64,000 nt of DNA from Candidatus Thiodiazotropha endoloripes. Its GTDB lineage: Bacteria; Pseudomonadota; Gammaproteobacteria; Chromatiales; Chromatiaceae. Position numbers and translations under genes: made by a program. The stretch lies in assembly GCF_001708965.1 (NCBI RefSeq), contig NZ_LVJW01000007.1, forward strand, positions 124,001 through 188,000, written 5' to 3'. Of this stretch, positions 1 through 64,000 are shown one piece after another. The notes under the pieces were generated by a model. The model did not search any database. It saw only the letters and a program-made list of their open reading frames with translations, and was not told the DNA's origin. The first letter of the stretch is position 1. Each line of letters opens with the position of its first letter.

Positions 1-1130
1 GCCATGAAGGGATCCGGATCGTACTGCTCCATATTCCACACACCGGGCTTGCGCCACTTGCCTTGCAGAATCATCTTGGCGCCGATCATTGCCGGTACAC
101 CGGTGGTATAGGAGACACCCTGGGCCCGGGTCTCCCGATAACAGGCCTGATGGTCACAGACATTGTAGATATAGCGGCTGACAGGCTGGCCCGCCTTTTC
201 ACCCTTGATGATGCAGCCGATATTGGTTTTTCCTTTGGTGCGGGGCCCCAGGGTAGCCGGATCCGGCAGCAGTGCCTTGAGAAACTGCAAGGGTACGATC
301 TGCTGTCCCTGAAACTCGATCGGCTGGATGCTGTCCAGTCCAAGGTTCTGGATCACTTCGAGATGTTTCAGATAGCTTTCACCGAAGGTCATCCAGAAGC
401 GCATCCGCTCTACCGGAATATGTTTGGTCAGAGATTCCATCTCTTCATGGTAGAGCAGGAACATCTTGCGCGGGCCGATCTGCGGGAAATCGAATACCCG
501 GGAGATCTCCATCGGTCTGGTTTCAACCCATTGACCGTTTTCATAGAAGCGACCGTTGGCGGTGACCTCCCGGATGTTGATCTCCGGATTGAAATTGGTG
601 GCGAACGGATAGCCGTGATCGCCTGCATTGCAGTCGAGAATATCCACCTGATGTATGCGGTCGAAATGGTGTTTCAGCGCATACGCAATGAACACGTTGG
701 TGACGCCGGGATCGAAACCGGAACCGAGCAGGGCGGTCAGCCCCGCCGCCTGGAATCTCTGCTGGTAGGCCCATTGCCATTTGTACTCGAACTTCGCTTC
801 GTCCGGTGGCTCGTAGTTGGCCGTATCGAGATAGTGCATGCCGGTCTCGAGACAGGCATCCATGATGGTCAGATCCTGATAGGGCAGAGCGACATTGATG
901 ACAAGCTGGGGCTCAACCCGTTTGATCAGTTCGACCAGCTCCGGCACATTGTCCGCGTCCACCTGGGCGGTCTGTATCGTCGTGGAATCGATCTCACTGG
1001 CTATCTGATCACACTTGGAAAGGGTTCGGCTGGCCAGCCAGATTTCACTGAAAACCTCAGTGACCTGGGCACACTTGTGAGTGACGACTCTGCCAACGCC
1101 GCCTGCACCGATTATCAAGACTCGACTCAT
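1..1130 (-). CDS. Carboxynorspermidine synthase / saccharopine dehydrogenase family protein (3' end outside window)
   Basis: The visible 376 residues start MSRVLIIGAGGVGRVV, an N-terminal Rossmann dinucleotide-binding loop (GAGGVG). They contain family blocks GSGFDPGVTNVF, DCNAGDHGYPFATNFNPE, ALLPDPATLGP and a terminal NMEQYDPDPF, which I recognise from Vibrio-type carboxynorspermidine synthase. That enzyme reductively condenses aspartate semialdehyde with a diamine on the alternative norspermidine/spermidine route. The reading frame runs off the left edge, so only about 20 C-terminal residues should be missing. A nearby nspC-type decarboxylase would be expected but would lie outside the window. 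The ATG at 1128-1130 is the natural start because it begins the Rossmann fold. A lysine-pathway saccharopine dehydrogenase is the alternative, less likely on the motifs. Confidence 0.85.
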   Translation of the reverse strand, partial: MSRVLIIGAGGVGRVVTHKCAQVTEVFSEIWLASRTLSKCDQIASEIDSTTIQTAQVDADNVPELVELIKRVEPQLVINVALPYQDLTIMDACLETGMHYLDTANYEPPDEAKFEYKWQWAYQQRFQAAGLTALLGSGFDPGVTNVFIAYALKHHFDRIHQVDILDCNAGDHGYPFATNFNPEINIREVTANGRFYENGQWVETRPMEISRVFDFPQIGPRKMFLLYHEEMESLTKHIPVERMRFWMTFGESYLKHLEVIQNLGLDSIQPIEFQGQQIVPLQFLKALLPDPATLGPRTKGKTNIGCIIKGEKAGQPVSRYIYNVCDHQACYRETRAQGVSYTTGVPAMIGAKMILQGKWRKPGVWNMEQYDPDPFM

Positions 1131-1255
1131 GGTTCAACTTCCCGGAGAGATTAGGAATATGTGCGGATTTTAGTCCCAGATTATGGGTTTTGTCTTGTGC
1201 TTTTTTTCAGCCTGCAGAGTTTAATAAAACTAGAACTATCTGAATATTCCATTGG

Positions 1256-1290
1256 CCGCGAATGAACGCCAATCACCGCAAATGGAAACA
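1256..1290. repeat. Short CGCAAAT-type interspersed repeat, copy 1
   Basis: Imperfect tandem units CGCGAAT, CGCCAAT and CGCAAAT spaced by a few bases and ending CCGCAAATGGAAACA. The same end and unit recur at 4074-4117. It looks like a small dispersed intergenic repeat; no function can be assigned. Confidence 0.5.
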
Positions 1291-1466
1291 AAAAAATGCA
1301 ATTGACCTCTGCTGTTCCGTTAACTTTGATCGATATGATACAACGAGTTAATTTCAGTAGGTTTCACTAGTCTATAGAGGTTTGTGACATGAAAAGAGAT
1401 AACCAAGCAGAAGATTAAGACTAGAAAATGCACCAATCATCAGTGTACCTCTCAGGGAGAGAATAG

Positions 1467-1505
1467 CTCCCCTCTCACCTTGCGGGAGAGAGGCTGGGGG
1501 AGAGG
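1467..1505. repeat. REP-like inverted repeat (CTCTCNCC...GGGAGAGG type)
   Basis: CCCCTCTCACC is followed by GGGAGAGAGG and GGGGGAGAGG, giving an imperfect hairpin of CT-rich and GA-rich arms. Sequences of this kind are common as dispersed palindromes between genes in gammaproteobacteria. It lies downstream of the lptG stop (minus strand), so it may act as a 3' mRNA hairpin. Confidence 0.5.
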
Positions 1506-1604
1506 AACTTTTATGCATCTCCTTGGATGATTTTGAGTTAACGGTACAGTAGTGATCGCCTGTGATTGTTTTGCTGCAATTGGTGTCCATTCGCGGACAG
1601 AAAA

Positions 1605-2669
1605 CTAAGGCACCCGTCGGAACATCCACCAGGCCAATCCCATGAAGAACAGCAGCGGTAAAGCGGTGGCGAACAGGGCATTAAACGAGTAAACCACAGC
1701 CATATAGGAGAAGGCCCGGTTGAGCAGGTAGAACACAATCCCCAGCATCGCTCCGACGAATACCCGCTGTCCCACACTGACACTGCGTAGAGATCCGAAC
1801 ACGAAAGGGATGCTCAGCAACAGCATCACCAGGGTGACCAGAGGTGCGGCGAGCTTGCCCCAGAAGGCAACTTCATAACTGACCGATGCCTGCCCATTGT
1901 TTCGCAGATAGTCGATGTAGCGCCACAGGTCCCAGGCAGCGAGCATATGGGGTTTCACCGTCAATACATCAAGAGAAGCCGGTTCCAGTTGGGTCTGCCA
2001 GGTGAGCTTTTTTTGCTGGCTGACCTGGATGCGTTGATCGCTAAACCGACTTACCGAGACAGCATGCAAGACCCAGCCGTCAGACTCATAGCTTGCCCGT
2101 TCAGCATAGATCGCACGGAGTAGGCGGGAAGCACCGTCGTATTCATACAGAGAGACATCGGCCAGTTGCGCATCCGGCAACACCTGACGGATGTTGATGA
2201 AGGTGTTGTCGTCACGGGACCAGAACCCGTAGCGGGTCTTCAGACTGATTTGATCGGAGAGCGCCTCCATCTTCATGCGTTGCGCTTGCTGTTCCGTGAG
2301 TGGGGCCAGATACTCGCCAACCCAGATCACCGCGGCAAGAATCAGCAATCCTGCCTTCAATACCGATGAGACGATCCTGGCGATGGAGATCCCGGCGGCG
2401 CGCATCGCCATCAACTCCGAATTACCCGCCAGAATTCCCAGCCCGATCAGGCTGCCGAGCAGGGTCGCCACCGGAAACAACTCATAGATGTATCGGGGTA
2501 GTCCCAGAAACACATAGCTGTAGGCCTTGCCGGTGGTATAACCACGCTCAACATCCTCCAGCTCGGCCACTACCTCAAAAAAGCCGATCAGCACCAGCAG
2601 CAGTAACATCACCGCCAGCACACCGGTGAGTACCGATCTTCCGATGTAGCGATCCAGGGTAGTGATCAT
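1605..2669 (-). CDS. lptG: LPS export system permease LptG
   Basis: This is a 354-residue YjgP/YjgQ-family permease, the usual length. The start MITTLDRYIGRSVL is the conserved LptG N-terminus; an in-frame extension to 2786 is proline-rich and intergenic in character, so the ATG at 2667-2669 was chosen. Hydrophobic segments lie near residues 13-35, 55-80 and 95-120, with three more in the last 90 residues. The loop between holds the expected periplasmic domain. With LptF it forms the inner-membrane part of the LptB2FG transporter, which extracts LPS and passes it to LptC. It lies downstream of lptF on the same strand, but 237 bases away instead of the usual near-contact. Confidence 0.93.
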   Translation of the reverse strand: MITTLDRYIGRSVLTGVLAVMLLLLVLIGFFEVVAELEDVERGYTTGKAYSYVFLGLPRYIYELFPVATLLGSLIGLGILAGNSELMAMRAAGISIARIVSSVLKAGLLILAAVIWVGEYLAPLTEQQAQRMKMEALSDQISLKTRYGFWSRDDNTFINIRQVLPDAQLADVSLYEYDGASRLLRAIYAERASYESDGWVLHAVSVSRFSDQRIQVSQQKKLTWQTQLEPASLDVLTVKPHMLAAWDLWRYIDYLRNNGQASVSYEVAFWGKLAAPLVTLVMLLLSIPFVFGSLRSVSVGQRVFVGAMLGIVFYLLNRAFSYMAVVYSFNALFATALPLLFFMGLAWWMFRRVP

Positions 2670-2906
2670 CCTAGAATCCGTAGTTGGACAGGGTGAAGTG
2701 TGCGCTTGTGGGGGGGGAGGGCTAGGCGCAGCGACGCGCAATAACCCGCTAGTGCAAGGAGTTGCAATGCCGCCATACGCCGCCATAAGCGCGCAATTCG
2801 CACTGTAGCGTGACTCACCCGGTTAGGGATACCCTCTATCGAAACTTTTTTCATCTCATTCAATAACTTAGCAACATAATGGAGCGGTCAACTGCGGAAT
2901 CTAGGA

Positions 2907-4013
2907 TCATGCCGGCTGACTCCTAAGACGGCGCCGCAAACGGCGAATCGGCGGCGTATCGGGCAACAGCATCAGCAGGCCGACGACCGCCAGAGTCAGA
3001 TGGACCCACCAGATACCCAGCCACTCCGGTGTGCGGGCATGGATCATCCAGTTTTCCGCAGCGCCCTGCAGGCTCAGGTAGACGGTGTAGAGCACAAAGG
3101 CGAACACCAGCCGGCCAAAGGGGCCCTGTCTTGGCAGAGTCCGGCTCAGGGGGAGGCTCAACAGGGCAAACACCAACAGACCCAGCACCTGGGAGAGGCG
3201 AACCTGGAATTCAGCCCGATCCTTGATTGAATCCGAGAGGAGCAGATCGTAACTGGAGAGGGATCTGCGGGTCACTTTCGCCTCTCCACCGGATGAGGCC
3301 TTGATCAGCAGTGCATACTCATCAAACTCACTGACCTGATAGTCAGCCTGTCCAGGTATGCCGGCATAGCGCAGCCCATCCTCCAGCACCAGATAGCGGT
3401 CACCGGTATTATTGTCGATCCGTTGATATCCCCGTTTCGCGCTCACCAGGGTCAATGCACCCTCCCGGCGCTGTTGTACGAAAACCTTCTGCATGCGGCG
3501 CTCATCACTGTCCAGGGATTCCACATAGAGCACCAGATCTCCCTGACTGTATTCGTTGAAACGACCGGCACTGATCCCGGCCAGCTCCATCGCCTGCCCC
3601 TGCTGGCTGCTGAGCAGTTCGGCGCTCAGGCGGCCGGCCCAGGGAGTGACATAGAGCGAGAGCCAGCCGGTGATCAGTGCCACCGGCACGACCACCAGGA
3701 CCATGGATCGGTAGATCCGCATGCCACCGATGCCACAGGACTCCAAGGCCACCATCTCGCTGTCCCGGTACATTCTGCCCACCACATAGAGCACGGCAAA
3801 AAAGAATGCCGGCGGGATCAGTCGGGAGAAGTAGACCACCATTTGCAGTGCCAGGGCCTGAGCAAGCAGTTCCGCATGCAGCTCGCCTGTGGCGACCTCC
3901 TTGAGCAGCTTGATGAAGCTGTTACTGGAGAGGATCAGGGTCAACACCAGCAGGATCGCCGACATCGCCTTCAATACCTCGCGCAGCAGATAGCGATCGA
4001 TCAGTGTGATCAA
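2907..4013 (-). CDS. lptF: LPS export system permease LptF
   Basis: A 368-residue YjgP/YjgQ-family protein beginning MITLIDRYLLREVLKAM, the partner of LptG. It has N-terminal membrane helices around residues 15-35, 55-80 and 98-120, a periplasmic beta-rich middle (about 130-270) and three C-terminal helices. The start is a TTG at 4011-4013 preceded by GGGAAG at Shine-Dalgarno distance; no in-frame ATG fits the family N-terminus. The C-terminus is basic (RRLRRRLRSQ). It is divergent from pepA, the arrangement common in gammaproteobacteria. Confidence 0.93.
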   Translation of the reverse strand: MITLIDRYLLREVLKAMSAILLVLTLILSSNSFIKLLKEVATGELHAELLAQALALQMVVYFSRLIPPAFFFAVLYVVGRMYRDSEMVALESCGIGGMRIYRSMVLVVVPVALITGWLSLYVTPWAGRLSAELLSSQQGQAMELAGISAGRFNEYSQGDLVLYVESLDSDERRMQKVFVQQRREGALTLVSAKRGYQRIDNNTGDRYLVLEDGLRYAGIPGQADYQVSEFDEYALLIKASSGGEAKVTRRSLSSYDLLLSDSIKDRAEFQVRLSQVLGLLVFALLSLPLSRTLPRQGPFGRLVFAFVLYTVYLSLQGAAENWMIHARTPEWLGIWWVHLTLAVVGLLMLLPDTPPIRRLRRRLRSQPA

Positions 4014-4346
4014 GGTGACTTCCCGTCGGTGGTGTGTATTTCAGAAATCATTCATTCAATTCAGGCTGTTCCGCCGCAAATCCTCGCAAATCAGGCTTAA
4101 GTCCGCAAATGGAAACAGCTTTTAACTGACAGCAGAGAGCTCTGGATGGCTGTTTGGCTGGTTGTTATCTGTTCGGACCGGCTAACGGGATCAAATTCCA
4201 CATGGCCTTATTGAAATACGATCCCCACTGGATAGAACAGATCAGACACTTTTCTATCCCTTCGATTTTCAGGTTGTCGGCTTCTCTTGCCTCCCATAAG
4301 ATGTGTCACTATAAGTGAGAAACGACTAGAAGAGGCCTTTGACTTC
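4014..4346. promoter_or_regulatory. Divergent lptF / pepA promoter region with repeat
   Basis: A 333-base divergent intergenic region that must carry promoters for lptF (left) and pepA (right). It includes the CGCAAAT repeat at 4074-4117. No clear -35/-10 pair could be assigned with confidence. Confidence 0.5.
4074..4117. repeat. Short CGCAAAT-type interspersed repeat, copy 2
   Basis: Three CGCAAAT units occur within 44 bases. The block ends CCGCAAATGGAAACA, identical to the end of the copy at 1256-1290. Both copies flank the lptFG pair. Confidence 0.5.
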
Positions 4347-5840
4347 ATGGAATACAGCATCAAAACCGGTGACCTGACCAAACAACGCACTGCCTGTTTG
4401 ATTCTGGGGGTATTTGCCAAGCGGCAACTCTCGCCTTCAGCACTGCTGGTGGATAGAGCCAGCAAAGGCCATCTCAAGGAGATTCTCAAGCGGGGAGACA
4501 TGAATGGTGAGAGCGGTCAGCAGTTGATGCTTTATGATGTACCGGGGATTCAAGCGGAGCGGGTACTGCTGCTCGGGCTGGGTAAAGCATCCGAGTTGAA
4601 TCGCAAGCGCTATATGAAGGCTCTCACAGCCAGTATAAAAAGTCTCAATGATGGGCATGCCATCGAGGCTGTCTGGGGTCTGTGCGACGTTGCGGTGAGT
4701 AATATCCCCGAGGCCGGTATCGTGCGCGAAACCATCATCCAGTCTGAAGAGAGTCTGTATCAGTTCGCAGAGACCAAAAGCACCGTCAAAAAGCGCCAGA
4801 GGCCACTCAAACGGCTGGCTGTCTGGCTCGCTGACAGACGTCAGCTGAAAACGGCGCAGAAGGGCCTGCAGCAGGGTAAAGCCATTGCCAAAGGCATCAA
4901 ACTGACCAAGGATCTGGGCAATCTGCCCGGCAACTACTGCACTCCCACATACCTGGCGGATCAGGCGAAAAAACTGGGCCGCTCCCATGCCAAGCTGAAG
5001 GTGCAGGTGCTGGAAGAGAAACAGATGGAGAAACTCGGTATGGGAGCCCTGCTTTCCGTCTCTCGGGGCAGCCGTCAGCCTGCGAAACTGATCATCATGA
5101 ACTACCAGGGCGGTAAAGCGGATGCCAAGCCGGTGGTACTGGTCGGCAAGGGACTCACCTTCGATGCTGGTGGCATCTCGCTCAAGCCGGCAGCGGCGAT
5201 GGATGAGATGAAGTATGACATGTGTGGTGGTGCATCCGTCTTCGGCACCATGATGGCCTGCCTTGAGATGGATCTGCCGATCAACCTGATCGGGGTGGTT
5301 CCCAGTTCCGAAAATCTGCCGGATGGGGATGCCAACAAACCGGGGGATGTGGTTACCAGTATGTCCGGACAGACCATCGAAGTGCTCAATACAGATGCGG
5401 AAGGACGGCTGATCCTCTGCGATGCTCTGACCTACAGTGAGCGTTTCAATCCGGCCACAGTCGTCGATATCGCCACCCTGACCGGTGCCTGTATCGTTGC
5501 CCTGGGCAATCAGGCCTCCGGTTTGATGGCGAATAACGAGGCGCTGGCGGAGGAGTTGCTGGATGCCGGCTCATCCTGTGGTGACCGGGCCTGGCAACTG
5601 CCTCTCTGGGATGAATACCAGGAGCAGCTCGACAGCAACTTTGCCGACATGGCCAATATCGGCGGCAAGGGTGCCGGTACCATTACCGCAGCCTGTTTTC
5701 TCTCCCGCTACACCAAGAAGTTCAAGTGGGCTCATCTGGATATCGCCGGTACTGCCTGGCGTTCAGGTGCAGCGAAAGGGGCCACGGGTCGTCCGGTTCC
5801 CCTGCTGACACGCTTTCTGATGGGGCGTTGCGGATTATGA
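4347..5840 (+). CDS. pepA: Cytosol (leucyl) aminopeptidase PepA
   Basis: A 497-residue M17 family aminopeptidase with the signature NTDAEGRL in the C-terminal catalytic domain. The upstream metal-site block GKGLTFDAGGISLKP supplies the Lys and Asp ligands, and DMCGGASV and ANIGGKGAGTITAA are further conserved blocks. The N-terminal macro-like domain spans about residues 1-165. It releases N-terminal residues from peptides; the family can also bind DNA. The ATG at 4347 (MEYSIKTGDLTKQR) follows AAGAGG and gives the family length; the in-frame upstream ATG adds 20 atypical residues. It is followed directly by holC, a conserved pepA-holC order. Confidence 0.95.
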   Translation: MEYSIKTGDLTKQRTACLILGVFAKRQLSPSALLVDRASKGHLKEILKRGDMNGESGQQLMLYDVPGIQAERVLLLGLGKASELNRKRYMKALTASIKSLNDGHAIEAVWGLCDVAVSNIPEAGIVRETIIQSEESLYQFAETKSTVKKRQRPLKRLAVWLADRRQLKTAQKGLQQGKAIAKGIKLTKDLGNLPGNYCTPTYLADQAKKLGRSHAKLKVQVLEEKQMEKLGMGALLSVSRGSRQPAKLIIMNYQGGKADAKPVVLVGKGLTFDAGGISLKPAAAMDEMKYDMCGGASVFGTMMACLEMDLPINLIGVVPSSENLPDGDANKPGDVVTSMSGQTIEVLNTDAEGRLILCDALTYSERFNPATVVDIATLTGACIVALGNQASGLMANNEALAEELLDAGSSCGDRAWQLPLWDEYQEQLDSNFADMANIGGKGAGTITAACFLSRYTKKFKWAHLDIAGTAWRSGAAKGATGRPVPLLTRFLMGRCGL

Positions 5841-5885
5841 GTCCGATCTTGAGTTCCGGCTTGACCGGTGTGCTGGATAGTATCC

Positions 5886-6314
5886 ATGACACAGATTGAC
5901 TTTTATGTACTTGATGAAGGCTCCAGGGGTAATCGTTTCACCTTGACCTGCCGGTTGTGTGAAAAGATCTATCACCAGGGACGCCGTATTCTCATCCATA
6001 CTGAAAGTGAAGATGAGACAAGACACATGGAGCGTCTGCTCTGGACCTTTCGCCAGGGCAGTTTCGTGCCCCATGGAATTGCCGAGCATTGTGATCACCG
6101 TGTCACTCCGGTCATTATCAGTCATCAGCAGGAAGCTGGAGAAGAGCAGGATGTATTGATAAATTTAGGCCGAGAGGTGCCAAACTTTTTCAGCCGCTTC
6201 CAGCGGGTTGCTGAAATCATCGACCAGGAGCCACCCGTAGTGACGGCGGGCCGGGAGAGATTCAAATTCTACCGCGACCGGGGTTATCCGTTGAACAAAC
6301 ACGATATCAGATAG
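5886..6314 (+). CDS. holC: DNA polymerase III chi subunit HolC
   Basis: A 142-residue protein with the HolC pattern: MTQIDFYVL start, CRLCEKIYHQGRRI, LLWTFRQGSFVPHG and a C-terminal FKFYRDRGYPL. Chi links the clamp loader (through psi) to SSB. The start at 5886 was preferred over an in-frame codon at 5868 because it begins at the conserved TxIDFYVL. It lies 45 bases after pepA and its stop abuts the next ATG, indicating one transcript. Confidence 0.93.
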   Translation: MTQIDFYVLDEGSRGNRFTLTCRLCEKIYHQGRRILIHTESEDETRHMERLLWTFRQGSFVPHGIAEHCDHRVTPVIISHQQEAGEEQDVLINLGREVPNFFSRFQRVAEIIDQEPPVVTAGRERFKFYRDRGYPLNKHDIR

Positions 6315-6692
6315 ATGAGCGACGAAGAGAAAAAGCCGGAAGTTGATGAAGCCATACCTCTGCTGGAGGATGTCGTCGAACCTGATGAGCTCGCTTCAGA
6401 ATTTCACACCTTCACCAAGCTGCCTGAAGCCTCGGAGGATAGTGGGATTCCCGAGTACGATGAAGTTCTGCTGGCGATGCGTGATGAGATTGCAAAGCAG
6501 CTGCAGGATGACCTCAGCAAGATGCTGTCAGAGGTACTCGAACGTGCCATCGAGGAAGCCGGGGAACAGATTACAAGAGCCCTGCACGATGAACTGGATA
6601 CGACCCTCGAGCAGAAGATCCGGTATCACATCGACCAACGCCTCGATATGGAGTTCGGTCCAAGGGGACAACTCGACCCTGAGCAGGATTGA
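6315..6692 (+). CDS. Acidic helical protein of the pepA-holC operon, unknown function
   Basis: A 125-residue, strongly acidic protein starting at the base after the holC stop. The first 55 residues are Glu/Asp/Pro-rich and probably disordered. Residues about 60-115 form a predicted amphipathic helix or coiled coil (MRDEIAKQLQDDLSKMLSEV and following). There is no signal peptide and there are no cysteines. Small proteins of this kind are common next to holC in gammaproteobacteria, so a replication-related or housekeeping role is possible but unproven. Confidence 0.8.
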   Translation: MSDEEKKPEVDEAIPLLEDVVEPDELASEFHTFTKLPEASEDSGIPEYDEVLLAMRDEIAKQLQDDLSKMLSEVLERAIEEAGEQITRALHDELDTTLEQKIRYHIDQRLDMEFGPRGQLDPEQD

Positions 6693-6743
6693 GCGCCAAA
6701 GGATTCTATCCCGATTCAATTTAACTAGCCTTGCCTGTCGGTC

Positions 6744-7124
6744 ATGAAAATCATCCAACTCGACCATCTGGTACTGACCGTCAGAGATATCCAAATGAGT
6801 TGCGACTTTTACACGCGCATATTGGGTATGCAGCTGGTGGAGTTTGCCGGTGGCAGAAAAGCCCTCAGGTTTGGATCACAGAAAATCAATCTGCATCAGC
6901 ATCATAAAGAGTTCGAACCCAAAGCGGCCTTACCAACACCAGGCTCAGCCGATCTCTGTTTTCTGACCGATGTGCCATTGAATGAAGTGGCTGCTCATCT
7001 GAAGCAGAATCAGGTTGAGATCATCGAAGGGCCGGTGGAACGAACCGGCGCTGAATGGCCAATTCTATCAATCTACCTGAGTGATCCTGATGGCAATCTT
7101 CTGGAGATTGCGAACCGGAAATGA
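6744..7124 (+). CDS. VOC (glyoxalase/bleomycin resistance) family protein
   Basis: A 126-residue single-domain vicinal-oxygen-chelate protein: LDHLVLTVRDIQMSCDFYTR at the start and LSDPDGNLLEIANRK at the end, the two paired beta-alpha-beta-beta-beta modules. His8 and Glu near residue 122 are the likely metal ligands, and the protein would dimerise. The substrate cannot be told; it resembles the small virulence-type VOC proteins (YaeR-like). It lies 51 bases after the previous gene on the same strand but need not be co-transcribed. Confidence 0.85.
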   Translation: MKIIQLDHLVLTVRDIQMSCDFYTRILGMQLVEFAGGRKALRFGSQKINLHQHHKEFEPKAALPTPGSADLCFLTDVPLNEVAAHLKQNQVEIIEGPVERTGAEWPILSIYLSDPDGNLLEIANRK

Positions 7125-7344
7125 TACTGCTGCCTGGTAGTGCGTGTATATTCTCAGGGACCGGGGGTTATTCTCAATTTGGTATGAGTCTTGAGTGGTT
7201 GCTAATCAGCATGAAAACGTCACTACGGGATAAGGCTGCGAATTCTGCAAATGAAGGAGAATTTAGCTGTTAAATGGAAGAAGTGTTCTGATTACTATTC
7301 GATCAGTCTGTTGGGGCAAGCAAACTTCTGCAGTTTGAATGAGA

Positions 7345-9840
7345 TCAAACAAACGAAGGTTCTGCATCTATCCAGGTTTTTTTTTCTAAGTAAGCCTCCA
7401 TCTCACTGACCGGGATGGGCTTGGAATAGAAGAATCCCTGGAAAACCTCACAACCGTTTTCTACCAAGAACTCTATCTGGTCTATGGTCTCGACGCCCTC
7501 GGCAAGTATTTCCAGGTCAAGACTTTTAGCTAAGGCAATCACCGCTTTAGAAATCGCTTTATCCTCCGTGTCATTAGGCAAGTCTTTGATAAATGAGCGG
7601 TCGATTTTGAGTTTGGTGATTGGAAGTCTCTTTAGATACGAGAGGGACGAGTAGCCTGTACCGAAGTCGTCCAGTGCCAACTTGATGCCGATGCTATCGA
7701 TTTTACTTAGAACTTTTATGGCCTCTTCCGGATTTTCCATTACATGACCTTCGGTGATTTCCATTTCCAACCATTCGGGACTACAATCGGCTCCCTCTAA
7801 ACTCGCCAGGAGAAACTCCACCAGATCTTTTCTTTGGAGTTGTCGCATGCTCAGATTGAGCGACAGCGTGCCAGGCTGCAGACCTTTACGATACCATTCT
7901 GAGAATTGCGCTACGGCCTTTTTCATGACCAGTCGGTCGATTTCCACGATCAATCCAGTCGATTCAGCAATCGGGATGAACTGAGATGGGAAAATCAGGC
8001 CCAGGGAGGGGTCTTGCCAGCGCACCAACGCCTCCATGCCTACAAGTCTGTTGCTCACGCCGTTAAACTGGGGTTGATAAAAGACCACGAATTCATCGTT
8101 CTCTATTGCCATGCGCAATCTGGTCTCCATTTGTACTCTCTCGAAGGCCTGCGCAGTCATCTCGGCACTGTAATATTGAAAATTATTCCGCCCTTCGCTT
8201 TTTGCCTTATACATGGCGGCATCGGCATTCTTCAGTAGGTCCTTGGATGTCTTTCCATTGTCGGGATAGATACTGATACCGATACTGATGGTGATGTAGA
8301 GTTCATGGTTATCCACGATTATTGGATTTGACAGCTTGTGTTGAATCTTTTCAGCTAGCCTGGAAGCGTCCTGATCTTGTTTAAGGTCTTCAATTAGAAT
8401 AGTAAATTCATCTCCACCGAGCCTTGCGATTGCATCCTTAGCACGAACTGTCTGTTTAAGGCGAAGCGTAACTGTTTTCAGGACTTCATCGCCTGTCCTA
8501 TGCCCTAATGAGTCATTGATTTCCTTGAAATGGTCGAGGTCGATAAACAACAGAGCAAGCTTGGAGTTGTCACGAACCGCCTTATCAATACCCTGCTCAA
8601 GCTGGTAGGTAAATAAGGTACGGTTAGCGAGGTCTGTCAAGGCATCATGGCTTGCCTGAAATTGTAGAGTATCTCTTTGATGCCGCAGTTCTTTTTGCTG
8701 CATTATGAGTTTGGTGATATCCGTGTTGAATCCAACAAAGCGTACGGCAGTTCCTGTCTCATCAAACAGCGCTTTTCCGCGTCCTGTAATCCAACGCCAA
8801 TCACCACTTTTTGTTCGCATACGAAATGTGTTTTCGTATCTTCCTTCTCCTTTAGTGCCAAGGTACTCTTTAACCCGGCGATGAGCCTGTTCGGTATCTT
8901 CAGGATGCAGTAACTCTGACCAGCACTCAATTGAATTGGGCAGTTCGCCGACCTGATATCCAAGCATGGTCTCGAAACGGGGTGAATGGTATACCTCATT
9001 GGTCTTGAGGTTCCAGTCCCATAGGCCATCATTGGCACCATCAATTGCCAATTTGAACCGCTCTTTCTCTTCTTCCAGTTCAGTTTGCTTGGTTATAAGT
9101 TCCGATCTCGAATTTCTGATCGTATCGATCATTCTATTCATTGTCTTCGACAATGTTGTGATCTCCTGAGGGCCTGCACAGGGAACGTTTTCATGCGGTA
9201 TACCCTCTTTGTCTGCATGACTGATGACCTCTGCAATCTCAGCTATCGGCTTTAGCAAGCGGAGTCGAATGGATACAAATAACGAAATGATCAGCAGAAG
9301 GGAAATTGAGATTGTATTGACTAGATTGCCGACTACGATTTCACGCAGTTCCATCCTTAATTCATGATCGGAAATGTAGATGGTTATCGCTCCCAGCTCT
9401 TCGCCTCCCGGGCTGACAATGGATTGCCGAAATGAGTAATAAGCTTGTTCAAGCTTTCTGTTCTGTTGTGTGCTGTTCGGATTGAAGTCAGTAGGCCGCC
9501 ACTGGTCATCTCGTATTTTACCGCTTACATAGGCTTTCACCCCCATGATGGTGCCCATATTGTAATCTTCAACGACTATCGCGAAGCTGTTACGCCGTTC
9601 AAGCTCATTTGTGACGAGCTTCTGGTACTCGTTTACAGCATAGGATGAGAGATAGGTGGCGATATTCTTATTCAGGGAGATGATACTGCGCTCAACACTC
9701 TCTCTCATTTCGTTCTCAATTCGATGCTTGGTCGAGAGATAAGAGTAAGTTGATTGCAAAACCGATATGATAGCTACGGCTGAAATAATAATGATGCCAA
9801 GCGTTACATAAATTGGATGCTTGTTGATCAGCGCTTTCAT
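7345..9840 (-). CDS. Membrane PAS-GGDEF-EAL c-di-GMP protein with periplasmic sensor region
   Basis: 831 residues. One membrane helix near 10-32, a periplasmic region to about 175, and a second helix near 176-198 are followed by a HAMP-like linker and a coiled coil. A PAS/PAC domain (about 262-385), GGDEF (about 395-560) and EAL (about 570-820) complete it. GGDEF is intact (RLGGDEFTIL) and so is EAL (GMEALVRWQDP, LDDFGTGYSSLSYL), so both cyclase and phosphodiesterase activity are possible. It lies 10 bases after a gene for a periplasmic binding protein, which suggests that protein feeds its signal to the periplasmic domain. The region looks more AT-rich than its neighbours by eye (not computed). 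Confidence 0.9.
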   Translation of the reverse strand: MKALINKHPIYVTLGIIIISAVAIISVLQSTYSYLSTKHRIENEMRESVERSIISLNKNIATYLSSYAVNEYQKLVTNELERRNSFAIVVEDYNMGTIMGVKAYVSGKIRDDQWRPTDFNPNSTQQNRKLEQAYYSFRQSIVSPGGEELGAITIYISDHELRMELREIVVGNLVNTISISLLLIISLFVSIRLRLLKPIAEIAEVISHADKEGIPHENVPCAGPQEITTLSKTMNRMIDTIRNSRSELITKQTELEEEKERFKLAIDGANDGLWDWNLKTNEVYHSPRFETMLGYQVGELPNSIECWSELLHPEDTEQAHRRVKEYLGTKGEGRYENTFRMRTKSGDWRWITGRGKALFDETGTAVRFVGFNTDITKLIMQQKELRHQRDTLQFQASHDALTDLANRTLFTYQLEQGIDKAVRDNSKLALLFIDLDHFKEINDSLGHRTGDEVLKTVTLRLKQTVRAKDAIARLGGDEFTILIEDLKQDQDASRLAEKIQHKLSNPIIVDNHELYITISIGISIYPDNGKTSKDLLKNADAAMYKAKSEGRNNFQYYSAEMTAQAFERVQMETRLRMAIENDEFVVFYQPQFNGVSNRLVGMEALVRWQDPSLGLIFPSQFIPIAESTGLIVEIDRLVMKKAVAQFSEWYRKGLQPGTLSLNLSMRQLQRKDLVEFLLASLEGADCSPEWLEMEITEGHVMENPEEAIKVLSKIDSIGIKLALDDFGTGYSSLSYLKRLPITKLKIDRSFIKDLPNDTEDKAISKAVIALAKSLDLEILAEGVETIDQIEFLVENGCEVFQGFFYSKPIPVSEMEAYLEKKTWIDAEPSFV

Positions 9841-9850
9841 TTAATCCATG

Positions 9851-10873
9851 CTAATGACTTTCTATTCCCAGTACATTCCGCCGAATAGTCGGCAGTTTTT
9901 CGCTTATGTTTTCCTTTGATATTGCTAGAACAGGAAGCTGCTTCTCCTTTTCGACCATCTCGCCATTGAGGTGTCTGTGCATTGTAGTGACCGCTTCTTC
10001 TCCCATCAGATAGGGCTGTTGCATGGCGGCACCAATGAGAATCCCTTGGGGAATCAGATCCAGGAAAACAGGTTCTGCATCAAATGTGGTCAGCAGAATT
10101 TCTTCTGTCTTTCCCGTATCGGCAATCGCATCGAGTGCACCCTTGTACCGGTCAGATCCCTGTAGCCAGATCGCTCGCAAGTCTGGGTATTTCTCGATCA
10201 TCTGTTTGCTGTAATCGTAGGTCTCCCGGTAGGAGAAGGTGACCTGCTGTTTAATGTCAGCGCCTTTGATGCCCGCCTCACTCAGGGCTTGCATGAATCC
10301 CGCAGTCCTGGCCCGACCGTTTTCCCTCATTTGTGGGATAGCGATTATCCCAACGCGGCCACTCTGCCATCCTGCACCGGCTAACTTCCTGGTCAATATC
10401 TGCCCGATTTGGTACGCTCCATCATGATTGTTGGATGAAATATATGAGACGTATTCGCCTCCATCCGTACCGATATCTGAAATTACAACTGGAATACCTG
10501 CCTGCTTGGAAAATTTCAAAATGGTTTCACAGGCCGATGAATTAGTGGGTGATACAATGATCCCAGATACATTATCTTTCAACACCCTGACTGTGAATTC
10601 CAGTTCCCGTTTGGCATTGTTCTCTGCACTATAAACCTCTACGGCATAGCCTAAAGAAGTGGCGCGACTCTTTATTCCACGCCACATGATGTCCCAGAAG
10701 GGAATTCTGAGATCTGAAACGAGGTAGACAAGTTTTTTGTTGCTCATCTGGACTGTGCTGTTTGCATCTGCTGCTTCAATGTTGTCTGTGCAGCAAAGGC
10801 AGCCCAGGAAGACCAGACTGAGGAGGGAAAACAGTCTGGAGAGGTGTTGGTAGCGTATCGTATGGCTATTCAT
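9851..10873 (-). CDS. Periplasmic sugar-binding-type (RbsB/LuxP-like) protein, probable sensor partner
   Basis: 340 residues with an N-terminal export signal: a hydrophobic run LFSLLSLVFLGC ending in Cys, possibly a weak lipobox. Then comes a two-lobe type I periplasmic-binding fold (KLVYLVSDLRIPFWDIMWRG; GIIVSPTNSSA; IPVVISDIGTDGGEYVSYIS; IAIPQMRENGRARTAGF). No ABC permease or ATPase is nearby. The next gene, 10 bases on, is a membrane GGDEF/EAL protein, so this is more likely a ligand-sensing subunit, as TorT, LuxP or NspS are for their membrane partners. The ligand is unknown. No good Shine-Dalgarno precedes the ATG at 10873. Confidence 0.85.
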   Translation of the reverse strand: MNSHTIRYQHLSRLFSLLSLVFLGCLCCTDNIEAADANSTVQMSNKKLVYLVSDLRIPFWDIMWRGIKSRATSLGYAVEVYSAENNAKRELEFTVRVLKDNVSGIIVSPTNSSACETILKFSKQAGIPVVISDIGTDGGEYVSYISSNNHDGAYQIGQILTRKLAGAGWQSGRVGIIAIPQMRENGRARTAGFMQALSEAGIKGADIKQQVTFSYRETYDYSKQMIEKYPDLRAIWLQGSDRYKGALDAIADTGKTEEILLTTFDAEPVFLDLIPQGILIGAAMQQPYLMGEEAVTTMHRHLNGEMVEKEKQLPVLAISKENISEKLPTIRRNVLGIESH

Positions 10874-10884
10874 ATTTATACAGT

Positions 10885-10917
10885 AGCACCAGTATTAACT
10901 CATTGTTAACAGGTGCT
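10885..10917. promoter_or_regulatory. Inverted repeat in the 5' region of the binding-protein gene
   Basis: Arms AGCACC and GGTGCT enclose a second pair ATTAAC/GTTAAC with a short centre. It lies 12 bases upstream of the start codon at 10873, so it could be an operator or a 5' UTR hairpin. Nothing identifies a regulator. Confidence 0.35.
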
Positions 10918-11150
10918 GATTTGAACTTTGTCAGAACACGCACGATTCCGATCTGAATCACTCCGGACCACACACAGCATTTGGTGTGAGGTATAGCTCC
11001 CTAAACCTGTTGTATATAGCGGACTTACGGTACGATAGTTTAGTACCCATGCCGTTGCTCTCTCAGTCAATATCAACACTCAGAAACCAAAGGCGTCTAT
11101 TTCGGCTTATTAATGTGTCGGTCTAAAAATAACCGGGTGGAAGTAGACAA

Positions 11151-12050
11151 CTATCGCCAGTGAACCGTTAGCTGTAATCCGAGATAGTCGTTGACCAGGG
11201 GGTCGATACGTTGTCGGTAGGGGCTGTTCCAGTCAGTATCGTCGTAGATGCCGAAGCTGGGGCTGCGGTAGAAGGAGCGTAGCTCAAGTTCACTGTCGGT
11301 CTCGATCCAGCCATCCACGATGGTGTTGAGGGTGCCCAGAGGATCGGTAAGGACGAGCACGGTCTTGTCCCAGAAACTATAGCTCGACTGACTTTTGATC
11401 TCTCGGCGGGTGTCTTCGAAATACCAGCCGAGTAGCGAGCCGAGGCCGGGTGTGAAGATCATGTCCTGAATCGAGACAGGTTCGAACAGGGCTTCCAGGC
11501 CGAACTCATAGATCGAGGAGAGGGTGAATGAGTACCAGAATGCGCCGGTCTCACTCAGGCCCCGCTCTCTACCCCTTGTGTAGTAGGTCATGCCCCAGTA
11601 AGGGTGAAGAATGTAGTTGATGTACCACTCGTCGGGATCCCAGCGGGGATGGGTGACATTATCCCACCACTTATTGACCGTGTACTCCTCTTTCTGCTCG
11701 TCGGTCCAGGCGGAGATCTCTTCCGGAAGCACATACAGCAGACCGACAATAAAGAACTGGTAACCGAAAAAGTATCCCGCATCCTTGCGCAGTCCAGGAT
11801 AGTCTGCCGGGCTGGTGTCTCCAAGCTCTCTGCCGAAACCGTAGGGACGTTCAACTGCCGGTTCGCTGCTATCGAGGACAACACTGCCGGTCAGCGTGGA
11901 TAGGCGAGTGGAATTGAACAGCGTACTGCGTTGCAGTTCAGTCTCATAGAACGAAACCGGGCTCTCTGAAAGCCATTCTGAACTGTTTGCCACACCCCAG
12001 GAGAGCAGGCTAATGATCAGGATAATCAGTCGACTCATGGCACCATTCAT
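11151..12050 (-). CDS. DUF3943-like exported protein, unknown function
   Basis: About 299 residues from MNGAMSRLIILIISLL, an N-terminal signal sequence followed by an aromatic-rich, probably envelope-associated protein. Blocks YINYILHPYWGMTYY, SSIYEFGLEALFEPVSIQD and PGLGSLLGWYFED fit the DUF3943 type as I remember it. The start could also be the ATG at 12038 (MSRLIIL); neither has a strong ribosome site, and a longer frame to 12101 would bury the signal peptide. No functional partner is evident nearby. Confidence 0.75.
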   Translation of the reverse strand: MNGAMSRLIILIISLLSWGVANSSEWLSESPVSFYETELQRSTLFNSTRLSTLTGSVVLDSSEPAVERPYGFGRELGDTSPADYPGLRKDAGYFFGYQFFIVGLLYVLPEEISAWTDEQKEEYTVNKWWDNVTHPRWDPDEWYINYILHPYWGMTYYTRGRERGLSETGAFWYSFTLSSIYEFGLEALFEPVSIQDMIFTPGLGSLLGWYFEDTRREIKSQSSYSFWDKTVLVLTDPLGTLNTIVDGWIETDSELELRSFYRSPSFGIYDDTDWNSPYRQRIDPLVNDYLGLQLTVHWR

Positions 12051-12398
12051 GTCCGCTTGTCTGATTGCACTCTGCATAGATGCCAGAAATCCTTGTAACA
12101 CCCGGAAAATCTAATACAACCTGGATCCACACCAATCACCCGGCTCAACCGTGGATGTCATTGGCTGTTTTTGGCGACCAGTCCATGCAGTCCAGCCAGT
12201 CTGTCTCAAAAAATGACTATCCGCACCTACGAGCAACTATTCATCGGCGGCCACTCCGATTTCTAAACCACCAGCCCTGAAATCCGGATTTGAGAGGGTG
12301 ATGGAAAGGATCCCAGAGAGCGGCGCCTGGATCGTCAAAGCGCGCGATTATAGCGGATTGGTGGGCGGTCGCCCACTGCTATTGCAGGGTTTTGAGGG
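12051..12398. other. Intergenic region
   Basis: No gene is seen. Near the left gene's upstream side is ordinary sequence. At about 12362-12377 a GTGGGCG/CGCCCAC hairpin with a 2-base centre lies just past the stop of the TPR lipoprotein gene (minus strand) and may end or protect its mRNA, though no T-run follows. Confidence 0.45.
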
Positions 12399-13328
12399 TC
12401 AGTTGGTTTTGCGCAGGTTTTCCAGGTTGTTCAATACCCGTTGGGCGCGTTGAATCTTCTCCCGTGCCCGCAGATCCTGGGGATCGAGGGCGAGTGCTGC
12501 CCGCCAGGTCGCCTTGGCGCTTTCGATTTCACCATCCCGGTAGAGCCGGTCCCCGGCGCTCAGCAGATTGTCGATATATCGCTGCAGCTGCCGGTTGACC
12601 TTCGCCAGCATCTCACTGGCCCGGCTGTTTTTCGGCACATCCTTGAGAATTTTCTGCAGCGCGTGTTTGGCATCCCGCAGCTGGCCGCTCTCCAAGAGTC
12701 GGTTGGCTTCCGCCAAACGCTTGTCCAGTTTCTCTTTCCAGCGTTTCTGGCGGGCGGATTTCTCTTTTTTCTCCAGCGCCTGCTTGTTTTTGCTCTGCTC
12801 TTTAAGCAGGTGGTCCATCAGGTTTTGATCAGATTCGTCCAGCTTCAGTGAGAGGGCGATACTGAGACAATCCTTGGCCAGCGCATTGTTCCGCTTGTAG
12901 TGTCGCCAGCCGCAGTCTGACAAGGCAAGACGCATGCTTTGCAGCTGTGCCTGGGTCTGTTCCAGTAGCTGCAGGTATTGGGGGTTGTCGCTGGATTTGG
13001 TCAGTTTCACCAGGATTGGCAGCTGGTTTTTGAGTGCCGAGGTGTTACTGATCAGCAGCTGGTCATTCAGCTCCTCCTCGACGATTTTCTGCTGTCCCCG
13101 CAGACTCTTCAGTTCCTGGATATAGGTTTGATTATTGTTTTTACCCACACTGGCCTGATTGAGTAGATGGATGGCTTCGCTGTAGCGCCCTTTGGCGACC
13201 AGCTGTCGGCTGTATTCGAGGGAATCGTCTTTGACAGGCGCGGGGGTCTCTCTGGTTTGCAGCAATTGACATCCGCTCAGCAGTAACTGACAGATACAGA
13301 CTGTTATAAGGGTCAGAGAAGACTTCAT
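12399..13328 (-). CDS. TPR-containing lipoprotein coupled to adenylate cyclase
   Basis: 309 residues. The signal ends LLLSGC (lipobox), so Cys is the lipidated residue. The rest is helical with TPR-like repeats (YSRQLVAKGRYSEAIHLL, AEANRLLESGQLRDAKHAL, AGDRLYRDGEIESAKATW). A Lys-rich coiled segment lies near residues 180-215. The ATG at 13326-13328 overlaps the stop of the upstream cyclase gene (ATGA), which indicates translational coupling and suggests the two proteins work together at the membrane. The function is not known. Confidence 0.85.
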   Translation of the reverse strand: MKSSLTLITVCICQLLLSGCQLLQTRETPAPVKDDSLEYSRQLVAKGRYSEAIHLLNQASVGKNNNQTYIQELKSLRGQQKIVEEELNDQLLISNTSALKNQLPILVKLTKSSDNPQYLQLLEQTQAQLQSMRLALSDCGWRHYKRNNALAKDCLSIALSLKLDESDQNLMDHLLKEQSKNKQALEKKEKSARQKRWKEKLDKRLAEANRLLESGQLRDAKHALQKILKDVPKNSRASEMLAKVNRQLQRYIDNLLSAGDRLYRDGEIESAKATWRAALALDPQDLRAREKIQRAQRVLNNLENLRKTN

Positions 13329-14770
13329 CCAGGGTGTTTGTTCAGAATATAGGCCATGGTGCGCATCAACCATTGACCAAATTCTCGCGACGGTGTTCCC
13401 GCGATGGAGGGAGAAACCCGATTTTTTTTGCCTCTGATTTTCAATTCCGGCTGTCGGTGCAGCTCTACCATCTCCTTGACTCCAGGAAACTCCGCAGTGG
13501 TCTCACTCATCATAATGCCATCAGCCGGTGCGGCACCACAGAGTCGGGAGGCCAGATTGACACTGTCTCCGACCACGGTGTACTCCAACCGGTCGGGGAT
13601 GCCGATATTGCCGGCCAGCATGACGCCACTGTTGATTCCGATACGAAGCATGATCGGCTCTTTACCCTCTTGCCGGCGCTGTTTGTTGATGTGGCGGACC
13701 AGGGCCTGGATCAGCCAGGCGCAACGAACCGCCTGTTGACCGTGCTCGTTGTCCGCTTCGGGGACGCCAAATAGGATCATAGCACTGTCACCGATGAATT
13801 TATCGACCACACCCCGGCATCGATGAGCCGCATCGGCAATCGCACCAAGATAGAGGTTGAGCAGTGAGGCAACCTCATCCGCCGGCAGATCTTCCGACAG
13901 CTGGGTGAAGCCTACGATGTCACAGAACAATACACTGCCTTCCATCTCCTGATTGGCGAGTCGGGGCTGGGAGAGATTGGAGAGGATCTTGTCCGCGACC
14001 ACCGGTGAGACATAGCGGGAGAGGGCATCCTCCACCTGACGCTTTTCCAGCATCCCGGCCGACATGCGCTCAAAGTGGGCGTAGACCTGTCCGATCTCAT
14101 CCTTTCGGTCTTCATCCCCCTGAGAGATCAGCATCCCCGCTTCCGGTTGATGGCCGGCCTGGGCCAGCAGAGTAATCGGCCGGCTAAGTCGTTTGCTCAG
14201 CACGTAGGAGAGAATTGCGGCGATCAGGATCAGGCCGATGGTGGCGAAACTGATAATACGAATGGTCCGTTTCTGGTTGCGGTCGAGAAAGGCCCGATCC
14301 AGGGTGATCACGGCGTGACCGGCGATAACATCCCGGAAATGGATCGGGCTGAAGAAGGTAATCGCCGGATACCGTCTGTTATCCTCATCCCGCCAGGACC
14401 AGATCATCGGGGTGAGCTCATCCGTGGTTGGCAGCTGATGGGGTACATTGCCCGAGATCACCCAGGGCTTTTCTGATGGTACGATGGCCGCACCCACCAC
14501 ATTGTTGTTCTGCGTCTGACGACTGACCAGACCCTGCAGGTTGAACTGGTCATCCGCCAGCAGGGGTTCACTGGCCGAGTGGGCCAGCTGTTCAACCAGT
14601 ACCTCTCCAAATCCCCGGACTTCGCGCATATGAAAGCTGGTCTGCTGGGTGATCAGAAACCAGCCGAGAATGCCCATGACCATGGTGATCAGGGTACCGA
14701 TATAGATCGTCCACTTGATGGAGATCGGAACAGGTGCTTTACGAAATAGTTGAACCAGCCAGTTTAACAA
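13325..14770 (-). CDS. Membrane class III adenylate/guanylate cyclase with HAMP domain
   Basis: 481 residues. A membrane helix near 18-41, an extracytoplasmic sensor region to about 170, a second helix near 172-192 and a HAMP domain precede a class III cyclase domain at about 265-440. The metal-binding Asp residues are present in FCDIVGFT and FIGDSAMILFG, and the transition-state Asn and Arg in DSVNLASRL, so the enzyme should be active. It probably makes cAMP, but substrate choice is not certain from sequence. Its stop overlaps the start of a TPR lipoprotein gene. The C-terminal 40 residues beyond the cyclase domain are not assigned. Confidence 0.88.
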   Translation of the reverse strand: MLNWLVQLFRKAPVPISIKWTIYIGTLITMVMGILGWFLITQQTSFHMREVRGFGEVLVEQLAHSASEPLLADDQFNLQGLVSRQTQNNNVVGAAIVPSEKPWVISGNVPHQLPTTDELTPMIWSWRDEDNRRYPAITFFSPIHFRDVIAGHAVITLDRAFLDRNQKRTIRIISFATIGLILIAAILSYVLSKRLSRPITLLAQAGHQPEAGMLISQGDEDRKDEIGQVYAHFERMSAGMLEKRQVEDALSRYVSPVVADKILSNLSQPRLANQEMEGSVLFCDIVGFTQLSEDLPADEVASLLNLYLGAIADAAHRCRGVVDKFIGDSAMILFGVPEADNEHGQQAVRCAWLIQALVRHINKQRRQEGKEPIMLRIGINSGVMLAGNIGIPDRLEYTVVGDSVNLASRLCGAAPADGIMMSETTAEFPGVKEMVELHRQPELKIRGKKNRVSPSIAGTPSREFGQWLMRTMAYILNKHPG

Positions 14771-14933
14771 GACGATAATCCAATATAGTCAATGGAATGG
14801 GGGTGTTTATATTGGTTTTTATATCAGGATTTCAGGGCAATCCGGGAGCGAGATTATAACCCTATTTCCGCACGCTGTCGTAGACTCTGTCGATATTCTC
14901 TATATGGCCCGGTAGCGGCGCCGGAATATTCGG

Positions 14934-15743
14934 TCAGGCGACCCGTTTGATGTGTTGAATCAGTCTCGCCGAGATCTCCTCGATCGACATGGAGGTGGTC
15001 TCGAGATAGGGGATGTTATAGTGCTTGAACAGGCCCTCAGCCAGTTTGACCTCCATTTTACACTGTTCAAGAGAGGAGTAGCGCCGGTCAGGGCGTCTCT
15101 CCTGGCGGATACGTTGCAATTGATGTGGGTCGATGGTCAGACCGTACAGCTTATCCTTGTAGCCGTTGAGGATCTTCGGCAATAGATCACTGTGCAGATC
15201 GTCATCGGTGAGTGGGTAGTTGGCAGCCAGGACACTGTGTTGCAGGCCAAGAAAGAGGCAGGTAGGGGTTTTGCCACTACGGGAGACACCGATCAGAATC
15301 AGGTCAGCTGTCTCATAGTTCTTGGTAATTGCACCATCGTCATTGTTGAGGGCGAAATTGACCGCGTGGATACGCTGGTCATAGGCACGACCGTTCTTGG
15401 TGGTATGGAATTGCCCCAGGGCATGGGAGGAGGGAAGACCCAGCTCCTGTTCCAGGCGGGTCGTGAAAGTTTCGAAGAAATCCATGACCGGCACATCCAG
15501 GGTTTTGAAATAGTCCCGGATCGAGGGATCCACCAGGGTGGTGAAGACAATTGGTTTCTGTCCCGACTCCATGGTTGTCTGGTTGATCCGCTCAGCCACC
15601 CGGCGGGCCTTTTCCAGACCGTCTATGAAAGGCCAATGCACGGTCTCATATTCAAAGCTGTCGAACTGGCTCAGCAGGGAGCGCCCCATCGCTTCGACAG
15701 TGATACCGGTATGGTCAGCCAGAAAATAGACAGTACGTTTCAT
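14934..15743 (-). CDS. ppsR: PEP synthase regulatory protein (bifunctional kinase/pyrophosphorylase)
   Basis: 269 residues starting MKRTVYFLADHTGITVEAMG, with the P-loop-like block GVSRSGKTPTCLFL, typical of the DUF299 family. The enzyme inactivates PEP synthase by ADP-dependent phosphorylation of a Thr next to the catalytic His and reactivates it by phosphorolysis. It follows ppsA on the same strand 69 bases downstream, with a strong hairpin between, so it is probably made from the same transcript at a lower level. In E. coli the two genes are divergent. Confidence 0.94.
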   Translation of the reverse strand: MKRTVYFLADHTGITVEAMGRSLLSQFDSFEYETVHWPFIDGLEKARRVAERINQTTMESGQKPIVFTTLVDPSIRDYFKTLDVPVMDFFETFTTRLEQELGLPSSHALGQFHTTKNGRAYDQRIHAVNFALNNDDGAITKNYETADLILIGVSRSGKTPTCLFLGLQHSVLAANYPLTDDDLHSDLLPKILNGYKDKLYGLTIDPHQLQRIRQERRPDRRYSSLEQCKMEVKLAEGLFKHYNIPYLETTSMSIEEISARLIQHIKRVA

Positions 15744-15781
15744 TGGGATTTCAGTTGACTCTAACTTGTGTCCGAAGGGCG

Positions 15782-15806
15782 GCGGGGAGACCGGTAGTCT
15801 CCCCGC
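15782..15806. terminator. Intercistronic hairpin between ppsA and ppsR
   Basis: Perfect 10-base arms GCGGGGAGAC and GTCTCCCCGC with a 5-base loop. There is no T-run on the minus strand, so it is more likely a partial terminator or 3' stabiliser of ppsA mRNA than a full terminator. Confidence 0.6.
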
Positions 15807-15812
15807 GACACT

Positions 15813-18224
15813 TTAGTCACTCAAGCCGGTCAACAGCCTCCAGGTATCGACAACCGTGTCAGGGTTCAGGGATACACTGGTGATCTTCTGTTCTACCAGC
15901 CATTCGGCAAGATCGGGATAATCGGATGGCCCCTGGCCACAGATACCGACATACTTACCCGCCTTGTTACAGGCCTGTATGGCCATGCTGAGCATCCGTT
16001 TGACGGCCGGATTTCGCTCATCGAAGCTATTGGCAACCAGCCCGGAATCCCGGTCCAGCCCCAGGGTTAACTGAGTCATGTCGTTGGAGCCGATGGAGAA
16101 GCCGTCAAAGTACTCAAGGAACTCTTCCGCCAAAACGGCATTGGATGGCAGTTCGCACATCATGATCACACGCAGATCTTTTTCACCCCGTTTCAGACCA
16201 TTCTGTTCCAGCAGGCTGATCACGCCGGAGGCTTCGTCCAGGGTGCGGACAAAGGGGATCATGATCTCCACATTGCTGAAGCCCATCTCTTCCCGAACCC
16301 GTTTCAGGGCGCGGCACTCCAACTCAAAGCAGGGTCTGAAGCTCTCGGAGATATAGCGCGAAGCACCACGGAAACCGATCATCGGATTCTCTTCGGAGGG
16401 CTCATAGAGCTTGCCACCGATCAGGTTGGCGTACTCATTCGACTTGAAGTCGGACATGCGTACGATGACCGGCTTGCCCTCGAATGCGGCCGCCAGGGTG
16501 GAGATACCTTCCACCAGCTTCTCCACATAGAACTCCACCGGATCGTCGTAACCGTTCATCTGGCTCTGTGCGGCCGCCTTGATATCCTCAGGCAGCTTAT
16601 CGAACTCCATCAGTGCGCGGGGATGAACACCGATGGTGGTGTTGATGATGAACTCCAGTCGGGCCAGGCCGATACCCCCATTCGGGATCCGGCTGAAGGC
16701 GAAGGCGCGACTCGGATTGGCCACATTCATCATGATCTTGGCCGGTGCTTCCGGCAGACTGGTGACATCACCCTGGGTGACTGAGTACTTCAGCAGGCCC
16801 TCATAGATGAAACCGTCATCACCTTCCGCACAGGAGACCGTCACCTCCTGGCCTTCCTGAAGTTTTTCAGTCGCGTCATGACAACCGACCACGGCCGGGA
16901 TACCCAGTTCCCGGGCGATGATCGCCGCGTGGCAGGTACGGCCGCCCCGGTTGGTGACAATCGCCGAAGCTTTTTTCATCACCGGCTCCCAGTCGGGATC
17001 GGTCATGTCGGTGACCAGCACATCGCCGGCCTCAACTTTGGCCATCTCACTGGCATCGGCAATCACCTTCGCGACACCACTGCCGATCCGCTGACCGATG
17101 GCACGGCCCTGAACCAGCACGTTGCCGTCTTTCTGTTCCAGCTTGAAACGCTCGACGGAGGTGGTATCGACCCGGCTCTCAACGGTTTCTGGACGCGCCT
17201 GCAGGATGTAGAGCTGACCGTCGGTGCCGTCCAGACCCCATTCGATATCCATTGGACGCTGGTAGTGTTTCTCGATGGTAATCGCCATTTGGGCCAGGCT
17301 CTCGACCTGCTCACTGGTGAGTGAGAATTTGGCTTGATCCTGTGGCTCTACATCGACCGTCTTGACCCGATCCTCACCTTCCTGGCCGTAGACCATCTTG
17401 ATCGCCTTGCTGCCCAGGTTGCGGCGCAGAATGGCTGGTCTGCCAGCTTCCACATTGCCTTTGTGGACATAGAATTCATCGGGATTGACAGCACCCTGTA
17501 CCACAGTCTCACCCAGACCATAGGAGCTGGTGATGAATACCGCATCTTTGAAACCGGATTCGGTGTCGAGAGTGAACATGACCCCGGCTGAACCTACATC
17601 GGAGCGCACCATCCGTTGGATGCCTGCAGAGAGTGCCACATCCTCATGGGCAAATCCCTGGTGAACACGGTAGGAGATGGCCCGGTCGTTATACAGAGAG
17701 GCGAATACCTCTTTGATCGCGATCAGAACGTCTTCCAGACCCTGCACGTTGAGAAAGGTCTCCTGCTGACCGGCAAAAGAGGCATCGGGGAGATCTTCCG
17801 CAGTCGCTGAGGAGCGCACAGCCACGGAGGGCACTTCTGCGGCATCGCCTACCAGCTTTCTGTAAGCGGCGGTAACCGCGTTCTCCAACTCTTCCGGAAA
17901 CTCGGCTTCGACCACCCATTCACGGACTGTCTTGCCCGCTTCCGCAAGTGCCGTGACATCACTCACATCGAGTTGCTGTAACAGCGGGTCGATTCGCTCT
18001 GCAAGGCGGTTGTGTCGCAGAAACTCACGATAGGCGTGGGCTGTGGTGGCAAAGCCGCCGGGAACGGAGACGCCCGCATCGGCAAGACCACTGATCATCT
18101 CGCCAAGCGATGCGTTCTTGCCGCCGACCTGATCGACATCATGCATTTTCAGGTTTTCAAACCAGATTATTTGTTCATTCACCGCTTGCCCTCGGCTTTT
18201 GGATTGATTGGATGGATCAGTCAT
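15813..18224 (-). CDS. ppsA: Phosphoenolpyruvate synthase (pyruvate, water dikinase)
   Basis: 803 residues, the usual size. It has an N-terminal ATP-grasp domain ([32 protein letters not shown]), a central phosphohistidine domain ([20 protein letters not shown], with the catalytic His) and a C-terminal PEP/pyruvate barrel ([31 protein letters not shown]). It converts pyruvate and ATP to PEP, AMP and phosphate. The ATG at 18222-18224 follows CAGAGG at the right distance; the in-frame extension to 18323 overlaps the upstream small gene and looks non-coding. It lies 4 bases after the Cys-rich protein gene at the end of the rnf block, linking POR-made pyruvate to gluconeogenesis. Confidence 0.95.
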
Positions 18225-18228
18225 TGTT

Positions 18229-18426
18229 TTAACCTCTGAGGTGGTCTCCTTGACGTTGGCAGCTGTTTCCGCTGCACAGACAGCTTTTACCACAGCCTGT
18301 GCCCTCTTCCTTATGAGGACCAAACTCAGGATGTAGTTTAGAAAAGCGTCGGGTGATGGACTGGATGATCAACCAGCCCAACAACAGAATCGGTATCACG
18401 GTCATGGCGATGAGAAAGTCGAGCAT
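18229..18426 (-). CDS. Small Cys-rich membrane protein (NqrM/DUF539-like architecture)
   Basis: 65 residues: one N-terminal membrane helix ([20 protein letters not shown]) and a C-terminal tail with [13 protein letters not shown], five cysteines in short spacing. It is packed between rnfA (4 bases upstream) and ppsA (4 bases downstream). NqrM, a small membrane protein with a Cys cluster, is needed to assemble the related Na+-NQR. By layout and position this protein may serve Rnf maturation (Fe or Fe-S delivery), but that is inference and the match to NqrM itself is not firm. The ATG at 18424-18426 was chosen as the start of the helix. Confidence 0.75.
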
Positions 18427-18430
18427 CGAA

Positions 18431-19012
18431 TCAACCTCCGAGTCCGGCAAAGCCCATGAACGAGAGTGAAAGCAGACCACCCAGCATCAGACTCACTGCG
18501 GCACCCTGGGTGATGCTCGGCATGGTCGAAAGCTCCAGCTTCTCCCGCAGACCGGCCATCAGCAGGATTGCCAGGATAAAACCAACGCCGGCGCCCAGTG
18601 CATAGACCAGGGATTGCAGGAAACTGTACTCTTTGAATGTCTGGAACAGGGCCAGACCGAGGATTGCACAGTTGGTGGTGATCAACGGCAGAAAGATGCC
18701 CAATGAGCGAAACAGGGCAGGGGTAAATTTTTTCAGGGCCATTTCCACCAATTGTACGGCACTGGCGATCACGGCGATATAGGCGATCAGGCGCAGGAAT
18801 TCGATCTCAAAGGCCACCAGGACCTCATTGATCAGAAACGCGCAGACTGAACTGACCAACATCACAAACAGGGTTGCCAGGCCCATTGGCAGGGCCGTAT
18901 TGATCTTTCCCGAGACACCGAGGAACGGGCACAGGCCGAGAAACAGGGCAAGTACAAAGTTATTTGCCAGTACAGCGTTGAGAAATATAAAGCTTAGGGT
19001 TTCTGTCGCCAT
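18431..19012 (-). CDS. rnfA: Rnf electron transport complex subunit RnfA
   Basis: 193 residues, identical in length to E. coli RsxA. It begins MATETLSFIFLNAVLANNFV and is almost wholly hydrophobic with six predicted helices. The blocks LANNFVLALFLGLCPFLGV and TNCAILGLALF carry the conserved Cys residues that ligate the intramembrane Fe-S cluster shared with RnfE. The in-frame upstream TTG at 19051 adds an atypical leader, so the ATG was preferred. It lies between rnfE and the small Cys-rich protein. Confidence 0.95.
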   Translation of the reverse strand: MATETLSFIFLNAVLANNFVLALFLGLCPFLGVSGKINTALPMGLATLFVMLVSSVCAFLINEVLVAFEIEFLRLIAYIAVIASAVQLVEMALKKFTPALFRSLGIFLPLITTNCAILGLALFQTFKEYSFLQSLVYALGAGVGFILAILLMAGLREKLELSTMPSITQGAAVSLMLGGLLSLSFMGFAGLGG

Positions 19013-19097
19013 CGTGGTCACTTTATGATGTTTAAGGAGAACAGGCTGCAACGACCTGTGGGGATCCGAACGAAATTCACCTGTGAGATCCTGATGT

Positions 19098-19742
19098 TCA
19101 TGATTCTGCCGCCGGATCCAGTTCAGTCTCGGATTTCCGCTGCTTCAGCCACTCAAACAGCAGCAGCCAGGCACCCAGGACCAGAAAGCCGCCGGCAGGC
19201 AGTACCATCACTACCCAGGGTTCGAATCTGGGGCCGAACAGGTCGATGCCGAACAGGCTGCCGGCACCCAGGATCTCGCGCACCACACCGAGACAGAGCA
19301 GGGCCAGGGTAAATCCCAGTCCCATGCCGGTGGCGTTGATGATCGACTTCAATGGCGGATTCCTGGAAGAGTAGGCCTCGGCCCGACCCAGTATCATGCA
19401 GTTGGCAACGATCAGCTGGATAAAAGCACCCAGCGCATTGTAGAGGTCCAGGGAGATCGCCTGGATGGTGTAGTCGACAATGGTGACGAAGGTGGCGATG
19501 ATGACGATATAGGTGGCGATGCGCACCTGCTTGGGTATGCTGTTGCGAAGCAGCGAGATTAAAGTTCCCGAGGCGAGCAGTACGAAAAGTGTGGCAACAC
19601 CCATCGCCAGGGCATTGATCGCCGAGTTGGTCACTGCCAGTACCGGGCACATGCCCAGCAGCATGACAAACACAGGGTTTTCACGCCACAAACCTTCACT
19701 GAAGGTATCCCAGGTGATGGTGTTGTCTTGTTTTTTCGCCAT
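19098..19742 (-). CDS. rnfE: Rnf electron transport complex subunit RnfE
   Basis: 214 residues with the RnfE/RsxE pattern: ENPVFVMLLGMCPVLAVTNS and IVANCMILGRAEAYSSRN, and six membrane helices. With RnfA it forms the inverted pair of subunits in the membrane and shares the Fe-S cluster. Its start codon is only about 10 bases from the end of a MITE-like element, and the bases in between lack a good Shine-Dalgarno sequence, so its translation or transcription may be altered compared with an intact rnfGE junction. Confidence 0.95.
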   Translation of the reverse strand: MAKKQDNTITWDTFSEGLWRENPVFVMLLGMCPVLAVTNSAINALAMGVATLFVLLASGTLISLLRNSIPKQVRIATYIVIIATFVTIVDYTIQAISLDLYNALGAFIQLIVANCMILGRAEAYSSRNPPLKSIINATGMGLGFTLALLCLGVVREILGAGSLFGIDLFGPRFEPWVVMVLPAGGFLVLGAWLLLFEWLKQRKSETELDPAAES

Positions 19743-19752
19743 GGTTATCTGT

Positions 19753-20021
19753 TAGGGTCTGTTAACATGAATCCAATTGGCCCTGCTGTGACTATTTTTT
19801 CGCCCAGCAAGGCAGAATGAGCGAAGTGTCGTCACTCGACATGAGCGAATGATAACGCCGCTGGGCGGAAAAACAGCCTCAGCCCTTCGGGTTGCCCCTG
19901 AAAAAGCGCCACTCGGCGTTGCTCGTCGTTCATTTGGAATCACCAAACCTCTCTCCTCGCGCCTTGATTGGCGCTTTTTCAGGGGCAACAGGGCCAATTG
20001 GATTCGTGTTAACAGGCCCTA
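19753..20021. mobile_element. MITE-like element with 32-bp terminal inverted repeats, copy A
   Basis: A 269-base element between rnfG and rnfE. Left end 19754-19785 and right end 19989-20020 are inverted repeats with two mismatches in 32 bases (AGGGYCTGTTAACAYGAATC onward). TA lies on each side. Inside are two further inverted repeats: CGCCCAGC with GCTGGGCG, and a perfect 21-base pair of arms at 19891-19911 and 19969-19989. There is no transposase. It shares its ends and the internal CCAGCAAGGCA with the copy at 46215-46312. The flanking TA pairs would fit TA-targeting transposases of the IS630/mariner type, which is inference. Confidence 0.85.
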
Positions 20022-20093
20022 GTTCAAATCAGTTATTGTCAATCAATTGGACGCTGTCTTACTTTGCGCATGATCAATTAAATCAGGCATTAT

Positions 20094-20822
20094 TCACTGT
20101 GTCCCGCTGTCCGGAGTTTCAGGCTCGCTTGGCGGCGGTGGCGCATTGCGTATTACATCGATGTGCGGCATCAGCTGGGGCAGCAAGAGCTGAGTAGATT
20201 GATTCAGCGCTTTGCCGACTGCCTGTGAGGAGATGGTCGCACCGGATATGGCGTCGATCTCCCAGGGGTGCTGTTTGGTGCCCGCTTTGACGGTCACGAT
20301 CGCGTTTGCCAGTTTATCCCCGCTTGCATTCAGCTTTGCCTCCAGTGCATCGAAGTTGGCGACAAAATTGGCATCAGTGATGATCTTGTCACCCAGTCCC
20401 GGGGTTTCGGCCAGTTTCAGCACTTTGATACCACGGATGCATTCACAATCCGGATCATAGCCATACAGCAGGTGGATCATATCCGCATAGCCCTGAGCTC
20501 CGGCCTTGGCGGCGACACCTTTCAGGTTGCCCTGCTGATCGTAACCCGCATAGACCAGTATGCCCTCTGTGGGAGCATCCGGGGTGACTGCCGTCACGGC
20601 CGATTCAGTGACCAGGAAGTCACGCCGGGCAACCGCACCGGGGATTACCTGAAACACCGCAGCCTCGATGGCACGTCGTTGGTTTTCAGCAATGATCGGT
20701 TTGGTCAGCTGGTAGGTGAGTACCACCAGAAAACCCGACAGCATGGCGATTCCCATCAGGGTGCGGATCATCGGGCCCGTCGGGGTGGACGGTTGGATGG
20801 CTTGAGCTTCCGGTGTACTCAT
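20094..20822 (-). CDS. rnfG: Rnf electron transport complex subunit RnfG (FMN-binding)
   Basis: 242 residues: a cytoplasmic N-terminus, one membrane helix near 20-42 and a periplasmic FMN-binding domain. The motif ISGATISSQAV carries the Thr to which FMN is covalently linked. ETPGLGDKI is another family block. The last 20 residues are Pro/Glu-rich and variable. Its ATG overlaps the stop of rnfD by four bases, so the two are translationally coupled. The next gene, rnfE, is separated by a MITE-like element. Confidence 0.94.
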   Translation of the reverse strand: MSTPEAQAIQPSTPTGPMIRTLMGIAMLSGFLVVLTYQLTKPIIAENQRRAIEAAVFQVIPGAVARRDFLVTESAVTAVTPDAPTEGILVYAGYDQQGNLKGVAAKAGAQGYADMIHLLYGYDPDCECIRGIKVLKLAETPGLGDKIITDANFVANFDALEAKLNASGDKLANAIVTVKAGTKQHPWEIDAISGATISSQAVGKALNQSTQLLLPQLMPHIDVIRNAPPPPSEPETPDSGTQ

Positions 20823-21865
20823 TTGCCTGCCCTCTGCTCTCCGAAAACCCTGGGTTGGGTGATCTGATCGATCAATGGTGTGGCGGCATTGCCCAGCAGA
20901 ATGGCATACATTACCCCCTCGGTAAGGCCGCCGAAGAGTCGGATGATCACCGTGATCACGCCAATCATCAAGGCATAGATCACCACCCCCAGGGGGGTAA
21001 CCGGTGAACCGACCATGTCACTGGCCATGAACCAGGCGCCGAGCATCAGGCCGCCGGACAGCACCACGAACAGCGGGTCCGGATATTTGACCGGATCGAT
21101 CATGTAGAAGATTCCGGCGGTCACCGCGGCACCGACCAGGACCAGTACCGGAATGCGCCAATCGAGCATCCGTCTTGCCGCCAGATAGAGACCGCCGGCC
21201 AGAATCAGCAATGCGGATGTTTCACCGGCGGAACCGGCGGTGGTGCCGAGCAGCATATCCAGGTGATCGGTGACCACCCCTTCGAATTTCTGCAATGCCA
21301 ACGGTGTGGCGCCGGAAAAGGCGTCCACGGTGACTTCCGAGACCCAGTCCGTAACCCCAGGGGGTTGCAGAAACGGCGGGGTAAGTGTGGTGGGGATGAA
21401 CTGGCTGAAGCGGCCATCGAAAAATGCCGGGGTCCAGGTGGTGATGGCAACCGGAAAGGCCGCTTGTACGAACGCCCGCCCGATCAGTGCGGGATTCATG
21501 GCGTTCATGCCCAGACCGCCGAACATCGCCTTGCCCAACGCCACACCGACGAAGGCGGCTACCGCACCCATCCAGAGGGGAAAACCCGGTGGCAGGGTCA
21601 TCGCCAGCAGCAGTCCGGTGATGGTGGCAGACCAGTCTCCCAGGGAGCTGGACTTGCCGCTGAGTGCATTGAACAGGCGTTCACTCAACAGACAGGTGAG
21701 GGTGACGACCACCAGCAGTGCCAGTGCACTGATGCCGAATTGCCAGACAGTGAATGCACAGATCGGTAGCAGGGCGTAGACCACATTGCGCATGATAACG
21801 ACCACATCCTCCCCGGCATGGGCATGAGGTGAGGTACGCAGTTCAATGGTGGATTTTTTACTCAT
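20819..21865 (-). CDS. rnfD: Rnf electron transport complex subunit RnfD
   Basis: 348 residues with about nine or ten membrane helices. The motif FSGATPLALQ contains the Thr for covalent FMN. GLGMNAMNPALIGRAFVQAAFP and FMASDMVGSPVTPLG are conserved blocks. It forms the membrane core of the complex together with RnfA, E and G and is a candidate for the ion path. It starts 35 bases after rnfC ends. Confidence 0.95.
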   Translation of the reverse strand: MSKKSTIELRTSPHAHAGEDVVVIMRNVVYALLPICAFTVWQFGISALALLVVVTLTCLLSERLFNALSGKSSSLGDWSATITGLLLAMTLPPGFPLWMGAVAAFVGVALGKAMFGGLGMNAMNPALIGRAFVQAAFPVAITTWTPAFFDGRFSQFIPTTLTPPFLQPPGVTDWVSEVTVDAFSGATPLALQKFEGVVTDHLDMLLGTTAGSAGETSALLILAGGLYLAARRMLDWRIPVLVLVGAAVTAGIFYMIDPVKYPDPLFVVLSGGLMLGAWFMASDMVGSPVTPLGVVIYALMIGVITVIIRLFGGLTEGVMYAILLGNAATPLIDQITQPRVFGEQRAGK

Positions 21866-21900
21866 GTTTGTTTTTCAGCTATACAACATAGGCCTTGGGA

Positions 21901-23241
21901 TTAAGCAGCCTGTTCCCGATTGATCGCTTTGGCGATCCGAAAATACTGCACCAGGGGAATATTCGAGGGGCAGACATAGGAGCAGCAGCCACACTCGAAA
22001 CAGTCGGTCAGATGATAGTCTTCAGCCATCTCCTCATATTTACGCTTCGCTGCCAGTTGTCCGAGCATCGAGGGATTGAGATGCATGGGGCAGGCACTGA
22101 CACAACGGGCACAACGGATACAGGGCCAGATCTTATGGCTCTCATCCTCAATGGAGGGTTCATTGAGTACCAGTAGTCCGGAGGTTCCCTTGGTAATCGG
22201 AGTATCCAGTGCGGAGACGGCTGGCCCCATCATCGGACCACCCAATATAAACTCAGTACGGGCACCCTCGTAACCCACATAGTCGAGAATATATCGGATC
22301 GGGGTACCCAGAGGCACCAGGTAGTTGGCCGGTTTGGCGATGCCGGGTCCTGCGACGGTGATTACCCGCTCGATCAACCCCCGTCCTTTCGGCAGCAGAT
22401 CCCCCAGGCCGGCCAGGGTGCCCACATTATTGACCACCACGCCCACATCGGCGGGCAGGCCTCCGGTGGGTACCTCCCGATCCAGGGCCGATTTGATCAG
22501 CATCTTTTCAGAGCCTTGAGGGTACTTGGTCTCTACCGCCTTGACCTCAACCGGGCTGCCATTGGAGAGGTGGCTCTTAAGCAGTTCCACCGCATCCATT
22601 TTGTTGTCTTCGATGCCGATGATCGCCTTTTCCGTACCGGTAGCGCGCATCGCATAGCGAATTCCACGCAGCAGGGCTTTGGGGTGTTCCAGCATGATCC
22701 TGTGATCACAGGTCAGGTAGGGCTCACATTCACAACCATTGACGATCAGTGTATCGACCTGCTTGTCTTCCGGGATGGCGAGCTTCATATGTGACGGGAA
22801 GGCCGCGCCGCCAAGTCCAACCATGCCGCTATCCTGGATCGCCTGGATGATCTCCTGCGGCGATAGTTCACTCATATCCCGTGGCTGTTCCCACAGCACT
22901 TCCTGGGTCGAGCCCTCATAGACATCGATAAGGATGGCATTGGTCTTCGGACCCTTGGGAGTCGGCATCAATTCGATACCTGCAATTCTGCCTGTGGCAG
23001 GGGCATGCAGAGGAACTGAAAAGTTACCGTCCGCCTTGGCGATCGGTTCACCCCGAACCACCTCCTGGCCTTTGACGACCAGGGGTATCGCCGGTTTACC
23101 GATATGCTGGTCCAGCGGCAATACCAATTGCGGGGGGAAGGGGAGACGGCGGATCGGTTTGTCCGCCGTATCCTTGTGATAGGGCGGATGGATGCCGTGT
23201 GTAAAGCCTTTCTGCCCAAACAGCAGGTTGAACAATCCCAT
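21901..23241 (-). CDS. rnfC: Rnf electron transport complex subunit RnfC
   Basis: 446 residues, compact compared with enterobacterial RsxC, which has a long Ala/Lys-rich tail. An N-terminal barrel-like region is followed by an NADH/FMN-binding part (MVGLGGAAFPSHMKL; NGCECEPYLTCDHRIM) and two [4Fe-4S] motifs (CIRCARCVSACPMHLNP, CFECGCCSYVCPSNIPL). It is the NADH dehydrogenase end of the complex. It follows the POR gene and precedes rnfD, so the oxidoreductase is embedded within the rnf gene order. Confidence 0.95.
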   Translation of the reverse strand: MGLFNLLFGQKGFTHGIHPPYHKDTADKPIRRLPFPPQLVLPLDQHIGKPAIPLVVKGQEVVRGEPIAKADGNFSVPLHAPATGRIAGIELMPTPKGPKTNAILIDVYEGSTQEVLWEQPRDMSELSPQEIIQAIQDSGMVGLGGAAFPSHMKLAIPEDKQVDTLIVNGCECEPYLTCDHRIMLEHPKALLRGIRYAMRATGTEKAIIGIEDNKMDAVELLKSHLSNGSPVEVKAVETKYPQGSEKMLIKSALDREVPTGGLPADVGVVVNNVGTLAGLGDLLPKGRGLIERVITVAGPGIAKPANYLVPLGTPIRYILDYVGYEGARTEFILGGPMMGPAVSALDTPITKGTSGLLVLNEPSIEDESHKIWPCIRCARCVSACPMHLNPSMLGQLAAKRKYEEMAEDYHLTDCFECGCCSYVCPSNIPLVQYFRIAKAINREQAA

Positions 23242-23443
23242 AGTCTCTCTGATCTCGTTTAACCTTAAGTTCGCAATTGAACACGGTGTTGTGGGAAATC
23301 CATTATCGGGTTTGCCATAACAGGATCCATGCGCCGGATCGTAGCCATAAATTGCAGAATCGAGATTTAACCGGCGGAGCCGAAGCTCCGCACACTGTTA
23401 GCCTCATCGACCATGCTGGTTGAGCCAGATGGTCGCCGTGGAT

Positions 23444-26400
23444 TTACTGAAATTTCGCTGCACGTTTGACAAACTTTTCCAGGTCTTTTTCAGTAGCGTT
23501 CCAGGGTGTTCCAGGATGGATGCAGGCAGCCGTACACTTCTCTGCAGCCTTCACGATATCCTTGAACTGACCACCCTTTGGATCGGCGATAATCGCTTTC
23601 TTTTCGTCGTTGTAGGCGAAAATTTTCGGATTGATCTCGATACATTCATCACAGGCTGTACATTCCGGGGTTTCGATCCACACCGGTTCGTAGTCCCCTG
23701 CGGCAGCACCATTGCCTCCTGCCGGGGCATTGCTGCCATTGGCAGAGATCGAACCTGCCAGGGCGTCTGCATTGCCGCTGGCGGCCATTGAGAGCAGGGT
23801 GGAACTGAGGCGGTTGGCCATATCGACTTTGGCCTGATCGACCAGGGCATCCACATCCACTTTGTTCATCTCGCCGGCGACACCCTTCAGCTGACGCCAG
23901 AACTGTCGGCGCTCTTGACAGGATTTGGCGATCTCCTGTGCACAGATGATACGCATAAGACGGTTCTTGCTGTCCACACCCCAGATGTAGGGGAATTTGC
24001 CTTCCCGGTCATCTTCATCCATCTCCAGGAACTCATCCATGGCGACCATGTCATCGTTCCAGGTCTCCGGAGGCGCCATGCGGAACTGCTTACGGAAACG
24101 CCCTTCGGTGACGGCAAAGTCGGCGAAGGTCATGGGCACTTCCAATTTACACGCTTCACCTTTGTCGTCCAGATAGTCGATGGTGTAGGTTGGCCAGTCA
24201 TCGTCCAGTGAAGGATTGCCATCCAGATCGATACAATCTTCGATGGTCTCACCGGCATCCGGATCGTATTTCATCAGTGGGTAGGCTCTCGATTCCACAG
24301 CCATTTTCGACTGTTTGAAAGCGATGTCGTCGCCAACTCCATGCTCCGGAGGACAGACCGCATAGATGTTGAACAGTGCCGGATGGCGGCTGTTCAGGCC
24401 ATCGATGTAGCCTTCCAACAGGTGGGTGGTGTTACTGATGGTGCCCTGCAGGACGTAGGTTGTTCGATGGGCGATGCCGATCAGTGAGACCTCTTTACGA
24501 ATCTCTTCCTTACCTTTCCAAGCCTTACCGTAGGGACTCATATCCGCAACCTGGCCGATGTAGCCGGAGGTACAGGCCTGACCACCGGTGTTGGAGTAGA
24601 CCTGGGTATCGAGTACCAGGACTTTCACCGGCATGCCGGAGGCGAGGACACGGGAGAGGTTTTGGAAACCGATGTCATACATCGCGCCGTCACCACCGAC
24701 CGATACGACCGGCGGACAGAGCAGCCACTCCTCTTCGCTGAACTGCTTCCAGTTGAACTGTTGGAAGAAGGCGCCGTGCTCGACGGCATTGTACTTGCCC
24801 GCCAGTTCCAGTTCCGCTTTACGGATGGTGGCGAAGCCGTTCGCCATCTTACGCATGTGACCTTCGAAAAGCCCCATCGCAACGGATGGGCTGTCCTGGA
24901 ACAGGTGACTGGCCCAGGGGAACGGATAGGGATTGAAGGGGTAAGTGGAGCCCCATACAGAGGTACAACCGGTGGCGTTGACGATACCCATCTCTGCACG
25001 ACCGTTATTGGTCTCACCCTCGGTGTAACGCCATTTCAGATCTCTCAGTTCATCCAGTAACCGGGTTGTGGACTGCAGCCACTCACGATCGATGACCGTC
25101 TTCTCGTGATCACTGTCCAGATTCTCGCTCAGTCCGGAGAGGGTCAGATCACTCTCTTCACTTCCGGACATCGCTTCCGAGATGGCTTTCGAGCTGCTCA
25201 GATCCACACCTTCGGCCAGTTTCAGTCGGATGTGCTGTTCCAGCTGTTCGATCAGTTTGTCGATCTTCTCGATCTGCTGTTTCACCCGTGGCTGCATCAG
25301 GGCCGTGACGGTTGAGGTGAACAGATGGATGATCGTCTTCTCACCACAACCCAGGCAGGCACCGTCGCCACAGGAGAGGGAGTTGTAGTTCTCCTTGTCC
25401 ATCAGCAGGGTCTGCAGTGCGCCGATCTTTTCATCCAGGTCGTCGATGCGGTTGAAGGAAGGATCGCTGGTTGGCAGATCCAGCCAGAATTTCCAGTCGT
25501 CGCGCAGACGGGCAATGGCCGCTTCATCCTGATGGGTAGCCACCAGTGCGTCGTCTTCACAGATGGTGACACACTCCATACAGCCCTTACAGGTGTATGG
25601 ATTGACGGTAATGGAGAAGAGGCCACCGCTGTTTTTGCTCTTCTTCTCCATGTTGTTCCAGTAGGGCTTGGTCACGGAGAACTCGAATTCACCCAAAGCC
25701 TGCAGAAACAGACCGAACTCCTCTTCCAGGGTAGCCCGCGCATCCTCTTCAATCTCGGCGGCACCGATGGTCTCGAGTACGGCCTGATCCAGTACGCTGC
25801 GCACATTGGCCGCTTCGCCGGCCTCTTCGAGCAGTTCACGCAGGCGTTTCTCCACGTTGCGGCTCTCTCTGCGCAGGTATTGGGTCGGACGGCCAGCGGT
25901 TTCGATGCGATTGATCGCAGTGGCGAAAACATCGCTGACCTTGTTGACCAGGCCGGGGATCGCGCTGTCGGGACAGATGGTGTAGCAGTCGCCACAGGCG
26001 GTACAGTTTTCTGCGACCCATTTCGGGTAGTCGAAGCGGATCTGGGTCATGTCGCGGAAGACACCGGTGGAGGCCGGCATCAGTGACAGAGCCTGGTAGG
26101 GGTCGGCCAGATTCTCATTGCCCTTACCGGTGGCATAGAAGCTGCCGGTCTGTTCCCAGAAACGGTGTACATCGGAGATGCCGCCTTCCGCTTCAGGCAG
26201 TTGCTTGAGCATCACCGGCATGCCGATCTCTTTCTTCACCGGCAGCTGAGCGCTGCTGCCGATGACTTTGTTGGTGATCTCATGGATCTCATCGAAACCA
26301 CGGCGAACAACCCGCAGGTTGTCTTCAACCACCCGGCGGCCCTTGCTGCCGAACTTGGCTTCGAGCTGACTCTCGATGGCACTGAACAGTTTCTTCTCGT

Positions 26401-28372
26401 CCAGCCCTGCCATCTCCATCAGCGGAGAGCCGGCAAAGAAGGCGCCCTGGAAAGCGTTACCCTGCATACGCAGTTGCAATTCAGCGTCGGAGGCCTCCTC
26501 TTTGGCGATCTTGAAACCATCCACATAGAAGACATGGATCTCGTTGTCGATGATCTGCTGCTGCATCCAGCGGGGGAAGGATTCCCATACCTCATCCGCC
26601 GAATCCAGGTACGACTGGATGATCAGGGTACCGCCCTGTTTCAGACCGGCCAATGGGTTGGAGTGACTGAATACGTTCGGGTCCGGGCTCAAGACCACAT
26701 CCACATAGTGATACTCACAGTTCAGCGGAATCGGTGTCGGTGCTGCAGAGAGGTAGTAGGTGGTGGGCTGACCCTTCTTTTCGGAACCATATTTCGGATT
26801 CGCTTTGATCTCGTAACCGAGCAGATCATAGAGGGTCATGACCAGGTTCTTGCCGGTGGTGATGGCGCCCCAGCCACCTACCGAGTGCATTCTTACGGTA
26901 ATCGAGCCTTCCGGCATCAGGTTCGGGTTTTCGGAACCACGCAGTGCCATATCACCGATGTTCGGATAGGCTTCGAGCAGTTTCTGGATATGGATCTCCT
27001 GCTTGGGCGTATCCGCATCGCGTACGAAATCGATACCCAGGTAGAAGAACTTACGCTGACTGCCGTCAGGCAGCATATTCTCAACTGCGGCGATCAGCGC
27101 CTCAGGTTGCAGGTCACGGGAACCCAGGCCATAGGCGCCGGAATAGAGGTGAGGGGCATCGGCAAAGCTGCTGTAGCATTCATATTTTGCATAGGGCAGT
27201 TCCAGTTTGCCCGCTTTTGCCTGACCGTTTTCGATACATTTGGAGACCACCGAGCGGACTTCACGCATCAGTGGCAGATCTTCCGCCAGCGGCTGGTCGG
27301 TACGCTCCAGTACGCAGACACCCTTTTTACCCTTCAGGATCTGACCCAGCAGATCGCCCGGGAAGGGACGGAACATGGTGATATCGACCACGCCGATCTT
27401 CAGTTTACGGGTCTTTTCCAGATAGTCGGCCAGACCGTGTGCCTGTACGATCATTGAGCCCATACCGACGATCAGATAGTCTGCCTTCTCTGTTTTATAG
27501 GAGCCGATACGCTCGTAGCGGCGACCGGTCAGCTGGTAATACTCTTCCATCGCCTGATCCGCGATCTCCGGGATATGCTGGAAGAAGTAGGGCCGTTGCG
27601 CAGCGGTGGTCTGCATATAGGCATCCTGGTTCTGCACCGAGCCTGAGAGCATGGGATTGTCCACATCCCAGATGGCCGGTACCCGGCGACGGGTCTCACC
27701 GAACAGCAGCTTCTGTGCCGGGGTGGGGCATTCGATTTCATCATCCGGACGACCCAGATACTCAGCGATCAGCTCCCGTTCAGGCACCTGCAGGGGTTCG
27801 ATCAGATGGGTTGTCAGAAAGCCGTCCTGGGCTACAGCCGCTGGAGTCAGCGACAGCTCAGCGATCTTGCGGCCGATCAGGTTCAGGTCGGCGGCACCCT
27901 GAGCGTTGTTGGCGAATACTTGGAAAAAGCCGGTATCGTCAATACAGTGGAAATCGTCATGGCCGCAGTGTACGTTGAGCGACGCCTTGGTGATTGCCCG
28001 GCAGCCAATATTCAGCACATAGGGGAGGCGCTTACCAACTGCCGCATAGAGGGATTCATGCATGAATGCGATGCCCTGGGCAGAGGAGAAGTTGGTGGCG
28101 CGCAAGCCGGTCATGGACATACCTGCGGTAACCGCGGCGGCCGCATGCTCCGACTCCGGTTCGATAAAGATCAGTGACCGATCAGAAACATTGACATGCC
28201 CTTTGGCGGTCTCTTCGGCCCAATATTCACCCATTTGGGTAGATGGGGTGATGGGATATGCACCAGCGGCGTCAGAGGCTTCCCTCTCACACATAATGAC
28301 TGCCCCGTTACCGTCCATTGCCATACGGATACCAGGGTATTTGAAGCTCTTCTCTTCTTTCTTACCGAACAT
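23444..28372 (-). CDS. Large pyruvate:ferredoxin (flavodoxin) oxidoreductase with fused C-terminal ferredoxin
   Basis: 1642 residues, about 450 longer than ordinary single-chain POR/NifJ (about 1,170-1,200). Order: pyrimidine-binding domain I (about 1-240, YPITPSTQMGEYWAEE), domain II, gamma/KOR domain (SVGGWGAITTGKNLV), two [4Fe-4S] motifs (CTACGDCYTICPDSAIP; CKGCMECVTICEDDA), CGDGACLGCGEK, and the TPP domain (VGGDGAMYDIGFQNLSRV; DTQVYSNTGGQACTSG). Extra helical segments separate the two cluster motifs and follow CGEK, and the last ~90 residues form a ferredoxin (CTACDECIEINPK ... CTAACIHPG). It interconverts pyruvate and acetyl-CoA plus CO2 with ferredoxin. It sits between rnfB and rnfC. 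Another 2-oxoacid as substrate cannot be excluded. Confidence 0.92.
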   Translation of the reverse strand: MFGKKEEKSFKYPGIRMAMDGNGAVIMCEREASDAAGAYPITPSTQMGEYWAEETAKGHVNVSDRSLIFIEPESEHAAAAVTAGMSMTGLRATNFSSAQGIAFMHESLYAAVGKRLPYVLNIGCRAITKASLNVHCGHDDFHCIDDTGFFQVFANNAQGAADLNLIGRKIAELSLTPAAVAQDGFLTTHLIEPLQVPERELIAEYLGRPDDEIECPTPAQKLLFGETRRRVPAIWDVDNPMLSGSVQNQDAYMQTTAAQRPYFFQHIPEIADQAMEEYYQLTGRRYERIGSYKTEKADYLIVGMGSMIVQAHGLADYLEKTRKLKIGVVDITMFRPFPGDLLGQILKGKKGVCVLERTDQPLAEDLPLMREVRSVVSKCIENGQAKAGKLELPYAKYECYSSFADAPHLYSGAYGLGSRDLQPEALIAAVENMLPDGSQRKFFYLGIDFVRDADTPKQEIHIQKLLEAYPNIGDMALRGSENPNLMPEGSITVRMHSVGGWGAITTGKNLVMTLYDLLGYEIKANPKYGSEKKGQPTTYYLSAAPTPIPLNCEYHYVDVVLSPDPNVFSHSNPLAGLKQGGTLIIQSYLDSADEVWESFPRWMQQQIIDNEIHVFYVDGFKIAKEEASDAELQLRMQGNAFQGAFFAGSPLMEMAGLDEKKLFSAIESQLEAKFGSKGRRVVEDNLRVVRRGFDEIHEITNKVIGSSAQLPVKKEIGMPVMLKQLPEAEGGISDVHRFWEQTGSFYATGKGNENLADPYQALSLMPASTGVFRDMTQIRFDYPKWVAENCTACGDCYTICPDSAIPGLVNKVSDVFATAINRIETAGRPTQYLRRESRNVEKRLRELLEEAGEAANVRSVLDQAVLETIGAAEIEEDARATLEEEFGLFLQALGEFEFSVTKPYWNNMEKKSKNSGGLFSITVNPYTCKGCMECVTICEDDALVATHQDEAAIARLRDDWKFWLDLPTSDPSFNRIDDLDEKIGALQTLLMDKENYNSLSCGDGACLGCGEKTIIHLFTSTVTALMQPRVKQQIEKIDKLIEQLEQHIRLKLAEGVDLSSSKAISEAMSGSEESDLTLSGLSENLDSDHEKTVIDREWLQSTTRLLDELRDLKWRYTEGETNNGRAEMGIVNATGCTSVWGSTYPFNPYPFPWASHLFQDSPSVAMGLFEGHMRKMANGFATIRKAELELAGKYNAVEHGAFFQQFNWKQFSEEEWLLCPPVVSVGGDGAMYDIGFQNLSRVLASGMPVKVLVLDTQVYSNTGGQACTSGYIGQVADMSPYGKAWKGKEEIRKEVSLIGIAHRTTYVLQGTISNTTHLLEGYIDGLNSRHPALFNIYAVCPPEHGVGDDIAFKQSKMAVESRAYPLMKYDPDAGETIEDCIDLDGNPSLDDDWPTYTIDYLDDKGEACKLEVPMTFADFAVTEGRFRKQFRMAPPETWNDDMVAMDEFLEMDEDDREGKFPYIWGVDSKNRLMRIICAQEIAKSCQERRQFWRQLKGVAGEMNKVDVDALVDQAKVDMANRLSSTLLSMAASGNADALAGSISANGSNAPAGGNGAAAGDYEPVWIETPECTACDECIEINPKIFAYNDEKKAIIADPKGGQFKDIVKAAEKCTAACIHPGTPWNATEKDLEKFVKRAAKFQ

Positions 28373-28478
28373 GGAAACTTCTCTTTGCTAGGTTTGCAAT
28401 TTACTTTCCGCCACTATATCAATGATGATCTGTATAGAGGAAACAGAAAGCGTAGGCTTATGGTTTTCACTGCCAACA

Positions 28479-29357
28479 TCAGATAGGCAGTGCTTCTTTA
28501 CGTACTATGCGCTTGGCTTGTTGTCCTTTGAGGACTCCCAGTGTTTCATCAAGCCAAACAATTGCCCCGGTCGGGCAACGCTCAGTAGCAATAGGGGAGG
28601 CTAAACTAATCTTGTTATAGTCGATCACAGCCAAATTGTCTTGAATACTAATCAATCCTTCCGGGGAGTCCTTGACACATCTTTCGCAGGCGGTGCAGGC
28701 GACTTCGCAATCGTTTTCTGCGGTATCACCGTGCTCCAGATTTTTACAGGCCACCCACAATCGATGGGCAGCGTCCTGAATTGAGAACAGATCCTTGGGA
28801 CAGATATCGACGCAATCGCCACAGGCTGTGCATTTTGCGTTGTCCACGATGGGCAATCCGTTGAGGTCCATGGTGATCGCCTCGAAATCGCACACATCGG
28901 CGCAATCGGCCAGACCGATACAGCCCCATGTACAGCTTTTTGGGCCACCGGAGACAACGGCGGCTGCACGACAGCTCTCCAACCCTTTATACTGGGCACG
29001 CATACGGGCGACATGATTGCCTCCGGCACAGGCCAGACGGGCTACCCGTTTCACCACGTCACCACTCTCCACGCCCAGGTAGTCGGCGATGTCCTCGATC
29101 GCCTCGGCATTGCTGACGGTACATTGTGCGGGGGTAACCTCGCCGGAGATCAGTGCCTCGGCGAAGGGTCGGCATCCGGCACTGCCACAGGCGCCGCAAT
29201 TGGTGGCGGGCAGCATGCCTTCGAGATCATCGATTCGGGGGTCTTCAAAGACCCAGAGTTTTTTGTTGGCGATTACCAGCATGGATGAGAGCAACAGTCC
29301 AAGAATGCCCATGAAGAGGATAGCGGTCGTGACGTTTAGTGCGATCTCAATATCCAT
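28479..29357 (-). CDS. rnfB: Rnf electron transport complex subunit RnfB (long form)
   Basis: 292 residues: a membrane anchor (about 8-32), then the RnfB/Fe-S motif NCGACGSAGCRPFAEAL with a fourth Cys (PAQC), followed by several ferredoxin-type Cys groups (CTWGCIGLADCADVC, CTACGDCVDICPKD, CEVACTACERC). This exceeds the ~190 residues and two ferredoxin clusters of E. coli RsxB and resembles long RnfB proteins with extra clusters. RnfB is the ferredoxin-side entry or exit point. It is the first gene of the block, 106 bases ahead of POR. ATG at 29357 was chosen over an in-frame TTG two codons upstream. Confidence 0.9.
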   Translation of the reverse strand: MDIEIALNVTTAILFMGILGLLLSSMLVIANKKLWVFEDPRIDDLEGMLPATNCGACGSAGCRPFAEALISGEVTPAQCTVSNAEAIEDIADYLGVESGDVVKRVARLACAGGNHVARMRAQYKGLESCRAAAVVSGGPKSCTWGCIGLADCADVCDFEAITMDLNGLPIVDNAKCTACGDCVDICPKDLFSIQDAAHRLWVACKNLEHGDTAENDCEVACTACERCVKDSPEGLISIQDNLAVIDYNKISLASPIATERCPTGAIVWLDETLGVLKGQQAKRIVRKEALPI

Positions 29358-29737
29358 TTCCAATACCCGATGTCATGCGTGTGAAACCTAACTGAAACCC
29401 TTTAGAAACCTTACATAGTTTAATGTTGGGGTTAGTATTGGTCTATGGAATGGGTTAAATAGAAAGTATTAATTTTTATAAATACTCTAATTGCATTGAA
29501 AAAATTAATGATCACATAAGTGCCCCGATTGATTGATGCCAATCTCTACACTCAACTCTATACCCAAGGCATAGGATTTCAACCATGCTGGCCTATCAGA
29601 AAAAGTATCGGCAGAGTGGGCTGAAATTTAACCTGACAAAAGTGGTGTTATAGCAATCCCAACCTCTGATGCAAGTATCCCTCACATTGACTGGCCTGAG
29701 TGCTTCGGTGATTGGCTTGGTGAATCGCGTCGAGGAC
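29358..29737. promoter_or_regulatory. Upstream region of the rnfB-POR-rnf block
   Basis: 380 bases with no gene. The part nearest rnfB (29440-29520) is AT-rich and is the likely promoter region of the block. At 29529-29542 the sequence TTGATTGATGCCAA read on the minus strand (TTGGCATCAATCAA) matches 8 of 10 informative bases of an FNR/ANR box; that is suggestive only. Confidence 0.35.
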
Positions 29738-30358
29738 TCAAAATGGCCACCATCCGGAGCCGCTTTCCAGTTTGCTCCGGCAGCTCGCAATCTGTTGACG
29801 ATAACGTTTGGCATTACTCTCGACCCGGCGGGCTACCTTGGTCAGCCAGGGTTTTTTCTTATAGCTGCCTTTTGCGTAACCGCCATGCCCCTCATGGTAG
29901 GCCAGATATTGCCGGTATGGATCCCATTTCGAGATACCGAGTTTGCTGTGAGTCGTTTTCACATACCAGCCGATGAAATCCACCGCATCATCGTAATCAT
30001 CCCTGTCCGCCCAGCGGTTACCCGTCTTTTCCCGGTACCAGTCCCAGGTGGAGTCTTTGACCTGGGCATAACCATAGGCGGAGGATTTACGAAACCAGGG
30101 GATAAACCAGAACAGCTTCTCTCTGGGTGGTTTGGCATCATGTCTGAACCTGGATTCCTGATGGATGAATGCCAGTTGTAAATGAATCGGTACACCCCAT
30201 TTTTCAAACGACGATTGGGAGGCTTCGTACCAGTCGCTCTTTTCCTCAAAGATATGGCATGCGTCAGCGGTGTTTTTAGGAGGCGAGCTCGAGCAGCTGT
30301 TAAGCAGTAAGAGGGAGGCCGAAAAAGCTACTGTAAGTCTTTCTTTTTGCTTAAAAAT
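29738..30358 (-). CDS. Lytic transglycosylase (SLT) lipoprotein with apparent ATT start codon
   Basis: 206 residues. An SLT-type fold with catalytic Glu in AFIHQESRFRHDA, then SSAYGYAQVKDSTWDWYR and YLAYHEGHGGY. Upstream the frame gives a textbook lipoprotein signal, KQKERLTVAFSASLLLLNSC, but no ATG, GTG or TTG occurs between it and the in-frame TAA. The only plausible initiator is ATT at 30356-30358, preceded by TGAGGAA with about 8 bases spacing. Without it the first ATG (29983) would remove the catalytic Glu. It cleaves peptidoglycan glycan strands, probably at the outer membrane. A sequencing error or pseudogenisation is the alternative. Confidence 0.8.
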   Translation of the reverse strand: MFKQKERLTVAFSASLLLLNSCSSSPPKNTADACHIFEEKSDWYEASQSSFEKWGVPIHLQLAFIHQESRFRHDAKPPREKLFWFIPWFRKSSAYGYAQVKDSTWDWYREKTGNRWADRDDYDDAVDFIGWYVKTTHSKLGISKWDPYRQYLAYHEGHGGYAKGSYKKKPWLTKVARRVESNAKRYRQQIASCRSKLESGSGWWPF

Positions 30359-30425
30359 AACTTAGTTCCTCAGGTTCTGCGTGAGTTGCTGGCCTATCCT
30401 GCAGGACTGCCGGGTTGTTGTCACG

Positions 30426-30431
30426 TATAAT
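30426..30431 (+). promoter_or_regulatory. Candidate -10 box for adk
   Basis: A perfect TATAAT lies 115 bases upstream of the adk start. The hexamer at 17-base spacing (AGGACT, 30403-30408) matches the -35 consensus only in its GAC core, so the promoter is tentative. Confidence 0.4.
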
Positions 30432-30546
30432 AGCGCCGGTTTTGACCATGGGCCGAGTGTAAATATCCCGTTATCGGGTGTTTTTGTGCCGGCCTTAACA
30501 ACAAAAACACAATTTTAGAAAAACAACTTTCAGGAGCGATCAAATT

Positions 30547-31188
30547 ATGAAGCTGATACTTTTAGGTGCGCCCGGTGCGGGCAAGGGCACAGTTGCCAAG
30601 GAATTGACCAAGCTGGACGGTTCAGTACAGATTTCTACCGGTGACATCTTACGTGGTGCGGTCCAGGCCGGTACAGATCTGGGCAAGCAGGCAGAGGCCT
30701 TCATGAAGGCGGGTGATCTGGTCCCTGATGATCTGATCATGGGTATCATGGAGCAGCGTCTGCAGGAGCCGGATTGTGAGAAGGGATTTCTGTTGGACGG
30801 TTTTCCCCGGACTATTCCTCAGGCTGAGGCCCTGGGCGAACTGCTGAAGAAAATCGATGTGGATCTCGACTTCGCTGTAGAGATCGATGTGCCCAGGGAG
30901 GTGATCCTGGATCGTCTGACCACCCGCAGAACCTGCGAAGACTGCGGTGCCATCTACAATGTCAAAAGCATGCCGACAAAAGTTGAGGGTGTCTGCGACA
31001 AATGTGGTGGCAAAGTCGTACAGCGGGATGACGAGACGGAAGAGGCGATCTCAAACCGTCTCGACGTCTATCAGGAAAAGACCGCGCCGCTGGTCGGTTA
31101 CTACAGTAATGAAGAGATGTTGCTGACCGTCAGCGCGACCTCCAGTGAGGCGGTAGTGAATGCCATTCAGGAGAGATTGAACGGCTGA
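30547..31188 (+). CDS. adk: Adenylate kinase
   Basis: 213 residues. The P-loop is GAPGAGKGT, the AMP-binding region ISTGDILRGAV, then LLDGFPRTIPQAEAL. The long LID domain carries a zinc-type CEDCGAIYN ... CDKCGG four-Cys motif, unlike the Cys-free LID of E. coli. It interconverts ATP plus AMP with 2 ADP. CAGGAG precedes the ATG at a good distance and a strong terminator follows, so it is probably monocistronic. Confidence 0.97.
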   Translation: MKLILLGAPGAGKGTVAKELTKLDGSVQISTGDILRGAVQAGTDLGKQAEAFMKAGDLVPDDLIMGIMEQRLQEPDCEKGFLLDGFPRTIPQAEALGELLKKIDVDLDFAVEIDVPREVILDRLTTRRTCEDCGAIYNVKSMPTKVEGVCDKCGGKVVQRDDETEEAISNRLDVYQEKTAPLVGYYSNEEMLLTVSATSSEAVVNAIQERLNG

Positions 31189-31208
31189 AACTGATAAAAT
31201 GCCCGTCT

Positions 31209-31245
31209 AACAGGCAACCCGCTCTGAGAGCGGGTTGCCTGTTTT
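31209..31245 (+). terminator. Rho-independent terminator of adk
   Basis: Arms AACAGGCAACCCGCTCT and AGCGGGTTGCCTGTT with a 3-base centre, followed by TTT. It begins 21 bases after the adk stop. Confidence 0.88.
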
Positions 31246-31306
31246 GGGCGGCACTCGGAGTGAATCCTGGCTATTATCTTTTTGACAATAATGAGGAGAG
31301 GTTTTG

Positions 31307-31720
31307 ATGCCTGAGTTTGGTGATCCCTACATGCTCGAAGAGTATACGCTGGAAGATCTGAAGCAGTGCCCGATTCTGGTCTGGGTATCGCATGAAACAG
31401 ACAGTGGCGAGAAGCCGTTTCTCACTCCGCTTCTCAATACCCGGAATCTCAGCCCTGAATTCAACCACGCCAAAATTTTGCTCAGTGTGGTTGGTGCTGA
31501 GGTGTATGCCGAGGCCAGCTACAATACGGTGGATCGTTCGATCTACTCGATATTGATCTGGGATGGAGACAACACGGTAGAAGTTGAAGACTGTGAGCTG
31601 GAATCACCAATCAGCTTTCAGACAGTCCCCGAGATTGACGGCGAAGCCAATGTGGTGTTCGTACTTGAATCTAAGCAGGACTACTACGCCTATCGAGATG
31701 AAACTGCCGCCGGTAGTTAA
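31307..31720 (+). CDS. Hypothetical protein, unknown function
   Basis: 137 residues starting MPEFGDPYMLEEYTLED, preceded by GAGGAGAG about 8 bases upstream, so the ATG at 31307 is well supported. The protein is acidic, soluble and beta-rich, with no signal peptide and no motif I recognise. It stands alone between the adk terminator and the sugar transferase gene. Confidence 0.75.
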   Translation: MPEFGDPYMLEEYTLEDLKQCPILVWVSHETDSGEKPFLTPLLNTRNLSPEFNHAKILLSVVGAEVYAEASYNTVDRSIYSILIWDGDNTVEVEDCELESPISFQTVPEIDGEANVVFVLESKQDYYAYRDETAAGS

Positions 31721-31920
31721 AAATAGCATTTCAGGACAGCATTCCTCAGCAGAAATTGTTATGCTTGGCGGGGTAACCGACTTCCAGGCCAATGGCCTAG
31801 GCCCTGTCATCAGGCCCTAGTGTGTCAACTGAAGGATAATGTAGAATTCGACGGATTGGATTTCTGATGCAAATCAGATGACGTCTGTTAGTACCATCGA
31901 GAGATAGCAATAGCTAAGCC

Positions 31921-33312
31921 ATGATCAAGCTTTTTGGAATCTATATCTCTAAGGCAGTAGTACTGCTGGCTGTTGCGGAGGTATTGATATTTTTCTCCTC
32001 GATGCATGGCGCCATACTCCTCTTCCATCATATCATCAATGAACCGGTCTCCAGTTTGGAGAGCAATATGCCAGTGATTTACTCGCTGGTGATGTTTTCT
32101 GCAATGACAGCCCTGGGTCTCTACCAAAAGGGGTCAATGGCAACCTCATCAGGCTTCCTGCTGCGGATTATCCTGGCGTTTCTTGTCGGTGGCGTGGCAA
32201 TGCTGTTGTTATTGGCTATCGCGCCCATGTTCGTCAATCATGGCCAATCGGTACTCAGTTACGGTTCGGCCCTCTCTCTGCTGGGTATTCTGGTGGCACG
32301 GACGATTTTTGTTCGGGTAACTTCGGATAAGATCCTCAAGCGCCGAGTGCTGGTCCTGGGTGTGGGAATCAATGCGGATCGCATTGAGGAGTCGATGAAG
32401 GATAAAGACACACTGGGTATCGTGGTGGTGGCCTATGTGAATCTCGGTGACAGAATTGAACTGATCGATAAGGATCGGCAGATCGTCAAGGATCAGTCAC
32501 TGCTGGAGATATCCAACCGCCTGGCGGTGGATGAGATTGTGGTGGCTGTGGATGATCGGCGCAAGAAACTGCCTAACCATGAGTTGCTCGAGTGTAAAAT
32601 CAAGGGGATCAGAATACTCGATCTACTGACCTTCTTTGAAAAAGAGCTTTCGATTATCAATATCGATCTGCTCTATCCCAGCTGGATGCTCTATACCGAT
32701 GGCTATCGGCAGCGGGCATTGAACCGGACGATCAAAAAAGCCTTTGATATGTCAGTAGGCATCATTATCTTTCTGTTTGCCGCACCACTGATGGTTCTGG
32801 TTACCATCGCCAGTTTGATCGAATCCGGGGGGCGGGATCCGATTCTCTACAGTCAGGTTCGTGTAGGCAAGAACGGCAAACTTTTCAAAGTCTACAAATT
32901 CCGCAGTATGCGCACTGATGCCGAGGCGGATGGTGTTGCCAGGTGGGCTACCAAAAATGACTCCCGTATCACCAAGCTGGGTGGTTTTCTTCGTAAGACC
33001 CGGCTGGATGAGTTACCGCAGATCTACAACATACTGAACGGGGATATGAGCCTGGTTGGACCGCGACCGGAGCGGCCGGAATTCGTCATGCAGCTGTCAA
33101 ACGACATTCCCTACTATCCTCAACGGCATTGGGTCAAACCCGGTCTGACCGGCTGGGCGCAGATGCTCTACCCCTATGGCGCGTCTGAAGAGGATGCCAA
33201 GCGAAAACTTGAATACGACCTCTACTACGTCAAAAACGCCAGCACCATGCTCGACTTCATCATCCTCCTGCAAACCATTGAGGTGGTATTGCTTGGCAAG
33301 GGTGCCCAGTAA
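31921..33312 (+). CDS. XrtA/PEP-CTERM-type undecaprenyl-phosphate sugar phosphotransferase
   Basis: 463 residues. Four or five N-terminal helices (about 10-135), a Rossmann-like CoA-binding-fold region (about 140-250, RVLVLGVGINADRI), another helix (about 275-298) and the bacterial sugar transferase domain follow. The last contains VYKFRSMRTDAEADG, RKTRLDELPQIYNILNGDMS, LVGPRPERPEF and PGLTGWAQ. It would start exopolysaccharide repeat units on undecaprenyl phosphate. I recognise the TIGR03013 type, usually within exosortase/EPS clusters; no other EPS genes are here, so it is an orphan. Confidence 0.88.
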   Translation: MIKLFGIYISKAVVLLAVAEVLIFFSSMHGAILLFHHIINEPVSSLESNMPVIYSLVMFSAMTALGLYQKGSMATSSGFLLRIILAFLVGGVAMLLLLAIAPMFVNHGQSVLSYGSALSLLGILVARTIFVRVTSDKILKRRVLVLGVGINADRIEESMKDKDTLGIVVVAYVNLGDRIELIDKDRQIVKDQSLLEISNRLAVDEIVVAVDDRRKKLPNHELLECKIKGIRILDLLTFFEKELSIINIDLLYPSWMLYTDGYRQRALNRTIKKAFDMSVGIIIFLFAAPLMVLVTIASLIESGGRDPILYSQVRVGKNGKLFKVYKFRSMRTDAEADGVARWATKNDSRITKLGGFLRKTRLDELPQIYNILNGDMSLVGPRPERPEFVMQLSNDIPYYPQRHWVKPGLTGWAQMLYPYGASEEDAKRKLEYDLYYVKNASTMLDFIILLQTIEVVLLGKGAQ

Positions 33313-33554
33313 ACTCCCCAATCTGACACGAAACCTATAGATTTCAAGATATTGAATATTGAGCTATCAATTTGGCCGCGGAATCTGGAGCCTGCTGTTC
33401 AATAGCCTTGTCCAATAGAAACCATGGTATATCATCAATAGAAGATATGGATTTCTATCGGAATCAGAATTTCGGAGCTGCCACAGCATTGGATCGCTGA
33501 TCCCCGGGTGATGTTGCACCCTTTAATAAGAATTGTTACAAGCGATCCTATCCA

Positions 33555-36500
33555 ATGAAGCGAATCGATATCTTCCCCTGGGACAATAATTTCAATACCG
33601 GTCTTCCCACTGTCGATGAGCAGCACCGTCAATTGGTACGGATGTTGAACGAACTGGCATCCCAGTTCGCATTCGAATCGGAGCAGATCGACCTCAGCAA
33701 GATATTTGATGGGCTATTGGAGTACACGGTCTACCACTTCGAGACAGAAGAGGCCATCTGGCGTAAATATCTGCCGGATGAATCACTGGAGGCGAGTCAT
33801 CGGGATTCCCATCAGGCCTTTATCGATCAGTTACAGACGTTGATCAGTCAGACAGAGCAGGGAGCCAAGCATCAGGTCGCTGAAGAGACCCTGGAATTTC
33901 TGGTTCGTTGGCTGGCCTCCCACATTCTTGAATCCGATCGACATCTCTCCTATATCATTTTGGGCCTGCGACAGGGGCTTGCACTGGAAGAGGCCAAACA
34001 ATACGCTCTGAAAGAGATGAGCGGGTTTACCCGCAAGATGATCGATATCATCCTATCCAGCTACGGGATTCTCTCCAGCAACACACTGCGACTGATGCAG
34101 GAGCTGGTGCAGCAGAAACAACTGGAGACAAAACTGCTGCGTCAGAGCGGTTTTCTCAAAGTTCTGATACAGACCTTGCCCGATCTGATTTGGTTGAAAG
34201 ATCCTGATGGGATCTATCTGGCCTGCAACCCTAGATTTGAGGATTATATCGGTGCTTCTGAGGATGAAATCCTGGGAAAGTCAGACCGTGATTTCATGCC
34301 GGCGGAAAAGGCGGCATCTTATCGAGAGCATGATCTGACAGCCATCGAACAGGGTGGACCGAAGGTCTATGAAGAGTGGGTTACTTTTGCCGACAGTCAT
34401 TGTGAGCTGCTGGAGACTACCAAGACACCGATGTTTGACGAACAAGGGAGCCTGATCGGAACCCTGGGCATTGGGCACGATATTACAGAGCGTAGAGAGA
34501 CCGAAGATCAATTGCGCCAGGCCGCCAGCGTTTTCGCCTCAGCCCGTGAAGGCATCATGATAACCGATCCTGACGGCGCCATTCTGGATGTCAACAGTGC
34601 GTTCAGCCGTATCACCGATTACAGCCGTGAGGAGGTGCTGGGGAAGAATCCCAGACTGCTGGCTTCCGGACGTCACGATAGCGCCTTCTACGCCGGCATG
34701 TGGCAGGAATTACTGAAGCACGGACATTGGTCGGGAGAGATCTGGAACCGGCGAAAGAGCGGTGAGGTCTACGCTGAAATGCTCACCATCAGCAATGTCT
34801 ATGATGAGCAGGGCAGTCTTAAATACTACGTGGGACTCTTCTCCGACATAACACCGCTGAAAGAGCAACAGAGAAAACTGGAACGTATCGCCCACTACGA
34901 TGTGCTTACCGGGTTGCCGAACCGGGTTTTGCTGGCTGATCGACTCTATCAGGCGATGCTTCAGGCGCAGCGTCGCAACACACTGGTGGGTATCGTCTAT
35001 CTGGATCTGGATGGTTTCAAGCAGATCAATGATGCGCATGGCCACGATGTGGGGGATCTGTTTCTGATTCAGCTTGCAGAGCGAATGAAGCATGCCTTAC
35101 GCGAGGGCGATACCCTGTCACGCCTGGGAGGGGATGAGTTTGTCGCTGTGCTGATGGATCTTGTGGATCATGCCGCGAGCGTCAATATCATCGAGCGGCT
35201 GATGGCATCGGCAGCCGAACCGATACATACCAAAGGCATGGAGTTGAAAGTCTCGGCCAGCCTCGGTGTTACCTTTTTTCCTCAGGCAGAAGTGCTTGAT
35301 GCGGATCAACTGCTGCGTCAGGCGGACCAGGCCATGTATCAGGCCAAGCAGGCGGGAAAGAATCGCTACCATATCTTCGATGCTGAACATGATCGGACGG
35401 TTCGTGGTTATCACGAGAGTCTGGAGCGGATCCGTATTGCCCTGAAAAGTGGTGAGATGGTGCTCTACTATCAACCCAAGGTGAATATGCAGAGCGGTGA
35501 CATATTGGGCATGGAGGCACTGATTCGCTGGCAGCATCCACAGCGAGGGTTGCTGTTACCCGGTGCTTTTATGTCTGTCATAGAGCAGCATCCGTTCGCT
35601 GTGCAGTTGGGTGAGTGGGTGCTGGATACCGCGCTCGGACAGATCGCTGAGTGGCAACGGGCCGGGGTGCCGTTGCAGATCAGTGTGAACATCGATGCCA
35701 TGCATCTGCAGCAACCCAATTTTGTCACCCGCCTGCGTTATCTGCTGGCAAAGCATCCCAATGTGAAGCCCGGGGATCTGGAACTCGAGGTGCTCGAAAC
35801 CAGCGCATTGGATGAGATCGATCAGGTCTCTGAAATCATTCGTGAGTGTCGTAATCTGGGGGTTGGCTTTGCCCTGGATGATTTTGGCACCGGATACTCC
35901 TCGCTGACCTATCTGAAGCGACTGCCCGCAGGGCTGCTTAAGATCGATCAGAGTTTTGTGCGGGACATGCTGGATGATCCGGATGATCTGGCGATACTGG
36001 AAGGGGTGCTCGGACTGGCATCCGCCTTCAGTCGCAACGCCATCGCCGAGGGTGTTGAAACCCTGGCGCATGGTGAGATGCTGCTGAAACTGGGATGCCA
36101 GCTTGGGCAGGGGTATGCGATTGCCCGACCCATGCCATCCGAAGAGGTTTTGCCGTGGTTAAGTGATTGGCAGCCCGATCATCTTTGGAGCGAAACAGTC
36201 CGACTCAGCCGGGATAATCAGCCACTGCTGTTTGCTGCTGTGGAACATCGGGCCTGGATTGCCCATCTGTTGCAATATATTCAGGGTGAGAAGATAGCCC
36301 CACCGGTGCTCGATAAACATCAGTGCCGATTTGGCCAATGGCTGGATGGGCAGGCCAATACCGGATTGGCCGATTCTCCAATGTTACAGAAGATCATCAC
36401 CATTCATGATGCGATTCATGATTCTGCCGAGCAGCTTGTTAATCATAAAAGCGGTATTCAGGTGAAGGATTTCTTTAGTGAAATCGAGATTTTTGAATCT

Positions 36501-36560
36501 CATCGTGATGAGTTGTTGTTGATGTTGGACGAGCTGATGGAGCAGTCCAAACAGGGTTAG
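33555..36560 (+). CDS. Hemerythrin-PAS-PAS-GGDEF-EAL-CZB multi-sensor c-di-GMP protein
   Basis: 1001 residues, no membrane helix. The N-terminal bacteriohemerythrin domain has all seven di-iron ligands in order: His24, His61, Glu65, His82, His86, His123, Asp128. Two PAS/PAC domains follow at about 195-312 and 320-432, then GGDEF (RLGGDEFVAVL) at about 440-600, EAL (GMEALIRWQHP; LDDFGTGYSSLTYL) at about 620-860, and a C-terminal chemoreceptor zinc-binding (CZB) domain at about 885-965 (EHRAWIAHL, CRFGQW, IHDAIH). It should couple O2 or NO sensing and zinc or oxidant sensing to c-di-GMP turnover. Both catalytic domains look intact. Confidence 0.92.
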   Translation: MKRIDIFPWDNNFNTGLPTVDEQHRQLVRMLNELASQFAFESEQIDLSKIFDGLLEYTVYHFETEEAIWRKYLPDESLEASHRDSHQAFIDQLQTLISQTEQGAKHQVAEETLEFLVRWLASHILESDRHLSYIILGLRQGLALEEAKQYALKEMSGFTRKMIDIILSSYGILSSNTLRLMQELVQQKQLETKLLRQSGFLKVLIQTLPDLIWLKDPDGIYLACNPRFEDYIGASEDEILGKSDRDFMPAEKAASYREHDLTAIEQGGPKVYEEWVTFADSHCELLETTKTPMFDEQGSLIGTLGIGHDITERRETEDQLRQAASVFASAREGIMITDPDGAILDVNSAFSRITDYSREEVLGKNPRLLASGRHDSAFYAGMWQELLKHGHWSGEIWNRRKSGEVYAEMLTISNVYDEQGSLKYYVGLFSDITPLKEQQRKLERIAHYDVLTGLPNRVLLADRLYQAMLQAQRRNTLVGIVYLDLDGFKQINDAHGHDVGDLFLIQLAERMKHALREGDTLSRLGGDEFVAVLMDLVDHAASVNIIERLMASAAEPIHTKGMELKVSASLGVTFFPQAEVLDADQLLRQADQAMYQAKQAGKNRYHIFDAEHDRTVRGYHESLERIRIALKSGEMVLYYQPKVNMQSGDILGMEALIRWQHPQRGLLLPGAFMSVIEQHPFAVQLGEWVLDTALGQIAEWQRAGVPLQISVNIDAMHLQQPNFVTRLRYLLAKHPNVKPGDLELEVLETSALDEIDQVSEIIRECRNLGVGFALDDFGTGYSSLTYLKRLPAGLLKIDQSFVRDMLDDPDDLAILEGVLGLASAFSRNAIAEGVETLAHGEMLLKLGCQLGQGYAIARPMPSEEVLPWLSDWQPDHLWSETVRLSRDNQPLLFAAVEHRAWIAHLLQYIQGEKIAPPVLDKHQCRFGQWLDGQANTGLADSPMLQKIITIHDAIHDSAEQLVNHKSGIQVKDFFSEIEIFESHRDELLLMLDELMEQSKQG

Positions 36561-36564
36561 CAAC

Positions 36565-36589
36565 ACGACATTCCAAGATGTCGGTTTTA
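36565..36589 (+). terminator. Possible terminator between convergent genes
   Basis: CGACAT and ATGTCG arms with a 6-base loop, followed by GTTTTAT, just after the stop of the GGDEF-EAL-CZB gene and before the aceK stop on the other strand. The stem is short. Confidence 0.4.
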
Positions 36590-36616
36590 TCGATAATCCT
36601 GACCCTTGTCTTCGCT

Positions 36617-38383
36617 TTAAACCACAGCGACCGCTAACAGTTGATCCGATACTTCGGCACTCTGGAGTTTGCGGGAAAACCTCAACTTCTGGGGATAGGG
36701 AAAGACATCTGCCTGTCGACCGGCTGCCAGGCCCTCCTGGGCATTCTGCCAACTGCTGATATCAAACAGATCCGGATGCAATTCCATCAGCATTTTACGG
36801 ATTTTCGGATCGGTGCTGATGAAAGTGATGAACTCTTCCGGAAAGATGTCATTGGGATTGACACTATACCAGGGCTCATCTCTGAACAGATCAAGAGAGC
36901 TTCTTGGCGGTGGGATTCTGCGGAAGTTACATTCACTGAGATAACAGATCTCATCATAGTCGTAGAACACCACTTTACGCTGGTCGTTAACCCCAAAATT
37001 TTTGAACAACAGGTCACCGGGAAAGATGTTCACACCCATCAGCTGTTTCAGCGCCAGCCCCCAGTCGCCGAGGATCTCACGTGCCATCTCGTCATCGCTC
37101 TCTTCCAGATAGAGATTGAGCGGTCTCATGCGGCGTTCGATATAGAGATGCTTGATCACCAGTTTGTCATCGTCGATTTCGAGTTGATTGGCGATGGTGT
37201 TGTGCAGCTCCTGGAGTAGTTTCGGTTCGATCCTATCCAGGGGCAGTGCCACTTCGGCGAAATCGAGGGTGTCAGCCATACGTCCGATACGGTCATGTTT
37301 CTTGACCTGCAGATAACGCTCTTTGATCAGCTTGTGTGTAACCTCTTTCTGTGGTGGAAATTGGTCACGTATCACTTTGAATACATAGGGAAAGGATGGC
37401 AGGGTAAATACCTGCATCACAAGCCCGGGTGTGCCGGCGGCAAGCACGAACTTATCCGTACTGTCGTCGAGATGGTTGAGCAGATCCCGATAGAACTCAT
37501 TCTTCGCCTGTTTATGTAACCCAATGCTCATATAGAGCTCAGACAGGGTTTTGTCGGGCATGATGCTTTTCAAAAAAGCGACAGTGGCGGTGGGGACCGG
37601 GGTTTTCGCCATGAAGTAGGCCCGGGCAAAACTGAACAGGGCTTCCACATGACGTCCGCGGATCAACAGGGCATCGACGAAGAGCCCACCCTCCTCATTG
37701 TTGATCAGTGGGATGATGAACGGACAGATCTTATCCCCGTAGACCATTCTGCCGATCAGATAGGCCGCCTTGTTGCGATAGAAGGGGGATTCGAGGATAT
37801 CGAAGCGCAGATCTTTGGGCAGGCGATCGAATCCGGCCTGCTCAATCAGCGAGTCGGCCAGCAGTTTGCAGTCCCTGTCGATGTTCTCGTAGGGCAGGGA
37901 GAAGTAGAAGGCGGAGAGCATGTCCCAGATACAGCCCTGCAGATCCCCCTCATCCAGATGGAAAGACATGTAGACCTGATAGCGTTCGGAGAGGCCCTGA
38001 CGATCCACCTGAGATTCAATGAAGATCTTGTCGTTATCGTAGTAACGCCTGTCAAAGAGCCTGCAAAAGACTGAATTATAAAAAGTTTCAGCCAGCTCGG
38101 GACGGCTGTGGGTACGCAGCAGTTTGCTGTAAATCTGCTTCACATCCTGCCAAAGCCCCTCATCCAGAACCTCAATATCGAAGCTGGATTTGAGTCGTTC
38201 AATCGCCTCTTTGACTCGCAGGTCATAGAAGTTGATGCGCTTTGCCGACGCCTCACGCACGGCCTGCCAGTCCGCATGTTCAAAGCGTTGGCGGGCAGCA
38301 CTGCTGATCTCCTGGAAAAAGGAGAAGTGTCTCTCGAATCCGGTCAGGATCGAGCGGGCGATCTGTTGAGGCTGGTTCTGCAT
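36617..38383 (-). CDS. aceK: Isocitrate dehydrogenase kinase/phosphatase
   Basis: 588 residues, the family length. MQNQPQQIARSILTGFERHF, AAGTPGLVMQVFTLPSFPYVFKVIRD (ATP-binding region) and LLFKNFGVNDQRKVVFYDYDEICYL identify AceK. It phosphorylates and dephosphorylates isocitrate dehydrogenase and so sets flux between the TCA cycle and the glyoxylate shunt. Here it is divergent from aceB-aceA instead of following them as in E. coli. Confidence 0.96.
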   Translation of the reverse strand: MQNQPQQIARSILTGFERHFSFFQEISSAARQRFEHADWQAVREASAKRINFYDLRVKEAIERLKSSFDIEVLDEGLWQDVKQIYSKLLRTHSRPELAETFYNSVFCRLFDRRYYDNDKIFIESQVDRQGLSERYQVYMSFHLDEGDLQGCIWDMLSAFYFSLPYENIDRDCKLLADSLIEQAGFDRLPKDLRFDILESPFYRNKAAYLIGRMVYGDKICPFIIPLINNEEGGLFVDALLIRGRHVEALFSFARAYFMAKTPVPTATVAFLKSIMPDKTLSELYMSIGLHKQAKNEFYRDLLNHLDDSTDKFVLAAGTPGLVMQVFTLPSFPYVFKVIRDQFPPQKEVTHKLIKERYLQVKKHDRIGRMADTLDFAEVALPLDRIEPKLLQELHNTIANQLEIDDDKLVIKHLYIERRMRPLNLYLEESDDEMAREILGDWGLALKQLMGVNIFPGDLLFKNFGVNDQRKVVFYDYDEICYLSECNFRRIPPPRSSLDLFRDEPWYSVNPNDIFPEEFITFISTDPKIRKMLMELHPDLFDISSWQNAQEGLAAGRQADVFPYPQKLRFSRKLQSAEVSDQLLAVAVV

Positions 38384-38449
38384 TGTTTTGGTGCGTCGTT
38401 TTTTCGTTTGGTCGTTATATCTGAGTGTTTAAGTAAGGTTTAGCAGATT

Positions 38450-38479
38450 TTTATTGCAGTGCACTATTTTTTTTGTCAA
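38450..38479 (-). promoter_or_regulatory. Candidate aceK promoter
   Basis: On the minus strand TTGACA (38474-38479) is followed after 18 bases by AATAAA (38450-38455). The palindromic box TGCAGTGCA lies inside the spacer. Confidence 0.5.
38455..38464. promoter_or_regulatory. Palindromic box 1 (TGCAGTGCAC), aceK side
   Basis: TGCAGTGCA is a palindrome around a central base. The core GCAGTGCAC recurs exactly 80 bases away at 38536-38544. It overlaps the putative aceK promoter spacer, a position suited to a repressor operator. Confidence 0.5.
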
Positions 38480-38534
38480 AGCTAACTATTGAGATTTTTT
38501 TGAAAATAATGTTGACCTTTTCACTATGCTTTAA

Positions 38535-38544
38535 CGCAGTGCAC
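38535..38544. promoter_or_regulatory. Palindromic box 2 (CGCAGTGCAC), aceB side
   Basis: Second copy of GCAGTGCAC, 101 bases upstream of the aceB start. With box 1 it suggests a shared regulator of the divergent glyoxylate-shunt genes. Confidence 0.5.
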
Positions 38545-38644
38545 AAAAAATTGAACACGCCTCAGAAATTGGCAGTGTGATTTTTCCGCCGTTACGACCG
38601 CACCAACCAAGTGCGCGGCGAAGAATATGAGGAGATTGAAAATT

Positions 38645-40258
38645 ATGTCTAGTACCACATCAACCCTCTGGCATCAGGCACAAGAGGTCAGAATCACCGG
38701 CGAGATGAAGCCGCAGTATCAGGAGATACTGTCACCGGAGGCACTTCACTTCGTTGCTGAGCTGGAGCGCCTGTTTGGCGACACCAGGCGGGAGCTGCTG
38801 AAGAGCCGTTCGCGACGTCAGCAACAACTCAACCAGGGTCAGCACCCCGATTTTCTCGAAGGGACCAGCGGGATCCGGCAGTCTGAGTGGAAGGTTCGCC
38901 CGGCGCCAAAGGATCTGCAGGATCGACGGGTGGAGATCACCGGCCCCGTTGATCGCAAGATGTTGATCAATGCCCTCAATTCCGGGGCAAAGTGTTTTAT
39001 GGCAGACCTCGAGGACGCCCACTCGCCTCATTGGGATACCACCGTGGAAGGGCAGATCAATCTGCGTGAGGCGGTAAACCGCACACTCAGTTTCACCAGT
39101 CCTGAAGGCAAGCAGTACCAACTCGATGACCAACTCGCTACTCTGATCGTGCGCCCTCGTGGCTGGCATCTGGAAGAGAAGCACATGCGTGTGGACGGCC
39201 GGCGGATCAGTGGCGCCTTTTTCGATTTCGGGCTCTATCTTTTCCATAACGCCAAAACCCTGCTGGAGATGGGCAGTGGTCCCTATTTCTACCTGCCGAA
39301 GATGGAGAGTTATCTCGAGGCTCGCCTGTGGCGTGATGTGTTTGCCTGGGCAGAGCAGGAGCTTGGTCTCGATCAGGGCACCATTCGCTGTACCGTACTG
39401 ATCGAAACCATCACCGCCGTTTTCGAGATGGATGAGATCCTCTACGAGTTGCGAGATTACATCTGCGGTCTCAACTGTGGCCGCTGGGACTATATATTCA
39501 GTTTCATCAAACGTTTTCACGCCAATCCGGAATTCGTTCTGCCGGACCGCAGCCAGGTCACCATGACCGTGCCTTTCCTCAGATCCTATTCGAAGCTGCT
39601 GATCAACACCTGCCATCGTCGTGGTGCCCACGCGATGGGGGGTATGGCAGCACAGATCCCGATTCGCGACGACCCGCAAGCTGATGCAGCGGCCAAAGAG
39701 AAGGTCAGACAGGATAAGGAGCGGGAGGCCACAGACGGCCATGACGGTACCTGGGTGGCGCATCCCGGACTGGTTCCTGTGGCGATGGAGATTTTCAATC
39801 ACCACATGCCTGAGGCCAATCAGCTCGATCGGATCGATGACTCACTGTCAGTCAAGGCGGCCGATCTGCTGGCGGTGCCTGAAGGTGAAATCACCGAAGC
39901 CGGATTACTCAACAACGTCAGTGCCGCATTGCGCTATACCGCCGCCTGGATCGGTGGTCGCGGTGCTGTACCGATTCACCACCTGATGGAAGACGCGGCC
40001 ACGGCAGAAATCGCCAGATCCCAGATCTGGCAGTGGATCCGCTATCCGAAAGGTGTTCTGAGTGATGGCCGCAAGGTCACCTATCAGCTTTTCGAGCAGG
40101 CCGTTAAAGACGAACTTCATGAGATCAGGCAGGAGTTTGGAGAACTGGCCTATGAGTCAGGCAATTTCGAGCAGGCAGCTGAGCTGTTGCGACAGATCGT
40201 TGCCAACGATGAGTTTGAGGAGTTCCTCACCTTACCGGCTTACGAGCAACTTACTTGA
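38645..40258 (+). CDS. aceB: Malate synthase A
   Basis: 537 residues. KCFMADLEDAHSPHW, TLIVRPRGWHLEEKHM, GRWDYIFSFIKRF and GTWVAHPGLVPVAMEIF are malate synthase A blocks; the catalytic Asp lies in the C-terminal part (YTAAWIGGRGAVPIHHLMED). It condenses glyoxylate with acetyl-CoA to malate. The ATG at 38645 has AGGAG ahead; an upstream in-frame ATG at 38627 adds six residues and would bury that ribosome site. It starts the aceB-aceA transcript. Confidence 0.96.
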   Translation: MSSTTSTLWHQAQEVRITGEMKPQYQEILSPEALHFVAELERLFGDTRRELLKSRSRRQQQLNQGQHPDFLEGTSGIRQSEWKVRPAPKDLQDRRVEITGPVDRKMLINALNSGAKCFMADLEDAHSPHWDTTVEGQINLREAVNRTLSFTSPEGKQYQLDDQLATLIVRPRGWHLEEKHMRVDGRRISGAFFDFGLYLFHNAKTLLEMGSGPYFYLPKMESYLEARLWRDVFAWAEQELGLDQGTIRCTVLIETITAVFEMDEILYELRDYICGLNCGRWDYIFSFIKRFHANPEFVLPDRSQVTMTVPFLRSYSKLLINTCHRRGAHAMGGMAAQIPIRDDPQADAAAKEKVRQDKEREATDGHDGTWVAHPGLVPVAMEIFNHHMPEANQLDRIDDSLSVKAADLLAVPEGEITEAGLLNNVSAALRYTAAWIGGRGAVPIHHLMEDAATAEIARSQIWQWIRYPKGVLSDGRKVTYQLFEQAVKDELHEIRQEFGELAYESGNFEQAAELLRQIVANDEFEEFLTLPAYEQLT

Positions 40259-40313
40259 TTGGTCGTAGCGATACCACCAAAACAATATTGAGACATGACT
40301 GGAGATGACACAA

Positions 40314-41636
40314 ATGACACGTAAAGAACAGATCGAAGCGTTGAACAAGGATTGGGCAGAAAATCCCCGTTGGACAGACGTCAAACGTGGTTACAGCGCT
40401 GAGGATGTAGTCCGCCTGCGCGGCTCGGTTCAACCCGAATACACCTATGCAAAGAAAGGTGCCGAAAAACTCTGGGACCTGGTTCGCGGCGATGCCAAGA
40501 AAGGCTATGTGAACTGCATGGGCGCTATCACCGGCGGTCAGGCGATGCAGCAGGCGAAGGCCGGAATCGAGGCGATCTATCTGTCGGGCTGGCAGGTTGC
40601 CGCCGACGGTAATACTTCCGAAACCATGTATCCTGATCAGTCTCTCTACGCCTATGACTCAGTACCGACCATGGTGCGTCGTATCAACAGTGCCTTCAAA
40701 CGTGCTGACGAGATCCAGTGGTCGAGAGATATCAATCCGGGTGATGAAGATCATGTGGACTATTTTCTTCCCATCGTGGCCGATGCGGAAGCCGGTTTCG
40801 GTGGTGTACTCAACGCCTTCGAACTGATGAAAAACATGATCGCTGCCGGTGCTGCCGGGGTTCACTATGAAGATCAGCTGGCGGCGGTGAAGAAGTGTGG
40901 TCACATGGGTGGCAAGGTGCTGGTACCGACTCAGGAAGCGGTGCAGAAACTGATCGCCGCCCGTCTGGCAGCGGATGTGATGGATGTGCCCACCCTGGTA
41001 CTGGCCAGAACCGATTCTGAGGCGGCTAATCTGCTGACCTCCGATGTGGACGCCAACGATCAGCCGTTCCTTACCGGTGAGCGTACTGCCGAAGGCTTCT
41101 ACCGGGTGAAGAACGGTCTGGAGCAGGCCATCTCCCGCGGACTTGCCTATGCGCCATATGCGGATCTGGTGTGGTGTGAAACCGGTACACCGGATCTCGG
41201 CTTTGCCCGTGAATTCGCTCAGGCGGTACTGGCTGAAAATCCAAACAAGCTGCTGGCATACAACTGCTCACCCTCTTTCAACTGGAAGAAAAACCTGGAT
41301 GACAGCACCATCGCAAAATTCCAGGATGAGCTTTCCGACATGGGTTACAAATACCAGTTCATTACCCTGGCGGGTATCCACAACATGTGGTTCAACATGT
41401 TCGACCTGGCCTATGACTATGCCCGCGGTGAAGGCATGAAGCACTATGTCGAGAAGGTTCAGGAGCCTGAATTCGAAGCCCGCGACAAAGGCTACACCTT
41501 TGTTTCTCACCAGCAGGAAGTCGGCGCCGGCTACTTCGACGATGTCACTACCGTGATTCAGGGTGGTGCCTCATCAGTGACCGCACTGACCGGTTCCACT
41601 GAAGAAGAGCAATTCGACAGTGCGGCAAGCATGTAG
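40314..41636 (+). CDS. aceA: Isocitrate lyase
   Basis: 440 residues with the signature [15 protein letters not shown], including the catalytic Cys. ADAEAGFGG (metal-binding Asp), WCETGTPD and [10 protein letters not shown] are also present. It splits isocitrate into succinate and glyoxylate. The ATG at 40314 is preferred to the one at 40305 because GGAG at 40301-40304 is well spaced for it and overlaps too closely with the other. It lies 55 bases after aceB and ends at a strong terminator. Confidence 0.96.
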
Positions 41637-41715
41637 TCTTCCCAGCGTGTGATCCAGCGCTGAATCATCCATTCAGCCGCTGCCTTCACACAGCTACCCA
41701 GTTTTCTGCCCTTCG

Positions 41716-41747
41716 GCCGTGCCTCCTGGCACGGCTTTTTTTTCTTT
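41716..41747 (+). terminator. Rho-independent terminator after aceBA
   Basis: Arms GCCGTGCC and GGCACGGC with a 4-base loop, followed by eight T and TTTT. It lies about 80 bases past the aceA stop. Confidence 0.92.
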
Positions 41748-41838
41748 TCAGACAGGGGCGTTCGGGCTGGCGTTGTTGGACACGAGTAAGTGCTATAACT
41801 TGATATAACACAACAAAAAATCAGATTGGAGAGCGGAG

Positions 41839-42333
41839 ATGACTACCACTGAAAGCACCCTGAAGACAGCTGATCTCTATGACATACATGAAGAGTCATT
41901 ACAGATCTGCTATCCCGGATTTCGCCACTATGGGGGGCAACATGCCTTCAGTGGTCCGATCGCAACCCTGAAGTGCTTTGAAGACAACTCGCTGGTACGG
42001 GAGCAGTTGGATCAGGCGGGACAGGGAAGGATTCTGGTGGTGGATGCCGGGGGCTCACTGCGTTGTGCCATGTTGGGTGACATCCTGGCGCAGATGGCGG
42101 TGGACAACGGATGGGCAGGAATCATCATGAATGGCTGCATTCGGGATGCGGCTGAAATCGGTGAGATGCCTCTGGGGGTTATGGCGCTCGCCACCAATCC
42201 CCGTAAGAGTGTCAAAAAGGGTGTTGGAGAAGTGGGCGGTGAGGTCTATTTCGCGGGGGTAAGTTTCACGCCCGGTGAGTGGCTCTATGCGGATGAAGAC
42301 GGTATCGTGGTGCTTGACCATCAGGCGACTTGA
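41839..42333 (+). CDS. rraA: RraA family protein (RNase E regulator / HMG aldolase type)
   Basis: 164 residues. GRILVVDAGGSLRCAMLGDILAQ and GIIMNGCIRDAAEIGEMPLG are the RraA motifs, with the conserved GCIRD. In E. coli RraA inhibits RNase E, while related proteins are 4-hydroxy-4-methyl-2-oxoglutarate aldolases; the Arg-Asp motif needed for aldolase activity is present, so the role is not settled. It is a single gene behind the aceBA terminator, with GGAG ahead of the ATG. Confidence 0.88.
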   Translation: MTTTESTLKTADLYDIHEESLQICYPGFRHYGGQHAFSGPIATLKCFEDNSLVREQLDQAGQGRILVVDAGGSLRCAMLGDILAQMAVDNGWAGIIMNGCIRDAAEIGEMPLGVMALATNPRKSVKKGVGEVGGEVYFAGVSFTPGEWLYADEDGIVVLDHQAT

Positions 42334-42454
42334 GTCAGGACTTATTGAATCGTCAATCCATTCGGTCCGGATTTATTCATAAGTTGCCTAGTGAATTCCC
42401 CGTCGGATCACGGTATAACCTGCACTCAATATCCAACCAAACGATGGTGTCTGT

Positions 42455-43510
42455 ATGGTTTTGCTGATTGTCTATGTCTCCATAGCCTTGGGTTTTTCCT
42501 TTCTCTGCTCGGTAGCCGAGGCGGTGATATTGAGTGTCACCCACCCCTATATCTCTGTGTTGGAGAAGGAGGGGCACAATGCCTCATATCTACTGCGCAA
42601 GATGAAGCAGAACATCAATGATCCCCTGGCGGCGATTCTGACCCTCAATACCACCGCCCATACCATCGGTGCCGCCGGTGCCGGTGCCCAGGCTGCTGTG
42701 GTATTCGGCAACGCCTATGTGGGGGTTGCCTCTGCGGTACTGACCCTGATGATCCTGATCTTTTCCGAGATCATTCCGAAGACCCTGGGGGCCCACTACT
42801 GGCGTCAGCTGGCACCGATTACCGCCTATGTGTTGCAGTTCCTGATCTGGATACTCTATCCCTTCATCTGGATGTCCGCGATACTGACAAAGCTGCTTTC
42901 CGGCGGCCACAGTCATGGACAGTTCAGAAGGGATGAGTTTGCCGCCATGGCTCAGGCCGGTGCCGACGAGGGTAAACTGGAACAGCATGAATCCCTGATC
43001 CTGAAAAACCTACTGCTGTTAAGGGAGACCCGGGTGAGTGATGTAATGACCCCGCGGACAGTGGTCTTTTCATTGGATGAAGATATGCTGGTCAGTGACT
43101 ATCTGGAGCACCACAACAGCAGCCGTTTCTCGCGGATTCCGGTTTATAAGGATAACCGTGACCACGTCACCGGATTTGTACTGCGCAGTGACCTGTTGCT
43201 CTCCCATGCCCGGGGCAATTCTGAAAATCCACTCACTGTCTATCGAAGAGAGATCACTGCCGTACCCAACAGCAGTTCACTTCAAGCGAGTTTCGAAACC
43301 TTCATGGAGAAGCGCAGCCATATCATGCTGGTAGTGGATGAGTACGGCAGTATGGAAGGCATTCTCACCCTGGAGGATATTGTTGAGACCCTACTCGGCA
43401 TTGAGATCGTCGATGAGGGTGACAAGATCGAGGATATGCGCAAACTGGCCAGGCGGTTATGGAAAAAACGAGCCGCGAATATGGGTATTGAAATTGAAGA
43501 TCAGGGGTAG
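42455..43510 (+). CDS. CNNM/CorC-like membrane protein with CBS domains
   Basis: 351 residues. A CNNM-type membrane domain of about 170 residues (SVAEAVILSVTHPYI; IPKTLGAHYWRQLAP) is followed by two CBS domains (VMTPRTVVFSLDEDM; MLVVDEYGSMEGILTLEDIVET). The C-terminal transporter-associated domain of longer family members is missing. Such proteins are linked with Mg2+/Co2+ transport or envelope ion balance; the substrate is not known. It probably has its own promoter, about 120 bases from rraA. Confidence 0.87.
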   Translation: MVLLIVYVSIALGFSFLCSVAEAVILSVTHPYISVLEKEGHNASYLLRKMKQNINDPLAAILTLNTTAHTIGAAGAGAQAAVVFGNAYVGVASAVLTLMILIFSEIIPKTLGAHYWRQLAPITAYVLQFLIWILYPFIWMSAILTKLLSGGHSHGQFRRDEFAAMAQAGADEGKLEQHESLILKNLLLLRETRVSDVMTPRTVVFSLDEDMLVSDYLEHHNSSRFSRIPVYKDNRDHVTGFVLRSDLLLSHARGNSENPLTVYRREITAVPNSSSLQASFETFMEKRSHIMLVVDEYGSMEGILTLEDIVETLLGIEIVDEGDKIEDMRKLARRLWKKRAANMGIEIEDQG

Positions 43511-43851
43511 TGAGTCCCTGCTTGAATCTGTTTCATCACCCATCAATTAACACACTGTAGGCCATCCGGTGGTGGCCAACTGACGTCTGGGCAGTATTCA
43601 ATGGAGCTGGGATAGCAGCCAGTAGCCTGTAGAGGTTTGTGCGATTGGTTGCATATTGACGCCATTCAACGCAAACACTTGCTAAATACTCAATCTGGCC
43701 TTTCCGATAATCTGATCGTTTACTTTCAGGGGACGCTTGATGTACCTGACGATATTATTAATGTTAGGCTGGCTCACTAAACCTGAGAGTGGACGGATTA
43801 ATCACAGGATTATTCGTTAGTTTGTCAAAAACAGTAAAAAGGATGAGAGTA
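43511..43851. other. Intergenic region
   Basis: 341 bases with no gene seen. A weak hairpin (GGCCATC ... GTGGCC) lies near 43561-43578, shortly after the CNNM stop. The rest probably includes the promoter of the following lipoprotein gene. Confidence 0.4.
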
Positions 43852-44424
43852 ATGTATCGAATAGCGTCTATTGGAATCATGTTGATCGTTATGATGAGTG
43901 GCTGTGGCGGTACCACAGGTGGCACAAAGCCTGAAGCAAGTACCAAGCCGCAAACAGCAGTGACCTCCGCGCCAAGCGGGCCTGCGGTCAGTGTGGCCAA
44001 GCGTATCAACTATGGTAAGCACTCCAATGTGCCCGACAAGGTTAAGGCGGAGTGTACGCTAGATACACAATTGCCTGCCTACATAAAAACTTTCGCCGGT
44101 GAAAGTGATATCGCCGTCAAGCTGAAAGATGGTGCGGTGAATAAAAAAGCCAAGGGCAGGGTGCTGAATGTTGAGTTCAGTAATGTGGTTGGTTCGGGTG
44201 GCGGCGCCTGGAGCGGTGCCAAGTTTGTTGCCGTTAAAGGTGAGTTGTTTGAGAACGGTAAAAAAATCGGCAGTTTTAACGGGCGACGTACATCCGGTGG
44301 TGGTTTCTTCGGTGCCTACAAGGGTACCTGCAAGATTCTGGATCGTTGTGTAAAAGCGCTCGGTAAGGATATCGCATTGTGGATGATCGATCCGTCAATG
44401 GATGCGATGATCGGAGAGTTTTGA
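43852..44424 (+). CDS. Putative lipoprotein, DUF4410-like
   Basis: 190 residues. The signal peptide MYRIASIGIMLIVMMSGC ends in a lipobox, followed by a Thr/Pro/Ala linker and a domain with GGGAWSGAKFVAVKGELF, GSFNGRRTSGGGFFGAYKG and CKILDRCVKALGKDIALWM. This looks like the DUF4410 type of lipoprotein, function unknown. The ATG at 43852 fits AAGGA at 43838-43843 and the signal peptide; an earlier in-frame start at 43789 does not. Two Cys near the end may form a disulfide. Confidence 0.78.
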   Translation: MYRIASIGIMLIVMMSGCGGTTGGTKPEASTKPQTAVTSAPSGPAVSVAKRINYGKHSNVPDKVKAECTLDTQLPAYIKTFAGESDIAVKLKDGAVNKKAKGRVLNVEFSNVVGSGGGAWSGAKFVAVKGELFENGKKIGSFNGRRTSGGGFFGAYKGTCKILDRCVKALGKDIALWMIDPSMDAMIGEF

Positions 44425-44479
44425 ATTGTCGTTGGACAGGGTTTGATCCGGTCAACGACTGGTTCACTTGCAACCCCAG

Positions 44480-44529
44480 TGAGCCTGCCTGCAGACCGTT
44501 TTTTATAACCGAGTCTGCAGGCAGGCTCA
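44480..44529. terminator. Perfect 17-bp inverted repeat between convergent genes
   Basis: Arms TGAGCCTGCCTGCAGAC and GTCTGCAGGCAGGCTCA, 16-base loop containing six T. It sits between the ends of the lipoprotein gene (plus) and acr3 (minus), so it probably ends transcription from both sides, although no external T-run follows. Confidence 0.6.
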
Positions 44530-44565
44530 ACAGAGACTACCTCTATTAAATTTTAGTCGGGGCCA

Positions 44566-45633
44566 TCAGGCCTCATACCAGCCTCTAGTGCTGTTGACGA
44601 TCTTTACGACAGAAAGCATCACGGGAACCTCAACTAAAACACCTACCACCGTTGCAAGCGCGGCGCCTGAATCAAAGCCGAAAAGAACAATTGCAGTGGC
44701 AACTGCCAACTCAAAAAAGTTACTTGCCCCGATCAGGGCGGAAGGCGCAGCAACACAATGGGCAACACCGAGCTTTTTATTGAGCAAATAGGCTAATCCT
44801 GAGTTGAAATAGACCTGAATCAAGATCGGGATAGCCAGTAGAACTATGATCAAAGGTTGAGAGAGTATCTGTTCTCCCTGAAAACCGAAAAGAAGAACCA
44901 GAGTTGCCAGCAGGGCAGTCAATGATGGTATATGCAGAGAATCAAGTCTTCTCTGGAGCAGACTCTCACCGCCGGAAGCGAGTAACCGCTTTCTCCAGAT
45001 CTGCCCTAAAGCAACAGGTAGAACGATATAAAGCACTACCGAGAGTAGCAAGGTGTCCCAGGGAACGGTGATCGCGGATAGACCCAGTAACAGGCCGACT
45101 ACGGGTGCAAAGGCAAAAATCATAATGGTGTCATTCAGAGCAACCTGACTCAGGGTGAAATTTGCATCGCCTCCGGATAGTCGACTCCAGACAAAAACCA
45201 TTGCCGTACAAGGTGCTGCCGCCAACAGAATCAGGCCGGCGATATAGCTGTCGAGCTGGTCAGCCGGCAGATAGGCTGCAAACAGGTTATGAATGAAAAC
45301 CCAGCCAAGCAAGGCCATGGAAAATGGTTTCACCGCCCAATTGATAAAAAGCGTTACACCGATACCTTTCCAGTGCTCTCTGACATGGTGTAGTGAGGTG
45401 AAATCCACTTTGATCAGCATCGGTATGATCATCAACCAGATCAATATCGCAACCGGAATATTGACGTGGGAAAACTCCATTTTTCCAATCATCTGGAACT
45501 GCTCGGGAAAATAGTTTCCAAGTATGATGCCGGTGACGATGCACAGCCCCACCCAGACGGTCAGGTAACGCTCAAAAATCCCCATCTCACTGCCTGTCAC
45601 ACGTTTGGCAGTAACTTCACATTGGGCTGTCAT
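44566..45633 (-). CDS. acr3: Arsenite efflux transporter Acr3
   Basis: 355 residues, ten predicted membrane helices. AAAPCTAMVFVWSRLSGGDAN holds the Cys essential for Acr3; ALNDTIMIFAFAPVV and GASNFFELAVATAI are conserved. It exports arsenite (and antimonite) using membrane potential. It is the last gene of the arsR-arsC-acr3 operon and begins 33 bases after arsC. The N-terminus could also start at the internal Met17. Confidence 0.95.
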   Translation of the reverse strand: MTAQCEVTAKRVTGSEMGIFERYLTVWVGLCIVTGIILGNYFPEQFQMIGKMEFSHVNIPVAILIWLMIIPMLIKVDFTSLHHVREHWKGIGVTLFINWAVKPFSMALLGWVFIHNLFAAYLPADQLDSYIAGLILLAAAPCTAMVFVWSRLSGGDANFTLSQVALNDTIMIFAFAPVVGLLLGLSAITVPWDTLLLSVVLYIVLPVALGQIWRKRLLASGGESLLQRRLDSLHIPSLTALLATLVLLFGFQGEQILSQPLIIVLLAIPILIQVYFNSGLAYLLNKKLGVAHCVAAPSALIGASNFFELAVATAIVLFGFDSGAALATVVGVLVEVPVMLSVVKIVNSTRGWYEA

Positions 45634-45666
45634 TTCTGTTCTCGGTTCAGTTGTAGATAACGGATG

Positions 45667-46191
45667 TCACGCTGCAGTGTCTTTGGATGTTTTAGGTGTG
45701 CTATTGCCAATCAGATCAAGTTGTTCCTGAAGCTTTAGTTTATCCAGTGAGGCTATTGGCAGGTTTACAAAGATTGAAATCCTGTTTTGCAGTTCATTGA
45801 AGGCTTTGACAAAGGCTGCTTTCTTCTCAATCTCGCTACCTTCAACACCGGCAGGATCCTTTATGCCCCAGTGTGCGGTCATCGGCTGTCCGGGCCAAAC
45901 TGGACACATTTCTGCGGCTGCCTTGTCACAAACAGTGAACACAAAATCCATTTCTGGTGCATCTTCAGCGGAAAACTCACTCCAGTCCTTACTGCGTAAA
46001 TCGTCAACTATGTAGTTGTTACGTTTCAGCTCGAGAATGGTGAAAGGATTCACCTCGCCTCTCGGGTGGCTACCGGCGCTGAAACCGCGAAACTTGCCCC
46101 GTCCAAAACGGTTGATGAGACTTTCAGCAAAAATACTGCGGGCTGAGTTTCCAGTGCAAAGGAACAGTACGTTGTAGATTTTCTCAGTCAT
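45667..46191 (-). CDS. arsC: Arsenate reductase ArsC, low-molecular-weight phosphatase type
   Basis: 174 residues, beginning with the phosphatase loop LFLCTGNSARS (nucleophile Cys in CxxNSxRS). FVFTVCDKAAAEMCPVWPG has two further Cys that may relay electrons, and HWGIKDPAG contains the general acid Asp. It reduces arsenate to arsenite for export by Acr3. The start lies 23 bases from the end of a MITE-like element separating it from arsR. Confidence 0.93.
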   Translation of the reverse strand: MTEKIYNVLFLCTGNSARSIFAESLINRFGRGKFRGFSAGSHPRGEVNPFTILELKRNNYIVDDLRSKDWSEFSAEDAPEMDFVFTVCDKAAAEMCPVWPGQPMTAHWGIKDPAGVEGSEIEKKAAFVKAFNELQNRISIFVNLPIASLDKLKLQEQLDLIGNSTPKTSKDTAA

Positions 46192-46214
46192 AATTCAGAT
46201 TCCAGGTTGTTTCT

Positions 46215-46312
46215 TAGGGCCTGTTAACACTAATCCACTATGCCCGTTGGGACTTTTTTTTGTGTCCAGCAAGGCACAACAGCGCCTATTGGATTAGTGT
46301 TAACAGGCCCTA
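46215..46312. mobile_element. MITE-like element, copy B
   Basis: A 98-base element with ends AGGGCCTGTTAACACTAATCCA and their exact reverse complement, flanked by TA. The centre has a T-run and CCAGCAAGGCA, shared with copy A at 19753-20021. It lies between the arsR stop and the arsC start. No coding capacity. Confidence 0.88.
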
Positions 46313-46314
46313 GC

Positions 46315-46671
46315 TCAGGTACGGCATTTCGATTCTGTGCCATTGGTTATTTCCTTCAGTTTGATCAGATCGGATTTATAGGGTTCATGACCAATGGCAC
46401 CCGTTTTAGCGGCCTGCAGGATTTCGCTTACCCACTCAGGTAGTTCAGGATTGATACGATAGTAGATCCACTGTCCCTCTCGTCGATCAATGACCAGTCC
46501 TGAGTCGCGCAACAGCCCCAGGTTTCTGGAAATGTTGGGTTGCGCTCCACCAATCACATCATTCAATTCGCAAACACAAAGTTCATCCTGTTCAAGCAGC
46601 AGAAGAACAGAGCGCATCCTTGTGGTGTTGGATAACGCGCTAATGACAGATTCAGTATTTATGTTCTTCAT
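46315..46671 (-). CDS. arsR: ArsR family arsenic-responsive repressor
   Basis: 118 residues with a winged-helix fold. ELCVCELNDVI is the As(III)-binding CxC helix, and AQPNISRNLGLLRDSGLV the recognition helix. It represses the operon until arsenite binds. The ATG at 46669-46671 was chosen; the frame extends to 46701 through the AT-rich operator. It is first in the ars operon. Confidence 0.93.
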   Translation of the reverse strand: MKNINTESVISALSNTTRMRSVLLLLEQDELCVCELNDVIGGAQPNISRNLGLLRDSGLVIDRREGQWIYYRINPELPEWVSEILQAAKTGAIGHEPYKSDLIKLKEITNGTESKCRT

Positions 46672-46688
46672 GGCACATATACTATAAA

Positions 46689-46700
46689 TGATATATATCA
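46689..46700. promoter_or_regulatory. Candidate ArsR operator
   Basis: A perfect 12-base palindrome TGATATATATCA, in an AT-rich stretch 18 bases upstream of the arsR start, as expected for an autoregulatory ArsR site. Confidence 0.6.
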
Positions 46701-46872
46701 AAAAACAAATATATATTAAGGCTAAATTACAGAGTGAATCGTATTTGTCTAACTTTTGTACAAATCAATCCTGGATGGGACTATTGATACCAGGGACAGA
46801 TATCCTGTGCCGGGGTAAAGGTTGCTCTGCAGACTTCCGATCAGAAGCATAGGTTGATTTGTGGCTGTCGGG

Positions 46873-47064
46873 TTACCGCCTGTCAGCCTGTTGTTCTTTG
46901 CAATAGGCTTTGGATTTCATATTTGCAGCAACTGGATCGATTCCCTGATCGATATACTCTGCTGTCATTTTTTTACGGCAATCCTGGTAGTTAAAGAACT
47001 CAACATCGACTGAATCTGAGCAGCCGGATATGAGGATCGGGATTGCAAGAAATGCTGACTTCAT
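46873..47064 (-). CDS. Small lipoprotein, unknown function
   Basis: 63 residues. The signal MKSAFLAIPILISGC has a lipobox; the mature part has two Cys (YQDCRKKM, AYCKEQQ) that could pair. GGGAGGGAG precedes the ATG. It lies 55 bases downstream of the PLA2-like gene on the same strand and may be co-transcribed. No known family recognised. Confidence 0.7.
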   Translation of the reverse strand: MKSAFLAIPILISGCSDSVDVEFFNYQDCRKKMTAEYIDQGIDPVAANMKSKAYCKEQQADRR

Positions 47065-47119
47065 CAGACTCCCTCCCTATACAGAGACACCAGTGTTTAA
47101 TCGGAGTAAACGGAGTCTT

Positions 47120-47599
47120 TCATTCAGACAGTGCATTGATCTTTTGTAACATATGTCTGGTGCTTGCATCTGTCTGTTTGACAATACCTGTGAGAACTCT
47201 TGTCGGTGCGATCTTATCCTTCTGATCACCATAACAAGGTGACCCTCTGAAATAGACTCTAAACGTATGTGCAACCAGTTTTTCCGAAGCAGAAAATCTT
47301 GGCCGGTTTGCGTTGATCGCCTGGATAAATGCACTGTCACAGTCACAATTCATATCTCCGTTTGCCAGATAACAGTAGTCGTGCTCTCTGCAGATTGAAT
47401 CCAATGTATCGATGGGCGGTGGGGCAGTGAGTGGATCACTCGGATGGTTCAAACCGCACCAGTTACCATATTTTGGCAAAAAGGATGAGGACTCCTCTGT
47501 TCTGTCAACTCTGTTTCTATCAATTTCATCCGCGGCTGCATTGAACAGGTTAGCCAGAGTCAGGAGGAGGGTAAGAAAAAAAATTATGCTGTTATTCAC
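47120..47599 (-). CDS. Secreted phospholipase A2-like protein
   Basis: 159 residues with a cleavable signal peptide (to about Ala22-23). Residues 44-49 YGNWCG match the PLA2 calcium loop, CREHDYC carries the His73-Asp74 pair, and CDCDSAF supplies the second catalytic Asp88. All three elements of secreted PLA2 are in order and spacing. It would hydrolyse the sn-2 bond of phospholipids. Start is GTG at 47597-47599 with AGGAA ahead. Whether it acts in the periplasm or outside the cell is unknown. Confidence 0.8.
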   Translation of the reverse strand: MNNSIIFFLTLLLTLANLFNAAADEIDRNRVDRTEESSSFLPKYGNWCGLNHPSDPLTAPPPIDTLDSICREHDYCYLANGDMNCDCDSAFIQAINANRPRFSASEKLVAHTFRVYFRGSPCYGDQKDKIAPTRVLTGIVKQTDASTRHMLQKINALSE

Positions 47600-47679
47600 A
47601 TGAATTCCTTTCTATGAATAAAACACTGCATGCTGGATTGTTGTAATGATCAATACCAATCCGATGGAGCTTACAAGCT

Positions 47680-49050
47680 CTATAGATAGGAACCCGGGGC
47701 GACCACTTTCATACCATGGATCACCAGGTCCTCGTAGAGCGGACTGTCGATGCGTCCCAGCGAAAAGATCAGGGTCGAGTCCTCTGGTGCCTTGACTGCG
47801 GCCTGGTGTCCCACCAGTTGTGTGCCGGCAATGTCGAGTCGACTGTTGTTGGCCTCGATTGCCACTTCGCCTTCAAGGTGTCCGCCGGTGATATGGACAT
47901 TGGAATTACGTGTCTTCAGAGCGGTACCCATGGCAATCACCCGGGTATTGCGCAGACTGACGCTGGAATCGAAGATGACGATGTTGTTGATTTCCGCATC
48001 GAGTACCTTCACATCTTCACAGCCCTGTATCAGCAGACTGCCAATGCGTCCGCTGATCACATGGCCGGATTCACTGTTGCACTGCACCGTCTGACGGAAA
48101 GGCTGACTGGCCGGTTTGGTGCTTGATTTGGCTTTGGTCTTATAGCTTTGGCTGAGATGGGGCCTGAGCATATCGTGGAACAGTTCAGGCTGATCGATAA
48201 AGGCCACATGGCCGCCATTTGGAATCAGTTCCAGACGGGCGTTGGGCATCAGTGATTCGAGCACATAACCGGTGCGCACCGGGGCGATCTTATCCTGGTC
48301 ACCCCAGACAATCAGGGTCGGTTGGTGAATGGTCTCCGGAATCCGGCTGAAATCATTTTGCACCAGCGCCAGTCCGGCGATGGCTGAGGGATCACCGCGC
48401 AATACCTTGTTGCGAAATGGTTCCAGATTGATCAACAGGTCCATATTCACCGGGTAGCGCTTCTCCAGGGCGCTCATCAGGGCACCTGCCAGATCGGTGA
48501 CCTTACGCTCATTGAAAACGTTGTACTGGTTGAGCACCTTATCGACGCCCAGCGGAGCCAGATACTTGGTGTAGGCCTGGCGGTGCAGGATGCCAGCCGC
48601 ATCGATCAGGGTCAGTGTTTTCACCGCTGCAGGGTAGCTGTGGGTGAATTGCAGACTGATTGCGCCACCCATCGAGTGACCAACCAGGTGAAATGGCTTG
48701 CCGACATGTTTGTCGGTCAGCTGATGGATCAGCCGGGCGTAGTTGACCGGTGAGTAGAGGGCGTTCTGCTTAGTCGAGCGGCCGAACCCCGGCAGATCGA
48801 AGGTGAAGATGAAATAGTCCTTTTTCAGCCGTTGCAGGATATCCTCCCAGCAGGTGGAGGCCTCATCCCCAAGACCGTGAACCATCACAACAGGCGGTTT
48901 GTTCGGGTTTCCGGCGGTTCTCAGGTAGACCTGGCCACCGAAGACCCTCTCCTGCTCATACCACTCCCGTTCATGGGGTTTGGCATTGACATTCAGGCTG
49001 ACGAACAGCAGCGAGAGCAGAAACAGCAGTGCAGTTGGTTTTCTCATCAT
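47680..49050 (-). CDS. Exported alpha/beta hydrolase with extra C-terminal beta-rich domain
   Basis: 456 residues. A signal peptide (about 1-23) precedes an alpha/beta hydrolase domain: HGLGDEAST (oxyanion loop), GHSMGG (nucleophile Ser), VWGDQD (acid) and GGHVAF (His). From about residue 325, after a Ser/Thr/Lys linker, a 130-residue region of repeating short strands (SGRIGSLLIQGC, NNIVIFDSSVSLRNTRV, ALKTRNSNVHITGGHL) resembles a right-handed beta-helix. The substrate is unknown; lipase or esterase is likely. It begins 24 bases after ppnN ends. Confidence 0.85.
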   Translation of the reverse strand: MMRKPTALLFLLSLLFVSLNVNAKPHEREWYEQERVFGGQVYLRTAGNPNKPPVVMVHGLGDEASTCWEDILQRLKKDYFIFTFDLPGFGRSTKQNALYSPVNYARLIHQLTDKHVGKPFHLVGHSMGGAISLQFTHSYPAAVKTLTLIDAAGILHRQAYTKYLAPLGVDKVLNQYNVFNERKVTDLAGALMSALEKRYPVNMDLLINLEPFRNKVLRGDPSAIAGLALVQNDFSRIPETIHQPTLIVWGDQDKIAPVRTGYVLESLMPNARLELIPNGGHVAFIDQPELFHDMLRPHLSQSYKTKAKSSTKPASQPFRQTVQCNSESGHVISGRIGSLLIQGCEDVKVLDAEINNIVIFDSSVSLRNTRVIAMGTALKTRNSNVHITGGHLEGEVAIEANNSRLDIAGTQLVGHQAAVKAPEDSTLIFSLGRIDSPLYEDLVIHGMKVVAPGSYL

Positions 49051-49074
49051 AGGGCAGTGCTCAGAAGCTTTGCT

Positions 49075-50499
49075 TCACTCCAGGGCAAGATGATAGCAGG
49101 GTGAGTAGTCCCCTTGTAGTTTCATTCTGTTCTGTTCGGCAAAGGCGATCAGCAGCCGGTCCATGGCATCCACCACCTGCTGCTCGCCATGTAGCATGAA
49201 TGGCCCATGCCGCTCCACGGCACGGATGCCATCCTCTTTGACGTTGCCGGCGACAATGCCTGAAAAGGCTTTGCGCAGGTTGGCGGCTGCCAGATGGGCC
49301 TGCTGTTGTCGGTTGAGCTGCAATTTCGCCATCGCCTCATGGGTTGGGATGAAGGGGTGTTGCAGGTCGGTCTCGATATGCAGTTGCCAATTGAAATAGA
49401 AGGCGTCATTGCCGTCATACCGGTAACTTCTTACCCGCTCCATGTCCTCAGCCATGGCTTTTGCCACGGCTTCCGAATCATCGATGATGACCTGGTAGTA
49501 TTGGCGTGCCTGATCGCCCAGTGCGATACCGATGAAGCGGTCGATTTCATCGAAATAGTCAGCACACTCGGCAGGCCCGGTCAGGATCAGCGGAAAGGCG
49601 TGCTCCCGATTGTCGTGGTGCATCAGGATGCCGAGCAGATAGAGCAGCTCTTCCATGGTTCCCGCGCCACCGGGAAAGATCACCACCCCATGACCGGTGC
49701 GGACGAAGGCTTCGAGGCGCTTTTCGATATCCGGCATGATCACCAGTTCGTTGACGATGGGGTTCGGTGGTTCCGAGGCAATGATGCCGGGTTCGGTGAT
49801 ACCCAGATAACGACCATTGCCAATACGTTGTTTGGCATGGCCCAGTGCCGCTCCTTTCATTGGGCCTTTCATCGCCCCGGGGCCGCATCCCGTGCAGATA
49901 TTCAAGCCCCTCAGGCCGAGCTGGTAGCCTACCTCTTTGGAGTAGTCGTATTCGGATCTGCCGATCGAGTGTCCACCCCAGCAGACGATCAGATTGGGAT
50001 CCATGCCGGTGTGTAAAACCCTGGCATTACGCAGGATATGGAATACTGCCGAGGTGATGTGTACCGGATCGTCCAGATCGTAAGCGGGATTGTTCTGAAT
50101 CTCATTGTGGACATAGATGATGTCCCTTAATACTGCAAACAGATGCTCCTGGATACCACGGATCATCCTACCATCCACGAAGGCGCTGCCCGGGGCATTT
50201 TCCAGGCGTAACTGGATTCCCCGGTTACTCTGTATCAAGTGGATGCCAAAGTCCCGGTAGCTGTCGAAGATATCCTTCGCATTATCGGTTTCACTGCCGC
50301 AATTGAGTACCGCCAGTGCGCAGCGGCGGAACAGTCCATACAGACCCCGTGCACTGGTATCCAGCAGGTCGCTGACTTCAAGGTGAGAGAGTACTTCCAG
50401 GCTGCCGCCCGGCCTGACGGTGGCACTGAGACGGGTGATTGGCGGTTTATCTTCGTTGTGGGTCGCTGTAGAGAGCTTTTTCTGGCTTGCTTTACTCAT
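49075..50499 (-). CDS. ppnN: Nucleotide 5'-monophosphate nucleosidase PpnN
   Basis: 474 residues. It has the YgdH/PpnN three-part structure: an N-terminal DUF4478 part (LEVLSHLEVSDLLDTSARGL), a central LOG/lysine-decarboxylase-like domain (CTGCGPGAMKGPMKGA; FPGGAGTMEELLYLLG, the PGGxGTxxE signature) and a C-terminal DUF3412 part. It cleaves purine and pyrimidine nucleotides to base and ribose 5-phosphate and is stimulated by (p)ppGpp in E. coli. Confidence 0.94.
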   Translation of the reverse strand: MSKASQKKLSTATHNEDKPPITRLSATVRPGGSLEVLSHLEVSDLLDTSARGLYGLFRRCALAVLNCGSETDNAKDIFDSYRDFGIHLIQSNRGIQLRLENAPGSAFVDGRMIRGIQEHLFAVLRDIIYVHNEIQNNPAYDLDDPVHITSAVFHILRNARVLHTGMDPNLIVCWGGHSIGRSEYDYSKEVGYQLGLRGLNICTGCGPGAMKGPMKGAALGHAKQRIGNGRYLGITEPGIIASEPPNPIVNELVIMPDIEKRLEAFVRTGHGVVIFPGGAGTMEELLYLLGILMHHDNREHAFPLILTGPAECADYFDEIDRFIGIALGDQARQYYQVIIDDSEAVAKAMAEDMERVRSYRYDGNDAFYFNWQLHIETDLQHPFIPTHEAMAKLQLNRQQQAHLAAANLRKAFSGIVAGNVKEDGIRAVERHGPFMLHGEQQVVDAMDRLLIAFAEQNRMKLQGDYSPCYHLALE

Positions 50500-50596
50500 G
50501 GTGATACTGGTTCGAGTCCGTTACACATTATCGTGAGCCTGTGGGCTCAGCAATAGACTATCCAAAAATCAATAGACCGAGTAGCAGCCTGAGAGT

Positions 50597-50625
50597 TCGA
50601 GGATGTGACCCAGTCACATCCTCGA
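50597..50625. terminator. Hairpin between mdh and ppnN
   Basis: Perfect 13-base arms TCGAGGATGTGAC and GTCACATCCTCGA with a 3-base loop, 37 bases past the mdh stop (minus strand). No T-run follows on that strand. Confidence 0.6.
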
Positions 50626-50661
50626 TGCGATTTCATCGCCGGGTTGATGAGGGTGACAATA

Positions 50662-51648
50662 TCAGCGATTTGGCAGCAGATCCTCGATGATTTTTCGCTC
50701 TTCCAGCAGCTCTTTTTCCGAGGCTTTCAGACGGGCGATACTGAAATCATCCGGTTCCAGGCCCTGGACTATCTCATATTCACCATTTTTACATTTCACC
50801 GGAAATGAGAAAACGACGCCCTCATCAATCCCGTAACTGCCATCGGAGTGGACCGCCATACTGACCCAGTCATCATCCCTTGTACCCAGTGCCCAATCGT
50901 GCACATGGTCAACGACCGCGTCAGCCGCAGAGGCCGCAGAGGAGAGGCCGCGGGCCTCGATGATTTCCGCACCGCGTCGCTGAATTCTGGGAATGAAGTG
51001 ATCGATCGCCCAATCCTGATTGACCAGATCGAATACCGGCTTGCCGTTGATCTGGCAGTTATCGATATGGGGATACTGGGTCATGGAGTGGTTGCCCCAA
51101 ATGGTCATTCTGGTGATATCGGACACCAGAGAATTAGTCTTGTTGGCCAGCTGTCCCAGGGCCCGGTTGTGGTCCAGGCGGGTCATTGCGGTAAACTGAC
51201 TCAGTTTCAGGTTCGGTGCATTGGCCGCTGCGATCAAGGCATTGGTATTGGCCGGATTGCCGACCACCAGTACCCGTACATCCGGGGAGGCGTGATCATT
51301 GATTGACTTGCCCTGATTGGAGAAGATCTTCGCGTTTTCAGTAATCAGATCTTTACGCTCCATGCCCTTGCTACGGGGTTTTGCGCCAATCAGGATCGCG
51401 TAATCGGTACCTCGAAAACCGATACTTGGGTCATCGGTGAGGACGATATCGTGCAACAGGGGAAAGGCACAATCCTCTAACTCCATACCAACACCGTTGA
51501 GTGAGGAGATGGCTTGGGGGATCTCGAGCAGACGAAGAATGACCGGTTGGTCCTGACCGAACATATCGCCTGAAGCGACTCGAAATGCCAGCGCGTATCC
51601 GATATGTCCAGCAGCGCCGGTTATGGTGACTTTTACAGCGGGTTTCAT
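50662..51648 (-). CDS. mdh: Malate dehydrogenase
   Basis: 328 residues of the cytosolic-type NAD malate dehydrogenase. [14 protein letters not shown] is the nucleotide loop, [11 protein letters not shown] and [14 protein letters not shown] hold the substrate Arg and catalytic Asp, and [11 protein letters not shown] the catalytic His. It completes the use of malate from the glyoxylate shunt, but the gene is separate from aceBA. Confidence 0.96.
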
Positions 51649-51775
51649 TTCAGTTGGATCCTCCCATTAAATTATTAGATGCCCGGATAAGTATAGTTAG
51701 TTACGCTCTTTTGGCATAGTCAATTCTGAAGCTAAAAGCGATATATTTATCAATCCTTTTTATTGGGCTGCGCTA

Positions 51776-51806
51776 GGGCCTATTGGATTAGTGTTAACAG
51801 GCCCTA
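51776..51806. mobile_element. MITE-like element, half copy C
   Basis: GGGCCTATTGGATTAGTGTTAACAGGCCCTA is the right end of the MITE family; only a degraded left end may lie at about 51742-51760. The final CTA, read on the minus strand, is the TAG stop of the ABM gene. Confidence 0.75.
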
Positions 51807-52121
51807 GTTGGCTTTGGCAGATTCAGCCTCAATGATCACTTCATGCATTTCGATGGCGCCTTCACCTGCGAAAGCCTCTTTCGGCATCGGGTTGGCGTGT
51901 GCCTGTCGAAAGTCATCGCTACCGACCCAGTTTTCGAAGGCGGCTTTGTCCTGCCAGCTGGTCAACACAATATAGGGCGTATCCGGGTCGCTCGGTTTCA
52001 AGACCTGCATTCGTACGAAGCCGGGTTGTTTTTCAATCTGACCGCTGCGGGCCTGAAAGCGGGCCTCGAACATCTCCTCGAAGGCCTCAGCGACTGGAAC
52101 TCGGTTGGCAACAATAAACAT
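51804..52121 (-). CDS. Antibiotic biosynthesis monooxygenase (ABM) domain protein
   Basis: 105 residues: MFIVANRVPVAEAFEEMFEAR, QPGFVRMQVLKPSDPD, and SWQDKAAFENWVGSDDFRQAH are ABM-fold blocks similar to heme-degrading IsdG/HmoB-type and related small monooxygenases. No haem role can be shown from sequence. Its stop codon lies in a MITE end, so the C-terminal few residues (AESAKAN) may have been changed by the insertion. Confidence 0.82.
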   Translation of the reverse strand: MFIVANRVPVAEAFEEMFEARFQARSGQIEKQPGFVRMQVLKPSDPDTPYIVLTSWQDKAAFENWVGSDDFRQAHANPMPKEAFAGEGAIEMHEVIIEAESAKAN

Positions 52122-52162
52122 TTTTGACTCCTTGGATTCTGATTTCTTGGGTGCTATAGCGG

Positions 52163-53788
52163 CTATCTACCTAAATGGCGGTAGGCGGGGAGTGTCTGCA
52201 GCCTGTTGTCGGGTTTTGCCTCACCAACGGTAAAGTGATAGAGGCTTTGCAATCCGCTATCTTTCACGCCCGCAATCTGGTGAACCGCATCATCGAAAAA
52301 ACAGCCGATGCCCGTGCCTCTGACACCATGGGCCTCCGCTTGCAGGTAGAGTACCTGACCGATCAGTCCGGCCTCCCAGAATAGCTCCGGATAGGCTAGT
52401 GGGCCTGAAGCCTGCAACGCTGTGTCGAACTCCGCCAGCATGCCAAGGCTGAAAAAGCTGCTGGCAGCGATATCCTGATGGCAACTTAGGGCTCGCGCGG
52501 CTTTTTTTACCTCAGTACTGACCAGTTGATGGAGCGGAATATGGGCAGGACAGGCTTCAATGGCCTGCCAGCTGAAATCCTCATCCAGATTCTGTTTCAG
52601 CCAGGGAAGCGCCTGCTGTGATCGGGGCAACAGATAGAGGCCGGGTGACAGACCCTCCACCCGGTGGACAAACAGCAGCAGATGTATTCGGGGCTGGTAG
52701 GGCCAGCTTTTCCACGGCTGCTCGATTGCTCGGGGCAGGCAGTGGTCGAGTATTTGATAGAAATGGCTCTGCTGCAGGATCGATTTACCATTGAAGGCCT
52801 GTGCGCTTCGTCGCTGCAGAATGATCTGGTGGATTGGCTGGTCCGGTACGCTTGCAGGTGCCGGGATCGATTCCTCCAGGGGTGCTTGCCGGCAGGGTGG
52901 GCACGCCATGAGAGGTTGTTCCAACTCATCGATCAGTGGCCAATGGTGGCTCGGCTGCTGGCTGAGCCGATTGGCATTGCCATGCCACTGGCTGGTTGTG
53001 GGGAGTTCTATCTCATCAGCACGGCTCGAGTCCGCTGTCGGATCCGGCTGCTCCTGGAGGCGGAATATCAGATCCGGGTATTCATCCTCGGCATCCTTGA
53101 AATCCTCCTGCCTGTCGAGTCCCAGTAGTTTTGCCAGCTCACCGCGGCTGACCGGTAGACGTTGCAGGCAACATCCAAGTGCTGCGGCCGAGTAGGCGAG
53201 GGCACCGATTGCATGACCGATGTCGAGCTGCACATAGCGGTAGGCCCGTTCACCATATTTCCAGGCTTCACGCCAGGCAATGCTGCTGAAGGCCAGCAGG
53301 ATCTGTGGTTGGCTTTGCACAGCCGATCCGGTTTCCCCACGCAATTCCAGGGCGTGGGGATAGGGGGCATAGTGATAAACCCCATCCTTTAGTGACTTCA
53401 AGCCACTGACCAGCAGATAGGTCTCTGTTGGATGCAGATTGCCACTGGAGGGATTGCAGCGCAGTGACCATCGATCAGGTCCGTAGACCTTCCAGGCGGC
53501 CAGCCCCATGCTGAAGCGCAGCAGGCTGGAGATTTCTGTCAATCCCCAGTCCTTTATTGCAAGCTGAGGTTGCAGTTTGCTGAGGCTATTCAGCCCCGGT
53601 TCGGGCAGTTTTTCAAACTCCAGGGGAAGTTTGATCTGCGGTGCAGATTCAAACTGCCTGAATGGATTGGGCTGCTGCTCCCAGTCGAGAAAGTCCGGAC
53701 CTGAGGCGTATCTGTCGAAGTGGTGCTTGGTCCGCTCGTGATAGGCGCGTACCAGCTCCAGGGTTGAAGTCGAGTGGTTTGCAATCAT
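52163..53788 (-). CDS. Double-domain SagB/ThcOx-type nitroreductase family protein
   Basis: 541 residues. Two flavin nitroreductase-like halves: about 65-235 (RCNPSSGNLHPTETYLL; LDIGHAIGALAYSAAALG) and about 325-530 (QRRSAQAFNGKSILQQ; LFWEAGLIGQVLYLQAEAHG; GTGIGCFFDDAVHQ). The SagB type oxidises azolines in peptide natural products in some clusters, but many copies stand alone. No cyclodehydratase or precursor peptide gene is seen here. The gap between halves has a Cys pair (ACPPC). The function is unknown. Confidence 0.83.
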   Translation of the reverse strand: MIANHSTSTLELVRAYHERTKHHFDRYASGPDFLDWEQQPNPFRQFESAPQIKLPLEFEKLPEPGLNSLSKLQPQLAIKDWGLTEISSLLRFSMGLAAWKVYGPDRWSLRCNPSSGNLHPTETYLLVSGLKSLKDGVYHYAPYPHALELRGETGSAVQSQPQILLAFSSIAWREAWKYGERAYRYVQLDIGHAIGALAYSAAALGCCLQRLPVSRGELAKLLGLDRQEDFKDAEDEYPDLIFRLQEQPDPTADSSRADEIELPTTSQWHGNANRLSQQPSHHWPLIDELEQPLMACPPCRQAPLEESIPAPASVPDQPIHQIILQRRSAQAFNGKSILQQSHFYQILDHCLPRAIEQPWKSWPYQPRIHLLLFVHRVEGLSPGLYLLPRSQQALPWLKQNLDEDFSWQAIEACPAHIPLHQLVSTEVKKAARALSCHQDIAASSFFSLGMLAEFDTALQASGPLAYPELFWEAGLIGQVLYLQAEAHGVRGTGIGCFFDDAVHQIAGVKDSGLQSLYHFTVGEAKPDNRLQTLPAYRHLGR

Positions 53789-53890
53789 AGGGGGGGAAGA
53801 CTGTCTTTCACTCTGGTTTGGTGATGCTCATTCGCTCGGTCTTGATACAAGTCGGAATCACCCCGCACCTCATGCAGATCCTTCTGCTCT

Positions 53891-54127
53891 CTACGAGGCG
53901 GCCACTTCATCGGGAGTTTTGGCCCGTATGGTAAGGGCATGCAGTTCCCCGGAGGCAATCTCCTGATTGAAAAGGGTTAAGATGGAGCGTTGTCGCTGCA
54001 GGCTTTTCATATCGGCAAACGCCGGCGTGGTGACATTGACCTCAAAGCTGCAACTCTCCCCGGCAACGCTGATTTCCGCATCCGGATAGATCTCTTTAAT
54101 GCGCTGCATCAAATCTTGTTCATTCAT
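53891..54127 (-). CDS. BolA/IbaG family protein
   Basis: 78 residues: MNEQDLMQRIKEIYPDAEI, AGESCSFEVNVTTPAFADM and HALTIRAKTPDE fit the BolA fold. GESCSF holds a Cys as possible [2Fe-2S] ligand with a monothiol glutaredoxin. The ATG at 54125-54127 gives family size; a frame to 54256 adds a non-homologous leader. Confidence 0.88.
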   Translation of the reverse strand: MNEQDLMQRIKEIYPDAEISVAGESCSFEVNVTTPAFADMKSLQRQRSILTLFNQEIASGELHALTIRAKTPDEVAAS

Positions 54128-54519
54128 GTCGATATCCCGTTGCTCATTAGGAGCGGCCCATTTTCTCACGGTTTCGCATCCCAGGGGCAGACTGATTCGA
54201 TGAGAAATTTGTGGAAATCCGGTCGGAAATGGATGAGTAAAGCCTATTCGAGCCACTATACGGACTGGTCCCCCTTGCTACAACCGCTTGATGAGTCGGT
54301 GGATAACCGTGGTAATCGGCATAGTCAATGACACGGCCAACTGTGGAGGCTTGTCCACTTGATATCTACCTATTGAGAGATATTTGACAGTCTGCAACAG
54401 TTGGTGCAACGTTCTGTTTATCCGCTGAGCCAGGCCTGAGTCGAAGGCATGCTGAAAATCACTGAAAAGTGACTTGCAGGTTCGTCGGTTGATAATAATA
54501 TTCCGGCAGGAAGGTGACC
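54128..54519. promoter_or_regulatory. Divergent region between bolA-like and carbonic anhydrase genes
   Basis: 392 bases with no gene. It must hold the promoters of both divergent neighbours. I found no clear operator or terminator. Confidence 0.4.
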
Positions 54520-55584
54520 ATGGATATCCATAATAAACCGATTCAAGAACGTATTGACTGGTTGTTCAACCACGCCCACAACCACTCCTGTAACTACACC
54601 AATCCGGAAAGCTGGTTAGCCCGCACCCGCTATCTGGCAGAGCACCCAACAGCAATTGCGGTACTGAAGTGTATGGATGGGCGAATCAATATCCCGATTG
54701 CCACCAATACTCCGAAAGGTATCATTCAGCCTTTCCGCAATCTGGGTGGTATGTTCGATCTGGGCTGGCCCCATCTGGGTGAAGTGCTGGCCAGCTATGT
54801 ACAGAACATAATCTCCGAAGGCCGCCACACCATGATTCTGATCACCTACCACTTTTCCAAAGGTGATCCGCAAAGGGGGTGTGCCGGATTCAATTACGAT
54901 ACGGAGGCGGCAAAAGCTCATACTTTTGAGATCAAACGTCAGGTTGAAGCGGTATTCGGTGGAGGACACCAGACCGTCTATCCCATCGTCTGTGGTTTCG
55001 AGACCGACGAGGACGCGCTGATTCTGCATGGCAGCAACGGGGAGCTGCTGAACATGGCCGATATCAAGCCATTTGAGAGAGATACCCTCAGACCAAGGCT
55101 GGAAGCCCTGTTTCCGGATATGTCTCAGCAGATGTGTGAGGATCTACTGCCGCTGATTGCAGGCAATCTCGATCACATCGAAGCGGCCAGGAAGATCGAC
55201 CGTGAACTGAATATCGAGCATCGGGAGTGGATGATCTGCATCGGTCGTGGTTTCGACTTTCTGCACATGCCGAATATTGCACTGATCATCGGTCCATACA
55301 GCCCCAGCCTGGCCGATCCGATTCATAAAGCAGCCGGTATCATTGAGAGCAACATGAAGGCTGGCCGGATACCGGATGATGGCTTTCTGCTGTTTGCCTC
55401 GGTACCTTTTCAGGATGTGGGAGTGGATCAGGCCAGGGCAAAGATGAAATCCAATTTTTTGTGTGAATTCGCTGCCAAAGAGATTCGCCAAAGCAATCCG
55501 CAACTGGCTGAGAAGATGCATGTGAAATCTGCTGTGTTGAATTGGCAGTCACGGGCGCTTGAGATAATGAATGAAGGGCCCTGA
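54520..55584 (+). CDS. CsoSCA-like (carboxysomal-type beta) carbonic anhydrase, free-standing
   Basis: 354 residues. KCMDGRIN gives Cys51, Asp53 and Arg55 in the CxDxR order, and YHFSKGDPQRGC gives His111 and Cys121. The ten-residue His-Cys spacing is close to the eleven of carboxysomal CsoSCA and unlike the three of common beta carbonic anhydrases. No RuBisCO or shell gene is nearby, so it is unlikely to act in a carboxysome. ATG at 54520 follows AGGAAGG; the GTG at 54514 overlaps that site. It probably hydrates CO2 in the cytoplasm. Confidence 0.8.
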   Translation: MDIHNKPIQERIDWLFNHAHNHSCNYTNPESWLARTRYLAEHPTAIAVLKCMDGRINIPIATNTPKGIIQPFRNLGGMFDLGWPHLGEVLASYVQNIISEGRHTMILITYHFSKGDPQRGCAGFNYDTEAAKAHTFEIKRQVEAVFGGGHQTVYPIVCGFETDEDALILHGSNGELLNMADIKPFERDTLRPRLEALFPDMSQQMCEDLLPLIAGNLDHIEAARKIDRELNIEHREWMICIGRGFDFLHMPNIALIIGPYSPSLADPIHKAAGIIESNMKAGRIPDDGFLLFASVPFQDVGVDQARAKMKSNFLCEFAAKEIRQSNPQLAEKMHVKSAVLNWQSRALEIMNEGP

Positions 55585-55652
55585 TCCCGATAGAGCGGGT
55601 TAATAACTCGGTGAATGTGTAACTGTCCACCTGATCGAGTGCCAGGACCCGT

Positions 55653-57665
55653 TTATTGTTCCCGGGGCGGCATCAGGGTTACATTCTCATCCTGCTGGGA
55701 GATGAGCAGGGAGTGGGCCTGCTCGGCGGTCATCGGTCTGCCCAGCAGGTAACCCTGTCCAATACGACATTTGGTTGATCTGACGAAGCCGTGCTCCTGA
55801 TTTGTCTCTATGCCTTCAGCGATCGCTTCCATACCCATATTCTCGGCGAGCTCCAACATACTTTGAACGATGGCTTGCCCGGTCTTGTTGCGTTCAATGT
55901 CACGTATGAAAGTCCGATCGATTTTAATCACTTTTGCAGGAAGGTTATGCAGGTAGGCCATCGATGAGTAGCCGGTTCCAAAGTCATCGATCGCTAATGG
56001 TATGCCGATGTGGCCCAGCTGTTTGAACACCTCTTTGGTGTGGTTGATATCATGCAGCATTGCCGATTCGGTTAACTCAAGTTCCAGTTCATGGCCGCTA
56101 AGGCAAAACTCGGTAATGTTGCTGGAGACTATTTTGGCTATGTCGGATTGTGAGAACAGCATGGCAGAGATATTGACTGCCATTTTACCTGGCTTCAATC
56201 CCTGTTTTAACCACTGCTGTTGTTGTTGACAGGCCATTTTCAAAACCATCAGGTCGATCTCGGCAATCTGCCCGGAATACTCAGCAATCTGGATAAATTC
56301 GCCAGGCAGCATTAGACCTTCAGTGGGATGTTGCCAGCGTACCAGAGCTTCGAAACCACAAATGGTATCGTTGTGCAGATCCCATTGTGGTTGAAAGTAG
56401 ACAGTAAACTGTTGTTCACGAATCGCCGTACGCAGATCGTGTTCAACCTGTAGTGTCCGTTTCACTCGCTTGTTGATCTCATCGGAATAGAAGAGAAAAC
56501 TGTCCCGGGTGTTTTTTTTCGCCTCGTACATGGCATGGTCGGCATTGATTACCAGTTCATCCGCTTCCTGTGCATCGTATGGATAGATGGCGATGCCGAT
56601 ACTTGCCGAGAGTTCTACCTGATGGCCATTGATGTTATAGGATTTTGCCAACTCATGAGTGATGTTCTCTGCAACGGATTGGGCCGCTGCAGTGGCTTGA
56701 TCCCGATCGTCCAGGTCCGCCAGAATAACCGTGAACTCATCTCCTCCCAAACGGGCCACTGAATCATCTTCACGAAGACTCTGTTGGATACGTTTGGCTA
56801 CGAACGTCAACAGCTTATCCCCGTTATCATGGCCCAGACGATCGTTGACACTCTTAAAGCGGTCGAGATCGATGAATAACATGGCGACGCAGTTCAACTT
56901 TCTTTTGGCATGAGTGATTGCGGTTTCGAGTCTGTCAATGAACAGTGTTCGGTTGGGTAGACCGCAAAGACTGTCGAAGTGGGCAAGGTAGTCGAGTCGG
57001 TTGTTCTGGGATTCGATCTCTTTATTTCGCTGCTCAATTGTCAAAAGATTGTAGGTTCTTTGACCTTCCAGACGAAAAAGGCTTACCGCAACAATGATGC
57101 CTGTGGTGAGCAGCATAACCACCAGAATGACGGTGATTTGCTCGAACCTTTTCATTTCAGCATTGATGGATGCTTGCAGCAGGCTCTTGACCTGGTCCGC
57201 CTGGTCGATAAAGCCGGCAAACACCTGGTCAAATTTCTGATCGATGCCGGAACCCGGCAGGGAGGCTGCGTAGTTGCCATAACGCTCTTCAGCAATACGG
57301 CGGAATTGATCAAGTGCTTTGCGTACTGACTCAATCTGCTGACGCATCGATTTCGATTGCAGTGGTACGAAGGTTCCCTCCTGATTGCTGCCCCCCTCAA
57401 GCAGGGCGCGTGCATACCAGTCGGACTCATCCAGATAGTGCCAGACATCCTCGATCAGTTCATTACGGTCGCCGGAGATGATCTCCTCGAACCAGAGGTG
57501 TGCCATGGTGGCATTGTGCTTGATTTCCATCGCCGCATCGATCTGTGGTGCATGGCGACGGGCCATTTGATCACCAGTGAACGACAGATAACCGACAATG
57601 CCGAGTGAGATCAGCAGGGTCACGCCAAAGCCTATGGAGAGATGTCCGATCTTCGGTGGTTTCAT
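55653..57665 (-). CDS. Membrane GGDEF-EAL c-di-GMP protein
   Basis: 670 residues. A membrane helix at about 10-30, a periplasmic helical domain of about 145 residues, a second helix at about 175-197 and a coiled coil lead into GGDEF (RLGGDEFTVIL) and EAL (GFEALVRWQHP; IDDFGTGYSSMAYL; ELELTESAML). Both catalytic motifs are intact. The helical periplasmic part resembles four-helix-bundle sensors of chemoreceptors; its ligand is unknown. It is convergent with the carbonic anhydrase gene. Confidence 0.9.
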   Translation of the reverse strand: MKPPKIGHLSIGFGVTLLISLGIVGYLSFTGDQMARRHAPQIDAAMEIKHNATMAHLWFEEIISGDRNELIEDVWHYLDESDWYARALLEGGSNQEGTFVPLQSKSMRQQIESVRKALDQFRRIAEERYGNYAASLPGSGIDQKFDQVFAGFIDQADQVKSLLQASINAEMKRFEQITVILVVMLLTTGIIVAVSLFRLEGQRTYNLLTIEQRNKEIESQNNRLDYLAHFDSLCGLPNRTLFIDRLETAITHAKRKLNCVAMLFIDLDRFKSVNDRLGHDNGDKLLTFVAKRIQQSLREDDSVARLGGDEFTVILADLDDRDQATAAAQSVAENITHELAKSYNINGHQVELSASIGIAIYPYDAQEADELVINADHAMYEAKKNTRDSFLFYSDEINKRVKRTLQVEHDLRTAIREQQFTVYFQPQWDLHNDTICGFEALVRWQHPTEGLMLPGEFIQIAEYSGQIAEIDLMVLKMACQQQQQWLKQGLKPGKMAVNISAMLFSQSDIAKIVSSNITEFCLSGHELELELTESAMLHDINHTKEVFKQLGHIGIPLAIDDFGTGYSSMAYLHNLPAKVIKIDRTFIRDIERNKTGQAIVQSMLELAENMGMEAIAEGIETNQEHGFVRSTKCRIGQGYLLGRPMTAEQAHSLLISQQDENVTLMPPREQ

Positions 57666-57865
57666 TTTGTTGTCATCCCAATTCCATTTCCTCTCTAAGG
57701 ATTATCGGGTTGAGGTCATTACTTACCGTACACGCAGCGAGGATATCAGTGCGTCTGAATGGTTAATCCTTGTAGGAATCTAAGGGTATTGAGTGTCATT
57801 CTGCGATCAGGATCTGTGGATATCAACTCCCATATAATTAGGTTTTTACTTGAAATCACCTGATG

Positions 57866-57882
57866 AGTGTTAACAGGCCCTA
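57866..57882. mobile_element. MITE end remnant, copy D
   Basis: AGTGTTAACAGGCCCTA is the terminal 17 bases of the MITE family. The rest of the element is not recognisable to the left. Confidence 0.6.
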
Positions 57883-58003
57883 GCAGTCTCCAGGCCACTT
57901 ACAGCAATGCATGACATTTCAATAATATCCTGCCTGCCCAGTCCGAACATCGCAAATATTTGGAAAATAAATAAAAAGATTGGGTAATGGAATTGCAATC
58001 CTA

Positions 58004-58021
58004 GCGTCAATTGAGCGTTAT
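58004..58021 (+). promoter_or_regulatory. Possible Pho box upstream of phnF
   Basis: GCGTCAA and GCGTTAT are direct repeats 11 bases apart, the spacing of PhoB half-sites (consensus CTGTCAT); the base match is partial. Confidence 0.3.
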
Positions 58022-58027
58022 ATTCGA

Positions 58028-58052
58028 CTGTTAGGGTAGCGCCACCTAACAG
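58028..58052. promoter_or_regulatory. Inverted repeat overlapping the phnF ribosome-binding site
   Basis: CTGTTAGG and CCTAACAG with a 9-base centre. The right arm overlaps AGGAG, the phnF Shine-Dalgarno. It may be an autoregulatory PhnF operator or a translation-controlling hairpin. Confidence 0.5.
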
Positions 58053-58063
58053 GAGATATCTAG

Positions 58064-58795
58064 ATGTCTGTACAGATGGTGCGTAGAGGAAGCGGTGGGC
58101 TTCCCATCTATCGGCAGATCAGTGATCTGTTGCGAAGAGAGATACAGGATCTCTATAAGGCGGGTGATGCTTTGCCCCCGGAAGGGGAGCTGGCGATACG
58201 ATTCAATGTCAACCGCCATACCCTGAGAAGAGCGATTGATGAACTCGTCAATGAAGGACTGGTAATACGCCGGCACGGATCAGGTGTTTTCGTTTTGTCG
58301 CCAACAATTGATTACTGTATCAATGCAGAAACCCGCTTCACTGCCACACTGGAGAGCAAAGGCAAGACAACCCAGAGCAGAGTATTACGTAAACAGATCA
58401 TCCTGGCCAAGGGTGGCGTTGCCTCACGCTTGCAGGTGCCGGTAGGGGAGGAGGTGATCTTTCTTGAGACCCTGCGTGAAGTAGACAGCAAGCCATTCTG
58501 TGTAATCTCCCACTTTCTGCCATTACAACAGGTACCCCAGGTCCTGGCCGATTACAACAGCGGTTCACTGCATGCCTTTCTCGAACAGCAGAGCAATATC
58601 AAGGTACTGCGAAGTGAGAGTCTGATCAGCGCTGTGATTCCTGAAGCTGATGATGCAGTTCTGTTGAATATGCCCCGCAATCTACCGGTACTGCGGGTTA
58701 AGAGCGTCAATTTGGCGGTCCACAACAAGAGACCGGTGGAATATGTGGTAACGCGATTTAGAGGCGATGCCACACAACTCTCTGTTAATCCCTAG
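58064..58795 (+). CDS. phnF: GntR/UTRA family regulator PhnF
   Basis: 243 residues. An N-terminal winged helix (PIYRQISDLLRREIQDLY; RFNVNRHTLRRAIDELVNEG) and a C-terminal UTRA ligand domain (LKTRFTATLESKG-like region NAETRFTATLESKG; FLETLREVDSKPFCVISHFL). As first gene of the C-P lyase operon it should regulate phn expression, probably by repression. It is 29 bases ahead of phnD. Confidence 0.92.
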   Translation: MSVQMVRRGSGGLPIYRQISDLLRREIQDLYKAGDALPPEGELAIRFNVNRHTLRRAIDELVNEGLVIRRHGSGVFVLSPTIDYCINAETRFTATLESKGKTTQSRVLRKQIILAKGGVASRLQVPVGEEVIFLETLREVDSKPFCVISHFLPLQQVPQVLADYNSGSLHAFLEQQSNIKVLRSESLISAVIPEADDAVLLNMPRNLPVLRVKSVNLAVHNKRPVEYVVTRFRGDATQLSVNP

Positions 58796-58824
58796 CAACA
58801 TTACCCAACTGTCGAGGAAAAGTA

Positions 58825-59745
58825 ATGAAACTGAAGAAACTGTTAGCTGCGGGCATCGCCGCAGTCATTTTATCCACTCCTGTGTTTGCAGCCAAGCTGC
58901 CGGATGGTACTAAAGAAAACCCACTGCGTGTGTTGATGATTCCAGCGGATACCGGTACCAATGATATCACCCAGGACTATGCCCCTGTGTTCAATGGCAT
59001 CACCAAGCACTACGGGATTCATTTCAAACTGGCGGCCGGTGAGAGTTATGCGGCTGTAGTCGAAGGTATGTGCAATAATCAGGCTGATATCGCCTGGTAT
59101 GGCGCTGTGACTTATGGACAGGCCAACAAGAAGTGTGGTGTTGATTTGCTGGCAGTGGATGTGAAGAAAGGTGACGCATCTTACTACTCCGGTATCTTTG
59201 TCGCCAAAGACAGCGGTATCGACACCATTTCCGATCTGAAGGGTAAAGGTGTAGCCTTCGGCAGCCCCAACTCCACCTCTTCTTTTAATTTTCCAGTGGC
59301 GATGCTGATTGCCGGTGAAATCGATCCGGTGAAAGATCTGAGCAAAGTGATCATCGCGGGCTCCCACTCGGCCTCTCTGGCTGCATTGGCTGAGGGAAAG
59401 GTTGATGCGGCGGCTGCCTCATACAACTCCTTCGGCAAGGCGGTAAAGAAGGGCGCCATTGATCCTGCCAAATTCAAACCGCTGGTTAAATCCCAGCCGA
59501 TCCCAAATCCACCTCTGGCCATGAACAAGGGTATCTCTGATGACCTGAAAGCGAAGCTGCGTAAAGCCTTCAGTGAGATTCACACCAAGATTGCAGCGGA
59601 TAAGATCCGTGGCTATGGCGGTAAGAAGGTGGACCGTTATGACACTCAGTTCGAAGAGCAGAAAATCTTCGAGGCACTGGCGAAACTGGCTGCTGTTACC
59701 AAGCAGGTCAAAGCCGAGATGATCGATAAAGCCGGTCAGCGATAA
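58825..59745 (+). CDS. phnD: Phosphonate ABC transporter substrate-binding protein
   Basis: 306 residues with a Sec signal peptide (AVILSTPVFAA). LRVLMIPADTGTNDITQDY, DIAWYGAVTYGQA, GKGVAFGSPNSTSSFNFPV and VDAAAASYNSF are PhnD blocks; Tyr, Ser and Thr in them contact the phosphonate group. It delivers phosphonates to PhnCE. Two strong hairpins lie between it and phnC. Confidence 0.93.
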   Translation: MKLKKLLAAGIAAVILSTPVFAAKLPDGTKENPLRVLMIPADTGTNDITQDYAPVFNGITKHYGIHFKLAAGESYAAVVEGMCNNQADIAWYGAVTYGQANKKCGVDLLAVDVKKGDASYYSGIFVAKDSGIDTISDLKGKGVAFGSPNSTSSFNFPVAMLIAGEIDPVKDLSKVIIAGSHSASLAALAEGKVDAAAASYNSFGKAVKKGAIDPAKFKPLVKSQPIPNPPLAMNKGISDDLKAKLRKAFSEIHTKIAADKIRGYGGKKVDRYDTQFEEQKIFEALAKLAAVTKQVKAEMIDKAGQR

Positions 59746-59760
59746 GCGACTGGTATGTAT

Positions 59761-59776
59761 GCGGCCGTAAGGCCGC
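59761..59776 (+). terminator. Hairpin 1 between phnD and phnC
   Basis: GCGGCC and GGCCGC with a 4-base GTAA loop, starting 15 bases after the phnD stop. No T-run, so probably a stabilising 3' structure. Confidence 0.6.
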
Positions 59777-59781
59777 AGCCA

Positions 59782-59802
59782 GGGGACGGTAGCACCGTCC
59801 CC
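59782..59802 (+). terminator. Hairpin 2 between phnD and phnC
   Basis: GGGGACGGT and ACCGTCCCC with a 3-base loop, five bases after hairpin 1. Together they may cause partial termination or protect phnD mRNA. Confidence 0.6.
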
Positions 59803-59827
59803 ATCACTGCTTTTTCGAGGTATCGCT

Positions 59828-60592
59828 ATGTTGAAATTCGAATCTGTCAGTCGTATCTACGACGATGGTACACGAGCGGTCGATGATGTCTCCCTGCATG
59901 TAAAGAAAGGCGAGTTCTGCGTGCTGCTCGGGCCCTCGGGAGCCGGTAAGAGTACCCTGATGAATATGGTCAACGGTGTGGTGGTTCCCAGCAGTGGCAA
60001 CCTCATAATCGGCGGAGAGATCCTCTCCAAAAGAACCCGCTCCAGCATCCAGCGGCGGGTCGGCATGATCCACCAGCAGCTACACCTGGTGCCCAGATTG
60101 TCTGTACTGCACAACGTGCTCTCCGGTCTGTTGCCGGGTACCGGATTCTGGCGCAGTCTGCTGAAGTGGTTTCCCCTTGATGATCAGCTCAATGCCTGTC
60201 AACTGCTTCATGAGGTCGGGATGGAGGAGAAGCATCTCTACCGCCGTGCATCGGAACTTTCCGGTGGCCAGCAACAGCGGGTGGCAATCGCCCGTGCCTT
60301 CATCTCCAAACCTGAAGTGGTATTGGCTGATGAACCTGTGGCCAGTCTGGATCCGGCGATGAGTCGTAGTGTCCTTGAGAGTTTGAAAAGCGCCGCCAGA
60401 AACCACGCTGCCACCGTCATCTGTACCTTGCATCAGCTTGAGTACGCACTTGAATTCGCCGACCGTATCGTCGCCTTGCGTAAGGGTAAGGTGTTCTTCG
60501 ATGGTCATCCAGCGGAACTGGATGAGGCAACCCAGTCAGAACTCTACGAGCTGGCGAAGCCAGTCGCTGAAGTTGCCCAGGAGGCAGCATGA
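59828..60592 (+). CDS. phnC: Phosphonate ABC transporter ATPase
   Basis: 254 residues. Walker A GPSGAGKST, signature LSGGQQQRVAIARA, Walker B VVLADEPVASLD and switch His CTLHQ are all intact. It energises phosphonate import with PhnE. CGAGG precedes the ATG. Its stop overlaps the phnE start. Confidence 0.95.
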   Translation: MLKFESVSRIYDDGTRAVDDVSLHVKKGEFCVLLGPSGAGKSTLMNMVNGVVVPSSGNLIIGGEILSKRTRSSIQRRVGMIHQQLHLVPRLSVLHNVLSGLLPGTGFWRSLLKWFPLDDQLNACQLLHEVGMEEKHLYRRASELSGGQQQRVAIARAFISKPEVVLADEPVASLDPAMSRSVLESLKSAARNHAATVICTLHQLEYALEFADRIVALRKGKVFFDGHPAELDEATQSELYELAKPVAEVAQEAA

Positions 60593-61587
60593 ATACTGAT
60601 ACCGTTCACTCAAGTTGGCAGCAGTGGCAGCTGCACCGGAGTATCACACCACGCAATCTGTTGATTGCTTTTGTGGCCTTTGCACTGCTCTCCATTTCAG
60701 CTCATAACACTGAGATGGACAAGGCATTTATGCAGACCTCACAGGCGCTGCTGTCGGCTGTGGGGATTGGTGAATCACCGGTATTGGATGGTGCGATCCG
60801 TTTTGGCAGTCAAGCCTTTCCTTTGGTCATCTCGCAACGGACTCCGGTTAATAGACTGGATGAATTCGATCGGGACAATCTGCCCCTTTTTGCCTACATA
60901 GAGGTAGCTGAAGATCGGGATTATGACGCCCTGACCGATAGCTGGGAAGTGGAAACCACAGAGTTTCTGGTAGAACCCGTTGGTTATCTGGTGAAGGTGT
61001 CATGGAAGATGTGGGAGACCATCGAGATGGGTTTCTGGGGAACCTTTATCTCCATCATGATCTCCTTGCCCCTGGGTATCCTCTCCAGCCGTAACTACAC
61101 GCCTCACCGAATTGTCTACAGTATCGCCCGTGGCTGGTTGAGTCTGCACCGGGCCATGCCCGAGTTGATTATCGCTCTGTTTCTGGTGCTGATGTATGGC
61201 TTCGGTCCGATTGCCGGTGTGTTGGCCCTGGCTATTCACACCAGTGGCGTACTGGGAAAATTTTTTGCGGACGAGATCGAGAATGCTCCTCCCGGCCCTC
61301 AGTTGGCACTCAAGGCTTCCGGCGCCAGTTCATTGAAAGTGCTGCGCTATGCGGTATTCCCCCATGTTTTTCCCGCCTGGATCGCATATGTGCAGTACAT
61401 CTTTGAGCGCAACATCCGTACCGCTACTGTATTGGGGATCGTTGGTGCGGGTGGTATCGGCATGGAGTTAAAGGGCCGCTGGGATCTGTTCGACTACGGT
61501 CACGTCACCACGATCCTGCTGGCGATTTTTATCACTGTCCTGCTACTCGAATATTTCTCACAGAAGATGCGTAACAAGACCCTTTAA
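60589..61587 (+). CDS. phnE: Phosphonate ABC transporter permease (extended)
   Basis: 332 residues, about 55-70 longer than typical PhnE. A first helix (RNLLIAFVAFALLSISA) is followed by an extra polar loop of about 100 residues, then the permease core with five helices and the EAA loop (ALKASGASSLKVLRYAVFPH). The ATG overlaps the phnC stop by four bases (ATGA). Confidence 0.93.
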   Translation: MNTDTVHSSWQQWQLHRSITPRNLLIAFVAFALLSISAHNTEMDKAFMQTSQALLSAVGIGESPVLDGAIRFGSQAFPLVISQRTPVNRLDEFDRDNLPLFAYIEVAEDRDYDALTDSWEVETTEFLVEPVGYLVKVSWKMWETIEMGFWGTFISIMISLPLGILSSRNYTPHRIVYSIARGWLSLHRAMPELIIALFLVLMYGFGPIAGVLALAIHTSGVLGKFFADEIENAPPGPQLALKASGASSLKVLRYAVFPHVFPAWIAYVQYIFERNIRTATVLGIVGAGGIGMELKGRWDLFDYGHVTTILLAIFITVLLLEYFSQKMRNKTL

Positions 61588-61655
61588 AAGGCTAGTTCTG
61601 TCCAATAAAACCATTGTGAACAGCAACCGATCCATCCAGTTGAGGAATCAGTGAA

Positions 61656-62111
61656 ATGACAAGAGAAGAGTGGGTAAGTGCATTGACAGCACTGCCCGAG
61701 GAGCGCTTGAGGGAGCTGGTCAACGGCTTTCCTGCAGATTGGAAAGTCCAACCCACTACCTTGCCACAGGTTGGTCTCGGCATGATGAAGATGAAAGAGA
61801 GTGCATTCAACGAATCTTTCTATCTTGGTGAGTTTCCCCTTGCCAGTTGTACGGTCACAGTCACCACCGAATCTGGTGATCGTGCTGAAGGTGGTGCATT
61901 GGTAATGGATGATCGGATGGAGCGTGCTGAACAACTGGCACTCTGCGACGCGGTACTGGCTGGCAGACTGCCTGGTTGGCAAAAGGTCGAAGCGCTATTG
62001 CATGAGGGTCGTGTCAGGCGTGAACAGATCAGTCTGGTGCGAAAGGCGATGCTGGCACGCACCAAGGTGGATTTTTCTCTGCTAGAGGATGTGGGAGGTG
62101 AGGATGTTTGA
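61656..62111 (+). CDS. phnG: C-P lyase subunit PhnG
   Basis: 151 residues. WVSALTALPEERLRELV, VGLGMMKMKESAFNESFYLGEFP and DGRMERAEQLALCDAVL-like block (DDRMERAEQLALCDAVL) mark PhnG. It forms the core complex with PhnH, I and J that makes 5-phosphoribosyl phosphonates. It starts 68 bases after phnE. Confidence 0.94.
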   Translation: MTREEWVSALTALPEERLRELVNGFPADWKVQPTTLPQVGLGMMKMKESAFNESFYLGEFPLASCTVTVTTESGDRAEGGALVMDDRMERAEQLALCDAVLAGRLPGWQKVEALLHEGRVRREQISLVRKAMLARTKVDFSLLEDVGGEDV

Positions 62112-62658
62112 AGTTGCACCCATCTGGCAATCGCACATCCAGCAGCAGAACTATCGTCTACTGCTGGAAGCCATGTCCCGACCCGGCAGTGTGCACTCGA
62201 TACAGGGTCTGAACACATCATCGAATTCTATGCTGGCGGTATTGGCTGCTCTGCTTGATAGTTCAGTGCGTTTCTGTGACTCGAGTGAGCTGCTTGAGAC
62301 CTCAGACATCGCCTTGCTGCAAGCCATTCAAACACTACCGGAGGAGGCGGACTATCTGCTCTGTTCTGGTATTGACGTACCTGACTTTCAACCCAGGCTT
62401 GGCTCATTGGCCAGTCCGGAGCAATCGGCCACACTGCTGGTTCACGTGTCGGCACTGATAGCGGGCGATCTGCAGCTGGATCTGACTGGACCCGGTATCA
62501 AGGAGAAACGGATCTGCAACATCCAGGGCCTCGATCCTGATTGGCTGGTCAAACGTGAGTCCTGGGTGTGTGGCTTTCCGTTGGGTGTCGATCTGATTCT
62601 GATTGATCAACAGCAGTTGATGGCACTGCCCCGTACCACCCGTGTGGAGGTGCACTGA
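62104..62658 (+). CDS. phnH: C-P lyase subunit PhnH
   Basis: 184 residues starting MFEVAPIWQSHIQQQNYRLL. AMSRPGSVHSI and DLTGPGIKEKR are PhnH blocks. The ATG at 62104 follows GGAGGTGAGG and overlaps the end of phnG by eight bases; the frame upstream to 62089 is not needed. Dimeric structural subunit of the core complex. Confidence 0.94.
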   Translation: MFEVAPIWQSHIQQQNYRLLLEAMSRPGSVHSIQGLNTSSNSMLAVLAALLDSSVRFCDSSELLETSDIALLQAIQTLPEEADYLLCSGIDVPDFQPRLGSLASPEQSATLLVHVSALIAGDLQLDLTGPGIKEKRICNIQGLDPDWLVKRESWVCGFPLGVDLILIDQQQLMALPRTTRVEVH

Positions 62659-63773
62659 TGGCTTATGTGGCAATCAAGGGTGGTGCTAAGGCCATCGAAG
62701 GAAGCAAGCTGGCGTATGATTTTCTGCGTAGCCGTCAGGGTGAGGGTAGTCAGCCACTGGATACGTCTACGATTGAAAACCAGTTGCGGCTGTTGCACAG
62801 CCGGGTGATATCAGAGGGGGGTGTCTACCATCCAAAGTTGGCATCCCTGGCCATTAAACAGGCTCAGGGAGACACCCTGGAGGCAGCCTTCGCATTGAGG
62901 GCGTACCGTTCCACCATGCCGCGTCTTGCTGAGACCGAGGCAATGGACACCAGTCGCATGCGGATTACCCGACGCATCTCATCCGCCTTCAAGGATATTC
63001 CAGGAGGGCAGATGCTGGGTGCCACCACGGACTACCATTTACGGCTGATGCGAATGGAGTTACTCGATGAATCAGCGGAAGCCTTTATGGCGATCTCCAG
63101 AAGCTGGTTCGATGGACTTGATGTGGCACAGATTCCTGATACCTTCCCCAAGGTTCTGGAGGGACTTCGTCAGCAGGGATTGTTGGCTGAAGCACCACAC
63201 AATCCTCATCAGGATCTACCCTTCGACATCACCCGGGAGCCGCTGATCTTCCCGGTGCCCCGGTCAGCTGCTCTGGCGACCATGACGCGCAGTGAACAGG
63301 GTTCTCTGTTGGCGCTGGCCTACTCGAACATGCGCGGCTATGGGGATATCCATCCAACGGTGGCCGAATTGCGGGTAGGTTTCGTGCCAGTGATGCTGCC
63401 GCATCCGATCAGCGGAAAGCCGATGGAGATTGGTGAGGTGGAGATCACCGAATGTGAGGTGGTTGCGATGTATGAGAGTGATGAGCAGGGGGGCAAGCCG
63501 AGTTTCACGCTTGGCTACGGTGCCTGCTTTGGTCACAACGAAGTGAAAGCGATCAGTATGGCGATTCTGGATCGTTCACTGCAAAAGGGTATGCAGGGTA
63601 CCCCATCCAATCCTTCAGAAGATCCGGAGTTCGTGCTCCTGCACATTGACGGTATCGACTCGATGGGGTTCTGCACTCATTACAAAATGCCCCATTACGT
63701 GACTTTTCAATCGGACATGGATCGGCTGCGTGCCACCCAGAGTAAACAGGCTGCTGAGGATCAGAAATCATGA
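62658..63773 (+). CDS. phnI: C-P lyase subunit PhnI
   Basis: 371 residues. MAYVAIKGGAKAIEGSKLAY start; MRITRRISSAFKDIPGGQ, LALAYSNMRGYGDIHPTVAE and HIDGIDSMGFCTHYKMPHYV are PhnI blocks. It has the nucleosidase/phosphoribosyl role, putting the phosphonate on ribose with PhnG, H and L. It overlaps phnH at ATGA. Confidence 0.95.
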   Translation: MAYVAIKGGAKAIEGSKLAYDFLRSRQGEGSQPLDTSTIENQLRLLHSRVISEGGVYHPKLASLAIKQAQGDTLEAAFALRAYRSTMPRLAETEAMDTSRMRITRRISSAFKDIPGGQMLGATTDYHLRLMRMELLDESAEAFMAISRSWFDGLDVAQIPDTFPKVLEGLRQQGLLAEAPHNPHQDLPFDITREPLIFPVPRSAALATMTRSEQGSLLALAYSNMRGYGDIHPTVAELRVGFVPVMLPHPISGKPMEIGEVEITECEVVAMYESDEQGGKPSFTLGYGACFGHNEVKAISMAILDRSLQKGMQGTPSNPSEDPEFVLLHIDGIDSMGFCTHYKMPHYVTFQSDMDRLRATQSKQAAEDQKS

Positions 63774-64000
63774 ACGATGAGCACTTCGGTTTTCTCGATG
63801 AGTACGCCAAGAAGGAGGTGCGTCGAGCAACCCTCAAGGCCGTGGCGATCCCCGGTTATCAGGTACCTTACTCAAGCCGCGAAATGCCGATGGGTCGAGG
63901 CTTCGGTACCGGGGGGTTGCAGCTTACCCTGGCGTTGATCGGTCGTGGTGAGACCTTGAAGGTGATCGACCAGGGTTCCGATGACTCGGTGAACGCAGTC
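63770..64000 (+). CDS. phnJ: C-P lyase subunit PhnJ (5' part only)
   Basis: The first 77 residues, starting MNDEHFGFLDEYAKKEVRRA with MPMGRGFGTGGLQLTLALIG, match PhnJ, the radical-SAM enzyme that cleaves the carbon-phosphorus bond. The Fe-S cysteines lie beyond the right edge. The ATG overlaps the phnI stop by four bases. Confidence 0.95.
   Translation, partial: MNDEHFGFLDEYAKKEVRRATLKAVAIPGYQVPYSSREMPMGRGFGTGGLQLTLALIGRGETLKVIDQGSDDSVNAV

Follow-up and report, generated by a model that had tools for sequence, protein, structure and literature searches.

Why should the gene for a pyruvate:ferredoxin oxidoreductase (POR) lie inside the genes of the ion pump Rnf? The question arises from the window, the whole 64,000-nucleotide stretch of Candidatus Thiodiazotropha endoloripes analysed here (contig NZ_LVJW01000007.1, positions 124,001 to 188,000), in which an initial annotation had read a single block linking Rnf, POR, PEP synthase and the regulator of that synthase. 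Our sequence comparisons suggest that, in this clam sulfur-oxidising symbiont and in many other bacteria, Rnf and POR work as one wired machine.

The gene block and its giant POR

Gene calls and profile matches confirmed ten genes on the minus strand in the annotated order, with starts refined for rnfB, rnfA, the Cys-rich gene and ppsA. The features of the block, in window positions, are as follows:

28479..29357, minus strand: rnfB, long form, 292 aa, the first gene of the block (TIGR01944 82.7 bits, cut-off 68.7)
23444..28372, minus strand: giant single-chain POR (type I), 1642 aa
25631..25894, minus strand: insertions in the POR dicluster domain, between its two [4Fe-4S] motifs and within residues 827-914 (alignment with the genome's own NifJ)
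24998..25303, minus strand: 102-residue, largely helical insertion in the POR TPP domain, residues 1024-1125 (same alignment)
23444..23680, minus strand: C-terminal tethered ferredoxin of the POR, with a single cluster, residues 1565-1642, preceded by an Ala/Gly-rich linker (Fer4_13 28.2 bits, cut-off 24.5)
21901..23241, minus strand: rnfC, 446 aa (TIGR01945 509 bits, cut-off 246; NADH/FMN loop GLGGAAFP)
20819..21865, minus strand: rnfD, 348 aa (TIGR01946 290.8 bits, cut-off 207; flavin site SGAT)
20094..20822, minus strand: rnfG, 242 aa (TIGR01947 103 bits, cut-off 102; flavin site SGAT)
19753..20023 (about), no strand: MITE-like repeat with inverted ends, 271 bases (genome self-comparison)
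19098..19742, minus strand: rnfE, 214 aa (TIGR01948 231.7 bits, cut-off 213.4)
18431..19012, minus strand: rnfA, 193 aa (TIGR01943 231.7 bits, cut-off 229.3)
18229..18426, minus strand: gene for a small Cys-rich protein, 65 aa, with one hydrophobic helix and a C-terminal four-Cys cluster
15813..18224, minus strand: ppsA, PEP synthase, 803 aa, an optional neighbour (NF005057 1254.8 bits, cut-off 598)
14934..15743, minus strand: ppsR, PEP synthase regulator, 269 aa, an optional neighbour (NF049928 351.3 bits, cut-off 350)

From rnfB to ppsR the gaps measured 106, 202 and 35 bases, an overlap of 4, then 351, 85, 4, 4 and 69 bases; the 4-base spacing claimed for rnfA, the Cys-rich gene and ppsA was correct, and the 351-base gap between rnfG and rnfE is the site of the MITE-like element. 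Terminator-like sites in the region were somewhat above the shuffled expectation (18 vs 13.2), with none on the minus strand within a gap between two block genes in the same scan. Promoter-like sites showed no excess over the shuffled expectation (8 vs 9.6), and the promoter scan was uninformative about the block.

The POR has 1642 aa, compared with 1191 aa for the ordinary NifJ of the same genome and about 1200 aa for ordinary PFORs. It exceeded the Pfam cut-offs for POR_N (156.4 bits, cut-off 27), PFOR_II (48.5, 27) and POR (98.1, 27.4), whereas its 402 bits fell short of the cut-off of 911 for the TIGR02176 equivalog; by these scores it is a member of the PFOR superfamily outside the curated single-chain family, unlike NifJ/PFOR (6cin, 1b0p, 7plm). 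It further differs from these in its insertions within residues 827-914 and at 1024-1125, in a 151-residue tail that includes the ferredoxin, and in its place in an rnf operon at every locus with room for rnfC. The giant size, the insertions and the built-in ferredoxin are features that the initial annotation did not see. In structure comparison of a model covering residues 760-1642, no match accounted for the insertions or the tail, the alignment rows covering mostly model residues 2-738, and no docking face was apparent in this model. The genome holds two further POR_N genes, and the closest named PORs among the matches listed were 97% identical, in Ca. T. taylori (L173) and Ca. T. sp. 'RUGA' (L175).

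Motif analysis revealed a complete catalytic set across the family. YPITPS, the active-site Glu, the Arg, GDG and YSNTGGQ were present in all 138 full-length type I proteins, among which rows of the two locus sets described below overlap; this count includes L227, which three patterns missed owing to conservative variants. The TPP and pyruvate residues and the three [4Fe-4S] clusters were likewise present in 138/138 (L227 by conservative variants), the roles of these residues and cluster ligands being those we take them to have in PORs. At the C-terminus, the strict ferredoxin tail pattern was found in 131 of the 138 proteins and at least four Cys within the last 100 residues in all of them.

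All six Rnf subunits (A, B, C, D, E and G) exceeded their NCBIfam subfamily cut-offs, and the flavin, [2Fe-2S]-site and NADH motifs, presumably with their usual roles, were all present in the window. Under strict patterns, the RnfC loop was found in 53/58 proteins of set A and 63/67 of set B (the best 80 of at least 593 matches), RnfD [ST]GAT in 48/55 and 51/63, and the RnfG flavin site in 52/53 and 53/58, respectively; the misses inspected were variants such as SAAT or AGAT, and the cofactor sites are mostly intact across loci. The same genome carries two more, ordinary rnfABCDGE clusters. The Rnf of the block has the same six subunits and cofactor motifs as ordinary Rnf, but it is ordered B-POR-C-D-G-E-A with a long RnfB and is a separate set, 27-51% identical to the other two. 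With those two sets present, a role as the general Rnf of the genome was ruled out for it.

Conservation and specificity of the type I unit

To place the block among its relatives, we sampled 195 genomes of the order, 370 of the class and 397 of the phylum, and scanned named-species genomes, where at least 593 stretches matched and the best 80 were kept. Set A comprised 62 loci, part of the type I genomes encountered, and set B the 80 named contigs from several phyla; the tally left out L053 and the contig-end fragments L112-L116. The sets overlap partly (L201 and L283 are one contig) and contain many same-genus rows, so the counts are not independent events.

In set A, the gene immediately before the giant POR was rnfB in 61 of 62 loci (in the exception, L134, rnfB follows rnfA), rnfC came directly downstream in 55/55 loci with room, and rnfCDGEA was complete in 52/52. 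The corresponding values in set B (best 80 of at least 593) were 58/75, 65/65 and 53/53, and across both overlapping sets the rnfC side showed no exception in 120 type I loci. Fourteen of the 17 set B loci scored as lacking upstream rnfB were labelled Bacteroidota or its classes: in eight of them (L229, L231, L236, L242, L246, L248, L250, L252) rnfB lay 1.1-1.5 kb after rnfA, and in the other six it was absent from the available stretch. L244 and L245 were scored so owing to extra POR-like pieces, rnfB being there, and in L222 upstream rnfB was not found. The initial annotation had proposed looking for a conserved rnfB-POR-rnfC-ppsA order in relatives; the first three genes of this order held (61/62 and 55/55), whereas ppsA followed in only 22/52 set A loci.

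Type I giants occurred in the purple sulfur bacteria Marichromatium, Thiocapsa, Allochromatium and Ectothiorhodospira, in sulfur-oxidising symbionts, Rhodocyclaceae, Thiobacillus, Rhodoferax and Shewanella atlantica, in the Bacteroidota Algoriphagus, Persicobacter, Flagellimonas and Allomuricauda, and in MAGs labelled, as deposited, Acidobacteria, Verrucomicrobia and Myxococcota. Megaplasmids of Persicobacter psychrovividus (Bacteroidota) and Gemmatirosa kalamazoonensis (Gemmatimonadota) showed the same gene order. On these tallies the gene order of the block is not due to chance, the unit is far older than the window genome, and the Rnf-POR link first read from the window is strongly supported across several phyla.

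Pairwise POR distances correlated with those of five Rnf subunits at r 0.77-0.88 (64 loci), compared with 0.66-0.84 between Rnf subunits, and none of 200 permutations reached a POR-Rnf correlation as high. In its distances POR is thus like one more Rnf subunit, a pattern that plain descent would also yield. Gene order, for its part, can also reflect co-regulation without contact. Rnf might then make or use a shared pool of soluble ferredoxin, the standard arrangement in other Rnf/PFOR organisms, with the giant POR as one customer encoded in the operon. The two other Rnf sets of the genome would suit such an arrangement, but the invariant rnfC side in the 120 loci and the tethering of a ferredoxin to the POR itself speak against it, and we consider co-regulation alone unlikely.

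The link to Rnf was specific to the giant type I POR, with a few partial exceptions. No rnf gene lay alongside the ordinary NifJ of the genome (L270) in the stretch examined. Split PORs (L139-L141, L271-L277) and type III giants (L061-L067, L278-L279) had no complete rnf set in the stretches examined; the exceptions were one reversed rnfB-like match 7.7 kb off in L139, one short Fe-S match to rnfC in L273, rnfE/rnfA-like genes about 3 kb away in L066 and a weak rnfC-like match in L064. In a quick tree, types I, II and III grouped apart, and since the branch setting off type I was supported at only 60 and long branches come together in the tree, we draw no ancestry from it.

Among neighbour clusters found in at least 4 of 71 loci, five were identified by Pfam and the rest were classed by eye as rnf/POR/pps or unidentified. 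An FNR-like gene lay near 28/71 loci, a LysR gene near 18/71, ApbE near 7/71 and thiol peroxidase near 4/71. Because of the FNR-like gene, soluble electron routes are plausible; the window genome has an FNR-like ortholog unlinked to the block. The thiol peroxidase gene lay between POR and rnfC in four loci, which would fit an account of the giant as an oxygen-hardened POR whose insertions and tail shield the clusters for aerobes, the Rnf link being secondary. In Desulfovibrio africanus PFOR an extra domain does shield a cluster, and the giant occurs, among the matches listed, in Algoriphagus and Flagellimonas, genera usually described as aerobic. The constant rnf neighbourhood and the type II operons described below are left unexplained by oxygen hardening, which we regard as improbable as the main account; it is compatible with a wired assembly and does not exclude one.

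Type II sister operons and the small Cys-rich protein

A second kind of giant, type II, is encoded after rnfB; it measures about 1500-1580 aa and shares 28% identity with type I. It was found in 38 of the 195 genomes of the order, six of them in the genus of the window, and not in the window's own genome. YPITPS, GDG, YSNTGGQ and the proximal-cluster patterns were present in none of ten type II sequences, and the active-site Glu was also gone in 10/10, with the aligned Arg125 lingering in 8/10 and Asp1228 in 3/10. All eight dicluster Cys were kept in 10/10 (one strict Cys pattern missed L119, where the aligned Cys are present). These lost motifs rule out type II as a second active POR.

In seven of nine readable type II loci (L054, L056, L057, L059, L142, L143, L280), korA-korB-X preceded rnfB; korAB was not found in the available stretches of L058 and L060. 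A profile check of korA/korB (2-oxoacid:acceptor oxidoreductase) in L056 passed the cut-off for the alpha model and not for the beta model. The TPP domain of protein X (about 830 aa) is degenerate, and in six of those seven loci X carries an intact ferredoxin tail of the POR type. Both korA and X are fragmented in L280. The genes rnfCDGEA were complete beside type II in 7/10 loci (L054-L057, L142, L143, L280); in L054, L055 and L280, other sequence of 2.2-2.6 kb lies ahead of rnfC. The type II RnfD of L054 reads TQAS in place of the flavin motif. Of the five genes, L058 has rnfC only, and the rnfE/A-like genes of that genome lie by its type III giant (L066); L060 lacks rnfC, and in L059 not one of the five lies within 7.7 kb.

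The retention of a dead POR-like giant beside rnfB with its dicluster Cys hints that proteins descended from POR serve as scaffold and wire between an oxidoreductase and Rnf, a reading weakened by the incomplete type II loci (rnfCDGEA in 7/10). A protein that is merely a customer of the pump would not explain such retention, which counts against co-regulation alone, whereas the sometimes incomplete operons count for it. Taken together, types I and II may represent an unrecognised class of ion-pump supercomplex in which a scaffold derived from POR would wire 2-oxoacid oxidoreductases straight to a dedicated Rnf: in type I one polypeptide would be catalyst, wire and ferredoxin, and in type II the dead POR would be scaffold and wire for KorAB as catalyst. 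We put this forward tentatively, at somewhat less than even odds, lowered by the rnf set being complete beside type II in only 7/10 loci. If it holds, aerobic and microaerobic bacteria could use ion-motive force for low-potential carboxylations with no free pool of ferredoxin exposed.

Downstream of rnfA, a small hydrophobic Cys-rich ORF was found in 114/120 type I and type II loci under a loose rule without shuffled control (40-130 aa, a hydrophobic stretch, at least three Cys, near the rnfA stop), the contrast being the two ordinary rnf clusters of the genome, read by eye. Four Cys were invariant among 22 aligned members. The family had no Pfam match, and the window protein also had no NCBIfam match; a few of the 22 members gave weak NCBIfam matches over unrelated names (best E 0.0007). 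An analogue is NqrM, the maturation factor of Na+-NQR, described in review passages as having one N-terminal membrane helix and a short Cys-rich tail, and NQR seems to need it for its intramembrane [2Fe-2S] site (PMC12174285). The small protein likewise has one membrane helix, a Cys-rich tail and a gene at the end of a pump operon, but it lacks the SCGG motif and a PF04400 match. Membership of NqrM was rejected: PF04400 gave no match to the window protein at E up to 10 and none in its genome, and hhalign with the NqrM profile gave a probability of 88.7 over 15 columns only. By this analogy, the small protein likely helps to assemble the iron-sulfur site that RnfA/RnfE hold within the membrane. 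It would be a candidate for what builds the internal iron-sulfur site of Rnf, NqrM being named only for NQR in those review passages (PMC12174285).

Proposed electron route and direction

From the observed gene content and order, cross-phylum conservation, catalytic and cofactor motifs, shared distances and type II sister, we infer a docking, a wiring, a direction and a role for the small protein: a dedicated Rnf and its own giant POR would form a direct-wired assembly, serving here mainly pyruvate synthesis (probability roughly 55%). The POR, with three internal [4Fe-4S] clusters and a C-terminal tethered ferredoxin, would most likely dock on the cytoplasmic face of Rnf (RnfB/RnfC), and the ferredoxin would shuttle between the POR dicluster and RnfB. 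A single assembly could then carry electrons from pyruvate/acetyl-CoA to NAD(H) or back, coupling the transfer to the ion gradient and not depending on freely diffusing ferredoxin. The main direction here is likely uphill: NADH and ion-motive force would reduce the tethered ferredoxin, POR would make pyruvate by carboxylating acetyl-CoA, and PpsA, with PpsR as its switch, would convert this to PEP, for example when acetate or polyhydroxyalkanoate carbon is mobilised.

The case for this direction draws on ppsA and ppsR. Downstream of the unit, ppsA was found in 22/52 set A loci, 17 of them in the same genus, and in 6/53 of set B (best 80 of at least 593); ppsR was near the unit in 19/52 and 3/53, respectively. 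These counts reject ppsA as a core part of the POR-Rnf unit; the link that the initial annotation drew between the block and ppsA/ppsR is real and recurrent, but optional. Pyruvate synthesis is favoured because ppsA also accompanies the unit in other genera and families (L051, L069, L092, L125, L126, L174, L207, L215, L219), and it cannot be the general direction because most loci outside the genus lack the gene. Synthesis is also favoured by a reading from Kentron symbionts, where, in passages of one paper, a highly expressed PFOR was taken as a pyruvate synthase during polyhydroxyalkanoate use (PMC6593406); that PFOR is not equated with the giant. On this evidence POR-Rnf here probably makes pyruvate for PpsA.

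The same wired assembly could instead run downhill, a reverse direction that the initial annotation held equally possible, oxidising pyruvate to acetyl-CoA and CO2 while Rnf passes the electrons to NAD and pumps ions, a means of low-oxygen energy conservation. The chemistry is reversible, an FNR-like neighbour could take electrons away, and ppsA was not adjacent in 30/52 set A loci and 47/53 of set B (best 80 of at least 593). Oxidation was also proposed for the Solemya velum symbiont, with pyruvate as the favoured electron donor, in passages that note POR between rnfB2 and rnfC2 (PMC4287430). In the window and its genus, however, the genes that follow are gluconeogenic (ppsA, ppsR), and no acetate-forming or fermentation gene was recognised among the neighbour clusters in at least 4/71 loci, a weak point against it; we judge the downhill direction somewhat unlikely as the main one here. 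For Endoriftia, PFOR isoforms, which are not equated with the giant, were described in part of one paper as shifting with substrate supply (PMC11636981).

The Solemya velum rnf2 cluster is the same locus type as our block (L201/L283 in this analysis), whereas the giant architecture, the cross-phylum range, the small Cys-rich protein and type II are absent from the passages of that paper concerned (PMC4287430). In the assembly of this symbiont, both rnfB and POR are broken across reading frames. Passages of the Allochromatium vinosum genome paper report three rnf clusters whose role was called entirely unclear (PMC3368242), and the discussion of rnf and kor genes in rTCA clusters, in the part concerned, does not extend to a POR-Rnf unit (PMC6315080). 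A search of the open-access literature, with subscription papers mostly outside it, gave, among the papers listed, no other account of the giant, of its linkage across phyla, of the dead sister or of the small protein. Of the initial annotation's overall reading, the Rnf-POR link stands; the giant with its ferredoxin, the separate Rnf and the degenerate sister had been missed. The usual view is that ferredoxin-dependent carboxylations rely on a soluble low-potential ferredoxin pool. With a widespread operon of Rnf and giant POR, and a degenerate sister retained, the idea that a carbon-fixing enzyme docks directly on an ion pump becomes testable, and cultured Marichromatium, Thiocapsa, Allochromatium, Shewanella and Algoriphagus offer bacteria for this.

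The element between rnfG and rnfE is short, multi-copy and bounded by inverted ends, as is typical of MITEs, and no ORF of at least 130 aa was called within it. It matches itself in reverse and had 54 matches in the genome, its own places included, with four other near-full-length copies at 97, 89, 88 and 88%. In same-genus relatives the spacing between the rnfG and rnfE matches was 4-176 bases (86-87 in the closest); since their gap is short and free of the element, its insertion appears to be recent.

Additional genes at the POR-rnf loci

Four of the fetched loci carried a thiol peroxidase-like gene in the interval between POR and rnfC, which hints at protection of the complex from oxidation.

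L092:9940-10437, thiol peroxidase-like gene
L093:10529-11026, thiol peroxidase-like gene
L174:14005-14502, thiol peroxidase-like gene
L181:13941-14447, thiol peroxidase-like gene

Five Bacteroidota loci (L229, L247, L248, L250, and L252) possessed a small gene of about 120-140 aa upstream of POR; the protein from the one locus of the five that was examined gave a HEPN match slightly below the Pfam cut-off. In the Solemya velum symbiont (L201 and L283, one contig), a published example of POR-rnf linkage (PMC4287430), rnfB and the POR linker were each broken over different reading frames in the assembly examined, so this example may be decaying or may contain sequencing errors.

Type III giants and type II rnf sets

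The type III giants (L061-L067 and L278-L279; about 1600-1730 aa, about 36% identity) retained the catalytic motifs and a CxxCxxC tail and were located outside complete rnf operons. The rnf sets of type II, the POR-like proteins with a degenerate active site, seem dispersed or partial in three genomes (L058, L059, L060, and L066), and in one genome with both types (L058 and L066), rnfE/rnfA-like genes lie near the type III giant.

Flanks of the block and repeat copies

The block is adjoined by a divergent adk, as also observed in the same-genus loci long enough to include this position. Adenylate kinase could recycle the AMP made by PpsA, or the adjacency could be coincidental. The gene after ppsR, which gave only weak NCBIfam matches, resembles a membrane sensor and may include a nucleotide-cyclase domain. 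Genome-wide matches to the MITE-like repeat at 19753-20023 included two partial short copies at other places in the window.

30547-31188, adk, divergent from the block
13325-14770, membrane sensor-like gene after ppsR
46205-46317, partial repeat copy
51775-51809, partial repeat copy
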